A stretch of DNA of 64,000 bases. Source: a virus. Below, piece after piece: positions 1-64,000 of this stretch; within the stretch, counting starts at the first letter, position 1; every line of letters starts with the position of its first letter. Location of the stretch: the IMG/VR virus record IMGVR_UViG_3300042384_000288, positions 1 through 64,000 of that record, one strand, 5' to 3'. Made by a program: the position numbers and the translations under genes. Under the pieces are notes generated by a model, which ran no database searches, was not told where the DNA came from, and saw nothing but the letters and a program-made list of their open reading frames with translations.

Positions 1-315
1 GCCAGAATTCGAAGAAGCTATGTTCGAGTAAAGCACACCATCTGATGTTATTTGCCATGTGTCGGTAGCGTCATTCCAACGCAATTCTACATTGGCTAGA
101 CTACCTCTATCAATTATTAGTCCTGATGTGCCTGCGCCTGCCGGACTAACACCAGATCCGGATTCACCGACATTCAATGCTAGATCTTTATCGACGATGT
201 TTGTGTTTGTAACATTTAATGTGTCGTATGTTCCTGCAACCGTAAGATTACCTGTGAGAATTACATCAGTAGTATCAATTGTATACGAGGAGTTAAGTTT
301 CTTAACTGTGGCCAT
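1..315 (-). CDS. Virion structural (fibre/neck-like) protein, N-terminal part, cut by window edge
   Basis: Only the first 105 codons are visible, because the gene runs off the left edge. It starts at the ATG at 315 and opens MATVKKLNSSYTIDTTDV. Short beta-type segments follow, then LALNVGESGSG, a GLIIDRGSLANVELRWN segment and DGVLYSNI. I associate this combination with structural, often fibre-type, proteins of marine T4-like phages; that is recall, not a search. A late-promoter box lies 20 nt upstream, so late expression is likely. It is the last gene of the minus-strand head block as seen here. The C-terminal part, which would decide between fibre and neck, is missing. Confidence 0.6.
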   Translation of the reverse strand, partial: MATVKKLNSSYTIDTTDVILTGNLTVAGTYDTLNVTNTNIVDKDLALNVGESGSGVSPAGAGTSGLIIDRGSLANVELRWNDATDTWQITSDGVLYSNIASSNSG

Positions 316-334
316 TTTTTATTCCAGTTTCTAT

Positions 335-342
335 TATTTATG
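335..342 (-). promoter_or_regulatory. Late promoter box CATAAATA
   Basis: The minus strand reads CATAAATA 20 nt before the start of the partial fibre-like gene at 315. It matches the NATAAATA late box recognised by gp55-type sigma factors, and a gp55 homologue is encoded at 18437-19312. It also lies downstream of the hairpin terminator at 364-394, as expected for a new transcription unit. Confidence 0.55.
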
Positions 343-363
343 CTAATTGTAGATAGTGTAGTC

Positions 364-394
364 AAAAAAAATAACAGCCGAAGCTGTTATTTTT
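364..394 (-). terminator. Rho-independent terminator with UUCG tetraloop
   Basis: A perfect 12-bp stem (367-378 with 383-394) closes a CGAA loop on the plus strand. On the minus strand this reads C-UUCG-G, the very stable tetraloop, followed by a run of T. It sits 14 nt after the stop of the structural gene at 408-1355 and ends that unit. Confidence 0.8.
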
Positions 395-407
395 AAGTTG
401 ACTAAAA

Positions 408-1355
408 TTAGTCGTTTGTTGCTAGTTTTACTGTTGTGTTTACAACTGCTGAACCTGTTGAAGTCCATCTTGCGTGGCTATTTGCAGCAAATTGTGTACC
501 TGCTGTGTATCCATCAATATCTGCCGGGAATAACAATGCTGTACGTGATTCAAGTTTACCGACTACATAACTACCGTTGTCAGAATCAAACGCTGTTAGT
601 GTCATTTCGCCTGCGGCTGTTGGGCCACCTGCAGCAACAACTTGCGCTACTGTTGGGCTGTTAACACCGTTAACACCTGTTGGAACTAAACGAACTACAT
701 CAGTACCATCAGCATTAGTTACGCGATAACGACGTGAACTGCGTTGACTAACGATATCAGCTTGTTTACCAATTGTGCCACCGGTAATCCGTGCGTTAGC
801 ACGGATTGTGTTAGCTGTAACTGTTGAAGCTGCTAATACTGCTGTTAATGAACCTGCAGATCCAATATCACCAAAGCTAATTAATGTTGTACTTGTTGCG
901 CTGGTATTAGCGGCACTCATTGTAACATTACCTGTGCCGATAGCTGTGATTGTAGTAGTTGCTGCAAATGCTGTATTTGCGGCCATACCGACAAATAAAC
1001 CTACAGTAGTTGAAACTGTTAGTACATTTGAACCACTAATTGCTCCGCCTGTGACTACTACGTTAGCCGGTTTAACTAAGGTAATTACCGGTGCAGTTGT
1101 GTAACCAGTACCTGCTGTTGTAACACTAGCTGTATCGATACGACCGTTAGCTGTACTAACTGCATCGACTGTCACTCTGGCAACTGTGCCACCGATTGGG
1201 CTAAGTGCCACTGTAGCTGTTAAACCTTGTGAGTAGTTTGTACCACGGTTTGTGTAAGTAATACTCGAAATACCTTCACCACCTGCAGCACTGTATGTTA
1301 AACCATCATTAACATTATCTGAACCAAAAAACTTTTTCTTAATAGGACGTCCCAT
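408..1355 (-). CDS. Small-domain virion structural protein
   Basis: This gene encodes 315 residues. The ATG at 1355 is chosen because AGGAGA lies just upstream; a longer frame from 1424 has no such site and would translate the leader. The protein opens MGRPIKKKFFG, a start I associate with conserved structural proteins of T4-like marine phages. The rest is Thr/Ala/Val-rich and beta-prone, with two related elements, RGTNYSQGLTATV and GTGYTTAPVITL. The second also occurs near the C-terminus of the giant tail protein (30569-43276). The C-terminal 100 residues look like a separate fold (RRYRVTNADGT, ARWTSTGSAV). It lies between the capsid gene and a fibre-like gene with its own promoter and terminator. 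Head decoration and tail decoration are both possible. Confidence 0.6.
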   Translation of the reverse strand: MGRPIKKKFFGSDNVNDGLTYSAAGGEGISSITYTNRGTNYSQGLTATVALSPIGGTVARVTVDAVSTANGRIDTASVTTAGTGYTTAPVITLVKPANVVVTGGAISGSNVLTVSTTVGLFVGMAANTAFAATTTITAIGTGNVTMSAANTSATSTTLISFGDIGSAGSLTAVLAASTVTANTIRANARITGGTIGKQADIVSQRSSRRYRVTNADGTDVVRLVPTGVNGVNSPTVAQVVAAGGPTAAGEMTLTAFDSDNGSYVVGKLESRTALLFPADIDGYTAGTQFAANSHARWTSTGSAVVNTTVKLATND

Positions 1356-1437
1356 TTGTTTTCTCCTTATATATTTAATTGTTCTACAATCTACGCGGTT
1401 GGGACCGCATAAACTCTCATTCAAGAGCGAACTCTAG

Positions 1438-1445
1438 TATTTATC
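1438..1445 (-). promoter_or_regulatory. Late promoter box GATAAATA
   Basis: GATAAATA on the minus strand, 83 nt before the ATG at 1355. The leader between them carries two small hairpins: GCGGT/ACCGC with a 4-nt loop at 1395-1408, and an AGAG/CTCT stem with a UUCG loop (minus strand) near 1424-1435. The box lies just after the terminator that ends the capsid gene. Confidence 0.5.
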
Positions 1446-1468
1446 GTTTTTAATAGTTATAGCCAACA

Positions 1469-1490
1469 AAAAGCCCCTTGCGGGGCTTTT
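1469..1490 (-). terminator. Rho-independent terminator after major capsid gene
   Basis: AAAGCCCC-TTGC-GGGGCTTT is a GC-rich stem with T runs on both strands, 28 nt downstream of the capsid stop codon. It can work in either direction. Here it ends the long head-gene transcript. Confidence 0.85.
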
Positions 1491-1517
1491 CTTATCGTTA
1501 CCTCTAAGAAGTTAATC

Positions 1518-2687
1518 TTATTGGAATGATAGGTTAGAAACACCAATTGTTTCTAAGTAATCAGCTGCGTTACCTAGAGATGAAGCAGTGTTTGTTAACT
1601 CAGCGTAGCCATAACGTGTCATAAAGCCAACTACTGGTTCGAAAGTAGCTGGATCTAATACAACGCCAGAGCTCATTAGAGGCACGTATGGGCAGTAGAA
1701 CGCAGCTGCATCAGCTTCGCTAGAACCTTTGTAACCTACTAATACTGAAGTACCTGTGTTAGCATAGCTGTCAACATAGATCTTCATAGCATTGTTTAAA
1801 GTACCAACAAATTTAGTGTTTGTCGGAGCTTCGAATGTACCTTCTGTACTACGAGCAAAAGCTGAAGTAGTTGCAGATTGTAACACTGTTAACGCTTCTG
1901 AACTTACAACTGCCCAGTTAGCTGCACCGCGACGTGTACGTTGAGCGATTAAGTTAGCAGCGCGGTTGATAACAACTGCTAATGCTGCGTGTTCATCACC
2001 TACGAATGTAGCTGTACCACTTACTGTTGATTGGTTGTAGTTGAATGAATTACCAGCCAATGAACGTAGACTTGCTAAGATCTCTTGGTCGATTTCAACT
2101 GTGATTTCTTGTGCTAAAGCTGCCATGATTTCTGCTTCAACATCTAAACCGTGCATAGATTGTGCATCTTGCGCAGCTTCAAATGTCCAACGTGCAGACA
2201 ATTTACGTGTTTTAGCTTCAACAACTTGTTTCAAGATTTGAACGTTAATACGGTTACCTGGTGTGCCTTCTAAAGTGCTTGTTGAAGCAGCTTTACCAGC
2301 TGTTGTACCAGAGTATGCAGTAGCGATCTTAAATGGGCTCAATGCTTCATCACCTGGTGTTGTGCTGTCACCGCTGGTTGCAGAAACTGCATCAGCATAA
2401 CGTACACGTAGAGTGTGAATTTGTGCCACTGGGCCAGTCATTGGTTGTACACCAACGATTTCGTTTGCAATAACTGTCGGCATTACACGACGGATTACTG
2501 GAAGAATAACGCGGTTTAATGTAGCTACGTTACCAACAGCAGTTGCGCCGCCAGATGCAGTTTCCATCAAGTGTTTCTTAGTATTTTCTAAGATAATAGC
2601 CATTGTAGTTCTTTTCGAACCTTGTAGACCTTCTAACAGGGCGTCTTTGGTCTCGTTCCAACGGCCTTCTAATAGTTGGGTTGTCAT
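1518..2687 (-). CDS. 23: Major capsid protein (T4 gp23-like)
   Basis: This is the major head shell protein of the HK97/T4 fold, 389 residues, shorter than T4 gp23 (521). The segment from about residue 59 (NRVILPVIRRVMPTVIAN, then VGVQPMTGPVAQIHTLRVRY) is the hallmark N-terminal region of T4-like capsid proteins. The start at 2687 has AAGGA at good spacing. It is the last gene of the order 20-67-68-21-22-23 and has its own terminator at 1469-1490. The family is cut near its N-terminus by the gp21 protease during head maturation; the first 50-60 residues here are the likely removed part, but I cannot assign the exact site. No separate vertex protein gene (gp24) follows. Confidence 0.95.
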   Translation of the reverse strand: MTTQLLEGRWNETKDALLEGLQGSKRTTMAIILENTKKHLMETASGGATAVGNVATLNRVILPVIRRVMPTVIANEIVGVQPMTGPVAQIHTLRVRYADAVSATSGDSTTPGDEALSPFKIATAYSGTTAGKAASTSTLEGTPGNRINVQILKQVVEAKTRKLSARWTFEAAQDAQSMHGLDVEAEIMAALAQEITVEIDQEILASLRSLAGNSFNYNQSTVSGTATFVGDEHAALAVVINRAANLIAQRTRRGAANWAVVSSEALTVLQSATTSAFARSTEGTFEAPTNTKFVGTLNNAMKIYVDSYANTGTSVLVGYKGSSEADAAAFYCPYVPLMSSGVVLDPATFEPVVGFMTRYGYAELTNTASSLGNAADYLETIGVSNLSFQ

Positions 2688-2714
2688 TTCTTTATTTTCC
2701 TTTAAAAAAGTTTA

Positions 2715-3818
2715 TTACTTTAGCCCTGCTAAACGACGAATTTCAACAACGTTGTTGTCGGACTCGGTAACGTTTGCTTTAGCAGATTTATCACCAGTTA
2801 CTTCTACACGTGATTCAGCAAGCACTGACTTTTCAGTCGTTTGTGTTTTTGCTGGAGCATTATTTAGAACTGCTGGCAGATACTTGTCGTATGCATTTTG
2901 AAGTTTTTCAGTTTGCACACCTTCGAGTAAGCTAGACATTACACTTGCTTTCTCTTTATTCAACGTACTCAATAATCCATTTAGTGTTTCCTTACGGCTA
3001 ACACTTTCTTTGATTACTCGAACTTCACGTTCTTTAGACTCAACAAGAGCTTCTTTTTCTGCAATTGCCTGTTGACTTTCAGCTATCATAGCGTCTTTCG
3101 TTGCTAATTCTGCTTTAAGTTTTGCGAATTCTTTGTTCTCATTTAAGTGAGTGACAGCAAATTCATTTGCAAATGCTTCAAATAAGCGACGACCAAACAT
3201 GTTCTCACGAGCCATTTGGATGTCTTCTTTAAGTTGAGCTAACTCTGAGCCTAGATTTTTTGCTACTGCTTCTTTTACAAGACCAGCACTGCGTTTAACA
3301 AAAGCTGTTTGTAGATCTGCTAATTTATTTTTAGCTTCAGCTACAAGTTTAACTTTAGTTTCAACAACATCACGTTTGTCTTGTTCAAACTCTTTGATTT
3401 CTTCAGCTAACGCACGAATAACAAATTTTTCTAACTTAGCGGTTGCTTCGTTTTGAATTTTGCGATCAGCACGTAATTCTTTGATTTCTTCAGCTAATTT
3501 ACTAGTCATAAAACTATTAAATTTACCTGTACTTTCAACCATATGACGTTTAAATTTCACACGGTCTTCTGCAAGAGCTTGTTTCTCATCGGCGAACTCA
3601 GTAAGTTCAGCGGTAAGTGATTCAGTAACCATTTTGTCTAGAGCTTCAACCATTACATTTTTATCGTGTTCATAGCGGCGAGCGAACTCTTCGCGCAATT
3701 CAGCGCGAACAACTTCACGTGCTTCATTAATTTGTGTTTCCCAAGCTTCTGTAATAGCAGTTTGAGTAGCTTCATTAATGATGCCACTATCTAACAATGG
3801 TTTGATAGCATCTAACAT
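2715..3818 (-). CDS. 22: Prohead core scaffolding protein (gp22-like)
   Basis: The protein has 367 residues and is almost wholly helical and charged, with long heptad-like stretches rich in Glu, Lys and Ala from about residue 30 to 300. Sequence alone would only say coiled coil. Position between the protease and capsid genes, with matching size and character, makes it the gp22-type scaffold around which the shell assembles and which is later degraded. The start at 3818 is preceded by AGGAG. It lies 9 nt after the protease stop, so the two are probably co-translated. The C-terminus ends in VVEIRRLAGL, a conserved-looking tail that may contact the capsid protein. Confidence 0.85.
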   Translation of the reverse strand: MLDAIKPLLDSGIINEATQTAITEAWETQINEAREVVRAELREEFARRYEHDKNVMVEALDKMVTESLTAELTEFADEKQALAEDRVKFKRHMVESTGKFNSFMTSKLAEEIKELRADRKIQNEATAKLEKFVIRALAEEIKEFEQDKRDVVETKVKLVAEAKNKLADLQTAFVKRSAGLVKEAVAKNLGSELAQLKEDIQMARENMFGRRLFEAFANEFAVTHLNENKEFAKLKAELATKDAMIAESQQAIAEKEALVESKEREVRVIKESVSRKETLNGLLSTLNKEKASVMSSLLEGVQTEKLQNAYDKYLPAVLNNAPAKTQTTEKSVLAESRVEVTGDKSAKANVTESDNNVVEIRRLAGLK

Positions 3819-3827
3819 TACGATCTC

Positions 3828-4469
3828 CTATTTAATTTTTAGATCTTTGATCAAGCGTGTAACTTGCTCTTTCAAATACTTCTGTACTCTTTGATCTGCG
3901 CTGGCTTCTTTTGCCATTTCGAATACCTTTTCGCCACCACGCATATTCATCAGTCCTTCGTAAATCGCTGTTGGATATGCATTAGGAGCACTAGGTTGCG
4001 CAACTACATCTACAGTGACTATTTCAAAGTCACTTACTTTGCCGTCACCTTCTACGTTGCCGGAGCCACGAGAGCTAACACCAAGTTTTACACCAGAATC
4101 CAACATAGTCTGAACTAACTGACCCATTGGAGTAGGTAATATTTTTAATTTGCCGAAACCGTTAGGACCGTCCATCCACATATCTGTAATCATGTGACTA
4201 ACACGGTCTAGATTAATTTTCAAATCATCGGGGTGATCCACTTCGCCTAAAACGCTGTAACCACCTTTGATTTGTTCATTAATAGCTGTAACGGCTTTAG
4301 AAATCTCATTAACTGGATATACACGTTCATTGTGATTTTTAACACCACCTTGAATGAATATACCTTTCATGTAACATGTTTTGCCGCCGCGGCCGGAAGC
4401 GTCGTCTTCTAACAACACTTCCATTCTAGCTGCATCAAATGTTAAATTTTCTTTAAGATATAAAGCCAT
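3828..4469 (-). CDS. 21: Prohead core protease (gp21-like)
   Basis: This maturation protease cleaves the scaffold and capsid proteins inside the prohead. At 213 residues it is close to T4 gp21 (212). Visible motifs are NHNERVYP at 45-52, typical of phage prohead proteases, a GEVDHP segment with the likely catalytic His79, and GVSSRGSG with the likely catalytic Ser132 or Ser133. Spacing fits the His-Ser arrangement of T4 gp21. The acidic member of the catalytic set cannot be assigned by eye. The gene lies between core protein genes and scaffold, as in T4. Confidence 0.93.
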   Translation of the reverse strand: MALYLKENLTFDAARMEVLLEDDASGRGGKTCYMKGIFIQGGVKNHNERVYPVNEISKAVTAINEQIKGGYSVLGEVDHPDDLKINLDRVSHMITDMWMDGPNGFGKLKILPTPMGQLVQTMLDSGVKLGVSSRGSGNVEGDGKVSDFEIVTVDVVAQPSAPNAYPTAIYEGLMNMRGGEKVFEMAKEASADQRVQKYLKEQVTRLIKDLKIK

Positions 4470-4481
4470 TGACTTTTCCTA

Positions 4482-5345
4482 TTAACGTGCTAACGGGCTT
4501 TTTGTGTTTACGCCACCAACAGCTTTACCTGTTGTTTGACCTTCACCTGTTTTACCTGTTTCTTTCTTAGCAAAAGCATTACCTGCTCTAGCACCAGGTT
4601 TGTTTAATGGATTATTTACTAATGTGCCTTTTGGTTTTTCGCTAGCTGCAGGGCGATTACCGTCTTGGTTAGCTGTAGCGCCTTTACCTGTTACAATATT
4701 AGCAGCTGTACCGCCCATATCGTTTTTACCAGCTACAGTAGACTTAGCGTTAACGCTTGCACGTTTACCTACACCAACTTCTCCACCTTCTGCTTTTTGA
4801 TTTGTTTCACCAACTCTTTCTACGTATTCGCGAACAATTGATTCATCAACTTCATCTTCTTCATCTTCTTCATCTGATTCAGCTTCCATGAATTGTTGTT
4901 CACCCATGTTGTCATCATCCATGTTGTCATCACCGTGAATGCCTGGGAATTGTTCTTCTTCTTGCTCTTCACCTGCCATTAAAGCATCGAATTCTGCTTT
5001 AAGTTCATCAAGTGCTGACTCTAGATCTTGTACGCGATCTTCAACATCACCGTGCTCTTCTTCGTGGTCGTCTAAGTCACCACTGTCATCAAAGTCCATA
5101 GAATCAGAATCTTCGTCGTCTATGTCCATCATGTCTTCTTCTTCGCTTAGACCTTCTTCGTCGTGGCTAACTTCGTCTACTAGATCTTCAACTTCGTTAC
5201 CGCCAACTTCATTCAAATCGTTTTCATCGATTAGGCTTTCATAAATGTCACGTGATTTTTCTACAACAATGTTGTGGAACAATTCGCGGGCCTTGTCGGT
5301 TTCATCATTAATGATGAATTCAACTAACTGTTCGTACTTGTTCAT
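4482..5345 (-). CDS. Acidic prohead core protein (gp68 position)
   Basis: This 287-residue protein has three parts. A helical N-terminus (residues 1-45) includes KARELFHNIVVEKSRDIYES. A very acidic block follows (about 48-170) with runs of Asp and Glu. A Gly/Asn/Lys-rich basic tail ends NTKSPLAR. In T4 the genes between portal and protease are 67 and 68, both prohead core proteins, and this one occupies the gene 68 place. It is about twice as long as T4 gp68, mainly because of the acidic block. The assignment rests on order and composition; I see no catalytic motif. The basic tail could contact DNA or scaffold. Confidence 0.6.
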   Translation of the reverse strand: MNKYEQLVEFIINDETDKARELFHNIVVEKSRDIYESLIDENDLNEVGGNEVEDLVDEVSHDEEGLSEEEDMMDIDDEDSDSMDFDDSGDLDDHEEEHGDVEDRVQDLESALDELKAEFDALMAGEEQEEEQFPGIHGDDNMDDDNMGEQQFMEAESDEEDEEDEVDESIVREYVERVGETNQKAEGGEVGVGKRASVNAKSTVAGKNDMGGTAANIVTGKGATANQDGNRPAASEKPKGTLVNNPLNKPGARAGNAFAKKETGKTGEGQTTGKAVGGVNTKSPLAR

Positions 5346-5474
5346 AAGAACTCCTTAATATTAAGTGTTATAATTGTGATATACAATTAATGGATATGTC
5401 TTTGTAATATTATTTACAAATTAGTTGTCAAATTGGGGTTAAATGCGTTGTTTTTGATTCAAAACGAAAGATAA
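5346..5474 (-). other. Intergenic leader with two small hairpins
   Basis: These 129 nt have no gene. Two perfect 7-bp stems are present: TAATTGT/ACAATTA at 5371-5389 and TTTGTAA/TTACAAA at 5401-5420. On the minus strand there is a TTGACA-like hexamer near 5427-5432 without a convincing -10. A Shine-Dalgarno AAGGAG lies just before the start at 5345. This may be a leader that tunes the core-protein gene separately from portal; I see nothing else here. Confidence 0.35.
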
Positions 5475-5699
5475 TTACATACCTGCGTTAGGTTCGGGCG
5501 GTGGAGTGAATTGAGTCTGTACTGCTTCTATTTTCTTTTCTTTTTCTAATTTACGCACATCATTCATAATACGTAGACGATTAAGTTGTTTAAGTGTTAG
5601 TTTGGTTTTACGCAGGTCACTTAGTTTCAAAGTGGTATTGTCGTCCTTTTCAGTACGATACCCAGGTAAATTGTTGTCAAACATTTCAAATAATTGCAT
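5475..5699 (-). CDS. Small prohead core protein (gp67 position)
   Basis: This is a 74-residue basic protein from the ATG at 5699; a TTG at 5714 would add five residues. The central segment LKLSDLRKTKLTLKQLNRLR and the following IMNDVRKLEKEKK form a charged helix, and the tail is Pro-rich (FTPPPEPNAG). T4 gp67, a prohead core peptide of 80 residues, sits at this spot directly after the portal gene. Size and position match well, but sequence identity to gp67 is not something I can show. The gene begins about 20 nt after the portal stop, so it is in the same transcript. Confidence 0.55.
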   Translation of the reverse strand: MQLFEMFDNNLPGYRTEKDDNTTLKLSDLRKTKLTLKQLNRLRIMNDVRKLEKEKKIEAVQTQFTPPPEPNAGM

Positions 5700-5719
5700 A
5701 TAGTTATTTACCAAAATAC

Positions 5720-7438
5720 TTAAATTGCAGCGGCCCCGGCAGGTGCTGCACCTGCGCTGGCAATAGGACTAGCTGTACCAGGAGTGCCGGGTACTGCACC
5801 TTCTGCTCCTTGATCTTGTGCGGCGGGGTCAGCACCAAATGTATCCATATCTTGCTGTAGACCAGCAGTTGTTACATCTACTGCACGTAGTCCTGCTTCC
5901 GCCGCCGCACCATCGTCAACTATTCCACGTTCCTCTTTCCATAATTCAGAGTTACGTTGTAGTTCTTCTTCGCTTAGATCTAAGTATCGCTCCATTAAGA
6001 AACGTTTGCTCAGATATGGGTATGCTTCTAACGAAGTAAACGTACCAATACGTACTTGATCAATTTCAGCTTGGCGATACTTGGCAAAATTTTGTGGTTC
6101 ATTAAATCGTAGTTCGAATAAACTACTATCAATGTTTATTCCTCTCCAACGCATAAACATTTTGAATTCTTGATCTAACTTGTCTACTATTAAACTTTGT
6201 AGACGCATACAGTATTGATTAAACCGCCATTCTTGAATAAGAGCAGTTGTAGCACGCCCGTCATTAAATGCTTGGCTACTTTCATCATCTCCTGTAGGCA
6301 AGTAACTACTAGGAATACGCAGTCCACGGAACATTTTATTAGTAAAGAATCTTAAGTCAGTGATTTCACCTAGATTAGTACCGCCCGGAAATGGTTCTAC
6401 TGTAGATCCTCTACCATCTGCGGTCACAGGAAAGAAATAGTCTTCGTTTGTGCTCAATGGGTTATATGTAGCATCCATCATGTTCTGCCCACCACCCGTT
6501 TGTGTAGGTATACGACGTTGATGTATTTCGTTCTTAACACGGTCAACATAGGCCATGGCCATGTGTGTGGGCATGTTACCTACATCAATTTTAAACACAC
6601 GACGTTCTGGTGCACGCTGTATACGATAGATAATAATTGCATCTTCTAACAGTTCTTTTTGTTTAAAAATCTTAAAGATACTTTCTAAAATGCTAGTACC
6701 AAATGGCCAATTAACATCCAGCCCTTCTGTTAGGCTTACATGTAATATGTGTTCTGCATTAAGGCACGATTCATTTTGTGCATGACTAAAACGACTACCG
6801 CCACTGAATGGAGCATTGGGTTGTGTATAACTACCGCTAGGTCCACCTATTTGAGGATGATTAGTATAGGTATCTGTGCTGGCCACTGCAGTAGCAGTCA
6901 AATTTTGAAAGTTAATATTCATATCTTTAATGATATATTGTTCTGGTTCTTTACCTTTGGCTTCATTGACAATTACCTTGGTAATTTTATGTGTTTCTGT
7001 CCAATAAAGTTTGAAGGTTTCTGGATCACGTAAGAATACTTGATCGCCATATTTTAATACATTACGAAATAATTTAAACAGGCGTTTGTTTAGGTCGTTT
7101 AGACTGACCCACTCTTGTAGTTGATCTTTAAGAATTTTGATTTCGTTATCTGTAGGATCTTCTTTAAAAAATAAGTCAAATCCTGTGCCATTTTCAATAT
7201 TAGTCTGTGTACTAAATTCAGCTATGATGTCTAATGCAGCATTAACTTCACTGTCCATGTCCATTTGTTCATATTGATTGTATCGCTCTGTACGATTAGG
7301 ATGCCCAATATAAACTTCCGGTAACTGACTGGCAAAGTTTCGATATCCTGTATCGGGTAGTGTACCACTAGCGCCGCTTATCGGACTTAGTGTTCCGCTG
7401 CTGTTATTTGCCGTTTTAAAATATTTCTTCCATGCCAT
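5720..7438 (-). CDS. 20: Portal vertex protein (gp20-like)
   Basis: This is the head portal ring protein through which DNA is packaged. It has 572 residues against 524 for T4 gp20. The order of segments is that of the family: YEQMDMDSEVNAALDIIAEF near residue 55, YGDQVFL near 130, the long crown/stem region (IIIYRIQRAPERRVFKID near 270), GRGSTVEPFPGGTNLGEI near 345, and FRGLRIPSSYLP near 380. The C-terminal 60 residues are an Ala/Gly/Pro-rich extension of low complexity. AGAGAG precedes the start at 7438. It follows the tape-measure gene and heads the core-protein and capsid genes. Confidence 0.93.
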   Translation of the reverse strand: MAWKKYFKTANNSSGTLSPISGASGTLPDTGYRNFASQLPEVYIGHPNRTERYNQYEQMDMDSEVNAALDIIAEFSTQTNIENGTGFDLFFKEDPTDNEIKILKDQLQEWVSLNDLNKRLFKLFRNVLKYGDQVFLRDPETFKLYWTETHKITKVIVNEAKGKEPEQYIIKDMNINFQNLTATAVASTDTYTNHPQIGGPSGSYTQPNAPFSGGSRFSHAQNESCLNAEHILHVSLTEGLDVNWPFGTSILESIFKIFKQKELLEDAIIIYRIQRAPERRVFKIDVGNMPTHMAMAYVDRVKNEIHQRRIPTQTGGGQNMMDATYNPLSTNEDYFFPVTADGRGSTVEPFPGGTNLGEITDLRFFTNKMFRGLRIPSSYLPTGDDESSQAFNDGRATTALIQEWRFNQYCMRLQSLIVDKLDQEFKMFMRWRGINIDSSLFELRFNEPQNFAKYRQAEIDQVRIGTFTSLEAYPYLSKRFLMERYLDLSEEELQRNSELWKEERGIVDDGAAAEAGLRAVDVTTAGLQQDMDTFGADPAAQDQGAEGAVPGTPGTASPIASAGAAPAGAAAI

Positions 7439-7471
7439 ATTATTTCTCTCTGAGATACTGTATTTAAGCCG

Positions 7472-10306
7472 TTAGTAGCTGTTTTGTAATAATCCTGATG
7501 CGTACTTGTTATTTTGTTGCATTGCTGACAAAATACTATTTAATATATCAGATTGTGCTCGAAGTGCACCAGTTATTGCACTGCCTTCTAAGTTTACAGG
7601 AATTGACTTGTTATCCGGTAATGGCACTACTGCTTCAGTTCCGTGCAAGGTTGCAGAATACCCGCTTAATGACCCGCTGGCAATACCACCTTTGGCAAAG
7701 CCTGTAGCATAGTCAGACATTTTTGCACCAGCACTAGACTCTGTCAGGCCAGTAACATAGTCTGACATTTTTGTACTACCGCCAGACTCCAGGCCAGTAA
7801 CATAGTCTGACATTTTTGTACTACCGCCAGTCTCTTTTATTGATGCATCAAGTTTAGAACCGCCTTCACCTATTAGATCTTTGGCTTTGTCTAACTCACT
7901 TTGTATTTCTTGTTTTAGTTTTGGCCAACCGCGTGCAAAATCTAATATCTCTCGTGCGGTGTTTTGATCAACAACTTCACCGCCAAGAGTCCAAGATCCG
8001 TTATCTTTATCTCCTACCCACTTAAGTGCAGCGGCTGCTTCTAAGAAATAACCGGCGATTGACCCTTTACCTTCAGAAGTTATCGCTTGCATACTATTCA
8101 TTGCTTGGCTAGTTAGTTGACCTACTGATAAATTTCCTAATTTACCTAAGATTTCTTTAGATTCTTTAGCATCAGAAGTTATCGCTTGCATACTATTCAT
8201 TGCTTGGCTAGTTAGTTGACCTCCTGATAAATTTCCTAATTTACCTAAGATTTCTTTAGATTCTTTAGCACTAGTAACTTCTGCAGGACCTTTAACAATT
8301 TCTGGTCCAGCTTCACCTACTATACCTGTTTCGCCGGCTGGAATAGTACCTCCTTCAGCGTACAAGGCAGGTCCCGAATCATTAATCATCTGTTGGTATT
8401 TTTCATCAGATGATTTCATTCCTTCAGTACGTTTTTTCTCGTCTTTAGCCGCTTCTTGTTTATATTTTTTAGGATCAGATTTTTTAAGTTGTTCTAATTC
8501 TTCTTGGCGTCTTTTCTTTTCGTCAAGCACTCGCTCAGCAGCTTCGTCTATAGCTTTGTTGCCGCTCTGACCAAATGTTTTGTCAATGATTGATTGTAAG
8601 CCTTCGAGCATTGCCTTACTAACATCAGCAAATTTCTTAATAGGTACATCCATCATTTCTTGCATTTTAATTTTTAATTGTTGTGCCGCTTGTTCTGCAG
8701 CCATTAGACTTTCTTGGTATCCGCCTGCAGCCCCCGCTGCTTTATCTCCTTGAGCAATTGATTTTTTAAGATTTTCGCTGTTAAGTTTTAGACTTTGTTG
8801 TCCTTGACTATCAAATGCCGCTGCAAGATCTGCGTTTTTACCAGTAGCAATGGCAGCCATACTCACTGCACGCCCTACTTCATCTGTAGCTTTTAAATAT
8901 CTATCACCTTGTTGTGCAAACCCGCCAACCATATCTACTACTTGTGCGCCACCACTATTTAATGAATCAGCAAATACTCTACCACCATCTGCGGCACCTG
9001 TTAAGTTAGCGCCTACATCTGTAACTGCACCTCCTAGCACTGTAGCTTGTATGGCGGCTCTACGTTGAGTTTCGTCCATTAGCGCAAGACTAGCTTTTAC
9101 CCGACTAGGTAGTCCAGGATCGTTAGTTTTACGAGCAATTTCGTTTACTTTAGAAAAGAATGCATATTGCTCAGCTTGTTTTTTTGCTTGATCCATTCGC
9201 TGTTTAGCATCTTCACCTGTAATGTTTGCTACAATACGCATGTTTTTAGCTAGATCAAGAGTAGCTTCTGCTACTGCTTTATTAGTAGTTGTACCGCCTG
9301 TACCTGTTCTACGCAAATCACTGATAATTTGTGCAGAAAGTTCTGCTTGTTCTTGAAATCCAAATCCTAAGTTTTGCATTTCTCTTTGTAAGGTTTGTCC
9401 ACTGCGGCCAGTAGTTCTTGCAAACTGACTAGTAACATTGGCCATCATCTTAGCACCATCGCTAACTGTATAGCCTGCTTCTGCTAATAAAGGTGCTGTA
9501 TTTTTTACTGCACCAGAGAATTGCTCCACAGTCAGTCCTGCCATACTACTGTAGCGGCGCATGTCATTCATACCATTAGCAAACATTGCGCCTGCACTGT
9601 TCATTTCATGGAAAGATTTTACTGTTTTTTCTACTTCTTTTTGTAGTATTTCAACTCCAAACTTAGCCAGTTTGTTCATTGAATCGGCACTCTTATCTAA
9701 GACGATACCGAATATCTCTAAGGCAGCAGCCGCAACCATACCGGCTGGACCAAATCTCATCAGCATAGGTGCAGCGGCTTGTAATCCCTGGCCTAAGGCT
9801 TTGGTTCCTGCTGTTGCTACATCAATACCAGCAGTCATTAGTCCCGAGGCTAAGTCTACACCAGTAGCATTACTTTGTAACCCTTTAACAAAGTCACCAG
9901 CACCTTTTACTGCCGCAGATGCCATGCCCGAGGCAGCTTTTGTTGTGGCTTCTTGCATTCCTTTCATGCTAGCTGACGTTTGTAGTGCGTCGCGTTGTGC
10001 TAACAATGCTGCTTTTGTTTGTTCTGCGGCTAATTTTTTAGTAGCGTCTTGCTCATCTTCCATTGAATCGGTTAGATCCTCAATAGCAGAGTCAAGTTTG
10101 TTCAGCATGTCTACTTGATCTTTGTAGCCTTTAGCTCCCTTGGCTACTTCTTTGTTAAGTTTACCAAGCTCTTTTTGGAAATCAGCAGAATTTTTTTGAA
10201 TATTTTTGACAAAAGACGATAGAGTTTTGTCGCTTATTCCAAACTTTTCTTGAAGTTGATCTAGAGCTTGCTGTAAGCCTTCAATATCTATTTCTTGATC
10301 TGCCAT
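7472..10306 (-). CDS. Tail tape-measure protein
   Basis: This 944-residue protein sets tail length and occupies the tube lumen. Evidence: a long helical N-terminus (1-130), a hydrophobic Ala/Gly-rich region near 160-215 of the kind found in tape measures, and a C-terminal part with the family signature FAKGGIASGSLSGYSATLHG followed by TEAVVPLP. At about 1.5 Angstrom per residue the length predicts a tail of roughly 140 nm; this is a rule of thumb. Near-identical 33-codon and about 15-codon duplications lie in the C-terminal third (see repeats). The gene has its own late box at 10357-10364 and is divergent from the gp26-like gene. Confidence 0.85.
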   Translation of the reverse strand: MADQEIDIEGLQQALDQLQEKFGISDKTLSSFVKNIQKNSADFQKELGKLNKEVAKGAKGYKDQVDMLNKLDSAIEDLTDSMEDEQDATKKLAAEQTKAALLAQRDALQTSASMKGMQEATTKAASGMASAAVKGAGDFVKGLQSNATGVDLASGLMTAGIDVATAGTKALGQGLQAAAPMLMRFGPAGMVAAAALEIFGIVLDKSADSMNKLAKFGVEILQKEVEKTVKSFHEMNSAGAMFANGMNDMRRYSSMAGLTVEQFSGAVKNTAPLLAEAGYTVSDGAKMMANVTSQFARTTGRSGQTLQREMQNLGFGFQEQAELSAQIISDLRRTGTGGTTTNKAVAEATLDLAKNMRIVANITGEDAKQRMDQAKKQAEQYAFFSKVNEIARKTNDPGLPSRVKASLALMDETQRRAAIQATVLGGAVTDVGANLTGAADGGRVFADSLNSGGAQVVDMVGGFAQQGDRYLKATDEVGRAVSMAAIATGKNADLAAAFDSQGQQSLKLNSENLKKSIAQGDKAAGAAGGYQESLMAAEQAAQQLKIKMQEMMDVPIKKFADVSKAMLEGLQSIIDKTFGQSGNKAIDEAAERVLDEKKRRQEELEQLKKSDPKKYKQEAAKDEKKRTEGMKSSDEKYQQMINDSGPALYAEGGTIPAGETGIVGEAGPEIVKGPAEVTSAKESKEILGKLGNLSGGQLTSQAMNSMQAITSDAKESKEILGKLGNLSVGQLTSQAMNSMQAITSEGKGSIAGYFLEAAAALKWVGDKDNGSWTLGGEVVDQNTAREILDFARGWPKLKQEIQSELDKAKDLIGEGGSKLDASIKETGGSTKMSDYVTGLESGGSTKMSDYVTGLTESSAGAKMSDYATGFAKGGIASGSLSGYSATLHGTEAVVPLPDNKSIPVNLEGSAITGALRAQSDILNSILSAMQQNNKYASGLLQNSY
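7695..7840 (-). repeat. Three about 45-nt tandem units inside tape measure
   Basis: Two nearly identical 45-nt units and one diverged unit encode GGSTKMSDYVTGL, GGSTKMSDYVTGL and AGAKMSDYATGF. They sit just before the conserved C-terminal signature of the tape measure. Confidence 0.8.
8073..8270 (-). repeat. 99-nt direct duplication inside tape measure
   Basis: Two head-to-tail 99-nt copies differ by only a few bases and encode the 33-residue unit that contains KEILGKLGNLS and QAMNSMQAITS. The near identity at silent positions means the duplication is recent. It changes protein length by 33 residues. Confidence 0.9.
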
Positions 10307-10329
10307 TTTTTAACCCCATTTTTACGCAC

Positions 10330-10337
10330 CATAAATA
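10330..10337 (+). promoter_or_regulatory. Late promoter box CATAAATA for gp26-like operon
   Basis: CATAAATA lies 39 nt before the gp26-like start at 10376. Together with the minus-strand box at 10357-10364 it forms a compact divergent late-promoter pair in a 69-nt gap. Confidence 0.6.
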
Positions 10338-10356
10338 ATATTATGGTACTATCAAT

Positions 10357-10364
10357 TATTTATA
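10357..10364 (-). promoter_or_regulatory. Late promoter box TATAAATA for tape measure
   Basis: This is an exact T4-type late box on the minus strand, 51 nt before the tape-measure start. It should drive the tape-measure/portal/head block. Confidence 0.7.
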
Positions 10365-10375
10365 GGATTTAAATC

Positions 10376-11239
10376 ATGGATCAAACATCGCAACCTACAG
10401 TAAGTCATAACCCGTTAGTAAAGCATTTTAGACAACCAGCAATTTATTTAAAACTGCCTAGCGGTGGTCAATTTTGGCCTGAAGGGAGTTTAGACCTACC
10501 GTTAAATGGTGAGATTCCTATTTTACCAATGAGTACCAAAGATGAAATTACGCTTAAAACACCAGATGCACTTATGAACGGTCAAGGTGTAGTAAACGTA
10601 ATTGAAAGTTGTTGTCCGAGTATCAAGGACGCATGGAAAACTCCTAGCATTGATGTAGATGCACTAATTATTGCTATACGTATTGCTAGTTATGGTAATG
10701 CTATGGATATAGAATCTTCATGTCCTAAATGCAACGAAGCTAACGAATATAGTATTGATCTAGGTAATGTATTATCTAATATAACTCCAGCAACATACGG
10801 TGGAAAAATATCCGCGGACGAATTAAAAATTAAACTGCGGCCACAGGCTTATGTTAATGCTAACAAATCAAGCATGATATCATTCGAAGAGCAACAGATT
10901 CTAAGAACCTTGGCGCAAATCGAAGACAATCCAGAAGAAGCTAAAAAAGCATTTGATCAGCAGCTAGCTAAACTGATCAATATAAACATTAGTATGTTAG
11001 CTACTAGCACAGATTATATCGAAACACCCGACGGACAGATTGTAACAGATCCTACGTATATTGAAGAATTTTATAATAATTGCAATAGTGGTGTTATCAA
11101 AGCGGTTAGAACACAACTAACTGAATTTAATAATGCCAGCGGAATTAAACCAGTAGCTGTAAAATGCAATCACTGCGAACATGATTTTGAAATTGGTATC
11201 ATGTTTGATTATTCAAGTTTTTTCGGAAAAGGCTCTTAA
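10376..11239 (+). CDS. 26: Baseplate protein (gp26-like)
   Basis: This 287-residue protein belongs to the T4 gp26 baseplate family. Visible features are the N-terminal YLKLPSGGQFWPEG segment (24-37), the MSTKDEITLKTPDALMNG motif near 52-69 that marks the family, and two CxxC pairs (C116/C119 and C264/C267) that probably bind one zinc ion. T4 gp26 is 208 residues; the extra length lies between the Cys pairs. It leads a short late operon with the gp51-like gene. ATG at 10376 follows a GGA in TATAGGATTT. Confidence 0.85.
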   Translation: MDQTSQPTVSHNPLVKHFRQPAIYLKLPSGGQFWPEGSLDLPLNGEIPILPMSTKDEITLKTPDALMNGQGVVNVIESCCPSIKDAWKTPSIDVDALIIAIRIASYGNAMDIESSCPKCNEANEYSIDLGNVLSNITPATYGGKISADELKIKLRPQAYVNANKSSMISFEEQQILRTLAQIEDNPEEAKKAFDQQLAKLININISMLATSTDYIETPDGQIVTDPTYIEEFYNNCNSGVIKAVRTQLTEFNNASGIKPVAVKCNHCEHDFEIGIMFDYSSFFGKGS

Positions 11240-11265
11240 CACTAGAGAACAACGCAGTTCTAGCT

Positions 11266-11454
11266 ATGATACAGGGCTATGAACGTGATGTAAGAGCCTT
11301 AAAAGATGATGCGTTACGAATGAGTTGGTATATGCGTGGTGGTTTAAGCTACGACGATGCTATGATGTTAAGCGTAACTGAACGCGAACTGATAGGTAAG
11401 ATAATCAAAGATAATATGGAAACTACACAGAAATCAAGGCTGCCTTTTTTTTAG
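11266..11454 (+). CDS. 51: Baseplate hub assembly protein (gp51-like, short)
   Basis: This is a 62-residue helical protein ending KIIKDNMETTQKSRLPFF. That ending, with LSVTERELIGK before it, is what I recall for gp51-type hub-assembly proteins of T4-like cyanophages, which are far shorter than T4 gp51. It follows the gp26-like gene by 26 nt and precedes a terminator. The start is uncertain: no good Shine-Dalgarno precedes ATG 11266, and the frame stays open upstream into the gp26 3' end (codons for LLTLENNAVLA), so a non-ATG start overlapping gp26 is possible. Confidence 0.6.
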   Translation: MIQGYERDVRALKDDALRMSWYMRGGLSYDDAMMLSVTERELIGKIIKDNMETTQKSRLPFF

Positions 11455-11481
11455 ACGTAGTTGTTCTTAAAGTAAGTTAAA

Positions 11482-11506
11482 GGCTATATTCGTATAGTCT
11501 TTTTTA
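11482..11506 (+). terminator. Rho-independent terminator with UUCG loop after gp51-like gene
   Basis: GGCTATA-TTCG-TATAGTC followed by TTTTTTT. It is a 7-bp stem with one G-T pair, 28 nt after the gp51-like stop. Confidence 0.8.
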
Positions 11507-11520
11507 TTGACTAGTGTTTA

Positions 11521-11860
11521 AGATGTCTTAACGACATCTGCATTTATCGCTTGCGCTCAAATGCTTTTTCTTCTAATCTAATTAATCTAATTTACTTTGA
11601 ACTACTGTATGTTCTTCTAATGCTTTATCCAGATGTAGGTCATACTTCACCTATCCGCTAGGCAAAGTATAAGAGACTCTTTATCCGAGTGCTACTATCA
11701 TACTAACTAAAAGAGATTGTATTCAATTACACGGAGGCGGTCAGCCGGTACCCCCTACTCTTGCTTCATCTGGCGGATGCTAATATAGCCGTAGTTAGCC
11801 AACTATATTAGTCACGTGGGTTGTATCTTTTTCACAGTGCCCACATCATTTGGTTTTTAC
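11521..11860. ncRNA. Candidate structured noncoding RNA region (strand unknown)
   Basis: About 340 nt without a convincing gene hold a dense series of inverted repeats. They are AGATGTC/GACATCT (11521-11539, 5-nt loop); GCATTT/AAATGC (11540-11564); a two-step stem ATACTT/AAGTAT enclosing CCTA/TAGG with a symmetric CA/CA internal loop (11642-11670); a perfect 9-bp CTAATATAG/CTATATTAG with a 14-nt loop (11780-11811); and GTGGG/CCCAC (11816-11844). All frames are broken by stops. The area 11725-11775 is GC-richer than its surroundings. It lies between convergent transcription units, so either strand could be transcribed. No clear promoter or known RNA family is recognisable by eye. Confidence 0.4.
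11540..11569 (+). terminator. Second possible plus-strand terminator
   Basis: GCATTT, a 13-nt interior that can form a small CG/CG hairpin, AAATGC, then TTTTT. It could be a back-up terminator for the gp26/gp51 unit, 33 nt after the first, or the first element of the structured region. Confidence 0.45.
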
Positions 11861-11888
11861 ACCTAATTTTATATTGTTTGATCGCTTT

Positions 11889-12005
11889 TTACAGCACAAT
11901 ACGGTTCTTGCCATCAAGTGTGTAGTCTAGTCTACACGTTCCATTCGGGGCCATTACGCGACCGAAATCTCCTCTTGATACAGCGCATGCTGCAGCAGTG
12001 GCTAT
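11889..12005 (-). other. Open -1 frame extending the GIY-YIG protein by 38 codons
   Basis: Directly past the stop of the endonuclease, the -1 frame is open for 38 codons. It encodes ATAAACAVSRGDFGRVMA, then PNGTCRLDYTLDGKNRIVL and TAA at 11889. Codon choice and composition look coding, unlike the structured DNA next to it. The last sense codon is AAA within an A4 run before TAG, so a single -1 slip (or a one-base sequence error) would fuse the frames into a protein of about 182 residues. It could equally be the remnant of another gene. Confidence 0.35.
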
Positions 12006-12436
12006 TTTGTAATCTTTAAGTCTTTTACGGAATTTTTACCAAGTTTAAGTTGAATAATGCCATTGTAGTTGTTTTCACGCAACAATACATCTTCCTTAAA
12101 TTGATAATAGGCTTCCAAGTAATTAGTTTCGCCTCGGGAGTTGCACAGATGTACAATTTCACGAGTAAATTTCTCTTTGCCTAGTGCGCTAATGTCTTCC
12201 ATTAAACGCTGTGATGAGCCCCAATATGTTTTCCAGTCTGTTTCTATGACTTCGTGTCTTTTGTTTTTCTTGCCTTTTAGAGGTGGTCTCTTTTTGATAG
12301 TAATGAAGTATTTGCGGCCAATGTAATCATGACCATTTACTGTGTTGGTAATTCTATATATAAAGCCATAATAAGTTTGAATATCCTCGGAGTTAAATAT
12401 TGTGCCATTATAAGTCCAAGGATAATCGTATACCAT
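12002..12436 (-). CDS. GIY-YIG family endonuclease
   Basis: This 144-residue nuclease has a complete GIY-YIG core. YGFIYRITN (22-30) and YIGRKYF (about 38-44) are the name motifs, followed by a WKTYWGSS segment, TNYLEAYYQF with the likely metal-binding Glu, and a conserved Asn in ENNYNG. The opening (YPWTYNGTIF) resembles a small GIY-YIG protein common in T4-like marine phages, sometimes called a putative endonuclease. It is free-standing, not visibly inside an intron. It starts 8 nt after the preceding small gene. The stop may be bypassed by a -1 shift (see 11889-12005). Its target is unknown; homing or host-DNA attack are both possible. Confidence 0.8.
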   Translation of the reverse strand: MVYDYPWTYNGTIFNSEDIQTYYGFIYRITNTVNGHDYIGRKYFITIKKRPPLKGKKNKRHEVIETDWKTYWGSSQRLMEDISALGKEKFTREIVHLCNSRGETNYLEAYYQFKEDVLLRENNYNGIIQLKLGKNSVKDLKITK

Positions 12437-12444
12437 ACTGCTAT

Positions 12445-12630
12445 TTATTTCGCAGACATTGCATTTTTCTTCTCTTGGATTTCTGCTCTTCTTGCTTTGG
12501 CTAATTTAGCTAAATCACCTAATGCACCACGAGCACGTGCCGCTGCTGCTTTAACGCCTTTGTCTTCAAACTTTGCGCTTTCTTCTGTGTAAACAGCTAC
12601 CGCTGCTAAAATATCTTCATGAATTGACAT
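12445..12630 (-). CDS. Small conserved basic protein
   Basis: This is a 61-residue Ala/Lys/Arg-rich helical protein containing KGVKAAAARARGALGDLAKL and KARRAEIQEKK. I recall similar 60-70-residue proteins with the KAAxxRARxAL pattern in many marine phages, with no established role. The composition is reminiscent of histone-like or DNA-binding helices, but there is no diagnostic motif. AAGGAGA precedes the ATG at 12630 at ideal spacing. It lies between two GIY-YIG genes on the same strand. Confidence 0.65.
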   Translation of the reverse strand: MSIHEDILAAVAVYTEESAKFEDKGVKAAAARARGALGDLAKLAKARRAEIQEKKNAMSAK

Positions 12631-12654
12631 TATATGTCTCCTTGTTGTTGTGTA

Positions 12655-12680
12655 TTTAACCGCCTATAGTGGTGGTTAAA
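12655..12680 (-). other. 10-bp hairpin spanning the end of the homing endonuclease gene
   Basis: TTTAACCGCC and GGTGGTTAAA (one mismatch) flank a 6-nt loop. It covers the stop codon of the gene at 12676-13356. No T run follows on the minus strand, so it is not a typical terminator. It may be a stability element at the mRNA end, or a mark left by insertion of the endonuclease gene. Confidence 0.35.
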
Positions 12681-13356
12681 TTATTTTCTTACAGTTGATA
12701 CCATGCCACCTTGCATAATTTCCAATTGATACTGTTTTATCACAATATGGGCATGTTTTTGGAGGTAGTTTATTAATTCTGTCAGCTACCTCCGGTTTAC
12801 CCCACGATGGATTCTTTTCTTTCTTAAAACCAACGTTTGGGTTTCCTTTGAGAGCCTTGCTTAAATTTTTATTATGTTCGGCCGGCCTATTTTTATTATA
12901 TTCTTTTAACTTAATGCTTTTCTTTTGTCTAGTTTCTATAGAATCAGTATGTCCGAACAATGGAGATAATTCTCCTCTTTTTCCGTAAGATGGATTTTTA
13001 TCTCCTTGCCTTGCTAAACTTTTCTTTTGTTTAGTCGCTTCAGAATCCTTACTTCCAAGTCGATTCCCTGCATCAAAACAAGCATTGCTTCTATTATAGC
13101 TCAATGGATGATTTTTAGCATCTAACAGTATTAGGTACTTTGTTTCTAATTCTCTAATATACTTGGCTTCTCCTATAGCTAAAATTTCATAGCACCACTC
13201 ATTACGATTTTCTAAAATAAGAGGTTTAACAATAAGACTTGAGCAAATATATTTTTCATGACGGTTAGGATTCCATCCTTTTTGTGTTTTAGATCCAACA
13301 TACCACATTCCTGTGGGGAGGTGAGTCCATCTATATAGATAAGGTATTGTATTCAT
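12676..13356 (-). CDS. GIY-YIG homing endonuclease (Seg-like, NUMOD3)
   Basis: This is a 226-residue free-standing homing endonuclease. The ATG at 13356 (MNTIPYLYRW) is chosen over 13401 because GGAG lies 9 nt before it. The core has LYRWTHLPTG, WYVGSKT, an Arg in PNRHEKY, ELETKYL with the catalytic-type Glu, and SYN. Two NUMOD3-type DNA-binding segments follow (GDKNPSYGKRGELSPLFG and GNPNVGF...KNPSWGKPE). The C-terminus has a CPYCDK...HGINC zinc-finger-like element. Such genes spread into intergenic sites near conserved genes, here right after gene 46. A late-type box precedes it, so it has its own promoter. Confidence 0.88.
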   Translation of the reverse strand: MNTIPYLYRWTHLPTGMWYVGSKTQKGWNPNRHEKYICSSLIVKPLILENRNEWCYEILAIGEAKYIRELETKYLILLDAKNHPLSYNRSNACFDAGNRLGSKDSEATKQKKSLARQGDKNPSYGKRGELSPLFGHTDSIETRQKKSIKLKEYNKNRPAEHNKNLSKALKGNPNVGFKKEKNPSWGKPEVADRINKLPPKTCPYCDKTVSIGNYARWHGINCKKII

Positions 13357-13432
13357 AAGATACTCCAGTAAAGTAATAAGGGCTATCTGTGTTACTGGCA
13401 CAGAAGGATGATCAAGTCCGTTCGCCCATTAA

Positions 13433-13440
13433 TATTTATG
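13433..13440 (-). promoter_or_regulatory. Late-type box CATAAATA before the homing endonuclease
   Basis: CATAAATA on the minus strand overlaps the stop codon of gene 46 and lies 77 nt before the start at 13356. T4 Seg genes are commonly expressed late, which fits. Confidence 0.45.
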
Positions 13441-15208
13441 CAATATCTACATCAGTCGAATATGACGTGAAACCATTCTCCTTAACTACACGCATTACAT
13501 TGTCAACTCGACCTGCTAATTCATCTTTATGACTTATGAGCCAAACTGACTTACTACTTTCTCTAGTCATTTTCTTAAGCATAGCAAGAGCATTTTCAGT
13601 ACCACTAGAATCAAACCCGTTGTCTATTAATTCATCGATGAATACTAAGTTAATTGGTTGATATAATGATTCATATACATCTCTAAAAGCAAAACTTAGA
13701 CTCAATATTACTCTGGTCATCTCACCGCGGCTAAGATTGTAGAAGTCTAACTCTCTGCCTAATTCTTGTATTTCTACACTTAGATCATTTAAAAATTTAA
13801 CACTGTGTGGTAAGCCAATTTTATCTAAGTAATAGCCTAATCGAGCATTTAAGTAGCTTAAGTTTTGATCAATAATACGTTTACGTATAAACGAATCTTT
13901 GTTTGTTAATAGTTTTAATAAAAACTCTTGATGTTCCTTGACACGCATTAGTTCATTCATTACGGCGTAATCAATTTCAGCTAAGGCTGTAGTCTTCATC
14001 TCTTCAATTTGTTCATCGTAAGGGTCAGTTTCAGCAACTTTGCCCGCTAGCTGTGTTTGTAAGCTAGCTACTGTGCTACGATGATGGATAGCATCTTCTT
14101 CCTTATCGTAGAACACATTAGGTTGTTGACCCAACTCGCCTAGCTCTTTTCTAGTTGCTTGGAATAATTGTAGTTGACCGAACAACTCAATGTACTGTTG
14201 GTGTGCTTCTGCTAAGATAGCTTTTTTACCTGCTAGTACTTCTTCATGTTTATTATCGTGGAATGTTTGCCCACAAGCATAACAAGTATGCGCTTCCAAA
14301 TCACTAATTTCTTTTTCTGTCTTGTCTACGAGCTTTTGTTCTCTGACACAATCTGCGTCAGCACGTAAGATAGCTTTATCTAAGTCACCCAAATCTTTAC
14401 GCTTTTGATTATATGCTGTAAGGTCTTTGTGTGCTTGTATTTCACTATCGATATCGATCTTTAATAGTTCATCTAAGGCAGTTTGCAGTTTTGTTACGTC
14501 TTCTGCATGTTTGGTAGTCCACATAGTTTGTCGACGCTTTAGGCTCTCAATTTGCTCTTGAATACGGCCATTTGCGTCAGTAATCGCCTTAATATTGAAC
14601 TCTTCTTGTTGAATTGCATCCTTAGTAGCCTTACTCTGTTCTTTTAGTAGATCAGCTTTTTCACTAAGCAAGGTAATACCAAGCAACTGCTCAATAATAG
14701 TACGTTGTTCATTTGCCTTAAGGCTTAGGAACGGTTCTGTATAGGTATTAAGTGCTACAATATGCTTGAACATATCGTGGCTCATACCTAGCAAGCGTTC
14801 AATTTCCTGCTGTGTTTCGCGGCTGTCACCTTGGCTGTTATCGTCTTTGCTTTCCTGTTCTTGATCACCGATATAAAACTTTAGTACATTGTGTTTACGG
14901 CCACGCTCGATACGATAGCTTTCACCTTGTACTTCAAAATCAATAGTAACCAGCATACCTTTGGCATTGGTCTTGTTAATTAAATTATCTTTACGAATAT
15001 TAGTAAGTGCTGTACCGTACAGAGCGTAGCTTAGTGCATTAATGATGGTAGTTTTGCCTGTACCATTACGTGCTCCGCTGTCGTCTCCACCTAAGTCAAT
15101 GTTCTCACCTAAGACTAAGGTCAAGTCTCTACGGTCAAACTCAACTGCTTGAGTAGCATTACCTACACTCATAAAGTTGCGTACGGTTAAATTCTTAATT
15201 CTAAACAT
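13436..15208 (-). CDS. 46: Recombination endonuclease subunit gp46 (Rad50-like)
   Basis: This is the ATPase subunit of the gp46/gp47 complex that resects DNA ends for recombination-dependent replication. Its 590 residues include a Walker A GARNGTGKTT at 46-55, long coiled-coil arms, a zinc-hook HTCYACGQ near 307-314, the ABC signature LSRGEMTRV near 490, and Walker B LVFIDELIDNG near 522. T4 gp46 is 560 residues. The start codon overlaps the stop of the amidinotransferase-like gene by one base, so the two are translationally coupled. In T4, genes 47 and 46 are close neighbours; here about 1.3 kb of cargo separates them. Confidence 0.95.
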   Translation of the reverse strand: MFRIKNLTVRNFMSVGNATQAVEFDRRDLTLVLGENIDLGGDDSGARNGTGKTTIINALSYALYGTALTNIRKDNLINKTNAKGMLVTIDFEVQGESYRIERGRKHNVLKFYIGDQEQESKDDNSQGDSRETQQEIERLLGMSHDMFKHIVALNTYTEPFLSLKANEQRTIIEQLLGITLLSEKADLLKEQSKATKDAIQQEEFNIKAITDANGRIQEQIESLKRRQTMWTTKHAEDVTKLQTALDELLKIDIDSEIQAHKDLTAYNQKRKDLGDLDKAILRADADCVREQKLVDKTEKEISDLEAHTCYACGQTFHDNKHEEVLAGKKAILAEAHQQYIELFGQLQLFQATRKELGELGQQPNVFYDKEEDAIHHRSTVASLQTQLAGKVAETDPYDEQIEEMKTTALAEIDYAVMNELMRVKEHQEFLLKLLTNKDSFIRKRIIDQNLSYLNARLGYYLDKIGLPHSVKFLNDLSVEIQELGRELDFYNLSRGEMTRVILSLSFAFRDVYESLYQPINLVFIDELIDNGFDSSGTENALAMLKKMTRESSKSVWLISHKDELAGRVDNVMRVVKENGFTSYSTDVDIA

Positions 15209-16389
15209 TAATTATCTCTATATAAATCTAAAGTTATGCAATGAAGTCCGCCGTCAACAAAAAATCGATGTCTCCATGGAATCACTATACATTCTATATT
15301 ATGCTGTCTTAATTTCTCTTTTACAACGGGCGTGATGTTCGAAACACAGATCGTATTGGCATCTAATGCCAATACATTAACATCAAATACAGATTCTGCA
15401 ATGTAACCAACCCAAGATTTAAGATTACCTTCGACAAATTTAATAAATTCGTCGTTGTGCTCTTCGCCTGCCAGCCACCATTTTCCGTTAACCTTTTCTC
15501 TCATCAACTTAAATTTAGTAATTAAATTTTGATATTCACTAGGCGGAATACCTATTACTGTATAGTCCGAAAAATAATTTTGATAATCAATTAAAGGATC
15601 GATACCTAGAATAACATTATTTCCTAGCACAGCAAAACATCCGTCTACGTGTCCTGCTTTTGAAGTAAATTGACGTATTGGACGAGGATCATTGATATGT
15701 TTAGCTAACCATTGGGGATAATCACAATATTCTGGTGCGTCAACATATATGTTATGATTAGTGTTAATGACATTTGGCCCCTGTAACGCACCCATTTCTT
15801 TAGTTTCGTATTCTAATGCCTGTTGAAAAGATTTTATTTCGTTAACAATAGATAGATCGTTAGGCCAGCATCCAGATACATAGTCTTGATACTGTGGCCA
15901 ATCCGATCCCGCTAATTCAACATACTTTTCGTGTGAATACCAAATATCTTTTTCTTGATTGTAATTATTTGATGCTGCAGACATCGAAGCAGAATAAAAT
16001 TCATCATTTTGATTTACTAAATTAATAACATTAGGGCAATATTTTTCTAATATTGGAGTAATTGGATTATAAAAATCTGGACTGAATTGATACATAGTAT
16101 CACCAATAACAGCGTGCAAGTTTCTTACATGTAACGGTGGAACATACGCATTATCTGAATCAAAATAACCTGTAGGAGTATCTGGTCTGATAACAGTACA
16201 ACCGTAGTCTTTGAGAGTCTTTTCAAAAATTTCAAGATCTTCATTAATCTCATGCGACATACGCATCAATGGCTCTCGCACTGAAGCAGATTTAATTTTT
16301 GAAAAAAATTCCGGATAAACGTAAGATCCTAACATTACGGATCTTAACTGTCCGTAGGTATTAAATTTTTGATAGGTATTATAACTCAT
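15208..16389 (-). CDS. Amidinotransferase/arginine deiminase-superfamily enzyme
   Basis: This 393-residue protein is a member of the guanidino-group modifying superfamily (glycine amidinotransferase, arginine deiminase, dimethylarginine hydrolase). Visible catalytic elements are GHVDG with His247 and Asp249, the LALDANTICVSN segment near 341-352 typical of the fold, and the C-terminal GGLHC with the nucleophile Cys384. N-terminal GQLRSVMLGSY matches the usual first strand of this fold. Length and the late Cys resemble glycine amidinotransferase more than the 290-residue hydrolases. The donor and acceptor cannot be read from sequence. It lies between genes 47 and 46 with coupled starts on both sides, so it is expressed with replication genes. 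Its DNA looks more AT-rich than gp46, which hints at transfer. Confidence 0.75.
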   Translation of the reverse strand: MSYNTYQKFNTYGQLRSVMLGSYVYPEFFSKIKSASVREPLMRMSHEINEDLEIFEKTLKDYGCTVIRPDTPTGYFDSDNAYVPPLHVRNLHAVIGDTMYQFSPDFYNPITPILEKYCPNVINLVNQNDEFYSASMSAASNNYNQEKDIWYSHEKYVELAGSDWPQYQDYVSGCWPNDLSIVNEIKSFQQALEYETKEMGALQGPNVINTNHNIYVDAPEYCDYPQWLAKHINDPRPIRQFTSKAGHVDGCFAVLGNNVILGIDPLIDYQNYFSDYTVIGIPPSEYQNLITKFKLMREKVNGKWWLAGEEHNDEFIKFVEGNLKSWVGYIAESVFDVNVLALDANTICVSNITPVVKEKLRQHNIECIVIPWRHRFFVDGGLHCITLDLYRDN

Positions 16390-16477
16390 CAGGCCAATTT
16401 CCTAAACCAGGGTGTGATTGCTCTACAAATTCTTCCATCCACTTAAGCAGTTGTTGAGATATTTCTTCTTGATGCAT
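16379..16477 (-). CDS. 32-residue micro-ORF, probable truncated conserved phage protein
   Basis: Its ATG overlaps the gp47 stop (TAATG), and its own stop lies inside the start of the amidinotransferase gene (ATGAGTTATAA), so it is embedded in the operon. The product contains QQLLKWMEEFVEQSHP and GLGNWPDEL. I recall a longer conserved T4-like phage protein with a WMxxFVExxHPxLxxW start that continues into a Cys-Pro-Tyr segment; here the frame ends right after the Trp-Pro. The likely reading is the N-terminal remnant of that gene, cut by arrival of the amidinotransferase gene. It may survive only to couple translation of gp47 to the enzyme. Confidence 0.5.
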   Translation of the reverse strand: MHQEEISQQLLKWMEEFVEQSHPGLGNWPDEL

Positions 16478-17493
16478 TATAGGTGTCTGTAGATATCAAG
16501 TAAAAGTTTTGGATCATAATGATCGCTGTTGATATTAGTCAATTGATTAGTTACAATAGTGTCGATACTTTCAAACTGTATATTTCCTAATTGTATATCT
16601 TGTCCAATATCCATATTCTTAACAGGAATCAATGTAAGCTCACGTAGATTGTATGTACCTACAAATGTTTCTTTGATAAACGTAGCTTCTTCATAGGTAA
16701 TGTCTACGTCGATGTTTACACGACAGTGCATACTTGGTAATAGCAAAGTTTCTGGAGTGCGTAACATATCGCTTAGATTATATACTCGATATTTGGGCTG
16801 GTCGGGCCAAGCATGAAACTCTGGTTCAGCACCCCAAGTGAGTATCATCATACCACGTTCATCATCACCTGCATCTGCATAATTATGTGGAAACGCATTA
16901 CCAATGTATGTGATATTCTTATTAGTCTGGCGTTTGTGAAAGTGTCCGCTGAACATATGATCAACGTGACCAAAGTGTTCACCGCGTAGCTCGCCGTGTT
17001 CGGGCATCTGTACCATAGCATTCATAAAGAAGTGCGGCAATTCAAAATGCCCAAACATATACTTGGCATTCATTTTAGGAATCTTTTTGTAGTCGTCGCC
17101 TACTAGCCAAGGCACAATAGCTACATCACCTTCTGAGTAGAAATCATTTACAATTTCAATGTTAGGAATGTGCCTAGCCCATTCAGCTGACTGTATATCA
17201 CGCTTATCTCTATAGTATAGGTCATGATTGCCTGGAATAAAGATAACACGGTCGAAGGCTTTGCCTAACAATTCTAAGGCTGTTAGACTGTAGTTCAAAG
17301 TAACGATGTTAATAGCTGCACGGTTGTTATGCCAGTCACCTAGCATAAAGCAAGTATCGCATCCTTCTGCCTTTGCTTCTTCAATAAACCATTTAACAAA
17401 GTTTAAACAATCATCGTTATGTAGTTGACTGTTGGACTTTAGGCCAAAATGGATGTCGGTTAATACTGCTGCTTTTTTAAATAAGTTTGCCAT
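16477..17493 (-). CDS. 47: Recombination endonuclease subunit gp47 (Mre11-like)
   Basis: This is the nuclease partner of gp46, 338 residues (T4 gp47 is 339). The metallophosphoesterase motifs are all present: D13-x-H15, GDWH at 52-55, GNHD at 88-91, GHFE near 148, and GHFHKR at 183-188. It is followed without a gap by the micro-ORF and the amidinotransferase gene, and preceded by the sulfotransferase-like gene (7-nt gap). Confidence 0.95.
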   Translation of the reverse strand: MANLFKKAAVLTDIHFGLKSNSQLHNDDCLNFVKWFIEEAKAEGCDTCFMLGDWHNNRAAINIVTLNYSLTALELLGKAFDRVIFIPGNHDLYYRDKRDIQSAEWARHIPNIEIVNDFYSEGDVAIVPWLVGDDYKKIPKMNAKYMFGHFELPHFFMNAMVQMPEHGELRGEHFGHVDHMFSGHFHKRQTNKNITYIGNAFPHNYADAGDDERGMMILTWGAEPEFHAWPDQPKYRVYNLSDMLRTPETLLLPSMHCRVNIDVDITYEEATFIKETFVGTYNLRELTLIPVKNMDIGQDIQLGNIQFESIDTIVTNQLTNINSDHYDPKLLLDIYRHL

Positions 17494-17499
17494 AGTTTA

Positions 17500-18444
17500 T
17501 TATATGATAGATACTCCGCAGTGTCTAATAGTTTGGTTAATTGAATAAGAATAAATTGATTGGTATTTACTAGTTATTATATGGTTAACTTCTTCAGTAT
17601 TCAAAACTAAATCTGTATCTGTGTAAGGATTTTTAATATAATTAATTTTGTCGAAATGTTCTGTTAAGTACTCTAAAAAAGTAAAGGAAATAGATTTCTT
17701 ATAAAAAATTTTTAAAAGTAGCAGTAAGTTAATAAATGTAATAATACTTTTGAGAGAATGCTTGATGTCAGTTTCACTTATAGTAAACGGAGCAGAACTT
17801 TTTATTAATTTAAGATTTTGATTGTATGACGCTGTTGTAGTTGTCATACAAAAGTTTAAATTTTGAGCGATTGATTGGCTGATGACCGTAGGATACAAGT
17901 TTATCCTAAGTATTGAAAAAATATTTTTACTATTAGTTAGTTTTTTAAAGTTATTAGATTCAAATAATGTCTCACTATGGTGTAAATACGGTAATTTTAA
18001 AATGTCCGCTAACACATGTGTTCCGGTTCTGCCAGGCGAAAATATAATTGCCTCAGAGCAATTGCTTGCATTTAAATCAAGTTGATCCATCCAGTAGAAC
18101 TCATCAACTGCCCATAGTCTTAAAGTCAGACCTTGAAGCCATATACTATACGTGAAATCTTCAACGTTAACTACATTTTCAAGACAAGTTACATCGTTGT
18201 CGTATGAGGTTATTATCTTTATAACCCGACAAAAATCTTTTAATTGAAATAATTCTGTATCCTCTATCGTGTCTGCCGACGTCAAATCAGTGACAGAATT
18301 TGGATTATTTTTCAAAAACTGTATCTTACTATCTAATGTTTTGTAATTTGCAATAGTGTTAATTGGTGTTAATTTTGAAATAACTGCAAATTTATTTTTA
18401 ACAGTAGAATTTCCGTTGTGCAATAACAAAACAGGTTTACTCAT
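17500..18444 (-). CDS. Sulfotransferase-like protein
   Basis: The protein has 314 residues from the ATG at 18444, which overlaps the gp55 stop (GATGAGTAA); a longer frame from 18498 would lie inside gp55. Two elements suggest a sulfotransferase fold. SPGRTGTHVL (about 136-145) resembles the PAPS 5'-phosphosulfate loop PxRSGTT. ILRINLYPTVISQSI (about 178-192) resembles the 3'-phosphate-binding segment with its Arg and Ser. The rest is not recognisable. The second half is strikingly Ile/Leu/Lys/Asn-rich and AT-rich compared with gp47 and gp55, a sign of transfer. If active it could sulfate a sugar or small molecule; this is inference. A divergent P-loop protein of other function remains possible. 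Confidence 0.45.
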   Translation of the reverse strand: MSKPVLLLHNGNSTVKNKFAVISKLTPINTIANYKTLDSKIQFLKNNPNSVTDLTSADTIEDTELFQLKDFCRVIKIITSYDNDVTCLENVVNVEDFTYSIWLQGLTLRLWAVDEFYWMDQLDLNASNCSEAIIFSPGRTGTHVLADILKLPYLHHSETLFESNNFKKLTNSKNIFSILRINLYPTVISQSIAQNLNFCMTTTTASYNQNLKLIKSSAPFTISETDIKHSLKSIITFINLLLLLKIFYKKSISFTFLEYLTEHFDKINYIKNPYTDTDLVLNTEEVNHIITSKYQSIYSYSINQTIRHCGVSII

Positions 18445-19312
18445 CGGCACCCCAACCACCACCGCCCCAATCACCTTGTCTAGTATACGAAGGAGCATAA
18501 TTATTCATCTCTAAGATGTCATCTCGAATGTTTTGATTGCGTTTTTCGATGTTTAATACACGGGTAAAGCTGTTGGTAATTGCCGCGGTGTAGTAGGCAA
18601 ATGGGTTTTGACTTTTGGCTTCATCAAACTGTAGACCAATTTGACTTAGTTGCAACAGAGCTTGACTACGCATTTCATCATTGTAGGTATAACCACGCCA
18701 GTTTGAACGGGTAGCATAGCGTTCACATAACTTCACAAACATGTGCGCTAATTTAGGAGTCATCTGTCCGTGATCTTTACTGAATTCTCCCGGAGTGATA
18801 CCACCTTTCCAGTGACTTTTGCCTACTAATACTGGAGTTAGATCTTGATCAACGCAGTAATGTTGAAATGGAGGAAAATTTATTTTAACATATTTGGCCG
18901 CACCTTTGACTACAACTGGTTCGTCGTATTCTGTTTCAAAATTATCTTCGTCGTATTCTTCTTGTGCTTTAGCATCAGCTTTGCGCTGTTTAACGGTGTC
19001 GATGGGTATGTGTTCCCAGGTCATAACACGAAATACCACATCAGTAACTGGAATATTTTCTACAGGAATAGCAAACTCATCTAATTTTCTTTTATTACCT
19101 AGCAATAGTTCAGCATCTTGCTGTTCTTTGGCTAATCGTTCGCTACGTAGTTTTCTAGCTTCTGCTACTGCTTTTTTGGTAATATTTGCAACTCCACTAA
19201 CAATAGTATCATAGTTGGCTACTCCGGGATCAGAGAATGTACAGTAGGTTAATTTACTTTTGTGGATTTCTTTAAGAATATCTTTATTATTCAAATAATT
19301 TACGCGACGCAT
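18437..19312 (-). CDS. 55: Late-transcription sigma factor (gp55-like)
   Basis: This alternative sigma factor directs RNA polymerase to NATAAATA late promoters with the sliding clamp. It has 291 residues, longer than T4 gp55 (185). The C-terminal half carries the conserved part: CERYATRSNWRGYTYNDEMR and NPFAYYTAAITNSFTRVLN, which correspond to sigma region 2-type helices. The N-terminal 100 residues include SDPGVANYDTIVSG and a Lys/Glu-rich helix; the tail ends in a Gly/Trp-rich GGGGWGADE. It heads the minus-strand replication block, with a sigma-70-type promoter upstream, as expected for a regulator made before late genes. Confidence 0.85.
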   Translation of the reverse strand: MRRVNYLNNKDILKEIHKSKLTYCTFSDPGVANYDTIVSGVANITKKAVAEARKLRSERLAKEQQDAELLLGNKRKLDEFAIPVENIPVTDVVFRVMTWEHIPIDTVKQRKADAKAQEEYDEDNFETEYDEPVVVKGAAKYVKINFPPFQHYCVDQDLTPVLVGKSHWKGGITPGEFSKDHGQMTPKLAHMFVKLCERYATRSNWRGYTYNDEMRSQALLQLSQIGLQFDEAKSQNPFAYYTAAITNSFTRVLNIEKRNQNIRDDILEMNNYAPSYTRQGDWGGGGWGADE

Positions 19313-19392
19313 CTACTTTCCTTTTAATTTATCTGCTTCCTTTCTAGCTTAACAGCCTTTTTCATAGATTGGGTTTTCTTTTAACTACTACT

Positions 19393-19421
19393 ATTATATA
19401 GCCTATAAATACACTATACAA
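19393..19421 (-). promoter_or_regulatory. Sigma-70-type promoter for the gp55/gp47/gp46 block
   Basis: On the minus strand TTGTAT (19416-19421), a 17-bp spacer and a perfect TATAAT (19393-19398). The -10 is consensus, the -35 matches 3 of 6. It is the first promoter-like element before gp55 and overlaps the opposite-strand late box at 19404-19411. Confidence 0.55.
19404..19411 (+). promoter_or_regulatory. Late promoter box TATAAATA for the baseplate operon
   Basis: Exact TATAAATA, 25 nt before the ATG at 19436. It lies within the spacer of the divergent sigma-70-type promoter. AGAGG lies between the box and the start. Confidence 0.75.
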
Positions 19422-19435
19422 GAGGTAATTGGATT

Positions 19436-20839
19436 ATGGCAATTTTTGTTTACGACACTGTGGTTAAAGATCCGGACACTGGACAAGATATCCAGTTTGG
19501 TCAATTGAGTGAACGTGATCAACGACAAATTCTAGCAGAGGATGAAGCTGCATCTGATGCTTCAATGAGTGAGTCGTTTAGGCAGTTCAAAGCTAGTACA
19601 GGAACGGCCAGTTACGAAATAGCAACACCTGGGTATGTTGCTGGACCAGTTACAGCAACCAGTGGAAGTTACAGTCGTGAAACAGGATACAAGCCTACTG
19701 AAAGTACAGCTCCGGATTCTGAAGGTGGATTTGCTGGTGATCAAACTGTAGCGTCAGGTGGCGGGTATGATCCTCGAGCGTTAGAGCCATATACAGGAGC
19801 ACCCGATTTTAACGCAACAACCACATGGACTGGCGGAGGTTATGATCCAGATGCTCGAGCCGGTGGATATGATCCAACAACAGGTTATGTAGAAAGTGCA
19901 GGTAACAGTCTTGGCGGGCAGGCAGCCATATCAGAGAATTATACAGGAGCTCCAGATTTTCGTGGCGGCGGGTACGACCCAAGTATTGAGGGATTAAGTG
20001 ATCCAAAAAACCAGCGACTTGCTGCCGCAGGTATTAAAGAAGGTGGAGAAGCTAGCAATCCCGCAGCGGAACCTAGTGTTGCGTTCAGCACAGAACCGGA
20101 TACCGGCAATGCTAACATGGATAAAGATTGGCGAGTGCGCATAAGTCTGTCAGAACGTGCTAGATTTTTTTATAATGCAGTAGAAGGCAACCAACTATTA
20201 ATTCCACTAAAAAGCACCAACGGAGTTATTTTTCCTTATACTCCTAATATCACTGTGTCGCACGTTGCCACTTACTCACCAGTAAATCCAACACACAGTA
20301 ACTACGCACAGAACTTTTATAATAACAGTGATGTAAGTGACATAACTATCCAGGGTGATTTTACTGTGCAAAATATAGAAGAAGGAAAATATCTAATGGC
20401 TGTTATATACTTTTTTCGTGCAGCTACCAAGATGTTTTTTGGGCAAGGTCAGGGAGTAGGCAATCCTCCACCGATAGTGTTCTTAGACGGTTACGGCAGT
20501 CACTACTTTCCGCATGTTCCTTGTGTGATTACAAACTTTACTCACACATTGGCTGCGGATGTAGACTACATGGAAATTCCTATGCTGGTCAAAACATTAA
20601 CTAGTACTCAGACAGGAGTAAATCCTGAGCGAGCAGATAATTTGCCTGGACCGAGACTTGGTGTTGTTCAAAAGAACTTTGATACCGAGATCACCAGGTT
20701 ACCCACTAGCAGTTCTATAAGTATTACATTGAAACCACAGTATAGTCGCAAAAATCTTCATGACAGATTTGATCTTACTAAATTTGCCGCAGGCGAATTA
20801 TTGCGTGATAAAACTAACGGGTATGGAGGATTCTTATAA
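19436..20839 (+). CDS. 48: Baseplate tail-tube cap/initiator protein (gp48/gp54-like)
   Basis: The protein has 467 residues. The C-terminal 240 residues carry the conserved core I recall for T4-like tube cap proteins: WRVRISLSERARFFYNA, NGVIFPYTPNITVSHVATY, VNPTHSNY, a long YLMAVIYFFRAATKMFFGQG segment, PPPIVFLDGYG and the VDYMEIPML end. It starts tube assembly on the baseplate. The N-terminal 230 residues are an unusual Gly/Tyr/Thr-rich insert with repeated GGYDP (four times) and YTGAPDF (twice). It overlaps gene 53 by one base. gp48 versus gp54 cannot be separated with confidence. Confidence 0.75.
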   Translation: MAIFVYDTVVKDPDTGQDIQFGQLSERDQRQILAEDEAASDASMSESFRQFKASTGTASYEIATPGYVAGPVTATSGSYSRETGYKPTESTAPDSEGGFAGDQTVASGGGYDPRALEPYTGAPDFNATTTWTGGGYDPDARAGGYDPTTGYVESAGNSLGGQAAISENYTGAPDFRGGGYDPSIEGLSDPKNQRLAAAGIKEGGEASNPAAEPSVAFSTEPDTGNANMDKDWRVRISLSERARFFYNAVEGNQLLIPLKSTNGVIFPYTPNITVSHVATYSPVNPTHSNYAQNFYNNSDVSDITIQGDFTVQNIEEGKYLMAVIYFFRAATKMFFGQGQGVGNPPPIVFLDGYGSHYFPHVPCVITNFTHTLAADVDYMEIPMLVKTLTSTQTGVNPERADNLPGPRLGVVQKNFDTEITRLPTSSSISITLKPQYSRKNLHDRFDLTKFAAGELLRDKTNGYGGFL

Positions 20840-21141
20840 TGTCAGTAGCTTACAGTAGACACAGTCCTTATTTTAATAATGAGTCGTTTGGACCATTTTT
20901 AGATGTGTCAACCTTGCCTAGTATACCGTATGATCCCACGGATGTAGTCTACGAAATTGATGCTATCTATAAGCATCGTCCGGACTTATTGGCCTATGAT
21001 TTGTACGATAACAGCGCCTTATATTGGGTATTTTCGGCACGTAACCCTAATACAATGAAAGATCCAATTTTTGATTTCTTGCCTGGTGCTACTATATACA
21101 TTCCAAAAAAAGCCACACTCACAGCAATACTAGGAATATAA
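20839..21141 (+). CDS. 53: Baseplate wedge protein gp53
   Basis: This 100-residue protein has the typical gp53 layout. YSRHSPYFNNESFGPFLDV opens it, a helical DLLAYDLYDNSALYWVFSARNP centre follows, and the end is PGATIYIPKKATLTAILGI, a LysM-like strand found in the family. T4 gp53 is 196 residues, so this is a short form as in other marine relatives. Its start overlaps the stop of the tube-cap gene (TAATG) and the next gene begins 3 nt after its stop. Confidence 0.85.
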   Translation: MSVAYSRHSPYFNNESFGPFLDVSTLPSIPYDPTDVVYEIDAIYKHRPDLLAYDLYDNSALYWVFSARNPNTMKDPIFDFLPGATIYIPKKATLTAILGI

Positions 21142-21144
21142 TTA

Positions 21145-24100
21145 ATGGCAGAAAATGCATTAGTCAAAGTAATTTCCAATAGCCCGGGTTATGGTATTTT
21201 TGAAGACTCTACAGGAGCCACTGTTAAACGCGCCGGTGATAGAAACTGGCGCAATAATAATCCAGGAAACCTTGAATTTGGTAGCTTCGCCCAGTCTAAT
21301 GGAGCAATAGGAACCGACGGAAGATTTGCTATTTTTCCTACTTACGCTGCGGGACGTGCTGCTAAAGAGAAATTACTGTTTGGGGACACGCGATATCGAG
21401 GCAAAACTATTGCAGAAGCAATTTCAATATATGCTCCAGAATCTGAAAATAATACCACGTCTTATATTAACAGCGTTACTAAGGCAGTAGGTTTACCATC
21501 TAGTACTCAAATGAGCAGACTAACCCCTGCTCAAAGAACAACAATGTTAGATGCAGTGCAGAAAGTAGAAGGGTTTAAGGTAGGAACTATATCAGAAATT
21601 GACCCAGCAAAAATTCCTGTAGTGCCGCCACCGCCCGCAGTAGGTGAAACAATAATTGATCCGGCTACAGGACAAAGACTCAGAGTAGCCACTGAAGAAG
21701 ATATTAGACGTAACGGTGTACTGGGCGGAACTAATAACGCAAGAAAAACAGTAGAACCACCTTCAGAATCCGGAGTAAGGCAAACAATAAACGTAACACC
21801 AATACCTAATCCGTTACATGCCTATGCTAGTTATACCTATGGTTTAAGTTTAGCTATGCTGACAATTGAAGAATACAACGATGTTATTAAAACACAAAAC
21901 TATATACCTAAAAGAGTGTTAATAGCCAGTGCAGGCAGGCATAATCAAACAAAAGAGCCCAATGGTCCTGCCGAATTTACTCGAGCACAGTATTTCAGTG
22001 AAGATTTCTTTTTTGAAAGTCTTGAAGTAGAAACAGTAATTGGTCTTAATGAAAGAACTCGCGCCACTAATGCTTTAACTTTTAACTTTACTATAATTGA
22101 ACCATTTGGTATAAGTTTAATAGATAGAATTATTAAATTAGCTAGTTCTCCAGAAGTTAAATCTAGAAATTATCTAGAACAACCATATCTACTGCAGATT
22201 GATTTTTTTGCAATTAATGACGCAGGTATAATTATAGGAGCTCTTCCTACTCAAACAAAACGTATCCCCATACAAATTTTGACCTTAGACATAGATGCTA
22301 GCAACAAAGGTGCAGTCTATAAGATTGCAGCAACAGTGTACAGTCACAGTGCATATAGCGTAAACACAATGGCTACGCCAGCACACTTTGAAATAGTAGC
22401 CGGAACAGTCGCTAGTTTCTTTCAAAGTACAGAAACTGAATCATCGCTAACTGGCGCTAAAAAACAACGCGAGCCAATCAGAAAAGATATTACTATAGGC
22501 GCCGACGGACTAGCACGTGGGCCCACCGGAGAAGTTGTGCCGTTAACCGCAGTAGATCAAAGAACTGCGGCTATTGTTAGTGCAGACCCTATTTACAAAG
22601 TTAAAAGCTACGGCAGTGCGTACAACGCATACTACAATGATCTAGTTAGAACTAATAAAATTAAAGTTGCTGATAAAATTTATTTTAAGTTTGCTGAAGA
22701 ATTTCAAAAAGCTAAATTTATATTAGGCAAAAAATTAAGTCCTAAAGATACTCCAATGGCTGAAGCCAGCACAGAGATTACAATACGTGCTGGAAAAACT
22801 GATGCAGCCAACGCTAACTTGGATTATAAAACAGCCATCTTTAGTATTAACGCTGGTACTAGCATTGACATGGTTATTAATTATGTAATACGTAATAGTG
22901 ATTATATACAAAATCAACTGACTGTTCCGGAAGATTATGGGTCAGATGTTGAATCATTCTTGGCTAAGAAAAAATCAAATAAAGATTTACCGTTAAAGTG
23001 GTTTAAGATAATCCCGCAGGTTGTACTAATAGAATATGATGGTATTAGAAAAGTTTGGGGTAGGGAAATTACCTATAATATTATTCCTTATGAAGTATAC
23101 AATACTAAAATTTCAGCGGCGCCACAAGGAACATGGAGCCATCCGATCAAACAATATAACTATTACTATACAGGAAAAAATGTAGATGTATTAGATTTCA
23201 AAATAGAATTTAACGCACTATATTTCACTGCGGTTACTGCATATAAAAACCACATGTCTCAAACCTACGGGCTAACGGATTATGACGATAGAGAACTTAA
23301 TCCAGACAACTATGTTGGCATGGAAAGTGGGCCCAACGCTATACAACCTATGAAAGAGTCTCGAGTTATTATTGATAGTCAGGCTAGGGCCACTGGCGGT
23401 AGTTACACTCCTAAGGCAGCCGCAGCTGCAGATGTACAGCAGAGTATATATACCACAGCCAATGGTGATATGATACAAGGTAGTTTGCGAATAATTGGTG
23501 ATCCTCAATTTATCAAACAGGATGATGTTTTTTATCCACCGTTTGATGTTATAGATCCTATTTCAGGAAAAAAAGGAACTCCGCCGGCAACGTCGGATCA
23601 AAGATTAATTGCAGACGGAAGTTTGCAAATGGACAATAGAGAAGTGTATGTTAGTGTTACCTTCAAAACACCAAATGATGTAAGTGAAGTTACTGGCTTA
23701 GCTAATTTTTCATCTGACTTTCAGCAGACAAGTATGTTTTCGGGTATGTATAGAGTACTTACTGTTAAAAATACTTTCAGCGGCGGAAGATTTGAACAGG
23801 TGCTTGAGATAGTAAGATTGCCTAGACAAACAAGTCTTGAGTATAATACTAATAATCAAACCACTCAACGTTCTGAAACTGATGAAAAATCCACAGTGGC
23901 AAATGCTATACCGGCACCACCAACAACAGCAACTAATAACACAGCGACTCCCTTACCCGAAGCAACACCAGCACCTGGTAATAAACCTGTAGAAGAAACT
24001 GCAGCACCAGTACAATCAGCTGAACAAAAAGAACTAGCAAAAGTTGCAGACACTGCAGAAGAAAAACCAATTACTCAAGCTACAGTAGTTGAAGAACCAC

Positions 24101-24468
24101 CGGCTGTTCCTCCAGCGCATGGGCCTGGCCCAGAGAAATTGGCATTAAAAGCTACATCCGATCAAGCCAGAGCCGCAAGAGATCAAGCACAATCTGCAGC
24201 AAATGCTGCGTTAGATGCAGTTGCGCAAATTGAATCTAGAATTGAGACTATACGTGCTAACCTTGATAGATATCCCGACAGAGTAGCACGGGGAGTATTA
24301 ACACAAGCCGAAGCTGACCCATTAATTGCTAATAATCAACAATCCTTGGCTCTAGCACAGAATCAGTTAGCAACTGCACAAGCTAAGTATGCACCTCTAG
24401 ATGCAGCCAATAAAGCTGCACAAACTGCATTTGTTAACGCATTAGATGCATACGCAAGAGCATCATAA
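21145..24468 (+). CDS. Large baseplate hub protein with N-terminal wall-lysis-like domain
   Basis: The protein has 1,107 residues. Residues 25-145 (GDRNWRNNNPGNLEFG, GRFAIFPTYAAG, IYAPESENNTTSYI, MLDAVQKVEGFK) form a compact domain I recall from tail-associated peptidoglycan hydrolases. Residues about 215-860 are a long beta-rich body conserved in marine T4-like phages (EEYNDVI, FFFESLEVETVIGLNERTRA, FNFTIIEPFG), probably filling the gp27-type hub role between gp53 and the gp5-like spike. After a Pro/Ala/Thr/Glu-rich linker the last 110 residues form a coiled coil. The hub role is inferred from position. There is no signal peptide, as expected for a virion protein. Confidence 0.6.
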   Translation: MAENALVKVISNSPGYGIFEDSTGATVKRAGDRNWRNNNPGNLEFGSFAQSNGAIGTDGRFAIFPTYAAGRAAKEKLLFGDTRYRGKTIAEAISIYAPESENNTTSYINSVTKAVGLPSSTQMSRLTPAQRTTMLDAVQKVEGFKVGTISEIDPAKIPVVPPPPAVGETIIDPATGQRLRVATEEDIRRNGVLGGTNNARKTVEPPSESGVRQTINVTPIPNPLHAYASYTYGLSLAMLTIEEYNDVIKTQNYIPKRVLIASAGRHNQTKEPNGPAEFTRAQYFSEDFFFESLEVETVIGLNERTRATNALTFNFTIIEPFGISLIDRIIKLASSPEVKSRNYLEQPYLLQIDFFAINDAGIIIGALPTQTKRIPIQILTLDIDASNKGAVYKIAATVYSHSAYSVNTMATPAHFEIVAGTVASFFQSTETESSLTGAKKQREPIRKDITIGADGLARGPTGEVVPLTAVDQRTAAIVSADPIYKVKSYGSAYNAYYNDLVRTNKIKVADKIYFKFAEEFQKAKFILGKKLSPKDTPMAEASTEITIRAGKTDAANANLDYKTAIFSINAGTSIDMVINYVIRNSDYIQNQLTVPEDYGSDVESFLAKKKSNKDLPLKWFKIIPQVVLIEYDGIRKVWGREITYNIIPYEVYNTKISAAPQGTWSHPIKQYNYYYTGKNVDVLDFKIEFNALYFTAVTAYKNHMSQTYGLTDYDDRELNPDNYVGMESGPNAIQPMKESRVIIDSQARATGGSYTPKAAAAADVQQSIYTTANGDMIQGSLRIIGDPQFIKQDDVFYPPFDVIDPISGKKGTPPATSDQRLIADGSLQMDNREVYVSVTFKTPNDVSEVTGLANFSSDFQQTSMFSGMYRVLTVKNTFSGGRFEQVLEIVRLPRQTSLEYNTNNQTTQRSETDEKSTVANAIPAPPTTATNNTATPLPEATPAPGNKPVEETAAPVQSAEQKELAKVADTAEEKPITQATVVEEPPAVPPAHGPGPEKLALKATSDQARAARDQAQSAANAALDAVAQIESRIETIRANLDRYPDRVARGVLTQAEADPLIANNQQSLALAQNQLATAQAKYAPLDAANKAAQTAFVNALDAYARAS

Positions 24469-24486
24469 TAAACAAGGTAATTATAA

Positions 24487-26625
24487 ATGGCAATAGATCA
24501 AAGACAGGGTAATAAAGTTGTTAAATCACAGCGTAGAGAAGATGCGCCAGGTACTCGAGTTGACCCGTATCCGTATATTGGCATCGTTAAAAACAATTTA
24601 GATCCTACACGCTGTGGTCGCCTACAGGTGTGGATAGCTGATCTAGGCGGAAATCAAGACGACAGTAAAAATTGGCGTACTGTTAGCTATGCTAGTCCTT
24701 TTATGGGCGTAACTAACATCTCACAAAAAGATGCAGGCCGAGCACAAAACACTGCTAATAAATTTACTAACACTCCTAATACCTACGGATTTTGGGCAGT
24801 ACCACCAGATATCGGAGTTGAAGTATTGGTAATGTTTATTGCAGGCGATCCTATGCGCGGCTACTGGTTTGCCTGCGTGAATAGTAGTATTAGTAGATTT
24901 ATGATACCTGCAATAGCGGGCAGTACCAACACTGATCTTAGCGGAGCAAGTGCAGACATTAAAAATTCCTACAGACCCGGAAATCCAGCGCCAGTAACTG
25001 AATTTAACGATAACGATCCTACTATCAATCAAAAAGCCGACTTTTTTAACAATCCGAAACCAATTCACGAGCCACAGTATAGAGTTATGGTCAATCAAGG
25101 ATTAGACCGAGACACTGTTAGAGGACCTATCAGCAGCAGTAGTCAGCGTGAAACTCCTAGTCAAGTATTTGGTATCAGTACTCCTGGTCGTCCTTTTCCG
25201 GACCCAGGAGTTAGAGATCCTGATAATTTTCTAGCCAAGGTGGCCAAAGGACAGCTGACTGAAGCAGATTATGCCTACACCACTAGACAAGGTGGACATA
25301 GTTTCATCATGGATGACGGTAACCTCACAGGACGTGATCAACTAATACGATTACGTACAGCGCAAGGTCATCAAATTATGATGCATGATGCAGAAAACTC
25401 ATTGTACATCAATCATGCAGATGGTACTAGTTGGATTGAAATGACTAATACAGGTGCAATTAATGTTTACTCGAACAACGGAGTCAACGTTCGCACTGAA
25501 GGTAGTATTAATTTACATGCTGATCGCGATATTAATATGAACGCTGGCGGCAAAATTAATATAAAAGCAAGCAGCAGTTTTCAGATTGACGCCTCAAGTA
25601 TAAATGCGCTTAGTGGTGCCGCTATAGTGGTAAGTGCAGGCGGTACTATAGGCTTAAAAGCAGGAGGGCAATTCAATGTAGATGCTGGTCCTATATCTCT
25701 AAAAGCCGGCAGTGATCTATCAATGGAAGGCAGCAGTATTAAACAAAATAGTGGAGGTACAAAAGCAGTTACTCCGCCTAAACCTATACAGGTAAATTCG
25801 CTAACTGATACAGTAAAAGAATCTTCTACAGGACTGTGGGTAGCTGCATCTAGTTTAAGTTCTATTGTTCGAGTAGCACCGAGTCATGAGCCGTATGCTA
25901 GAGGGCAACTACCGCCATTCGCTGAACCGACTGCGTTAGGAATAACTCCTGCAGCGGCATACAAGGACGCTGTTGATAAGACCAAAGCAGTGGCGGGCAC
26001 TGCACCTACAGGAGCCACCGAATTAGATCTTCGCGCACAATCTAGTTCTGACTGTGCAATAGGTCCATTGACTGCTCAACAGATGACAGCTTATTTTGCA
26101 CAAGTGGCCAAAACAACCAGCGGTGGCGCACTAGGATTCGACAAAACTAAGTTTGCTAGCGAATACGAAGTAGTTAACACTGCTAATGCTGTTGGCAAAT
26201 ATCAATTTAGCTATCAGGCTCTTAAGGATCTAGGATATTTAACCAGCGATTGCTCAAGTAATGCAGAGATGTCTAATTCTAATAAATGGAAGGGAAAAAA
26301 CGGAATAGATAGTTTAGATACATTTTTAAAAACGTCAGCAGGTAAAGCAGAACAAGAAACGGCCATAGGTGAACACACCCTAAGAAATTATACCAGTTTG
26401 GTACAACGTGGTGCAATAACCTCAGAATTAAAATCTGAAGAAGTTGGTGGTTTACTAGCAGTGGCACATCTATTAGGTGCAGGCGGCGCCAATCAGTGGC
26501 GTAAAGGTGCAGGTGGTGCTGATCAGTACGGAACAACAGGTGACAAATATTTTCAAAATGGCAAATATGCAATAGCAGTGCTGGCACCAAAACTTGCAAC
26601 TATAGATCAACCAAAAACAGCATAG
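24487..26625 (+). CDS. 5: Baseplate hub spike protein (gp5-like) with C-terminal lytic-type domain
   Basis: This is the 712-residue central spike. Residues 28-132 form an OB-fold with YPYIGIVKNN, CGRLQVWIADLGG and PPDIGVEVLVMFIAGDP, as in gp5/VgrG proteins. A spacer leads to GGHSFIMDDGN near 266, then a beta-helix with alternating INLHADRDINM and GKINIKASS units (about 330-425), the membrane-piercing needle. The C-terminal 190 residues (ANAVGKYQFSYQALKDLGY near 566, LLAVAHLLGAGG) look like a glycosidase or transglycosylase-type wall-degrading domain. T4 gp5 has its lysozyme between the OB-fold and helix, so the order differs here. Confidence is high for the spike, moderate for the enzyme. Confidence 0.8.
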   Translation: MAIDQRQGNKVVKSQRREDAPGTRVDPYPYIGIVKNNLDPTRCGRLQVWIADLGGNQDDSKNWRTVSYASPFMGVTNISQKDAGRAQNTANKFTNTPNTYGFWAVPPDIGVEVLVMFIAGDPMRGYWFACVNSSISRFMIPAIAGSTNTDLSGASADIKNSYRPGNPAPVTEFNDNDPTINQKADFFNNPKPIHEPQYRVMVNQGLDRDTVRGPISSSSQRETPSQVFGISTPGRPFPDPGVRDPDNFLAKVAKGQLTEADYAYTTRQGGHSFIMDDGNLTGRDQLIRLRTAQGHQIMMHDAENSLYINHADGTSWIEMTNTGAINVYSNNGVNVRTEGSINLHADRDINMNAGGKINIKASSSFQIDASSINALSGAAIVVSAGGTIGLKAGGQFNVDAGPISLKAGSDLSMEGSSIKQNSGGTKAVTPPKPIQVNSLTDTVKESSTGLWVAASSLSSIVRVAPSHEPYARGQLPPFAEPTALGITPAAAYKDAVDKTKAVAGTAPTGATELDLRAQSSSDCAIGPLTAQQMTAYFAQVAKTTSGGALGFDKTKFASEYEVVNTANAVGKYQFSYQALKDLGYLTSDCSSNAEMSNSNKWKGKNGIDSLDTFLKTSAGKAEQETAIGEHTLRNYTSLVQRGAITSELKSEEVGGLLAVAHLLGAGGANQWRKGAGGADQYGTTGDKYFQNGKYAIAVLAPKLATIDQPKTA

Positions 26626-26633
26626 GATAAATA
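26626..26633 (+). promoter_or_regulatory. Late-type box GATAAATA before gp25
   Basis: GATAAATA in the 13-nt gap before the gp25 gene. It ends only 5 nt before the ATG, so a transcript from it would be nearly leaderless; it may be chance. Confidence 0.25.
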
Positions 26634-26638
26634 TTGTT

Positions 26639-27016
26639 ATGGCTAATTTTTATAGAGGTTTCAGTACACTAGTTCCTAATAAAAAATTCCGTCTGACAGA
26701 CATGGAATTGATTAAACAGGATATCATCAATCACTTTAACATTCGCAAGGGTGAAAAGCTGATGAATCCAAATTTTGGTACTATTATCTGGAACGTGTTA
26801 CACGAACCTTTCACTGAAGAATTAAAAAGCGTTATAACAGAAGACATCAAAGCCATAGCCAAATACGATCCTCGTGTTAGTTTTGATAACATTATTGTTA
26901 CAGAATACGAAAGAGGACTGCAAATAGTTTTAGATCTTAGATATCTGCAGACTAATCAGAGCAATACCATGAGTCTACAGTTTGATAATCAAGCTAGAAC
27001 ACTTTTCTCTAGTTAA
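26639..27016 (+). CDS. 25: Baseplate wedge protein gp25
   Basis: This 125-residue protein of the gp25/VCA0109 wedge family (T4 gp25 is 132) nucleates sheath assembly. Family features are GFSTLVPNKKFRLTD at the start, HFNIRKGEKLMNPNFG with the conserved GEK..NP.FG pattern, IIWNVLHEPF, and a final EYERGLQIVLDLRYL strand. It lies between spike and gp6 as in many contractile tails. Confidence 0.92.
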   Translation: MANFYRGFSTLVPNKKFRLTDMELIKQDIINHFNIRKGEKLMNPNFGTIIWNVLHEPFTEELKSVITEDIKAIAKYDPRVSFDNIIVTEYERGLQIVLDLRYLQTNQSNTMSLQFDNQARTLFSS

Positions 27017-27039
27017 TTAAATACCTACTTTTTCCTTAT

Positions 27040-27047
27040 AATAAATA
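27040..27047 (+). promoter_or_regulatory. Late-type box AATAAATA before gp6
   Basis: AATAAATA, 20 nt before the gp6 ATG at 27068, with CAGGAAATT as Shine-Dalgarno between. Position is ideal; the first base differs from T4 consensus. Confidence 0.5.
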
Positions 27048-27067
27048 CATTATAACAGGAAATTCGT

Positions 27068-30000
27068 ATGGCTATCACCACAAGACAAACAGGGTTACTA
27101 GTTGCTGAAGATTGGACTAGACTCTATCAGACCTTCCGCAACGCAGACTTTCAAAGTTACGATTTTGAAACGTTACGTGCTAGTATGATCAACTATTTAA
27201 GATTATATTATCCTGAAGACTTCAACGACTATATTGATTCCAGCGAATTTGTAGCATTAATTGATCTAATTGCATTTTTAGGACAGAGTCTTGCATTCCG
27301 CAGTGATTTAAATGCACGTGAAAACTTCATTGATACTGCACAGCGTCGTGATAGTATATTGAAACTTGCACGTCTAATATCTTATAATCCTAAACGTAAT
27401 ATTGCCGCCAGTGGCTTTTTAAAAGTCGACAGTGTCAGCACCACTGAAGCAGTATTTGACAGCAACGGTATTAATCTTGGAGGATTAGTTATTACCTGGG
27501 CAGATTCTGGTAATGACAATTGGTTAGAACAATTTACCGCAGTGATTAATTCTAGTCTAGTTTCAAATCAAATCATCGGCAAACCTAGTAACAGTCAACT
27601 AATTAACGGGATTATTAATGAAGAATATCAAATTCGCTTGGTGCCTAGTATTGTACCAACATACAGTTTTAACAGTGCAGTTGGCGGAACTGAAAATGTT
27701 TTTGAAATAGTAAGTCCTACAAGTTCCGGAGAAGGTATACTTTATGAAGTTGCTCCTCGCCCTAATTTACCATTCAATCTACTTTACAAAAACGATAATT
27801 TAGGTAATAGCAGCATCAATACTGGTTTCTTTATGATGTTTAAGCAAGGCTCATTACGATCAGCCGATGTAGCATTTACAGAAAGTATTCCAAATCGAGT
27901 TTACAGTGTAACAATTGACAATATCAACAATAATGATATTTGGGTTTATAGATTAGATGCTGACGGTAACCCGATTGAATTGTGGGAACAAGTACCTGCG
28001 GTTAATAATACCAATGTTATCTATAATCAAAGTAATGTGCGTTCCATTTATCAAGTGGCAACTAGGGCAGGTGATCAAGTTGATTTGATATTTGGTGATG
28101 GCGCATTTAGTAATATTCCCCAAGGTAACTTCCGTATATATTATCGTGTCAGTAACGGGCTAGACTATAAAATTACTCCTAGTGAGATGCAGGGTATTAT
28201 AGTACCTATTAACTATGTAAGTAGAACCGGTAGAATTGAAACCATTACTATCAGAGGTAGTTTACAATATACAGTGGCTAATGCTACTAGTCGTGACACC
28301 ATTGAGGACATCAGACAAAAAGCGCCGCAACAATTTTATACACAGAATCGCATGGTCACCGGTGAAGACTATAATATTTTACCTTACACCTTGTTCAATG
28401 ATATTTTAAAAATTAAAGCAGTCAATCGTACCAGCTCAGGCATCAGTCGTTATCTTGATGTCATTGACGTAACAGGCAAGTACTCTAGCACTAACATATT
28501 CTGTCAAGATGGCATGCTATATCGTGACTCAATCATTGCAACGTTTAACTTTGACTATAATACAACCAATGACATTTATAAAACCATGTATAATCAAGTA
28601 GTTCCATTGGTACAACAAAAAGAAATGCTACAGTACTATTATGCAAACTTTCCGTTGATTTCAGTGTCGAATATACTTTGGAATTACAGTTCTGCAATAT
28701 CAAACGGCTGCACAGGGTATTTTTACGATCCGTTAGATAAAATCCTACAAGTAGGCCCCACTGTAGATAGCAATTTTAAATTTATACGCCAAGGTGCTAT
28801 TGTAAGATTTTCAGCTGGTCAGGGCAATTATTTTGACGCACGTAATAACATACAAACAGGTATGCCAAGCAAAGCTGGCGATAAAATTTATATCTACGCT
28901 ACCATTGAGCAATTACTCAGTGACGGTACTAACGGAGGGCAAGGCAACTTAGCCAACGGAACAGGTCCGGTAATTATAAATCAAATTGTACCACAAGGTG
29001 CTATTGCTGACAGAGTGTTTAGTGTATTTAATATTGATTTTTCTGAATCACTGATCAATACCATGGTAGGATATGTGCAGGCCTACGAAGATTTTGGACT
29101 AAGGTATGATGTTAATACCAGCAGTTGGAGAATTATTTTACCAAACGACGTTAGTACCAGCGAAATTTTTGACCCAACTAATAGCGGTAATACCAGTGGC
29201 CAATCATTAGACAGCAGTTGGTTAATTAGATTCCAAACAGTAGGGCAAACTTATACTGTTTATTATCGTAATCTAAATTATATATTCGAAAGCGTATTAG
29301 AAACAGATTTCTATTTTGATGAAGCTGTTAAGATTTTTGATGCTGCAACAGGCACTACAGTATACGACCAAATTAAAATTTTAAAAACTAATAACAATCC
29401 AGATGACAGTGCGCCATTGGCGTTAGATTACATATGGTATATTTTTAAAAGTATTGTAGCATCAGACGGCTATGAGAATTCTAGTAAGATTTTAATTACA
29501 TTTCCAGACACAGACAACGATGGAATACCAGATAATCCTGAATTATTTGAACTGATAGTAGCACCAGAAATTTCAACCAGTAGCAAATATGTTTATTTTC
29601 GCAGCGAAGCAGGATACGATAATTTTATCGTACAGACACCAGTCGATAACAACACAGTGCTAAGCAATTATGCAACTTTACAAGATGCACAAATTGATGC
29701 CACTCTATATAGAAATGGGCAATTATTCTATTTGCCGTCTACTGATGAGTTTTATCAATTGTCAGTAGTTGGCTCAACCTACACTTTAAATTTAGTAACT
29801 AACTATATCGCTAAAATTGGTCGACAAGATTTGTATTTTCAGTATCGACATAATAGTCCTAACTATCGTCGTATTGACCCAAGTCCGAATAACATTATAG
29901 ACTTGTATGTATTAACTAAACAATATGCAATTGATTACACCGCTTGGATTCGGGATACAAGCAATACAGTGGCCAAACCTATACACCCGACTAACGAAGA

Positions 30001-30505
30001 ATTGAGTTTAACCTACAATAGTTTGGAAAATTTTAAAAGTATTAGTGATACAATTATCTATAATCCTGCAAAATTCAAACCAATTTTTGGTGCTAAAGCT
30101 GATCCTAGTCTTCAAGCAACATTTAAAGTTATTAAAAATCCTAATATTGTTATCAGCGACTATGATATTCAAACTTCGGTTATTGCAGCCATTGACAATT
30201 ATTTTGCTGTAGATAACTGGGACTTTGGTGAAACGTTTTATTTTAGTGAACTAGCTGCATATCTGCACACTACATTAGCTCCTAATGTAGCCAGTGTGCT
30301 AATTGTGCCTGCAAGTACAAGTAGTGCATTTGGTAGTTTGATGCAGATCAATGCTGATGTAAATGAAATAGTTGTTAGTGCTGCAACTGTAGATAATGTA
30401 CAGATAATTTCATCAATCACAGCCGCGCAACTTAATCAAAGAGCAGGTACCGTGATTACCGATGTTACTAATGCTGGAAGTAGCAGTGGCGGCGGGTACT
30501 ATTAA
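27068..30505 (+). CDS. 6: Baseplate wedge protein gp6
   Basis: This protein links the wedges into the inner baseplate ring. It opens with the gp6 signature: EDWTRLYQTFRNADFQSYDF, then YPEDFNDYIDSSEFVALIDL, AFRSDLNARENFIDTA and SILKLARLISYNPKRN. GEDYNILP near 430 is the gpJ/gp6-type core segment. At 1,145 residues it is almost twice T4 gp6 (660); the extra part is mainly the second half (about 560-1000), which is beta-rich and not recognisable. The C-terminus ends SSSGGGYY. Confidence 0.9.
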   Translation: MAITTRQTGLLVAEDWTRLYQTFRNADFQSYDFETLRASMINYLRLYYPEDFNDYIDSSEFVALIDLIAFLGQSLAFRSDLNARENFIDTAQRRDSILKLARLISYNPKRNIAASGFLKVDSVSTTEAVFDSNGINLGGLVITWADSGNDNWLEQFTAVINSSLVSNQIIGKPSNSQLINGIINEEYQIRLVPSIVPTYSFNSAVGGTENVFEIVSPTSSGEGILYEVAPRPNLPFNLLYKNDNLGNSSINTGFFMMFKQGSLRSADVAFTESIPNRVYSVTIDNINNNDIWVYRLDADGNPIELWEQVPAVNNTNVIYNQSNVRSIYQVATRAGDQVDLIFGDGAFSNIPQGNFRIYYRVSNGLDYKITPSEMQGIIVPINYVSRTGRIETITIRGSLQYTVANATSRDTIEDIRQKAPQQFYTQNRMVTGEDYNILPYTLFNDILKIKAVNRTSSGISRYLDVIDVTGKYSSTNIFCQDGMLYRDSIIATFNFDYNTTNDIYKTMYNQVVPLVQQKEMLQYYYANFPLISVSNILWNYSSAISNGCTGYFYDPLDKILQVGPTVDSNFKFIRQGAIVRFSAGQGNYFDARNNIQTGMPSKAGDKIYIYATIEQLLSDGTNGGQGNLANGTGPVIINQIVPQGAIADRVFSVFNIDFSESLINTMVGYVQAYEDFGLRYDVNTSSWRIILPNDVSTSEIFDPTNSGNTSGQSLDSSWLIRFQTVGQTYTVYYRNLNYIFESVLETDFYFDEAVKIFDAATGTTVYDQIKILKTNNNPDDSAPLALDYIWYIFKSIVASDGYENSSKILITFPDTDNDGIPDNPELFELIVAPEISTSSKYVYFRSEAGYDNFIVQTPVDNNTVLSNYATLQDAQIDATLYRNGQLFYLPSTDEFYQLSVVGSTYTLNLVTNYIAKIGRQDLYFQYRHNSPNYRRIDPSPNNIIDLYVLTKQYAIDYTAWIRDTSNTVAKPIHPTNEELSLTYNSLENFKSISDTIIYNPAKFKPIFGAKADPSLQATFKVIKNPNIVISDYDIQTSVIAAIDNYFAVDNWDFGETFYFSELAAYLHTTLAPNVASVLIVPASTSSAFGSLMQINADVNEIVVSAATVDNVQIISSITAAQLNQRAGTVITDVTNAGSSSGGGYY

Positions 30506-30568
30506 TGTCAAAAATAGTTAGATTACGTTAGGTTAAATACTGTATAACTTTAGAGAATGGTATAATAA

Positions 30569-33500
30569 ATGGCTGTTAAAAAAACTTTAGATTTTCTTCC
30601 AACGATATTCAGATCTGACACGAATAATAAATTCTTGTCAGCAACAATGGATCAACTAGTTGAAGAACCCAATTTAACTAGACTGCACGGATATATAGGT
30701 AGAAAATTTGCTCCTACATATAAAGTAAACGATAGTTACATTTCTGAATCATCAGGGGATCGACAAAATTATCAACTTGAACCGGGTGTGGTCGTAAAAA
30801 ATAAACAAGATGAAATCACATTTTTTAGCAGCTATCCTGATCTTTTAAATAAAATTAGATATTATGGTGGTAACATTGACGATCATAGTCGTTTATTTGA
30901 TAGTCAATACTATAGCTTCGATCCACAAATTAGTTATGACAAGCTAGTTAATTTTAGTCAGTACTATTGGCTACCCGACGGACCCGATGCTGTGGAAGTT
31001 AATACCACGGGCATCAACTTAATTGAAACCTATATTGTTACTCGTGATGCGGCCACAAACAGCTACATTTTTAGATCGGAAGGAAAAATAGACTACAGCA
31101 TTACTCTTGCACGTGGCGGTACTTATCGATTCATTGTTGATCAACCGGGCTTTCCGTTTTGGATTCAAACAGAGTTAGGAGCCGACGGAAGAGTAACAGC
31201 AACACCTACTCTAAGTGCAAGAGATGTTCTAGGAGTCGAAAACAACGGTATAGATTCGGGTATTGTTACTTTCCGTGTACCATTAGACACAGCGCAAGAT
31301 AGATTTATTATTATGCAAACTGTGTATAATGTTGACTATGCAGTGCCTTTAGAATATACTAGTCTACAAAACAAATTTTTAAGTCAATTTTTGGCCAATT
31401 ATCCGCAATATTCTGGCATTACAGGAACACTTGATGGCAAATATCTAGTGTTTATATTACCAGAAGGGACTGTTAATCGAAGTCAGGCAGCATTTACGAA
31501 TGATGCAGTTGTTGACCCAGTAACTAATGCTATAATACCTGGATATGATGTGGGTTATGTTGTACCTTCTTCAATTCACTACGGAGTGTGGCAGGTTAAA
31601 TTTGTTGATGTTCCTGGGGTAGCTGAAAAGCTAATTCGTTTGGTACATATTCAAAATGTGGCTATAAATGAAAAAGTATACATTAGATACGGTGTACTTA
31701 ATGCTAACAAAGAATACTTTAAAGATTATGACGGGTTCTTCTACGAAGTTCCTTTACTATCAAGTATATTGGATACACTATACGTACAAGATGCGGCATC
31801 TGCTGGTATGTACGAGGCAGTGAAAATTATTAACTATGTTGGTTGGAATATCGATGTTGAAAATGATATTATAGGCAAAGTAAATTACACTAGCCCCAAT
31901 GGTGTGCAGTTTACCTCAGGATTAAAAATTGAATTTGGCTCTGACGTAATTCCTGCTAGCTATCAAAACAAACAGTATTATGCAGAAAACATTGGCGATT
32001 CTATTAGATTAGTCTGGGTAGATTTATTAGTCACACCTGAACCGTATCGAGCCGAGTTAGCATTAAATTATCCCTTAGGTATAGGAGAAAACTCATCTAA
32101 CGCAGAATACATAACTATTAATCGCGCTAGTAGAGACCTAAATGCGTGGAGTCGCAATAATCGTTGGTTTCATAGGGACGTTATTGTTGCCACAGCAACT
32201 TATAATAACACTGTTCCTCTAATAGATCAACGAAATCGTGCAAAACGACCAATCATTCAATTTGAATTAGATCTACAATTAGTCAACCAAGGAAGAATTG
32301 GTAAACAAGCAGTTGATATCTTAGATCTGTTTACGTTGGATCCTTTTACTGAATTACAAGGCACAGTTGCGTTAACAGCATTTGGCACGACTTTAACCAA
32401 CGGACTTCGTGTGCTGTTTGCAGGCGCAGTGGACCCTTTAGTAAAGAATAAAATTTATACTATAGAATTAGTACAATACGGATACGACACAGAGCTACGA
32501 CAACCCTCAGGTGAATTTTACGTTAATTTAGTAATTGCTGAAGATGGAGCAAGTGAAGCATATGACACTGTGGTAATTACACAGGGAAGATTCAAAGGAA
32601 CACAGTGGTATTTTGACGGTATTGACTGGAAAGAAAGTCAACAAAAAACAAATCTGCAACAAGCACCGTTATTTGACGTAGCAGATATCAATGGCAAAAG
32701 TTTCACTGAATTTGAACGTACTACCTTTGCAGGTACTAAGTTATTTGGTTATGCAGAATCGTCTGCAGCTGTACTTGACCCAGTACTACAACTACCATTA
32801 AGTTATAGAAACTTAGCTACTCAAGGAGAATTAGAGTTTAATACATTTTTTAATACTGATACCTTTAGTTATCTACTTGATGGAGTTTCTGTAACCAACG
32901 CTGTATCTACCGGATTCGTGCAAAGAGTTATCAGTAGAGATGTACTAAGTCCTAAGAATACCTGGAGAACGGTAGTAGAAGATACTAAACAATATCAACT
33001 GATCGGATATAATGCAGACGGAATCAACAGTGCATTTACCTTAGACGTAAGAACTGCTCCTAGCCAATCAGTGCCGTATTTAAAAGTCTTTAAAAATTAT
33101 GTTTATCAAACAACAGATCGATGGATACTAATTGACAACACTGTTCGATTAGTACAAAGTTTAAATTTTACTGGTGACGGAGTTACTGCATCTTTTACAG
33201 TGGATAACACTCTCAACGGTATAATAGTTAGTATAGATGGAGTCTTGCAAACACCGAGTCTATTTGGTATTGCGGGCAATGTAGTTACTTTTGAAGTACC
33301 TCCTTCAAAAAATAGTATAATACTAATTAGAACTATACAACTTCCTACTATAAATGATAAAATTGATATTTTAATCTATAGTAAACAACCTAGCGAGTTT
33401 GGAGTCTATCAAATTCCGTTGAACTTAGAATTAAATGCAAGAAATACCAACATCGAATCAGTAACTTTAGGTCAGATGCGCAATCATTTAGTGGCTATGT

Positions 33501-36500
33501 CTCAAAATAGTACTACGCTAATCGGTGACCCATTGGGTATTAGTAATCTTCGAGATGTTGAGATTAAACAACAAGGCGGTACTATTTTACAAAACAGTGC
33601 ACCTGTTCCGCATGCGAGTCTTTTCCTACTAGATGAAAAAGCTAATTTTATCAATGCTCTTCGTCTTGCTCAACGCGAATATAGCAAATTTAAAAACAAA
33701 TTTTTAGGATTAGCTACAACGTTATCGGGTATTAATCCTACTGATCCTGTTGCTAGTGTAGACTTAATTCTAACCAGTATTAACAGTATTAAGAATACTA
33801 CATTCCCGTGGTATTACAGCGATATGGTACCGTACGGCACATTAAAAAATACAATTACATACACGGTATTTAATACGTTGGATAGTGATTACGAAATTAC
33901 AAATGTTTTTAATGATCAAAATCTAAGCAATCAAGCGGTATTAGTTTATCTAAATGATGTACAATTAACTAAAAATATTGATTATATATTCTTACAGGAT
34001 CGTCCCGCAGTTAGATTTATTGGCGCTACCTTAGAGGGTTTAGAAGTCGATGATATTATTCAGTTAGTTGAATACACTAATACTGATGGTAACTACATTC
34101 CAGAGACTCCAACAAAATTAGGATTATGGCCAAAATATGTTCCTCAGATATTTTTAGATGATACCTATAGACAACCGATTAATGTTCTCCAAGGACACGA
34201 CGGTAGTATTACTCCAACGTTTGGCGATTACCGAGATAATTTTTTATTAGAATTAGAGAAACGTATCTACAATAACATAAAAGTATTAGATACTGCTTAT
34301 GAAAATGTTGTTGACGTAGTTCCTGGAAAATTTAGAGAAACTGACTACAATCTGACAGAAATGACACAGATATTATCTCAAGGATTTTTAAATTGGGTAG
34401 GCAACAACAAAATTGATTTTAGCTCAAACGATTCATTTAGACCCAACGATGCTTTTACTTGGAACTATAATGCGTTTCCTGACAGAGTCGACGGTGAAAT
34501 ACTGCCAGGCAGCTGGCGTGCTTGTTATCAATATTTTTATGATACTTTCCGCCCTCACTTAACACCTTGGGAAATGTTAGGATTTTCTGAAAAACCCGAT
34601 TGGTGGGAGGAATTCTACGGACCGGCACCATATACCGGCAGCAACAAATTGCTATGGGACGACCTAGAAGCTGGACGTATTCGCGAAGGCAAGAGATCAT
34701 TGATTGATCTAGGGCTGGGATTAGGTATAGATCCACGTTATGCTCGTCCGGGATTATCTGCATTAATACCAGTAGATGAAAACGGACAATTATTAAGCCC
34801 AGTGGCAGCAATAACTGGAGCATATAAATCTAATAGAGCAGGAGGTAGCTGGACTGTAGGTCAATATGGGCCTGTAGAGTATGCTTGGCGCACAAGTAGT
34901 GACTATCCATTTGCAATGCAAAGGGCTGCGGCCTTGGCTAAACCAGGCAGATATTTTGGTTTATTAGCAGATGCGTTTAATTACTATTACGACGAGACGT
35001 TAGATCAATATTTAACAAGAGGTACTAATAGACATATAACTCAATTTGACATAAATTACAACGGTAACTCTATCAACGGTCGTGTCTACAGAAGTGCAGG
35101 CTGGATAAACTGGGTAGCTGATTATTTGGTCAATCAAGGAATAAATCCTGCATCTGAAATACTTACAAAAATACAAAATTATGAAATTAAACTGTCATAT
35201 AAAACTGCAGGCTTTACCGATCAAAAATATCTTCAGATATTAGCAGAACAAGTAAGTCCAAGCAGTTTTGGTGACAGTATTGCAATACCTAACGAAAATT
35301 ATCAAGTTCATTTGTATAAATCGACTCCTGTTAACACGCTTCGTTATAGTGCAGTTATTGTTGAAAAAACATCCAATGGATATACTGTCAGAGGATATGA
35401 TTTAAATAATCCATTCTTTGTAATAATACCTAGTCAGGCAAATAATAATGCTACTAGAATCAATGTACTGAATAGTAGTGCTTCTATCTATAATAATTTT
35501 CAAAATCTTAGATTAACTGTGCCTTACGGTTATGAATTTACTACACAACAACAAATAGTTGACTTTCTGATTGGATATGAAAGAAATCTAAAAGGCAGAG
35601 GATTCACATTCGAAGAATTAGACAATCAACTAGGACAGGTTAAGAGTTTTAGATTAAGCGCAGAAGAATTTTTGTTTTGGGCACAACAGGGATGGAAGGC
35701 AGGTAGTATATTAGTGTTAAGCCCGGTAATTAATACTGTTCGAGCTACAACTATAAGCGGAATTACAGATGGAATCACGGATAGTCAATACGGTAGCAAA
35801 GTATTAGATGTTAATTTCCAAATGGTTAAAAATAATAATTATGATGTAATGCGATCAGCAACAGAATTTAAACTAACACTAACTGGTGACGGTGCAGTTG
35901 TGGGTTATTTAGAAGTTGATGTAGTACAATATGAACATGTATTAATCTTTGACAATAATACTGTGTTCAACGATGTTATTTATGAACCAGAGTCCGGTAG
36001 TCGTCAGTACAGACTTAGATTAATTGGACAAAAAACAGGTGCCTGGGATGGTAGTCTGTATGCTCCGGGATTTATATATAATTCGGGTGTAGTTGATTTA
36101 TGGAATCAAGGTAAGGATTATCTCAAAGGTGATCTAGTAGAATTTAAAAATCAATATTATGTTGCATTGGAAAATATTATTGCAGCTCCAGAATTTCAAT
36201 TTGGATTGTGGCAAATTATTGCGTCTAGTGAAATTAAAAAAGGACTTTTACCAAACTTTAGTACGCTGGCCAGTGCTGCAGAAGACTACTACGACAGTTA
36301 CGGTAGTATCAAAGATAAAAACCAAATACAACAAAGTCATAGCCTAATAGGATTCAAACCAAGACAGTATTTGAGTGATCTGGGACTAAGTGAAACTAGT
36401 CAAATTGAATTTTACAAGGGATTTATCAATCAAAAAGGTAGTGCAAATGCAGTAAACCAACTGCTTAATGCAGTGTTTAACAACTTAAACAGTAACATTG

Positions 36501-39500
36501 AATTCTATGAAGAATGGGCAGTGCGAGTAGGTGAATACGGAGCACTACAAAGTAATCCTTATGTGGAAATACCGTTAGCTGAAAATGAATACTCAGCTAA
36601 TCCTGCAATTGCACGTTTTGTTGCTGGCGCACAGTTTAACGACGGCGACGGTATATCGGTATTTAACGAAACTCAATTGTACAAATCCGAAGGAGTGTTT
36701 ACTGCTAGTATTGCATTAAATCGTACAAGTGCTAGTAACTATGACAACGATATTACCACTGCAGGTTACGTGAATATCAATGATGTTGACCTAACAATAT
36801 TCGATCTAGCCAACTACCAAAACATAGCGGGCGAAAATAGTCTAGATCGAATTGGTAGTGGGTTTACCATCTGGTGCGCCAAAGATTTCCAACAACGCTG
36901 GAACGTTTATCGTGTTACAGAAACAAGAAATACAGTACTAAGTGTAACTAATAGTTTAGATGGATTTATTACATTTACAACAAAATTGCCACACAAATTA
37001 ATTTTAGACGAAATATTTGTTATTAAGAGTTTTGATCCGGCATTTGATGGTTTTTATCAAGTGCGCACTGTTGTAAGTCTAACAGAGATTATGGTTCAAT
37101 ATACCGGAGATACTGCAGATCTAACTACGTTAGAAGGTGATGGACTACTGTTTGTTTTAGACAGTCTACGTTTCCAATACATGGAAGATGCACGTAAATA
37201 TCTTCCGCCGCACGGTTGGCAAGTGGGAGAAAAGATTTGGATTGATGAAGATGCAGCTACTAACTTAATACAAGGGCAACCTATTGCAACTCCAAATAAC
37301 ACATGGAAAGTTTATGAAAAAACGAGACCATGGAACGTAACTCAAGATTTAGATCGCATATCTACATTTGACAATGCCAACGGATTTGGTACTAGTATCA
37401 AAATGACGCAGGATAATCGAGTGATTGTCAGTGGAGCACCTTATCAAAATCTCGGAGTAGGTATAGTAAATACATTCTTGAAAGATAGTCAAGACAATTT
37501 CAATGAGGGGTTTGTTGTTGCTCCGGATACTGGCAACGCCACTGTTACCACAGCTAGCTTTGGATCAGTTGTAGATTTAGCACAGCTGAGAGGAATTACG
37601 TATCTAGCAGTAGGTGCCCCTCTAAGCAGCATCAATTCTAATACTAACATTGGGTTAGTGTATATCTATAAGAAAGACTCCAATGTAGCTGGATTTAGCA
37701 AAGCACAAGTGTTAGTAGGTATAGCAGGCCAAGATCAATTCGGTACAAGTTTAGCATTTAATCAAGATGGTAGTTGGTTATATGTAGGCGGAGTTGGAAA
37801 TAATGGTAAGGTTAGCTTATATGGTTTAAAACGTTTTGTTGAAAAAAATACCGGAATAGTAGTAGCTAGCTTAGGTAGTTCGACTGTAACAGTTCCGTTT
37901 GTTAGAGACCCTAATGTAAATTCAACTGATGCTAACAGTTTATTGATAACGTCATTTGGCAGAACATATATTCCGGTTATTGATTATACCGTTAATGGGC
38001 AAACAATAACGTTTAAAAATGCCTTTGCGGCAAATACAGAAATTACAGTAAGTCAAGGTCCGTACTATGCAATGTTAAATAACGGAGTGCCGTTGACACA
38101 TCCATTAGGTACAACTGGTACACAATATGGGTACGCACTGTCTAGCAGTTTTGACGGAGCACAACTTGCTGTAGGAGCTCCTAATGACACTGTGCAAGGC
38201 AAACTAGGCGCTGGTAGTGTTTGGGCATACGATCGATTAATTGAAGCGTTTAAGGCAGATGGTGGTATAGATTATGTAACTCAAAGCAATATAGCTGAAG
38301 TATACCGTGTTACAATCGAAGATGTTGAAGTAAATGATTACAAAATTATCGGAAGTAATACAGTAAGATTCCTTACTCCTCCACCGATTGGCAAAGTTAT
38401 TTTTGTTGAAACTAATCAATTTGTTTTATTAGAACGTATTACAGGCAAAGATGAGTTCATTCAAGCCAATGCTGCATTAGGTACTAGTTTAACAATTTGT
38501 TCAAACAATTGTGCGATTTATGTTGGTGCTCCATACTATGATAATGGAACAGCATACAACACTGGTGCAGTGTATAAATTCCACAATAGAGGTCGTTTAT
38601 ACGGAACCAATACTGGTACTACAGTAAACCCAACATTTACGCCAGGCGATAGTATTCGTTTAGATAACTTTGAAGTAACGGCAACAGGAACTACATTAGA
38701 TGATCTAGTTAATGATATTAATAATGCAGGTATTTTGGGTGTTAGTGCATTGAACGATCAAGGCAGACTAAGATTAAATTCTGATAAAACTGTAGCTAAA
38801 AACTTATTGCGTATGCTAGCAGGAACTGGTACAATATATGTTGATGCTGGTTTAGAAATTTTTGCACAAATGCAACTTATTACTAATCCATTTGATACTC
38901 CCGGTGAATACTTTGGTACTAAAGTTAAATTAGCAGCCAATGCCACCATGTTGGTAATTGGCAGTGGTCGCGGGACAACCAAAACATTCACTACATTAGA
39001 TAATGAAACAACAAATTTTGACTTTAACGCAACAGTATTCCGTGACGATATAGTAGGTAGTGGAAGTGTATACATTTACGAACTATACGATGATCCTCGA
39101 GATGCAGTTGAATATCCGGGTCGATATCAATACTGTCAACAGCTTAGTGTTATAAATCCACTACATCCTGATGACCCTGATTATAATCCGCAAGAAGGAT
39201 TAAATCCGGGCGACCAGTTTGGCTATGCGTTAGATATTGAAGGCACGTACATTATTATTAGTTCGCTAAAAGATAGTACTGCAGGCGCTAATGCAGGTGA
39301 TGTCTATGTGTTTAATAATCCTACAATGACTCGAGGATGGAATTTAATACATTACCAAGAAGAAACTGTAGATCCTGACAGTGTAAGTAGAATGTACTTG
39401 TACGATAGTACTGCTAGCACAATTTTAAGTAACCTACAATTTATCGATCCTGCCAAAGGACGTATCTTAGGGCAAGCAGAACAAGAAATTACATATAAAA

Positions 39501-42500
39501 CAGAATATGATCCTGCTCTGTATAATGCGGGAACAAATAACACAACCGACATTAATTCTCAACTCTATTGGGGAGCGAATCACGTTGGGCAAGTATGGTG
39601 GGATTTAAGTACTGTGCGTTTCATTGATTACGAACAGGGCACGTTAACATATCGTAGTATTAACTGGGGAGGAGTTTTTCCTGGCTCATCAATTGACGTT
39701 TACGAATGGGTAGAAAGTGATGTTATTCCTAGTCAATATGTTGAAAATGACGGAAACGGGATTCCTAAATTCGAAAATGACGGTGCGTATGTAGAAGAAA
39801 TATTTGTAGATCCTACAAGTAATATCATTTCTACTAGATATTATTTCTGGGTCAGAGACAAAACTATAGTAGATCCAAATAATCCTACACGTCGATTACC
39901 GATTCAATCAGTGGCTAGTATTATCGAAAATCCTAAAGCTCAAGGTATAGCCTACGGTGCGATCGTACGCAATGATGCAGTAATATTATATAATGTAACT
40001 CCGTTCTTAACAGCAGACGATACAGTATTGCATATCGATTATCAGAAAACTATTAACTCTAATATTATTCACAGTGAATATGAACTTATACAAAAAGGTA
40101 ATGCAAGTGCAATACTGCCTGCTAAAATAATCAATAAATTAGTAGATAGTTTAAGTGGTGTTGATGTTGAGGGTAACAGCGTACCAGATCCAACGCTGAG
40201 TCCTGCAGAACAATACGGTATAGGTGTACGCCCAAGACAAAGTATGTTTGTTAATCGTTTAGTTGCAGTAGCACAGTTAGTATCTTTTGTAAATGCAGTT
40301 TTTCAAGAAACTCCAATTACAGGCAATGCCGATCTTAGTGCTTTAAGTGCTGAGGATCCGCTACCTACTGACAAATTAGGCGAATACAATTTAAGAGTAG
40401 CAACTGATATTGAGTTAGCATACATCGATAGAGAACCATTGTCTGTGGGAACTATTGCGCTGGTCGAAAACGACACAACGCAGAGCGGATTGTGGGTATT
40501 ATATAGATTAGACGAAAACAGACAATGGGTAATTGATCGTGTTCAAAGTTACAAAAATAGTCTATACTGGGATTACGTTGACTGGTACGCTGTTGGATAT
40601 GATTCCTCAACGAAACCTACTTTTAGTGTGGACTCGGTTGTTGATGCATTAAAACAACCAGTTGCTGCAAATGATCTAATCAAAGTTAACAATGTAGGAA
40701 ACGGTCAGTGGCGCTTATTTTTAGTAGCGTTTAACGGAGCATTGATTACAGTTGGTATTCAAAATGGCACTATTCAACTTAATAGTGTGTTAGGTAACTA
40801 CGAAGACAATGGAATTGGTTATGGTAATCAAGGATTTGATCTAAGTAGGCATGACCAAAGTCCTAATACTGAAATCCGTGGTATTATTATTGCTATTATT
40901 GAAACAATTTTTGTTGGAGATCTAGCTGGTAAAGTGAATGAATTGTTCTTTACCCTAATTAATTATCTGTTAACTGAACAACCTTATGTAGACTGGTTAT
41001 TTAAGAGCAGTTTTATTAGTGTGAAACATCAATTGAGAACATTGAGTCAATTCCCTAGCTATGTTCGAGATAATCAAACATACTACCAAGATTATATCAA
41101 CGAAGTTAAACCTTATAGAACTAAAATTCGAGAATATTTAATTAACTATACTGGATCCGACGAATTTGAGGGTAGTATTACTGACTTTGATTTACCTGCA
41201 TATTATGACAGATCTTTAGGGCTGTTCCGTAGCCCAAGCGGTGAACAAGTGGTAGCTGACTTAGCAAGATGGCAGACACAACCGTATAATGAGTGGTATA
41301 ATAATCGTGCATTAGAAATTAGTAGTATTGTAGTAAGCACCGCAGGTGCAGGATACACTACTCCACCAGTAGTTACTATTACTGGAGGTGGTGGCGTAGG
41401 TGCCACAGCCGAAGCTGTTATTGATGGCAACAACGGATCAGTGATCGGTATTACTGTAACAAACAGCGGTGGTGGATATTCAACCACCCCTACTATCAAT
41501 CTTAACGGTAGTGCAACTACTACTGCTGAAGCTGTTCCGGTTATGGCTAATAGACTCATAAGAAGTTTTGACACTCGTATTAAATTTGATAGAATAACTT
41601 ATCATACTACAATAAAAGAGTGGGCAGCTAACACCGCATATCGTGCAGGAGACATAGTCGCGCACTCGCAATTAGATGGCAATAAGTCTATTAGAAAAGC
41701 ATATACTGTAAATGTAGACATTATCACAGGTACAACTTTTGTAGCAACAGACTACACAGTATACGGTGCCGGCGAATTTAGTACAGCCAATGATCGCATA
41801 TTAGGTTATTACGAGCCAAGAGATACAATGCCGGCTATAGAAACAATTACACGATCTATAGATGTAGTGCAAGATGTTACTAACGCAAATATTATGTTTG
41901 TGACAGCTTTACCAGGTCTACGTAGAGATATGACTATCAGCGGAAGTGGTGCTAATGCAGCAACTATCACTGAAGTGGTATCAGGTGTGTTATTATTAAG
42001 CGGAAACATAACAGCTAATATTGGTAATTACCTAACACAAACAAGATTTTCAAATACATATATCAATACTGGAAATGTTAGCACTTCAAAATGGGCTAAT
42101 GTTGTTGCTACAGCTAATGTACAAATTACTGCAGAATTCCCTACAACATATGGCAACATAACTAATGCATATCGTGTAAGTTCTTATATTACTGAGCACG
42201 AATTTGATTTTGCTAATGTTGTTACTATAGTTGATACAACAACATTACCAGAGTCAACAGTAACTATTACATCAGTTTACCCTGTGGCCAACGACGTAAT
42301 CGCGGTACAACTTGATAGAGAACAAACTCAAGATTCGGGCAACATAATAACTGCAACTTACAAAAATCTAAGTCAATTAGTATCTGATTTAGAGTATCCT
42401 GGAGTTCAATTACAAGGAAGTCAATTTGTACAAGGACCAGGATACGATGCACCGTTTGGCAGCGTATTTGACAATATAGATTATAACAGTGACGGAACTC

Positions 42501-43276
42501 CGTTGCTAAGTGAAGCATCATTAGATTCTGTAATCCGTAGTACATATTCGGACTTGTTATTAGGCACCCGTGCGGAAGATATTAATATAGAAGGTGGAGA
42601 ATATGTTGATACGTACTCAAGCCATGCGCCAGAAGAACTAGTACCGGGGCGAGTATATGACGCATTGGATATGCAGATATATACAAAAATTAATGGTAAT
42701 ACAGAAGTTTTGGGATATCGCGTATTTACAAACATGCTAGACTATGTAACGTATACACGAATAGCAGATGCGCATTCAACAACACTAACGCAGGTATTAC
42801 TACCAACAGATACAGAAATTCATGTAGATGATGCTACCGTTTTAATGGAGCCAAATCCAGCAGCAAACTTACCCGGTATAGTGTTTATTGGTTGCGAAAG
42901 AATTGTCTACTATAGAATTAACAGAACTACTAACGTAATTGGCCTTATTCGTCGAGGCACACACGGTACGGCAATTATGCCAATACATGGCATAGGTGCA
43001 CGTGTAATTGACAGTGGACAAACACAGCATATACCTACAATAACAGTTGGCACAAATAACGCTAATGTTAGTGTTTGGTTTAACAGTGGAGCAAACGTTG
43101 CCACCGACGGTACTGGCTTCGAAGGTTCGACAACTGAGGCTGTTAATTTCTTAAAAGCCGCTACCGCAGGAAATGTACAAATAGCAACCGTTTCTGAGAT
43201 GATTATCACCGAGGATGCGGTAAATACATTAACGACTGAAGACGGCCAGATACTCATTGAGGAAGACCAAGCATGA
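30569..43276 (+). CDS. Giant baseplate/tail structural protein with beta-propeller repeats
   Basis: At 4,235 residues this one gene fills a fifth of the window. The N-terminus ([60 protein letters not shown]) matches large structural proteins I recall after gene 6 in marine T4-like phages, the gp7 position. Residues about 2260-2920 hold at least six spaced FG-GAP-type blades such as FGTSIKM...[27 protein letters not shown] and [18 protein letters not shown], consistent with an integrin-like beta-propeller. Near 3500 comes a conserved [16 protein letters not shown] segment. Residues 3590-3650 contain GYTTPP and GYSTTP elements. The start at 30569 is weakly supported by TTTAGAGAATGG. Its last four bases overlap the next gene. 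Confidence 0.7.
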
Positions 43277-44394
43277 CAATAAAAATTAGCGAATTAAGCA
43301 GTTTAACCACGGTACAGGGCAATGTACAAATACCGTTGGTTGCCAACGTCGCAGGAACACTAACTACAGTTAGGGGAAATGTTGCCCAACTAACTGACTA
43401 CATATTAGGTACCTCTGGTATTGACTATGCTAATATTATAGCTAATGCAGCAACGCAGGCAGGGCAAATTTCTAATCTGACTAGTAATGCTGCAGTACAG
43501 TCGGGGCTGATAGCAGAACTACAAAGTAATGTAACAATATTACAGGGTGATATTATTACACTAACAGCCAATGCGGCTACACAGTCAGGTGAACTAGCAA
43601 CACTAACAGCCAATGCGGCTACACAGTCAGGTGAACTAGCAACACTAACAGCCAATGCGGCTACACAGTCAGGTGAGCTAGCAACACTAACAGCCAATGC
43701 GGCTACACAATCAGGTGAGCTAGCAACACTAACAGCCAATGCGGCAGTGCAATCAGGTGAGCTAGCAACACTAACAGCCAATGCGGCTACACAGTCAGGT
43801 GAGCTAGCAACACTAACAGCCAATGCGGCTACACAGTCAGGTGAGCTAGCAACACTAACAGCCAATGCGGCAGTTCAATCTGGATTACTAACAGACTTAT
43901 TAGCTAATGCGTCAGAGCAAACTACGGAAATAACTTCAGTAACCGCAAATGTTGCAATATTGCAAAGTAACGTAGCTACTTTATTTGTTAATGCTTCTAC
44001 ATTGGCCAACGTAGCCTCTAGTGGTGACTATAATGATCTGATTAATTCTCCTACGTTAAGCAATGTGGCAATCAGTGGTGACTATAATGATCTGATTAAT
44101 TCTCCTACGTTAAGCAACGTAGCCTCTAGTGGTAACTATAATGATCTGATTAATTCTCCTATATTAAGCAACGTAGCCTCTAGTGGTAACTATGATGATT
44201 TATTTAATTCTCCTATATTAAGCAATGTAGCAATCAGTGGTGACTATAATGATCTGATTAATTTACCAAATCTAGAGGCTATTACTAATTTTGTTCCAGG
44301 CAACGTCGAACATTGGACTGACTTCATCACTACGATTTTTGACGCAGTTAATAATCTAGCGCAACGTGTATCGGATTTAGAAAATCCAACATAA
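43273..44394 (+). CDS. Repeat-rich fibre/adaptor protein
   Basis: This 373-residue protein is built largely of repeats. After 75 residues come heptad-like stretches and then eight 14-residue units of the [14 protein letters not shown] type (two heptads each, about residues 97-208), consistent with a trimeric coiled-coil shaft. Five 18-residue units of the type [18 protein letters not shown] follow (about 246-335). Such SGDYNDLxNxP units are common in phage fibres. The C-terminus ends in a short helix. The start overlaps the giant gene by ATGA, so the two are co-translated. Role as a fibre or as a connector between baseplate and fibres is inferred. Confidence 0.65.
43561..43896 (+). repeat. 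42-bp tandem repeat array (8 units)
   Basis: Units begin at 43561, 43603, 43645, 43687, 43729, 43771, 43813 and 43855 (the last degenerate). Each encodes 14 residues. Identity between units is nearly complete, including silent sites, with GAACTAGC changing to GAGCTAGC after two units, and ACACAG changing to GTGCAA in unit 5. The array invites unit gain or loss by recombination. Confidence 0.95.
44008..44277 (+). repeat. 54-bp tandem repeat array (5 units)
   Basis: Five 18-codon units with alternating versions (GTAGCCTCTAGTGGT versus GTGGCAATCAGTGGT). They encode the [11 protein letters not shown] element. Units are more diverged than the 42-bp array. Confidence 0.9.
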
Positions 44395-44409
44395 AATAGA
44401 GGCAAAAAC

Positions 44410-44577
44410 TTGACAACAAACACGATAAATAATACTATTGAAGAAAATAAACAACAATCTGAGATTCAACAACCTCAAACGAAACAGCCAGATGAGCGTA
44501 GTGGGATTCATGTACAGGGGCATATAAAAATATTTGACCCACAAACAAAAGAAGTTTTCGTAAACGGACGAGCATAA
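44410..44577 (+). CDS. 55-residue protein with TTG start, partial duplicate of the next gene
   Basis: The frame opens at TTG 44410 with GAGG 7 nt before it; there is no in-frame ATG. The first 30 residues are Gln/Asn/Thr-rich (ENKQQSEIQQPQTKQPDE) and look flexible. The end, HIKIFDPQTKEVFVNGRA, closely matches residues 11-28 of the next protein (MVKIFDPKTNEVFVDKKN). It thus looks like a duplicated N-terminal domain that ends where its paralogue continues. The next ATG follows its stop by one nucleotide, so the pair is coupled. A role in the same sub-structure as the next protein is the likely reading. Confidence 0.6.
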   Translation: MTTNTINNTIEENKQQSEIQQPQTKQPDERSGIHVQGHIKIFDPQTKEVFVNGRA

Positions 44578-44578
44578 T

Positions 44579-45205
44579 ATGAGTTTAACAATGAATTTAG
44601 ACGTTATTGGAATGGTAAAGATTTTTGATCCTAAAACAAACGAAGTGTTTGTGGACAAGAAAAATGCCATCCACTACGAAAATATGAGTAAGGCTATTGC
44701 TAATTGTTTAGGAAACAAAAATACTGAACCTGGATTCGGCGGATTTATTACAGAAATGCATTTTGGCAACGGCGGCACCACAGTTGACCCTACTGGAGTT
44801 ATCACATACTTGCCTACTAATACTAATGTGCAGAGTGCAGATTTGTACAGTCCTACATACTATAAAATTGTAGATAATACCAGTGCCGCAAATAGCGACA
44901 AAGCAAGAAATAAAATAGAAATTAGTCATATTGCAGGATTGATTTACACTGACATTATTGTTAGTTGTTTACTAGACTACGGTGAGCCAGCAGGGCAAGC
45001 TGTGTTTGACAATAGCCAAGATTTGAGTGGCGAGTTTATTTTCGACGAGTTAGGATTAAAAGGGTTTAGTAACGACGGAGAAGGACTTGGTCCTTTACTC
45101 ACTCACGTTATCTTTAGTCCAGTGCAAAAATCATTGAATAGATTGATTCAAATTGATTACACAGTGCGTATACAGACACTGACGAATTTAAGTACAAACG
45201 CATAA
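44579..45205 (+). CDS. Virion structural protein, tail-fibre region
   Basis: This 208-residue protein is of a type I recall next to fibre genes in marine T4-like phages. It opens with a strand-rich VKIFDPKTNEVFVDKKNAIH segment, then IHYENMSKAIANCL, EMHFGNGGTTVDPTGVITYLP, SPTYYKIVDN, ISHIAGLIYTDIIVSCLLDYGEP, and near the end FDELGLKG and LLTHVIFSPVQKSLNR. No catalytic motif is visible. The 55-residue gene just before it repeats its first domain. Function is probably structural: fibre attachment or baseplate periphery. Confidence 0.6.
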   Translation: MSLTMNLDVIGMVKIFDPKTNEVFVDKKNAIHYENMSKAIANCLGNKNTEPGFGGFITEMHFGNGGTTVDPTGVITYLPTNTNVQSADLYSPTYYKIVDNTSAANSDKARNKIEISHIAGLIYTDIIVSCLLDYGEPAGQAVFDNSQDLSGEFIFDELGLKGFSNDGEGLGPLLTHVIFSPVQKSLNRLIQIDYTVRIQTLTNLSTNA

Positions 45206-45218
45206 TTAGGATAATAAG

Positions 45219-46616
45219 ATGGCATATACTATAACCACAAGAGACGGACAACTGCTAGGTACCATAGCAGATGGTACCGTAAATACTGTCAATACTGATT
45301 TAATTTTAGTAGGTCGTAACTACAGTAACTATGGGCAAATAAAGCTCGATAACATGGTAAGGTTACTTGAGAATTTTAGCAACAGTGCAGAACCTGTAAG
45401 CCCATTGATAGGACAGTTATGGTGGGATTCTGGCGAAAAAAGATTAAAAATCTGGGGTAATTCAACAACAGACACTAGTCCGGGCGCAGGTAATTGGCGT
45501 AACGTGGGCAGTGCAACTGTATCAACAGCACCTCCTAACACAACTGTAGCAGGCGACATGTGGTTGAATTCATCTACTAGTCAGTTTTATGTATATGATG
45601 GTACAACTCCGTTTAATGCCAACGGATGGGTGTTAGTAGGACCAGGATATAATATTACCAACGGCAAAAGTACTGCACTTTGGGAACAAATTGCTGATAC
45701 TGCCGCAGTATTGCATAATGTTGTTAGCATTTATCTTGATGGTGTTAGAACTGCAATAATTAGCAAAGATCCAGAATTCCAGCCACAGGTAGCTATATCA
45801 GGATTTGGTAATATACAACTTGGGTATAACATGAACAGCAGTTATACTATCTACGGAACTGCTAATAATGCTAGTTTCTTAGGTAATCAGCCTGCTGCTA
45901 ACTATTTCCGTAATAATATCAACAACACAGGAACCGGTACACTAAGCATTGTTAACGATAGTGGAATTACTATCGGAACTGGCTCAGACTTAACATTATC
46001 AGTTAATAGTATTCATGCCAGAGTTATTAATAATACCAATGGGGGCAATGTTGAGATTTTTGCAACAGTTGGCGGAGTTTCGACAAGATACATTACAATC
46101 AATGGTACTACTGGCACGGTAGAGGTTGCAGCAGATCCTACTACTGCATTAGGGGTTGCTACTAAGCAATATGTAGACAATAGATTTATTAATGCAACTT
46201 TAACAGGGGTGTCAACTGCAATAACAGCGCCGGTCAATACTGCTAATACTATGATTGCTACTACTGAATTCGTTATAAATAATTCAGGATTTTTTACAAA
46301 CAAGATTTACCAAGGCGATAGCTACATGGAAATCTTGGATACAGGTACAGGGTCTGCTAATTTAGTAGTAGACGGTACTAGTGTAATGACTGCTAGTCAG
46401 TCAGGAGTTAATCTTAGAAATGGTGCATTGGCAGTGACTCAACCTGATATTTACAATGGTACAGGTAATACTAGAGTAGCCACTACACAATTTGTTAAAA
46501 ACGCTACCCAGTGGTGGGGAGGCAGTGCCAAATATGTTAGTACTGATGCTCCGCAACTAGGAGTAAATGATGCTGGTTCTAATAACGGTGATTTCTGGTT
46601 CCAGTATTCTGTATAA
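45219..46616 (+). CDS. Tail fibre protein 1 of 3
   Basis: This 465-residue protein is the first of three tandem paralogues that share an N-terminal 150 residues: DGTVNTVNTDLILVGRNYS, LLENFSNSAEPVSPLIGQLWWD, GDMWLNSSTSQFYVYDG and a VGPG turn. These domains likely bind the particle or the preceding protein. The distal part is Thr/Asn/Gly-rich with two VATTQFV/ATTEFV-type stripes (TMIATTEFV, TRVATTQFV), common in fibre shafts, and ends in an Asp/Gly/Trp tip (DAGSNNGDFWFQYSV). No chaperone domain is seen. It follows the structural gene by 13 nt. Confidence 0.75.
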   Translation: MAYTITTRDGQLLGTIADGTVNTVNTDLILVGRNYSNYGQIKLDNMVRLLENFSNSAEPVSPLIGQLWWDSGEKRLKIWGNSTTDTSPGAGNWRNVGSATVSTAPPNTTVAGDMWLNSSTSQFYVYDGTTPFNANGWVLVGPGYNITNGKSTALWEQIADTAAVLHNVVSIYLDGVRTAIISKDPEFQPQVAISGFGNIQLGYNMNSSYTIYGTANNASFLGNQPAANYFRNNINNTGTGTLSIVNDSGITIGTGSDLTLSVNSIHARVINNTNGGNVEIFATVGGVSTRYITINGTTGTVEVAADPTTALGVATKQYVDNRFINATLTGVSTAITAPVNTANTMIATTEFVINNSGFFTNKIYQGDSYMEILDTGTGSANLVVDGTSVMTASQSGVNLRNGALAVTQPDIYNGTGNTRVATTQFVKNATQWWGGSAKYVSTDAPQLGVNDAGSNNGDFWFQYSV

Positions 46617-46624
46617 AATAGTAA

Positions 46625-46632
46625 GATAAATA
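46625..46632 (+). promoter_or_regulatory. Late-type box GATAAATA between fibre genes 1 and 2
   Basis: GATAAATA, 20 nt before the ATG at 46653 with AGGTAACAAC between. It could raise expression of fibre genes 2 and 3. Confidence 0.4.
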
Positions 46633-46652
46633 TAATATAATAGGTAACAACA

Positions 46653-47969
46653 ATGGCATATAACATTACTTTAACAAATAGCACTACTATTGGTACCATC
46701 TCAGACGGTACAGTTAATAGTTCGGCTACTAGCTTAACCCTAATAGGAAAAAACTATGCCGGATATGGTAACTTTTTAAATCAAAATTTTTTAAAGTTAC
46801 TCGAAAACTTTTCTTTTGGAACACCGCCGATAGCGCCGCAGACAGGTCAGCTATGGTATGATTCAGCAAATAAAATTCTTAAAATTTCTGCAGATGGTAG
46901 CAGCAATCAATGGAAACCTGTTGCTAGTTTGACAAGATCAACAACCACTCCTACTGTGCCGGCACCGATCGAAGGTGACATGTGGTGGGACCAAACCGCG
47001 TTACAGCTTAAAGTATACGGTGGTGGAATTAGTGATTGGATTACAATAGGTCCTGCATTTAGTACTGTGGGCGGCACTAGCGGATCTGTTGTAGAGACAG
47101 TTTTAGATAATTTAGGCAACAGCCAGATTATTATTAAATTATATATTTCAGGTAGTGTAGTAGGCATTATTAGTGGAAATATAGCTGGATTTACCCCACA
47201 GACAACTATTACAGGTTTTTCTAATATTAATTATGGTTTTAATGTGCATTCAAGTGCAACTTTTGCAGGCGGTGACGCAGCTAATGCAACAACAATAAAC
47301 GGACTGGCATCAAATCAATTTTTACGCAGTGATGTAAATGACAACAACAGCGGATATAATCTGACTGTTGGTAGTTTAACAGTGGGCGGATTTTTTACTC
47401 AAACAGAAAATGCAGCTAATGTTGAATTGAGAAATACAAAAAATAACAGCGACTTAAGTTTTTACGTAAACAGCGCAAATACTGTTTCGAAAGTTTTTAG
47501 CATCACAGGAACTACTAAAGCCGCAACATTATCTAACGCATTATTAGTTCAAGGTGCATTAACTGCCAGCACTACCTTAGCAGTAACCGGAGCCGCAACA
47601 CTATCGTCTACACTACAGGTTACTGGAAATATAACTCCTCAAAGCAATGGCACAGGCAGTGTAGGTACTAATACCAACAGATTTGCCAATGTATTTGCTA
47701 ACATAGTAACAGCGACTGATGCAATAACTACCACAGTAACAGCAAATACAGTAACATCAAACCTAGTAACAGCAAACACAATAACAGTGGCCAATACAGT
47801 AGCAGCTGCTAACTTAACAGCATCTTCAACGTTTAAAACAGCAGTCTACGCTACAACAACAGCAAGAGACTCGGCTATTCCAAGTCCACAGGCTGGGATG
47901 ATTGTTTTTGTAACCACAGGCACAACATTCTGGGGATATAATGGCAGCGCATGGGTAGCATTAAATTAA
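46653..47969 (+). CDS. Tail fibre protein 2 of 3
   Basis: This 438-residue paralogue of the preceding fibre has the same start (MAYNITLTNSTTIGTISDG, LTLIGKNYAGYGNFLNQNF, LLENFSFGTPPIAPQTGQLW). The middle has Thr/Ala-rich beta repeats (ALLVQGALTASTTLAVTGAA, and runs of TVTANTVTSNLVTANT). The tip ARDSAIPSPQAGMIVFVTTG, then FWGYNGSAWVALN, is a short knob seen at the ends of many fibres. The distal part is unrelated to that of fibre 1 or 3. Confidence 0.75.
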   Translation: MAYNITLTNSTTIGTISDGTVNSSATSLTLIGKNYAGYGNFLNQNFLKLLENFSFGTPPIAPQTGQLWYDSANKILKISADGSSNQWKPVASLTRSTTTPTVPAPIEGDMWWDQTALQLKVYGGGISDWITIGPAFSTVGGTSGSVVETVLDNLGNSQIIIKLYISGSVVGIISGNIAGFTPQTTITGFSNINYGFNVHSSATFAGGDAANATTINGLASNQFLRSDVNDNNSGYNLTVGSLTVGGFFTQTENAANVELRNTKNNSDLSFYVNSANTVSKVFSITGTTKAATLSNALLVQGALTASTTLAVTGAATLSSTLQVTGNITPQSNGTGSVGTNTNRFANVFANIVTATDAITTTVTANTVTSNLVTANTITVANTVAAANLTASSTFKTAVYATTTARDSAIPSPQAGMIVFVTTGTTFWGYNGSAWVALN

Positions 47970-47983
47970 GATAACGGAACAAT

Positions 47984-49531
47984 ATGCCATACATTATAAC
48001 AACAACAGCAGGTGCAACGCTAACAACTGTAGCAGACGACGTCGTTAACACCACAAGTACTAGCCTAAGTTTAATTGGTAAAAACTATGCTGGCTATGGT
48101 ATATTCTTAAATGAAAATTTTGTAAGTCTATTAGAAAACTTTAATAACAGTACTGCACCTGCAGCACCTTTAACTGGACAATTATGGTTTGACAACTCTG
48201 GCGGCATATTAAAGTTTTACACAGGGGTTGTATGGAAACCGATCAGCACCAGTGCAGCCAGTGCAACTGAACCAAATAACCCTATAGTGGGTGATTTATG
48301 GTGGAATACTCTAACATCACAGCTTAATGTTCGTGGTCCTAGTAATTGGGTGGTGATCGGACCGGCATTTACTTCGATAGCAGGAACATCAGGCGCCATT
48401 ATAGAAACCATTTTAGATACTGTTTTATTAAGTCATGTTGTGGTTAACTTTTACATTAGTAATACCGTAGTTTCTATTCTAAGCAAAGACTCGTCGTTTA
48501 CTCCTCAAGTACCAATACCAGGATTTCCTACAATTAATCCCGGATTAAATTTAATATCAAGTTCGGTGCTGCCATCCAGTCAATTCTGGGGTAATTCTGT
48601 CAGCGCAGGTAGCGTAAGCGGAGTTAGCTTGACTAACTTCCTTAGATCAGATCAGGCTTCTACTAACGGTAGTAATACATTGACCGTGGGCAAACTTCAA
48701 GCAAATGCACATTTGCTTATTGATCCTACTCCAGCTGACGTACAGATTTATAGCAATAGTCCTGGTACATCTAAAGATATTGGAATATATGTCAACAGAG
48801 GCGGTACTCCGACATTAACTCAACGCTCAATTGCCACCACTGGCGGCACACAGTTTTATGCAAACTTAACTACAGTAAATGTAAATCCAACCAGCGACAA
48901 CGTAAGTGTAATTGGCAGTGGGACTACAAGATATGCAAATGTGCATAGCGTATCATTTACTGGAACAAACTTTTTCGGTACTGTGGGCACATTAACTACA
49001 TTAGGTGTAAGTGGTGTAACTACAGTTAACAGTGGTAATAATGTTACTGCTATTGTCAACGGTGGTACCAGCGGGATTGGTAATATCGGAACAGCGGCTA
49101 AGCCGTTTAACACAATTTTTGCTAGATCAACTTCGGCACAATACGCTGACTTGGCAGAACGTTTTGAAACTGACAGTCCTTTAATGCCAGGAACTGTGGT
49201 TGAACTTGGCGGTGCTAAAGAAATTACGCAAGCAGTTCAAGAACTAAGTGAAGAAGTGTTTGGTGTTATAAGTACATTACCAGGCTTCTTATTAAACGGT
49301 AATGCAGGAACAGATATAACTCATCCTCCGATTGCAGTTAATGGTCGAGTACCAGTGAGAGTAATAGGTACTTGTAGGAAAGGTGATCGATTAGTCAGCG
49401 CCGGCCGTGGTGTAGCACGTGCAGCTCAGAGAAGTGAACTTACTGCATTTAATGTAATTGGCCGCGCACTACAAGATAAAATTACCAACGAAGAAGGGTT
49501 GGTAGAAGCAATAGTTAAATTAAACAGTTAA
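47984..49531 (+). CDS. Tail fibre protein 3 of 3 with C-terminal chaperone-type domain
   Basis: This is a 515-residue paralogue. The shared N-terminus is present (LSLIGKNYAGYGIFLNENF, LLENFNNSTAPAAPLTGQLW). The last 145 residues differ: FARSTSAQYADLAERFETD, PGTVVELGGAKEIT, VFGVISTLPGFLLN and VPVRVIGTCRKGDRL. This is the fibre C-terminal domain with the YADLAE signature, often an assembly domain that may be cleaved off. I cannot assign a cleavage Ser. A GTTRYANVHS element precedes it, typical of beta-prism shafts. Confidence 0.78.
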   Translation: MPYIITTTAGATLTTVADDVVNTTSTSLSLIGKNYAGYGIFLNENFVSLLENFNNSTAPAAPLTGQLWFDNSGGILKFYTGVVWKPISTSAASATEPNNPIVGDLWWNTLTSQLNVRGPSNWVVIGPAFTSIAGTSGAIIETILDTVLLSHVVVNFYISNTVVSILSKDSSFTPQVPIPGFPTINPGLNLISSSVLPSSQFWGNSVSAGSVSGVSLTNFLRSDQASTNGSNTLTVGKLQANAHLLIDPTPADVQIYSNSPGTSKDIGIYVNRGGTPTLTQRSIATTGGTQFYANLTTVNVNPTSDNVSVIGSGTTRYANVHSVSFTGTNFFGTVGTLTTLGVSGVTTVNSGNNVTAIVNGGTSGIGNIGTAAKPFNTIFARSTSAQYADLAERFETDSPLMPGTVVELGGAKEITQAVQELSEEVFGVISTLPGFLLNGNAGTDITHPPIAVNGRVPVRVIGTCRKGDRLVSAGRGVARAAQRSELTAFNVIGRALQDKITNEEGLVEAIVKLNS

Positions 49532-49540
49532 GGAACTAAG

Positions 49541-50458
49541 ATGGCATACTCACAAGGTGGACTGATTGAAGCAACGGATTATAACAATCTTATCAACGGT
49601 TCCAATCAATTAAACACAGTATGGGGTGTAGGCAACGGAGACGCGGGCTACGGACAAACTGCCATTGGCACAGTGGTAGCTGGAACTACAGTAACAGCTA
49701 CACAGTGGGCAACATTGATTAATACCTTAAACAGTGCTAGAAATCATCAGAGTGGAGTAGGGTCCGGTATTAGTGCTGTTACAGCTGGCCAGACTATTAA
49801 CCACTTAAACACCTTACAAACAGAAATTAACACAGCATTTACTAACCGAGGATTGCGTAATGCAACGGGCAGCACAACCACAGGCACAACTGATACAACC
49901 AATCCAACAGCAGGTGCTACATCAGCATTTAGTTATTTTAGAGACACCAACGTAACATTTAGCAGTGCTAACGCTGCTCGCTACTTCTTCAACGCTGGCG
50001 GGCAGATTAACTTTGTATGCAGTGCTACAGACAATGCTGGCACTAGTCGCAGTCAAACACTCAGGGATATGATAAATCAAGTTGGCGGCTTAAGTGCATT
50101 CCGTAATACTACCAATACTGGTCGCACTGGTACTGGTGGTACTATAGTTACTAATAACACCAGCTTTGGTTACAGAAATTTAACAGCCAGTGCCCAAAAT
50201 GTAGTTGACAATGATATTAGTGGCACATACTCAGCACACGATGTTAAATTACAATTATTCTCAAACGGTATAGATACAACCGACGGCTCAAACGGCGCAT
50301 CAGTTGTGTTTAGGCTGTTAGCAACCGCAGCCGCAGATGATAGTTTTGGTGGTGGTATTAATATCTCTCTGTCAGTCAGAGCAGACATAGTGTTTCCATC
50401 AACTGCACACCTGACTAATGTGTGGGGCACACCTACAATCTCATTCGACGGTGCATAA
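49541..50458 (+). CDS. Tail-fibre-associated structural protein
   Basis: This 305-residue protein starts YSQGGLIEATDYNNLINGSN, a short helical-turn element I recall from phage structural proteins, followed by WGVGNGDAGYGQTAIG and a helix (WATLINTLNSARNHQSG). The C-terminal 150 residues are beta-rich (SYFRDTNVTFSSANAARYFFNAGG, DNDISGTYSAHDVKLQLF) and end in a VWGTPTISFDGA strand. It is the last gene before the strong terminator at 50495-50525, and so ends the late structural operon. Fibre tip, adhesin or baseplate decoration cannot be distinguished. Confidence 0.6.
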   Translation: MAYSQGGLIEATDYNNLINGSNQLNTVWGVGNGDAGYGQTAIGTVVAGTTVTATQWATLINTLNSARNHQSGVGSGISAVTAGQTINHLNTLQTEINTAFTNRGLRNATGSTTTGTTDTTNPTAGATSAFSYFRDTNVTFSSANAARYFFNAGGQINFVCSATDNAGTSRSQTLRDMINQVGGLSAFRNTTNTGRTGTGGTIVTNNTSFGYRNLTASAQNVVDNDISGTYSAHDVKLQLFSNGIDTTDGSNGASVVFRLLATAAADDSFGGGINISLSVRADIVFPSTAHLTNVWGTPTISFDGA

Positions 50459-50464
50459 AATCTA

Positions 50465-50494
50465 TTGACATACTATAGTAATATGTGTTATAAT
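50465..50494 (+). promoter_or_regulatory. Consensus sigma-70 promoter
   Basis: TTGACA (50465-50470), an 18-bp spacer and TATAAT (50489-50494): both hexamers are perfect. The expected start near 50501 falls inside the left arm of the adjoining terminator hairpin. It should drive the genes from 50542 on, early in infection. Confidence 0.8.
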
Positions 50495-50525
50495 AAAGGT
50501 AAGTTTTTTCCGCTTACCTTTTTTT
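50495..50525 (+). terminator. Rho-independent terminator ending the fibre operon
   Basis: AAAGGTAAG pairs with CTTACCTTT across a 9-nt loop, followed by a T run to 50525. Transcripts that begin at the overlapping promoter lack most of the left arm and should not be terminated here. Confidence 0.8.
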
Positions 50526-50541
50526 ACGGCTATATACTTAT

Positions 50542-50856
50542 ATGACAGAATTAGATCAACTAACCAAACAAATACGTCAAGCAACTGACTACCAAACTAA
50601 CAAGCAGATCCTGCGTGAAAAAATTCAAGCAGATTTACATTTTGCCTATAACGGAGGATTGTTCAAAACTTCGCCAGAACTAATTGGATTTATCAATGCC
50701 TGGGATAGTGAAACATTGTATTTAGAAGATACCTACGAAAATCCAATTGAAATCAATCGAGACGAATTTTTATCTTTGTGCCGGCAACAATACCAACAGG
50801 TAATGAACACTTGGCATATAGAACATGAAGAACTTAAACGTGCCCGCAAAGTCTAG
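50542..50856 (+). CDS. Conserved helical phage protein
   Basis: This 104-residue protein contains FAYNGGLFKTSPELIGFINAW, then LEDTYENPIEINRDEFL and QQYQQVMNTWHIEHEEL. I recall this type, with the LEDxYxNPxxxxR pattern, near fibre or terminase genes of marine T4-like phages, without known function. It is mainly alpha-helical. It is the first gene of the unit behind the consensus promoter and overlaps the next gene by 32 nt. Confidence 0.6.
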   Translation: MTELDQLTKQIRQATDYQTNKQILREKIQADLHFAYNGGLFKTSPELIGFINAWDSETLYLEDTYENPIEINRDEFLSLCRQQYQQVMNTWHIEHEELKRARKV

Positions 50857-51634
50857 AGGTGTTATATTATTTGCCTTTAATACTGCGGCAGTTGACTATG
50901 TGGCAATTGCAGATCAATCAGCGCGGCTTATACATCACACGCTAAATTTGCCTGTGACGCTGATAACTGACAAAGAAACAACTACTGAACACATTGATCA
51001 AACATTTGTAGTTGAAAACAATATAAACAATGTTCGCAAAGGTTATGCTAATTTAACAGCTTGGCGCAATGGCAATAGATACCAAGCATACGAACTAAGT
51101 CCTTATGATGAAACCTTACTCATTGACAGCGACTACCTAATGTTAGATCAGTCATTGTTAAAGTTGCTTGACTTAACTCAAGATTACCAAATTATGGGCA
51201 GTAATAAATTTCTCAAAGCAGTGTCGCCTACTCTGATGTCCGCTACCAGCATACCACAGGTATGGGCCACTGCGGTACTATTCAAAAAGACCTTAAAGTC
51301 TCAACTGTTATTTGCCCTAGTAGGAAGAATACAGCGCAATTATGATTACTATAGACGACTATACAACATAACTGCTACTAACTTTCGCAATGATTTTGCC
51401 TTTGCCATAGCCAACAACATTATCAACGGCTACGCACAAGACAACTTAATACCTTGGGCTATGCTGACCGCAGAAAATCCCGTAGTCAATATAGAAACAA
51501 CAACAAATGGATTAATAGTTAGAGAAGAGTCGCAGGCATATCTAATACCTCGTCAGAATCTACACATCATTGATAAAGATTATCTAACATCACCTAAGTT
51601 TGAACTATTTGTAGACAGTCTATGCCAAGAATAA
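50825..51634 (+). CDS. Glycosyltransferase-like protein (GT-A type)
   Basis: This 269-residue protein has a first half that fits a GT-A nucleotide-sugar fold: ILFAFNTAAVDYVAIAD as the first strand and helix, LPVTLITD, then YELSPYDETLLIDSDYLML with a DSD in the place of the metal-binding DxD. A helical second half follows. The ATG at 50825 lies inside the previous gene; MKNLNVPAKSRG is a weakly supported start and the fold begins at residue 12. The next gene is a paralogue and overlaps it by 13 nt. The sugar and acceptor are unknown. Confidence 0.5.
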   Translation: MKNLNVPAKSRGVILFAFNTAAVDYVAIADQSARLIHHTLNLPVTLITDKETTTEHIDQTFVVENNINNVRKGYANLTAWRNGNRYQAYELSPYDETLLIDSDYLMLDQSLLKLLDLTQDYQIMGSNKFLKAVSPTLMSATSIPQVWATAVLFKKTLKSQLLFALVGRIQRNYDYYRRLYNITATNFRNDFAFAIANNIINGYAQDNLIPWAMLTAENPVVNIETTTNGLIVREESQAYLIPRQNLHIIDKDYLTSPKFELFVDSLCQE

Positions 51635-52482
51635 CATCACACCAAGAACAGCAGGGATTTTTAACTATTGCTCAGAACACAGTAGATACTGACTATCTAA
51701 AGTTAGCCTATGTTCAAGCCATGAGCATTAAACTTGTAATGCCGCAGAGCAAATATGCAGTATTAGTTGATCACAATACTTTAGCGAGCGTAACTGAACA
51801 ACATAGACGAGTATTTGACTATGTTATCACTATTGACAATGACATGGCTGCCGACGAAACTTGGAAACTCAGTAATGAGTGGCAGGTGTTTGAACTAACT
51901 CCATTCAAAGAAACTATTAAATTAGAAAGTGATATTGTGTTTACTCGTAGTATCGAGCATTGGTGGACAGCGTTCAGACTGCGTGACATAGTGTTAAGCA
52001 CCGGCTGTAGAGATTATCGAGGTCAGTTGAGCACAGCAAGAGACTATCGTCGAGTATTTGATGATAACCAACTGCCTGATGTATACAATGGTCTAATGTA
52101 TTTTAGATACACAAGAACAGCTACGCAGTTTTTTAACATAGCTCAACAGATATATGCTAATTGGGATTATGTCAGTCAACAACTTTTAAAGAATTGTAGA
52201 GACCCGAGCCCAACCACTGACGTGGTCTATGCACTATCAGCAAAGATATTGGGAGTACAGTTATGCACGTTGCCTTCGGCAGACTTTATTAACTTTACTC
52301 ATATGAAGCCTGCTATTAATGCATGGTCTATTCGACCTTGGTGTGAACAGGTAGTATGTGAAACTGACCTACCTATGTTGCGCATAGCCAATCAAAATCA
52401 ATATCACCCAGTACACTATCATGACAAGACATGGGTTACTGATGACATTGTTAAGGAGTATGAGCATGAATTCTTTAGATGA
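51622..52482 (+). CDS. Glycosyltransferase-like protein (GT-A type), paralogue
   Basis: This 286-residue protein has the same plan as its neighbour: FLTIAQNTVDTDYLKLAYVQ, YAVLVDH, then VFELTPFKETIKLESDIVF, where ESD replaces DSD. VYNGLMYFRYT and later TDVVYALSAKIL match the acceptor-side segments typical of such proteins. Changing the first Asp of the DxD motif may weaken metal binding. It begins 12 nt before the end of the neighbour and overlaps the next gene by 17 nt. Confidence 0.5.
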   Translation: MPRITSHQEQQGFLTIAQNTVDTDYLKLAYVQAMSIKLVMPQSKYAVLVDHNTLASVTEQHRRVFDYVITIDNDMAADETWKLSNEWQVFELTPFKETIKLESDIVFTRSIEHWWTAFRLRDIVLSTGCRDYRGQLSTARDYRRVFDDNQLPDVYNGLMYFRYTRTATQFFNIAQQIYANWDYVSQQLLKNCRDPSPTTDVVYALSAKILGVQLCTLPSADFINFTHMKPAINAWSIRPWCEQVVCETDLPMLRIANQNQYHPVHYHDKTWVTDDIVKEYEHEFFR

Positions 52483-52813
52483 ATTAATTAAGGCATTTAG
52501 TTTAATAGAAGAAATAGTTGAAGAGCCATTTGAATACAGAATACATTATGACGACGCTGGTAATATTACCATGTGCACCATGCAGGATCATCCTGTAGAA
52601 ACTGATTATATTGTAGTGACTAAAGAAGAATATGATAACTACTATCAATACACTGTAGTCGACGCTAAACTTAAAAAGATTGACAGGAATCCAGGATATA
52701 ATGTACAATTAATTAAGAGCAATAGTGGATATCGAGTGGTAAAGAACCACGCCGGCCTTATTGTAGAAGGCAACGAAATCTATGAGAATATAGAATACTA
52801 TGCCGCTAATTGA
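52466..52813 (+). CDS. Conserved hypothetical protein
   Basis: This encodes 115 residues from ATG 52466, which has AAGGAG 7 nt before it; the ATG at 52460 is too close to that site. The protein holds EEPFEYRIHYDDAGNITMCT, DYIVVTKEEYDNYYQYTVVD and a C-terminal strand pair (GYRVVKNHAGLIVEGN). It looks like a small beta domain with one helix. I recall similar small proteins in marine phage genomes without known function. Its 3' end overlaps the antisense homing endonuclease gene by 16 bp. Confidence 0.6.
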   Translation: MNSLDELIKAFSLIEEIVEEPFEYRIHYDDAGNITMCTMQDHPVETDYIVVTKEEYDNYYQYTVVDAKLKKIDRNPGYNVQLIKSNSGYRVVKNHAGLIVEGNEIYENIEYYAAN

Positions 52814-53475
52814 CGGCGTTTTTCTTGAGCCAATTTAACTCCGGCCGAAATCCTTGCTTTTGTTTCGTCTGATACTCCGCGAGTTCTATTAGATTCTGCA
52901 ATTTTTGCTTTAGATTCAGCTGTGTGTTGTGGTCCAGAAATTTTACCTTTCTTATGTGATGGCCGACCTTTTAGTGTATTTGATATTTTAGCTTTGTTTT
53001 CTTCTGACATTGGCCCTTTTAATTTTCCTTTTAATCTTGCAGCTATATTAGCCGCATGTTCTGCGGTTTTCTTTTTACCCTTGCTTGCTGATGACATTTT
53101 TGCTTTAGTCTCGGCAGATAAAGGAATACCTATACAGCGGAGTGTTAATAGTATAGCATATTCTTTTTTGATTTGGTTATACAACCTAGAATTTATATAT
53201 CGTTGTTGATATAATCTGCTGCGTTTCATTCCTATTGCGGCATGTATCATTTTTTTGTATGCTGTACCCGATGTCATTTTTGGCAACAACATATGACATA
53301 TAAAATGCTCACGTCCAGTTAATTTAACTAAATTGGCGCTACTATTGTTGCCGCCTAGGGATTTAGGAATAATATGATGTTTTTCGATATAAACATCTTC
53401 TAATAACTCTCTTGACTTTGCTTTATTAATGATGTTATAATATATGTTAGTGTATTTGTTGTTTATAAATATCAT
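52798..53475 (-). CDS. HNH homing endonuclease with NUMOD3 repeats
   Basis: This 225-residue protein has the HNH core EKHHIIPKSLGGNNSSANLV followed by LTGREHFICH, with the His pair, Asn and distal His in place. Then come KAK and DET-type NUMOD3 repeats (LSAETKAKMSSASKGKKK, MSEENKAKISNTLKGR, HTAESKAKIAESNR, VSDETKARISAGVK), which wrap the DNA target. It is the only minus-strand gene between 50465 and the right edge. It fits exactly between two plus-strand genes, and its start lies over a late box of the opposite strand. This is the pattern of a mobile gene inserted between cistrons. Confidence 0.9.
   Translation of the reverse strand: MIFINNKYTNIYYNIINKAKSRELLEDVYIEKHHIIPKSLGGNNSSANLVKLTGREHFICHMLLPKMTSGTAYKKMIHAAIGMKRSRLYQQRYINSRLYNQIKKEYAILLTLRCIGIPLSAETKAKMSSASKGKKKTAEHAANIAARLKGKLKGPMSEENKAKISNTLKGRPSHKKGKISGPQHTAESKAKIAESNRTRGVSDETKARISAGVKLAQEKRRQLAA
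53464..53471 (+). promoter_or_regulatory. Late promoter box TATAAATA before the glycosyltransferase/radical SAM unit
   Basis: Exact TATAAATA, 19 nt before the ATG at 53491 with an AGGA between. It is the only late box I see in the accessory island. Confidence 0.65.
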
Positions 53476-53490
53476 ACAGGACCTTTAAAA

Positions 53491-54393
53491 ATGACTACTA
53501 TTGTAGATGTGGCAGATTTATCAACTATTTATCTAAGTTATGACGAGCCGAGAAAAGAAGAGTTTTGGATTAAGATTCAAAACATGGTTCCGTGGGCTAA
53601 ACGTGTAGATGGGGTTAAGGGCAGTGATGCCGCGCACAAAGCCGCAGCGTCAGCCAGTGATACCGATCGCTTTGTGTTAATCGACGGAGATAACATACCA
53701 GACCCTGCCTTCTTTAATCTTCAGTTGGTATTGGATAACATATCCAGTAATAAAGTTTTTCGGTGGCGAGCCAAGAATCAAATAAACGGACTACAGTACG
53801 GTAACGGTGGACTAAGCTGCTGGACTAAAGAGTTTATAGAAAATATGCAGACACATGAAGCCAGCGATGGCAGTGCGGCTAACGATGTAGAGTTTTGCTT
53901 CTATCCTAATTATTGGGCAATGAGTGATTGCTACAGTACAACATACCCTAACGCTACACCATTTCAAGCATGGCGAGCAGGATTCCGCGAAGGCGTTAAG
54001 ATGTGTTTAGATCGTGGAGCAAAGCCCCCAATGGAAGAATTTGAGCGACGTGTACATAGTCGTAACTATGATAACTTATGTATTTGGCAAACCGTCGGAG
54101 CAGATGTTGAGAATGGATTTTGGGCTATACTCGGAGCACGTCAAGGTACGTATCTAACAATGTTAGAAGATCAATGGGACTACAAACAAGTACAAAATTT
54201 TGATGCGCTTGAAAAACTATGGAATGAATACGAAAGTATCAATGAACCCATAGATCACTGTAACCACTTAGGTGATGTATTACGTACTCGTTTAGGGTTG
54301 CCTATTGTAGACATGAATCCAGATGAAAGCAAGTTCTTTAAACATCATTATAAAAGTAACTTTAAGAATCAAGGCATAATGGTGCGTGAATAA
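53491..54393 (+). CDS. Putative glycosyltransferase (cyanophage-type)
   Basis: This 300-residue protein belongs to a type I recall from marine T4-like phages. IYLSYDEPRKEEFW opens it, then MVPWAKRVDGVKGSDAAHKA, FVLIDGDNIPDPAFF with DGD in the DxD place, and a C-terminal half with the NDVEFCFYPNYW segment. The opening and the DxD support a GT-A fold. The start at 53491 follows the late box. It overlaps the next gene by 8 nt and begins a chain of five overlapping genes. Confidence 0.5.
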   Translation: MTTIVDVADLSTIYLSYDEPRKEEFWIKIQNMVPWAKRVDGVKGSDAAHKAAASASDTDRFVLIDGDNIPDPAFFNLQLVLDNISSNKVFRWRAKNQINGLQYGNGGLSCWTKEFIENMQTHEASDGSAANDVEFCFYPNYWAMSDCYSTTYPNATPFQAWRAGFREGVKMCLDRGAKPPMEEFERRVHSRNYDNLCIWQTVGADVENGFWAILGARQGTYLTMLEDQWDYKQVQNFDALEKLWNEYESINEPIDHCNHLGDVLRTRLGLPIVDMNPDESKFFKHHYKSNFKNQGIMVRE

Positions 54394-55339
54394 ATACACA
54401 TTAGAATTAGAAAATGACCAATTATTAAATATAATTCCACTGGTTAAATTCTTAAAAGATCACGAAGGAAAAGATATATCTTTATCTGTAAATCAAGAAT
54501 CGCATTGCCTTGAACATTGCAGAGTTTACGAGTTGCTTGATCTGTTTAATTTTAAGTCGGTAGTAATATATACGCAAAACTCTATTGAACAGCACAAGAA
54601 ATATATTATAGTATCGCGAGCAAGATTTTATTGGCTTCGCAAAGCAAAACTAGAAGCAGACCTAACAAAAAATTATGTATGGGATCAAACAAAAGTGTTT
54701 GGGTGCTTTTATGGCAGACCGTCTGCTGTTAGATTAGGTATAGCAGGTTATCTAACTAAAAATTATTTAGAAAAGTCATTAATAAAAATTAAATTTGATA
54801 CAACACACGAAGATTTAAGAAAACAATTTGAAATGACTAAAATATTTTCTTGGGATGTTAACAGTTTAAATAACATAGACTTATTATTATCTACTATACA
54901 GTTATCTACAGATTATGCATATAATTTACAGTCGGGTGAATATGATTACACCCATACTCTATCTAACGATTATAGAAGTATTTTTGTTGACATCATAAGT
55001 GAGCCTAACAATATAGGAAATAGCTTTTATCCGTCTGAAAAGTTTGCTCGTGCGGTGCTTTGTAAAAAACCTTTTATCGTTATGGCTCCAAAACATTATT
55101 TAAAATATCTTAAACAAATGGGATTTAAAACATTTAACAATTGGTGGAGTGAATCATACGATGATTTAGAAGTTAAGGATAGATATTTTGCTATACTACA
55201 GTTAATAGATCAAATAGCTTTATTAACAATAAATCAATTGGAAGAACTAAATTCTGAGATGTCGTCTGTCACAGAGCACAACTATCAATTATTGATTAGC
55301 GGTAATTATAGTGAAATTATAAAACCAATTAATGAATAA
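54386..55339 (+). CDS. GT-B/GT10-like glycosyltransferase A
   Basis: This encodes 317 residues from GTG 54386, overlapping the previous stop. The C-terminal part shows the family hallmark FVDIISEPNNIGNSF, then PSEKFARAVLCKKPFIVMAP and FKTFNNWWSESYDD. The glutamate-lysine followed by a helix and K-PFIV strand resembles the donor-binding segment of GT10 fucosyltransferases. A paralogue lies at 56177-57202. The gene is strongly AT-rich. Its donor and acceptor are unknown. Confidence 0.45.
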   Translation: MNKYTLELENDQLLNIIPLVKFLKDHEGKDISLSVNQESHCLEHCRVYELLDLFNFKSVVIYTQNSIEQHKKYIIVSRARFYWLRKAKLEADLTKNYVWDQTKVFGCFYGRPSAVRLGIAGYLTKNYLEKSLIKIKFDTTHEDLRKQFEMTKIFSWDVNSLNNIDLLLSTIQLSTDYAYNLQSGEYDYTHTLSNDYRSIFVDIISEPNNIGNSFYPSEKFARAVLCKKPFIVMAPKHYLKYLKQMGFKTFNNWWSESYDDLEVKDRYFAILQLIDQIALLTINQLEELNSEMSSVTEHNYQLLISGNYSEIIKPINE

Positions 55340-56180
55340 ACCTATATTACCGTTTGTTGAAACTATGATTACACAGGTATGTAATTTAAGTTGTCACGGC
55401 TGCACTAACTACAGTGACCTACAACATGAAGGTTATGTTTCGTGGACGCAGGGCAAACAGGAATTAGAAGCATGGCTTACTCGAGTCGATATTTTAGATT
55501 TTGGTATATTGGGTGGTGAACCGCTAGTTAATCCAGAAGTGGACAAATGGATTGTCGGCCTACGAGAATTGATGCCCAATGCACAGATACGTTTTACTAC
55601 TAACGGTATCAAGTTGGATAAAAAGTTTCATCTGATTCAATTACTGCACGATATCGGTAACTGCGTGATTAAGATTGGCGTACACGTAACCGATCCTAAA
55701 TTAGAAGCAACTATACAACGCATATATGACAGTTATGATTGGGAACCAGTTACTGAATACGGTATAGACAGACATATTACAGGCGACCGTGTACGCTTTC
55801 ATGTTAAACGACCGGACACGTTCTATAAAACATATCAGAGCACTTATGCTGATATGAAACCACATAATAGTAATCCTGCAGAAGCGTTTGCTATTTGCTG
55901 TCAACAAACCTGTCCACTATTATATCAAGGCAAGCTGCATAAATGTAGTACTGCTGGGCTAATAAAAGAAACATTAGCTAAAGTGGGCAATCCTAACATG
56001 GATCTGTGGGAGCCAGTTATTGATCATGGTATAGGAACCGATTGTAGTGATACGGAATTAGAGAGATTTTTGGATAACTTCGGCAAACCTAATGACATTT
56101 GCCGCCAATGTCCCACCTTAGCGGATACCAATGCTAAAATTATTCATATTGACAATGTATCAACAAAAAAGATTAAATGA
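55332..56180 (+). CDS. Radical SAM enzyme with C-terminal Cys-rich region
   Basis: This 282-residue protein has CNLSCHGC (C17, C21, C24), the canonical CX3CX2C cluster for S-adenosylmethionine cleavage, GILGGEPL at 58-65 (the GGE motif) and FTTNGIKL. The C-terminal part has further cysteines (AICCQQTCPLL, then KCS and ICRQCP), probably binding one or more auxiliary clusters of the SPASM/twitch type. That layout favours peptide or sugar oxidation rather than tRNA modification. It lies between GT-B-like paralogues and overlaps both by 4-8 nt. Confidence 0.85.
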   Translation: MNKPILPFVETMITQVCNLSCHGCTNYSDLQHEGYVSWTQGKQELEAWLTRVDILDFGILGGEPLVNPEVDKWIVGLRELMPNAQIRFTTNGIKLDKKFHLIQLLHDIGNCVIKIGVHVTDPKLEATIQRIYDSYDWEPVTEYGIDRHITGDRVRFHVKRPDTFYKTYQSTYADMKPHNSNPAEAFAICCQQTCPLLYQGKLHKCSTAGLIKETLAKVGNPNMDLWEPVIDHGIGTDCSDTELERFLDNFGKPNDICRQCPTLADTNAKIIHIDNVSTKKIK

Positions 56181-57202
56181 ATATAAGCATACAAACATTG
56201 GATAGAAAGATTTGGCGCAAAGATTTACTAGTAGATGCGTTACGTCAATGCTACAGCACAAATCAGCCAATTCTATTAGATTTTAGCCCAGAGGGATCTT
56301 GCGCAGAAGCGTTGGGATTATACAAACTATTGGATGATTTCTGTCATCGATCAGGGTATAGCAAGCAACTTATTACAATTAAAACAGCTAATATGCTTGA
56401 GCATCATGCTGAATATAATATTATTAAAGATGTTAGCTGCTGGTATGAAGTAGCTAAAATTAAAAAATGGCTGATAGGCAAGACTTTAGATATCCGCTAT
56501 ACCCCAACTAAACATTTTGCTAATTTTTCTAGTAGAAGTAATTGGTATAGATTATGGATTGCAACTATATTAGACAAATATTATGCTGATAAAACGCTAC
56601 AAACATATCATTATGATCCGCTGAGAGAAAATTTTAATGGTAACGGTTATGTTGGATTAGATGATTTAATAAATTATAAATGTGACATTGTAACTGACGC
56701 TGTGGAATTTATTAAAACTTGTCCGCGCACCTTAGATATAGAATATTTACAAAATTTAGATAATTGTAAAGATAGCATATTTCAACATGAAAATAGTTAT
56801 TATCCAATACAACACCCATCAAATTTAAATTTGTTGCAATATTATAATGATATATTTGTTGATGTTGTATGTGAACCAAATGTTAGTGGTAATTGTTTTC
56901 TAGTAACGGAAAAACTATGGAGATGCATTGTCGCACGTCGTCCATTTATAGTAATGTCAAATCCTAATTACCTTGCTAATCTACATAAATTAGGATTTAA
57001 AACATTCAACGACTACTGGTCCGAGGAATATGATTATTATAGGCAAACAAACCGCATACATAAAATTGAATCATTATTAGCTAGTATTGTAACAATGGAT
57101 ACCGGTGAATCATTGACTAAAATGAAAGATCTATTAGATCATAATTATAATGTATTCATGATGTTGAATCAGTTTAAACTTCGAGGGGCATTTATTCGAT
57201 GA
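56177..57202 (+). CDS. GT-B/GT10-like glycosyltransferase B
   Basis: This 341-residue protein overlaps the radical SAM gene by ATGA. The hallmark FVDVVCEPNVSGNCF, then TEKLWRCIVARRPFIVMSN and FKTFNDYWSEEYD, aligns with the protein at 54386-55339. N-terminal LLDFSPEGSCAEALGLYKL resembles the first part of that paralogue (LSVNQESHCLEHCRVYEL). The two are thus duplicates of one ancestor, now separated by the radical SAM gene. Confidence 0.45.
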   Translation: MNISIQTLDRKIWRKDLLVDALRQCYSTNQPILLDFSPEGSCAEALGLYKLLDDFCHRSGYSKQLITIKTANMLEHHAEYNIIKDVSCWYEVAKIKKWLIGKTLDIRYTPTKHFANFSSRSNWYRLWIATILDKYYADKTLQTYHYDPLRENFNGNGYVGLDDLINYKCDIVTDAVEFIKTCPRTLDIEYLQNLDNCKDSIFQHENSYYPIQHPSNLNLLQYYNDIFVDVVCEPNVSGNCFLVTEKLWRCIVARRPFIVMSNPNYLANLHKLGFKTFNDYWSEEYDYYRQTNRIHKIESLLASIVTMDTGESLTKMKDLLDHNYNVFMMLNQFKLRGAFIR

Positions 57203-58353
57203 AAATAACTGTGTGGGCACGCGACCCGTGGTGGGATCAATATTACTACGGACTATTTAAAGATATGGCTGAAATTATGCCCGACAATAGCGAGATGCAT
57301 TATATTATATACGATCCTATCTCACGTAATTTTGAAAAAATAAAAAAAACTACCTACACTGAAAAATTAGTAGGATTGATGATTATAGAAGAACTACAGT
57401 ACGAATGTGACTACACTAGTAATCAATTCTCTCCCGCTGCGGCACACATTATCGATTTATGTAATTTAAATCCCAATACACAGTTTATTATATTTACGGA
57501 AATTGAATATTTTAATAAAGAAGTTCCGGAGATCAGTAATCTCCGGATTGTGCCAGTGGGCACCGGCATAATGTTTGAGCATGCGCATCGTGATACAATA
57601 ATCCCAGTAACTGAAAAGAATTTGTTATCTACTCAAACATTTGTGAGTTTAAATAGATCAGTTCGACCTAGTAGAGTTACATTACTAAGTTATCTATTAG
57701 GAACAAGCCTGGCGGACTGCGGATACCTTTCATTTAATTCAATGGATTTAATTAAAGATCATTCTTCTTGGTTGAGTTATTGTCCGTGGGGTATACCGGA
57801 TAAATACCGTCAGGAAATATTAGATGGTTTTGAATTATTAAAAGTTGGCCACGGGATTACCCAATCGATAACTGCTGTTGATAATCTCTATAATATACAG
57901 GCTTGCGATAATGTTACTAATTTTAATGAATTTTTGCGAAGTATTTATAAAAATACATTTGTGGAAATTGTGTCAGAAACAACGTTTACTTTACCGGGTA
58001 TATTAGTTACAGAAAAAACAAAAAATAGTATATACGGATATAACTTTCCTATTTTTGTTGCTGGAAAAGGCATAGTTAATCATTTAAAAAATGATCTTGG
58101 ATTAGATATGTTTGACGATATTATTGATCATAGTTACGATACTATTGAAGATAATGTTACACGCATCACTACAGCTATAGATTCTAATAAACGACTGCTA
58201 ACAGATTCTTCGTATATTAAGAGTTGCTGGCAAAATAATTTTGATAGATTTACTAGTAACGTACACATATTACGTACCCAAATTGAAAAATTTTATCGGC
58301 AACGAGCATGGTCTAAATTAACTGATATATTGAGAGAATGTGGCTATAATTAA
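57199..58353 (+). CDS. GT-B/GT10-like glycosyltransferase C (diverged)
   Basis: This 384-residue protein has the same C-terminal plan in diverged form: FVEIVSETTFTLPGILVTEK, NFPIFVAGKG, LGLDMFDDIIDHSYD. The N-terminus (WARDPWWDQYYYGLF) and a central LNRSVRPSRVTLLSYLLG, FNSMDL and PWGIPDKYRQEIL are its own. I recall proteins with the NRxxRxxR-type helix and TEKT segment in phages and marine bacteria annotated as hypothetical. It ends the chain of overlapping genes; 74 nt follow before the next unit. Confidence 0.4.
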   Translation: MKITVWARDPWWDQYYYGLFKDMAEIMPDNSEMHYIIYDPISRNFEKIKKTTYTEKLVGLMIIEELQYECDYTSNQFSPAAAHIIDLCNLNPNTQFIIFTEIEYFNKEVPEISNLRIVPVGTGIMFEHAHRDTIIPVTEKNLLSTQTFVSLNRSVRPSRVTLLSYLLGTSLADCGYLSFNSMDLIKDHSSWLSYCPWGIPDKYRQEILDGFELLKVGHGITQSITAVDNLYNIQACDNVTNFNEFLRSIYKNTFVEIVSETTFTLPGILVTEKTKNSIYGYNFPIFVAGKGIVNHLKNDLGLDMFDDIIDHSYDTIEDNVTRITTAIDSNKRLLTDSSYIKSCWQNNFDRFTSNVHILRTQIEKFYRQRAWSKLTDILRECGYN

Positions 58354-58362
58354 AATATATGT

Positions 58363-58391
58363 TTGACCAATATACCGTTAGAATATATACT
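58363..58391 (+). promoter_or_regulatory. Sigma-70-type promoter for the radical SAM array
   Basis: TTGACC (58363-58368), a 17-bp spacer and TATACT (58386-58391), each one base from consensus. The leader to ATG 58428 is about 30 nt and shows no clear Shine-Dalgarno. Confidence 0.6.
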
Positions 58392-58427
58392 TAGTAATGT
58401 GGGCTCCAAATAAACAAATATAATATT

Positions 58428-59819
58428 ATGATAAAAAGTAATTTCCTGACTGCTGCAGAAGAAATGAAGGACAAGTTAGGTCCTGCTCTCTGCTTGGCTA
58501 AGTGGCAACAGGTAAGTCTACACTTGCCTACAGGACTTACTAACAGTTGCTATCACCCACCCTTACATGAGATCGACAGTGCTCCGTTGCTATTCAATCC
58601 CGGTGCGCTACATAATACTGATTACAAGAAACAACAGCGCAAACTCATGCTAGAGCAAACACGCCCGGCTGAATGCAGCTACTGCTGGAGTGCCGAAGAT
58701 AACCAGCAACTAAGCGATAGACACTATCGTTCCGGTGAGCCGTGGGCGGCTGAACACTATGAAACGATAGTAAACGCACCATGGGACCAAGACGTTGTAC
58801 CAAGTTATGTTGAAGTAAACTTCAGTCATGGCTGTAACTTAGCTTGTTCATATTGCAGTCCGCAGTACAGTACAGAATGGGGCAAAGATATTGGCAGATG
58901 GGGAGCATACCCAACTAGTACTCCGCACAATGCGCCCGAACACTTTCAAGGTCGACGTAAACCTATTCCAGTTCGTGAAGCTAATCCCTATGTAGAAGCA
59001 TTTTGGCGTTGGTGGCCTGAATTATACCCTAAACTTAAACATTTCCGTATGACAGGTGGTGAACCACTTATGGATAAGAATACGCATCGTGTGTTTGATT
59101 ATATACTTGCCTTGCCTAAGAGTGACCTGCACGTAGATGTTACTAGCAACTTCAGTGTTGAGCCTGAACTGTTTGACAAGTATCTAGACAAAGTAAAACA
59201 GCTATGTGAGGGTGAACGCATCGAACACTTTATGCAATATGTTAGCTTAGATACCGGACTTCCTGAACATGCAGAATATATACGCGATGGGCTATATTGG
59301 GATAGAGTCATGCGCTATACTAACGATTTCCTAGCAGTAGTGCCATACCGCAATAGCCTAACGTTTATTATTACAATGAACAATTTAAACATACTTGGAC
59401 TAAAACTTTTATTGACACAGATATTAGAGATGCGTAACAAATACAGCACAACTTATCAACGTGTGTGGTTTGATACGCCACTATTACGTAGCCCAACCTA
59501 TCAAAGTTTACAAATACTACCAGCAAGTTATGTTCGCATATTAGAAGATGTTGTTACATTTATGCGAGCAAATCAAGCAGATGAAACTGCTGATAACTTT
59601 GGGGGCTTTAAAGATTACGAAATACAACGTATGGAACGTAATGTAGATTGGATGAAACAAGGTTGCGAACTTGCCGCAGACTATGTTACAATACAAAGAG
59701 CAGACTTCTATAGATTTTTTAATGAATACGATAAACGCAGAGGGTTAAACTTTTTGGAAACATTTCCACAAATGAAAGAGTTTTGGCAGGAGTGCAAATA
59801 CCATGCCGAAACTAACTAA
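58428..59819 (+). CDS. Radical SAM enzyme with N-terminal iron-sulfur module (array member 1)
   Basis: This 463-residue protein begins with four cysteines in the order C22-x18-C41 ... C83-x2-C86 (LCLAKW, SCYHPPLHE, ECSYCW), a half-SPASM or twitch-type pattern, here before the catalytic core. The radical SAM core starts VEVNFSHGCNLACSYC with C136, C140, C143, followed by FRMTGGEPLMD and VTSNFSV. Helices with TFIITMNNLNILG and a C-terminal RRGLNFLETFPQM end the protein. It overlaps the next paralogue by 17 nt. Substrate unknown; no precursor peptide of standard RiPP type is seen next to it. Confidence 0.85.
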   Translation: MIKSNFLTAAEEMKDKLGPALCLAKWQQVSLHLPTGLTNSCYHPPLHEIDSAPLLFNPGALHNTDYKKQQRKLMLEQTRPAECSYCWSAEDNQQLSDRHYRSGEPWAAEHYETIVNAPWDQDVVPSYVEVNFSHGCNLACSYCSPQYSTEWGKDIGRWGAYPTSTPHNAPEHFQGRRKPIPVREANPYVEAFWRWWPELYPKLKHFRMTGGEPLMDKNTHRVFDYILALPKSDLHVDVTSNFSVEPELFDKYLDKVKQLCEGERIEHFMQYVSLDTGLPEHAEYIRDGLYWDRVMRYTNDFLAVVPYRNSLTFIITMNNLNILGLKLLLTQILEMRNKYSTTYQRVWFDTPLLRSPTYQSLQILPASYVRILEDVVTFMRANQADETADNFGGFKDYEIQRMERNVDWMKQGCELAADYVTIQRADFYRFFNEYDKRRGLNFLETFPQMKEFWQECKYHAETN

Positions 59820-61179
59820 CGAAACAGATGTAGAATATAAGCGCAGAGTGATTGACATTAAGTCAGCGAGCTTCTGTGCGGCTAAATGGTATAACGCTAC
59901 TATATGGTTAGGGTCGGGACAGACTACTAGCTGTCATCACCCATTGCCTCATGCTATTGACCTAGAAGCAATTAAAACTAATCCCAGTGCTATCCATAAC
60001 ACTCCGCAAAAGAAATTAGAGCGTAAACAGATGCAGGTGGGTGAACGTCCCAGTGGATGCGAATACTGCTGGAAGATTGAAGACATGTACAAGGATCCTA
60101 AATATACCGGAGTTGATGTTGGCACTCCAATTAGTGATCGTGTATACAAAACAGTAATTTATGATGATAAGGATTTAGATCTTGCCTACAACACCGACTA
60201 CCAAGAAGATGTTAATTTACAAACTTTGGAAATCGCATTCGACAGAACTTGTCAGCTTGCTTGTAGCTACTGTAACCCTGCTTTCAGTACCGCCTGGGTT
60301 AGAGATATTAAACGCAATGGAGCCTATGAACACCTTGTATCTGACGGACGCAATCACTTTACTCACACTCACGATCATAGCCAACTGTTTACTATTGATC
60401 AAGTCAATCCTTACGTTGAAGCATTCTTTAAGTGGTGGGAGTCAGACCTACACAAAACATTAAAAGAACTGCGTATCACCGGCGGCGAACCGCTTATGTC
60501 GGGGTACACATGGCGCCTAATAGAATGGTTCCAACAGAATAAAGGACAAAGCACCACACGTCTTGCTATCAACAGCAACTTGTGCTTTGAACAAGATAAG
60601 TTAGAGAGGTTATTAGATGCTACACAAGGTATCGAACTGGATTTGTACACTAGCAACGAAAGCTGGGGTCGCCACGCAATGTATATACGCGATGGTTTGG
60701 ATTGGGATCAGTGGGTTAATAATGTTATGTTCTTATTGGATAGCGGTAAGTTGCGTGGCCTACATGTTATGTGTACCATCAATGCTCTATGCTTATTAAG
60801 CATAACAGATCTACTATGGATGATTGTTAAATTTAAACGCAAATACGGTAAGGATAGTATTAACTTTAGCCTAAATATCCTACGTTTTCCTAGTTTTCAA
60901 AGCCCACTAATATTACCGTTAGAATTGCGCAAACAGTTTGCCAAGGATCTAGGACAGTTTGGTACTGCGGCACACGAACATCTACATGAATATGAATTCA
61001 ATCAATTACAAAGATTAATTGAATACCTGAACACAGTAGACAGTCCACATAGCGGAGCATTATCACGTGAAATATTACAGCGTGACTTTAAGAACTTTTA
61101 TCAGCAATACGACCAACGCCGCGGTCTAGACTTTAAATATACATTTACACAATTAGCTAACTGGTACGATACACTATGA
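59803..61179 (+). CDS. Radical SAM enzyme, paralogue of array member 1 (array member 2)
   Basis: This 458-residue protein is collinear with its neighbour: C25-x18-C44 ... C86-x2-C89 (FCAAKW, SCHHPLPH, GCEYCW), core TCQLACSYC with C150, C154, C157, LRITGGEPLMS near 223-233, INSNLCF, and the C-terminal RRGLDFKYTF. The shared ends and motif order show a tandem duplication followed by divergence. Its start lies inside the previous gene and its stop overlaps the next start (ATGA). Both copies keep all cluster cysteines, so both are probably active. Confidence 0.85.
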   Translation: MPKLTNETDVEYKRRVIDIKSASFCAAKWYNATIWLGSGQTTSCHHPLPHAIDLEAIKTNPSAIHNTPQKKLERKQMQVGERPSGCEYCWKIEDMYKDPKYTGVDVGTPISDRVYKTVIYDDKDLDLAYNTDYQEDVNLQTLEIAFDRTCQLACSYCNPAFSTAWVRDIKRNGAYEHLVSDGRNHFTHTHDHSQLFTIDQVNPYVEAFFKWWESDLHKTLKELRITGGEPLMSGYTWRLIEWFQQNKGQSTTRLAINSNLCFEQDKLERLLDATQGIELDLYTSNESWGRHAMYIRDGLDWDQWVNNVMFLLDSGKLRGLHVMCTINALCLLSITDLLWMIVKFKRKYGKDSINFSLNILRFPSFQSPLILPLELRKQFAKDLGQFGTAAHEHLHEYEFNQLQRLIEYLNTVDSPHSGALSREILQRDFKNFYQQYDQRRGLDFKYTFTQLANWYDTL

Positions 61180-63731
61180 GCGACGAGCCAAGCAAAAAAT
61201 TAACAGTACATCACAAAAATCACAATTACAATACTCGTAAACCTGTTTATATACACGAAGATGATTTAACCAAAGATCATACATATAAACTGATAGAAAG
61301 TAAACACTTCTGCATGATACCGTGGACGCACATGCATGGTATTCCCGATGGTCGAGCATATCCCTGCTGTCTGGGTGAAATGCATTTGCCGATTGGTAAT
61401 TTCAAAGACAATACCATGAAGGAAGTATGGAATGGAACTCCGTACAAACAGATGCGTCTAAACATGTTAGAAGATAAACCCAGCAAAGAATGCACACGCT
61501 GTTACGAGCAAGAAGATAATGGATTCTTTAGTATGCGCAATAGCCAAAATAAAAACTTTGGTCATCATATTGCATTAACAGATAAAACCAATGCCGATGG
61601 AAGTTTAGATGACTTTAAACTACGCTACTATGATGTACGTTTCTCTAATCTATGTAACTTTAGTTGTCGTACCTGTGGTAGTTTGTTCAGCAGTAGTTGG
61701 TACGCAGAAGAAACTAAACTATTTGGTAAATTAAACCATCCTCAGATTATGTTTGCTGGTAAAAATAAAGATGACATGTGGGAACAGATGCAGGAACATA
61801 TCCCATACCTAGAACAGATTTACTTTGCCGGCGGTGAACCATTGATTATGGAAGAACACTATCGCATTCTCGAAGAATTAGTCAAACGTGAAATGTTCCA
61901 TGTACGATTGATCTATAATACAAACTTTAGTCACATACGTCTTAAAGATAAGATGGTGTTTGAATACTGGAAACTGTTTGATACAGTTTGTGTAGGTGCA
62001 AGTTTAGATGACTCGTATCTCCGCGGAGAGTACATACGTAAAGGTACAGACTGGGCAGAAACAGTAGAAAACCGTCGCAAAATGATTGAAATTTGCCCCA
62101 ATGTTGACTTTTATGTTAGCAGTACAGTTAGTATACTCAATGCCTGGCATTTGACTGAATTCCATAAAGAATGGGTCGACCTTGGTTTGATTAGAGCAAT
62201 GGATTGGAATGTAAATATTTTGCAAAGTCCAGAACGTGATCGAATTGATGTATTACCAATTCAATTTAAAGACAGAATTAAACAACGAGTTGAAGAACAT
62301 ATTGCCTGGCTAGCTCCAATAGATCAACTGCAACGGGCTACTTCTGGTTATAAAGCTATTATTACATTCATGTATCAAGATGATAAGAGTCACTTATTGG
62401 GAGAATTCTTTAAGATAAATGATCAAACTGATGAATTCCGTAGAGAAAAATTTGAAACGATATTTCCTGAATATCGAGAGTTGCGCAATCACTTAGGCAT
62501 TAATAAAACGCATGATAGTATTTGTATGTTGCCGTGGGTCAGTTTAGAAGCTAGCCCAGTGGGTACTGCTCGTCCGTGTTGTCTGGCTAAAGATGAAATT
62601 ACCAAACCCAACGGCACTCCGTATAAACTAAAAGAAAGTTCATTGGCAGAAATTTATAACAGTGAATATATGCAGAATCTTCGACAACAATTTCGACGCG
62701 GTGAAAAGCCTAGTACATGTAATCGTTGTTGGAGTGAAGAAGATGCCGGCATAGTTAGTAAACGTATCAACAGTAGAATTAGACTTAAAGAATTCTATCC
62801 TATCGTTGATTGGAAAAATGACACGCCAGATCAACTATGGTTTATTGATTTAAAACTAGGTAATATCTGTAATCTTAAATGTCGTATATGTGGATCATGG
62901 TCTAGTAGTAAATGGGCCAAAGAAGAAATTGATTACGAGTCTAGGAAATACAAAGAGGTACAAGGATACAATCGCAAACAACATAGTGCATACAAATTTC
63001 TACAAGATGGCACATGGCCAAGAGAAAGCGAAGTATTTTGGGAAAATTTAAAAGAACTACTGCCCAATATCAAGTACTTTGAATTTACCGGTGGAGAACC
63101 ATTCTTAATTGAAGAACATTTTAAACTATTACGCTATGCAGTCGACCACGGGTACAGTAGTCGTATAGATATACACTATAATACCAATGGTACAGTATAT
63201 CCGACAGATGAAGAAGCTAGTCTATGGGGTAAATTTCGAAATGTTGAGATCGCTGTTAGCATAGATAATACCGAAGAACGATTTGAATATGAACGTTACG
63301 GTGCCAACTGGAAAGAAGTAACAGTCAATGTAGTTAAATTTAATGCAATGAGAACTAATTTAATTAAAACACAAGTTTGTATGACTGTAAACATACAAAA
63401 TGTTTATTACTTGCCAGAATTGTGTGATTGGGTTAATACTCAATCTTTTGATATGGTGCATTTTAATATGTTACATGATCCCAATGTAATGTGTATTAAT
63501 CGTATGACTCCTGTTGCACAAAAATTAGTTATAGATAGATTAACCGTTTATCCGTTCAATGTCAAACATCGAGTAGAAATTGATAAAATAATTCAATTTA
63601 TTGAAAACGGCCAAGGCAGCGATGGTACAGAATTTGTACAGAAAATGCAACAGACTGATGTGTATCGTGAGCAGAGTATGTTAACTACACATAGAGAAAT
63701 TGCACTAGCAATGGGCTATGTTGAAGCCTAG
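61176..63731 (+). CDS. Double radical SAM protein (two full modules in one chain; array member 3)
   Basis: The chain has 851 residues in two collinear halves. Half 1: FCMIPW (C46), YPCC (C64, C65), VWNGTPYKQMR, ECTRC (C106, C109), radical SAM LCNFSCRTC (C160, C164, C167) and FAGGEPLIMEEHYR near 217. Half 2: ICMLPW near 450, RPCCLAK near 467, ICNLKCRIC near 565-572 and FTGGEPFLIEEHFK near 634. CNRCW lies near 514. The N-terminal unit of each half matches the C-x17-C ... C-x2-C pattern of the other array members, with the DG-x-x-x-P-CC and EVWN-type features of SPASM-like domains. Both halves keep every cluster cysteine. An unbroken frame through the junction argues against a missed stop. Confidence 0.85.
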   Translation: MSDEPSKKLTVHHKNHNYNTRKPVYIHEDDLTKDHTYKLIESKHFCMIPWTHMHGIPDGRAYPCCLGEMHLPIGNFKDNTMKEVWNGTPYKQMRLNMLEDKPSKECTRCYEQEDNGFFSMRNSQNKNFGHHIALTDKTNADGSLDDFKLRYYDVRFSNLCNFSCRTCGSLFSSSWYAEETKLFGKLNHPQIMFAGKNKDDMWEQMQEHIPYLEQIYFAGGEPLIMEEHYRILEELVKREMFHVRLIYNTNFSHIRLKDKMVFEYWKLFDTVCVGASLDDSYLRGEYIRKGTDWAETVENRRKMIEICPNVDFYVSSTVSILNAWHLTEFHKEWVDLGLIRAMDWNVNILQSPERDRIDVLPIQFKDRIKQRVEEHIAWLAPIDQLQRATSGYKAIITFMYQDDKSHLLGEFFKINDQTDEFRREKFETIFPEYRELRNHLGINKTHDSICMLPWVSLEASPVGTARPCCLAKDEITKPNGTPYKLKESSLAEIYNSEYMQNLRQQFRRGEKPSTCNRCWSEEDAGIVSKRINSRIRLKEFYPIVDWKNDTPDQLWFIDLKLGNICNLKCRICGSWSSSKWAKEEIDYESRKYKEVQGYNRKQHSAYKFLQDGTWPRESEVFWENLKELLPNIKYFEFTGGEPFLIEEHFKLLRYAVDHGYSSRIDIHYNTNGTVYPTDEEASLWGKFRNVEIAVSIDNTEERFEYERYGANWKEVTVNVVKFNAMRTNLIKTQVCMTVNIQNVYYLPELCDWVNTQSFDMVHFNMLHDPNVMCINRMTPVAQKLVIDRLTVYPFNVKHRVEIDKIIQFIENGQGSDGTEFVQKMQQTDVYREQSMLTTHREIALAMGYVEA

Positions 63732-64000
63732 TACACTTTGTCTTGCGCCCTGGGTACATACATACCTAAGCCCTCAGACCGAACGACGTATGTGCTGTGC
63801 CAGTCGCGAACCTGCGCAAAATTTTGAACAATATATTGACGTCTCGGCGGGTACAGGGCGTTATATACCAATAACTCTGGATGAACACTGGAATAGCGAG
63901 CACATGCGGTCGGTCCGTCGTCGCATGATTGCTGGGGAAACCCTCCCAGAGTGTGAGGTATGTAATGATAAGCTGTTGAACACATCAGTTTACCGTAGTT
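63718..64000 (+). CDS. Radical SAM array member 4, N-terminal module only (cut by window edge)
   Basis: The ATG at 63718 lies 14 nt before the stop of the double enzyme. The 94 visible codons encode LCLAPW (C8), RRMCC (C26, C27), RRRMIAGETLPECEVC with a C-x2-C, and then the edge. This matches the N-terminal module of the other three array proteins, including the C-x17-C spacing. The radical SAM core itself should start just beyond the window. Base composition here is visibly richer in G and C than in the genes before it. Confidence 0.65.
   Translation, partial: MLKPSTLCLAPWVHTYLSPQTERRMCCASREPAQNFEQYIDVSAGTGRYIPITLDEHWNSEHMRSVRRRMIAGETLPECEVCNDKLLNTSVYRS

Follow-up and report, generated by a model that had tools for sequence, protein, structure and literature searches.

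A conserved row of five N-twitch radical SAM enzyme types in uncultured aquatic phages and its counterparts in Bacteriovoracales

Introduction

The T4-like marine phage TARA_ERS488813_N000010, reported in 2017, carries 12 radical SAM genes (PMC5332604), and radical SAM cassettes were reported in 2020 from the host-recognition region of pelagimyophages (PMC7029224). In the Baltic Sea, 261 phage genes were annotated as ahbD, which encodes a radical SAM enzyme; the authors of that study regarded what these genes do as speculative (PMC9301287). Glycosylation of virions is known from mycobacteriophages, in which glycans are placed on capsid and tail-tube proteins (Freeman 2023, as cited in a passage of PMC12619734). 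In the literature searched, phage radical SAM genes had been counted, not dissected.

Here we analyse a window of 64,000 nucleotides, the first 64 kb of a 111,107-bp virus contig (IMG/VR record IMGVR_UViG_3300042384_000288), together with related loci in phages and bacteria. The major head protein of the record belongs to the T4-type family phrog_138, and its nearest public records, at 66-68% identity, are those of jumbo phages, for example Sinorhizobium phage Phosso, Vibrio phage 2.275.O and Pseudomonas phage PA5oct; given these relatives, the contig probably represents only part of a larger genome. It also encodes GTP cyclohydrolase I, thymidylate synthase and dCMP deaminase and, judged by eye only, QueE-like and DpdA-like ORFs.

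Results

Five radical SAM modules in four overlapping genes

At 58428-65004, four overlapping genes on the + strand encode five radical SAM modules, which we assign to types A to E:

58428..59819, + strand: type A N-twitch radical SAM enzyme, 463 aa; NF033640 282.6 bits; clade A support 96; AF2 pLDDT 95.0
59803..61179, + strand: type B N-twitch radical SAM enzyme, 458 aa; NF033640 285.6 bits; clade B support 99
61176..63731, + strand: fused double enzyme, 851 aa; NF033640 706.6 bits in 2 stretches; Pfam SPASM and Radical_SAM, 2 stretches each
61248-62507, + strand: type C half of the double enzyme (residues ~25-444); clade C support 87
62490-63728, + strand: type D half of the double enzyme (residues ~439-851); clade D support 92
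63718..64000, + strand: type E N-twitch radical SAM enzyme, truncated at the end of the window; clade E support 100

Successive genes overlap by 17, 4 and 14 nt, in order along the + strand. The 851-aa protein consists of two complete module copies fused together, and the type E gene, complete in the record, encodes 428 aa and stops at 65004. In every module a four-cysteine element, C-x17/18-C...C-x2-C, precedes a core with both motifs of the radical SAM superfamily, CX3CX2C and GGE. Alignment of the five modules reveals four invariant twitch cysteines (C22, C41, C83 and C86) and an invariant core comprising C136, C140 and C143 of the CX3CX2C motif and G210-G211-E212. Each of the five cores matches NCBIfam NF033640 (N_Twi_rSAM), a subfamily that has a name but no reaction assigned to it, and the full-length matches lie well over its curated cut-off of 170 bits. 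The portion of type E inside the window scores 70.1 bits over 94 aa; its core continues as an above-cut-off Radical_SAM match, and the full protein falls in clade E. The Pfam SPASM profile matches the N-terminal stretch, as at residues 46-110 of the double protein. These scores are far beyond chance, and the reading of the window proteins as real radical SAM cores with an N-terminal SPASM/twitch-like auxiliary-cluster module is supported.

A first-pass annotation of the window had described a row of four overlapping genes, the fourth cut by the edge, in which at least four radical SAM cores are complete and each core is preceded by the four-cysteine module; the open reading frames, the alignment and the NF033640 scores bear this out. 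It had also set the position of the module against that in classical SPASM enzymes. The twitch does come first here, rather than C-terminal to the core as in classical SPASM/twitch enzymes; NF033640, however, already models the twitch-then-core layout, so that the domain order is that of a known subfamily and a new order was rejected. The profile searches that the annotation had suggested, which might have placed the proteins in a characterized family with a known role, thus gave a divided answer: the family has a name but no assigned role. A sixth radical SAM gene (55332-56180), just beyond the stretch covered by that annotation, was overlooked there.

The AlphaFold2 model of type A (pLDDT 95.0, pTM 0.91) retrieves mostly radical SAM enzymes in Foldseek. 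The top four rows comprise CteB, AprD4 and BlsE at low TM-scores of about 0.3-0.5, the best match being CteB, a peptide-modifying sactisynthase. The substrate of AprD4 is paromamine, and that of BlsE is cytosylglucuronate.

Conservation of five types in a fixed order

A survey of 107 viral loci yielded 469 modules, of which 347 were left at <85% identity. All seven cysteines are kept in 346 of the 347 non-redundant modules and GGE in all 347; the core motif had a part in the selection of one seed module per locus but not in that of the adjoining modules. The spacing between the first two cysteines is 17 residues in 193 modules and 18 in 152. Loss of cluster cysteines in most homologues, which the first-pass annotation had named as one finding that would speak against it, is clearly not what these modules show. 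The module tree contains five supported clades (A 96, B 99, C 87, D 92, E 100), each of which holds one module of the window. Trees built from the core and C-terminal part alone recover all five clades in full; in those built from the twitch alone, B and E are complete and 63-70 members of the other types fall in clean clades. Because the separate trees agree, the two parts travelled together, and shuffling of twitch and core was rejected.

The order ABCDE is kept exactly in 43/107 loci, and 7 have ABCED; of the remaining loci, many are truncated or carry inserts. C and D are fused in 14 loci, all of one clade, and are separate genes in most others; A and B are fused in one locus. Neighbouring genes of the array overlap or lie at most 20 nt apart at 75/81 B-C, 50/59 C-D and 31/54 D-E junctions. 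B and E stand out with 70 and 67 type-specific conserved columns, against 15 in C, 14 in A and 5 in D, a pattern compatible with the view that at least some of the types catalyse different reactions.

Recurrent neighbours upstream and downstream

Upstream of the array, on the same strand, the window carries a block of virion-like and glycosyltransferase (GT)-like genes, given here with their cluster (cl) labels:

47984..49531, + strand: virion/tail-fibre-like protein, cl8 type, 515 aa; phrog_14394 virion structural protein, phrog_19602 tail fiber protein
49541..50458, + strand: putative virion protein, Ser/Thr/Asn/Gly-rich, 305 aa; cl5 type by position and the common ARYFFNAGG motif
50542..50856, + strand: small conserved protein cl6, 104 aa; present in 73/83 loci
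50825..51634, + strand: cl3, glycosyltransferase-like, 269 aa, relative of cl2; hhalign cl2-cl3 probability 99.4, E 4e-21
51622..52482, + strand: cl2, weakly glycogenin-like (GT8), 286 aa; PDB profile search, glycogenin-1, E 0.003, profile positions 4-107
52421..52813, + strand: cl14, accessory small protein, 130 aa; 25/83 loci
53491..54393, + strand: cl1, conserved partner with a weak GT-A-like fold, 300 aa; 80/83 loci; AF2 pLDDT 75.9
54386..55339, + strand: cl16-type protein, 317 aa; C-terminal stretch in common with 56177-57202, same cluster
55332..56180, + strand: sixth radical SAM gene, 282 aa, MoaA-like core without N-terminal twitch; PF04055 49.7 bits
56177..57202, + strand: cl16-type protein, 341 aa, by clustering
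57199..58353, + strand: cl12-type protein, 384 aa, by clustering

Among the 83 loci with >7 kb of upstream sequence, cl1 and cl2 are each present in 80, cl3 in 78, cl5 in 77, and cl6 and cl8 in 73 each. The cl8 protein is virion-protein-like; cl8 and cl5 are both Ser/Thr/Asn/Gly-rich and contain few cysteines, S+T+N+G averaging 46% in cl5 versus about 20-25% in the enzymes. No PHROG match was found for the cl5-type protein at 49541-50458, which is a candidate carrier of a modification. Evidence for glycosyltransferases is weak throughout: cl2 reaches E 0.003, and Foldseek matches of cl1 are weak, mainly to glycosyltransferases and nucleotidyltransferases, with a best E of 0.0087. The cl3 protein, which has no match in Pfam, is assigned solely via cl2. 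Homology of cl1 to cl2 was discarded on a negative hhalign comparison, and the cl10, cl1 and cl3 profiles gave no useful matches against the PDB. Pfam and PHROG searches returned no match for the proteins at 54386-55339, 56177-57202 and 57199-58353, the first of which we suspect, by eye, of being a glycosyltransferase.

On the 3' side, the array is followed by a conserved protein, cl10, by SGNH/DUF6071 proteins and by a NodU-type carbamoyltransferase. Enzymes of the NodU/TobZ type O-carbamoylate sugars. A survey seeded with cl10 found radical SAM genes in 78/79 loci, the carbamoyltransferase in 64 and SGNH proteins in 56; one seeded with cl1 found radical SAM genes in 74/79, the five exceptions being short loci that end just past cl1. 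These two surveys and the first set lie partly on the same contigs and are not independent of one another. The carbamoyltransferase is present in 24/25 phage records. Also downstream in this record, on the strand opposite to the array, are an epimerase, a DegT aminotransferase and a Gfo/Idh/MocA oxidoreductase, so that, with the carbamoyltransferase, the nucleotide-sugar and sugar-decorating enzymes typical of polysaccharide clusters are present. Part of the phage synteny is, on this comparison, attributable to common descent, since in 24/26 matching records the head protein shares 67-94% identity with that of this record.

Distribution among phages and on bacterial chromosomes

The ordered five-enzyme row is widespread and recurs across many uncultured aquatic phages. 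The first-pass annotation knew of no array of such size in phages, and this did not stand up: besides the 12 genes of the 2017 phage and the pelagimyophage cassettes (PMC5332604, PMC7029224), one viral record has 21 NF033640 matches, and an unprecedented array size was rejected. Searched with tblastn, 50,697 public phage records gave no match to cl1, cl2 or cl10, so that the system appears hidden in uncultured phages; the double protein matched only Vibrio phages K566/K567 and one single-cell contig, a lower bound because tblastn is insensitive near 20% identity. K566/K567 are the sole isolates in which N-twitch-like radical SAM genes were detected, and the cluster they carry is a distantly related version. 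Type A had no match on plasmids.

All five types and cl10 are found on Bacteriovoracaceae chromosomes. One contig carries B-E-D-C-D, A-B and A types adjoining the ribosomal L21 and Obg genes; a second genome of the family has A and B by apparently the same L21-Obg genes, D-E-C elsewhere and cl10 at a third place. A search for cl1 in this second genome, in which no positive control gave a signal either, found no match; the absence of cl1 from Bacteriovoracaceae genomes with these radical SAM types implies that a transferase step such as we propose below would not be universal. Across 129 Bacteriovoracales genomes, cl10 is strong in 18, and 16 of these 18 have A/B-type enzymes (expected 6.4, p 8e-7), while E-type and B-type enzymes occur together in 5 genomes (expected 0.56, p 2e-5), both values being uncorrected for kinship. 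Loci on genome contigs that show the phage cassette (L119-L121, L123) or closely related radical SAM genes (L122) were for that reason treated as phage contigs binned into MAGs and left out of the bacterial counts.

In one Bacteriovoracales genome (L319), A and cl10 overlap as an operon; in another (L320), A and cl10 adjoin an ABC-2 permease and its ATPase; and in a third (L321), B is followed by an ABC-2 permease, an ABC ATPase, PqqD, a DegT aminotransferase and a carbamoyltransferase. A Bacteroidetes radical SAM gene overlaps a carbamoyltransferase gene in a polysaccharide-type cluster with GDSL, UbiA, GT, epimerase and UDP-sugar dehydrogenase genes. The co-occurrence of the types and cl10 on bacterial chromosomes, along with the fixed A-B-C-D-E order and the C-D and A-B fusions in phages, supports the first-pass proposal that the genes form one pathway.

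Discussion

Five separately conserved enzyme types keep their cluster ligands and their order; they are linked to GT-like, SGNH and carbamoyltransferase genes and recur in bacterial sugar-gene loci. Because the recurring neighbours belong to sugar chemistry, the best reading is that the array supplies the central radical chemistry of a carbohydrate-tailoring pathway encoded in the fibre (host-recognition) region of a jumbo T4-like phage; we give this reading an even chance of being correct. The position of the cassette against the fibre genes suggests that the product is placed on the virion's own fibre proteins, which are Ser/Thr-rich and encoded immediately upstream, a tentative proposal with the balance of chances tilted against it. 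As to the substrate, the individual reactions and the site of display, we infer a scheme in which the GT-like proteins cl3, cl2 and cl1 would build or transfer a sugar, and A to E would each take a different hydrogen-abstraction step on it: epimerization, dehydrogenation, deoxygenation or bond formation. In each enzyme the [4Fe-4S] cluster bound by CX3CX2C would cleave SAM, and the four-cysteine twitch cluster may serve as an electron relay or a substrate ligand. The cl10 protein would be a dedicated partner, chiefly of type A, and the SGNH hydrolases and carbamoyltransferase would complete the product.

Favouring carbohydrate tailoring are the five supported clades in fixed order with all seven cysteines kept, the upstream block in 73-80 of 83 loci, the carbamoyltransferase linkage, the downstream sugar genes, the bacterial sugar-gene loci, the A-cl10 operon, the weak likeness of cl2 to glycogenin and of cl1 to GT-A folds, and the places of AprD4 and BlsE in the Foldseek top four. 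The weak glycosyltransferase assignments are its main soft point; the low TM-scores with a peptide enzyme as best match, the PqqD gene in one bacterial locus and the share of the synteny owed to common descent also count against it. Some of these points would suit enzymes that act on protein directly, whether RiPP-like or in the maturation of structural proteins, and leave cross-links, epimers or thioethers in cl8, cl5 or another virion protein. PqqD usually accompanies peptide substrates. Peptides and proteins are the substrates of most characterized SPASM/twitch enzymes (PMC6231123). CteB is the best Foldseek match of the type A model, and the array abuts the fibre genes. We nevertheless consider direct protein modification unlikely: a search that found PqqD in three Bacteriovoracales genomes found it in 0/25 phage records, and the mostly overlapping or closely spaced B-C, C-D and D-E junctions leave little space for a precursor gene. 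On these two grounds a RiPP precursor within the array was judged unlikely. Thioethers are improbable given the few cysteines of cl5 and cl8, and sugars better fit the linkage to a carbamoyltransferase and SGNH proteins.

A glycan could also be shown on the envelope of the infected host instead of on the virion, in receptor masking or superinfection exclusion. The bacterial relatives lie in exporter-linked clusters, and the pelagimyophage study argued that glycosyltransferases of the host-recognition region modify the O-chain (PMC7029224). Yet no recurrent gene of the phage cassette was seen to encode an exporter, the cassette is contiguous with the fibre genes on the same strand, and we rate display on the host as distinctly improbable. 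Phage DNA hypermodification pathways also use radical SAM enzymes, and hypermodified bases would give the GT-like enzymes and the carbamoyltransferase modified nucleotides to act on. Glycosyltransferases take part in known pathways of this kind (a reference cited in PMC12619734), and the GTP cyclohydrolase I, thymidylate synthase, dCMP deaminase, QueE-like and DpdA-like genes of this record (the last two by eye) would suit such a role. The cassette is, however, joined to fibre genes rather than to nucleotide genes, and the same enzyme types stand beside polysaccharide-type exporters on bacterial chromosomes; base hypermodification is in our view very improbable.

Extending carbohydrate tailoring to both groups of genomes, we think it possible, at a little under even chances, that uncultured jumbo phages and Bacteriovoracales have in common a new pathway of five N-twitch radical SAM enzymes, cl10 and a carbamoyltransferase, and that its product is a chemically new sugar or glycoconjugate shown on virions and on those cells. 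What had been 'many radical SAM genes' is now a defined pathway whose product can be tested. If a new surface sugar is made, phages would use oxygen-sensitive radical chemistry for the virion coat, and the surface chemistry of jumbo phages would be linked to that of the Bacteriovoracales, which are relatives of predatory bacteria.

The literature searched held no description of the pentad or its partners, which is weak evidence of absence because most subscription papers and preprints lay outside the search. TARA_ERS488813_N000010 likewise has many radical SAM genes in a single T4-like phage genome; PMC5332604 gives the 12 genes without family, order, partners or pathway and does not state whether they belong to N_Twi_rSAM. 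In the pelagimyophage cluster, too, radical SAM cassettes adjoin the tail-fibre genes of marine T4-like phages, but the cassettes are described as variable only, and an ordered pentad or partner set is absent from the description. The passage of PMC12619734 on mycobacteriophage virion glycosylation mentions neither radical SAM enzymes nor a carbamoyltransferase. Among classical SPASM/twitch enzymes, BtrN, MoaA, SkfB, CteB and anSME share with the window enzymes a CX3CX2C core and an auxiliary-cluster module, which follows the core in the former, whereas it precedes the core in the latter; as in BtrN, four cysteines are available per single auxiliary cluster (PMC6231123). NF033640 has the same layout of N-terminal twitch and core as all modules of the window, but the model is silent on five ordered types, fusions, cl10 and a linked carbamoyltransferase. 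What is apparently undescribed is thus the organization, five ordered types with their partners, within a known enzyme family.

Conserved downstream partner and bacterial relatives of the array

Immediately downstream of the array, the record encodes a conserved protein, cl10:

64982-66136 of the record (L008:982-2136, L008 being a stretch of the same phage record): cl10

Its invariant His and Glu residues (H138, E142, H174, E175 and E177) might bind metal. In a bacterium (locus L319), overlapping genes for cl10 and a type A N-twitch radical SAM module form a two-gene operon. All five phage types, A to E, are present as chromosomal copies in Bacteriovoracaceae (L124, L153, L317 and L318); in two genomes copies lie at the ribosomal L21-Obg locus, and one of the two also contains cl10. 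A single 2.9-Mb Elusimicrobia MAG, MJ-2014_bin-0981 (G049; loci L125-L137), yielded 84 matches to NF033640, the family matched by the array modules, and is possibly the largest radical SAM expansion met in the present analysis. Many of these matches are giant proteins of 540-1160 aa arrayed in tandem, with N-terminal TPR repeats in all three run against Pfam.

Other genes of the phage record

Further ORFs of the record include (L009 and L010 are also stretches of it):

window 30569-43276, + strand: single 4235-aa ORF within the structural region
window 52798-53475, - strand: HNH homing endonuclease-like ORF (likeness judged by eye only)
L008:6179-9238: large protein of 1019 aa, with segments repeated along its sequence
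L009:8554-9411, - strand: QueE-like ORF (by eye)
L009:10576-11259, - strand: GTP cyclohydrolase I (Pfam)
L010:504-2069, - strand: DpdA-like ORF (by eye)

The HNH-like ORF is inserted opposite to the cassette direction, between the small accessory gene cl14 and the weakly GT-A-like cl1 (53491-54393). By eye, the C-terminal part of the 1019-aa protein resembles cl1; a Pfam search of this protein gave no match, and BFVD matches to long uncultured-phage proteins are consistent with the cl1-like part. The GTP cyclohydrolase I, QueE-like and DpdA-like ORFs, the latter two unmatched in Pfam, may together form a system by which the phage that carries the array modifies its DNA with 7-deazaguanine.

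Comparison with a cultured phage

The sequenced Vibrio phage K566 (L156, OZ196521.1 155004-180296) has several clustered radical SAM genes, distant relatives of those in the array, and could possibly serve as a laboratory model.
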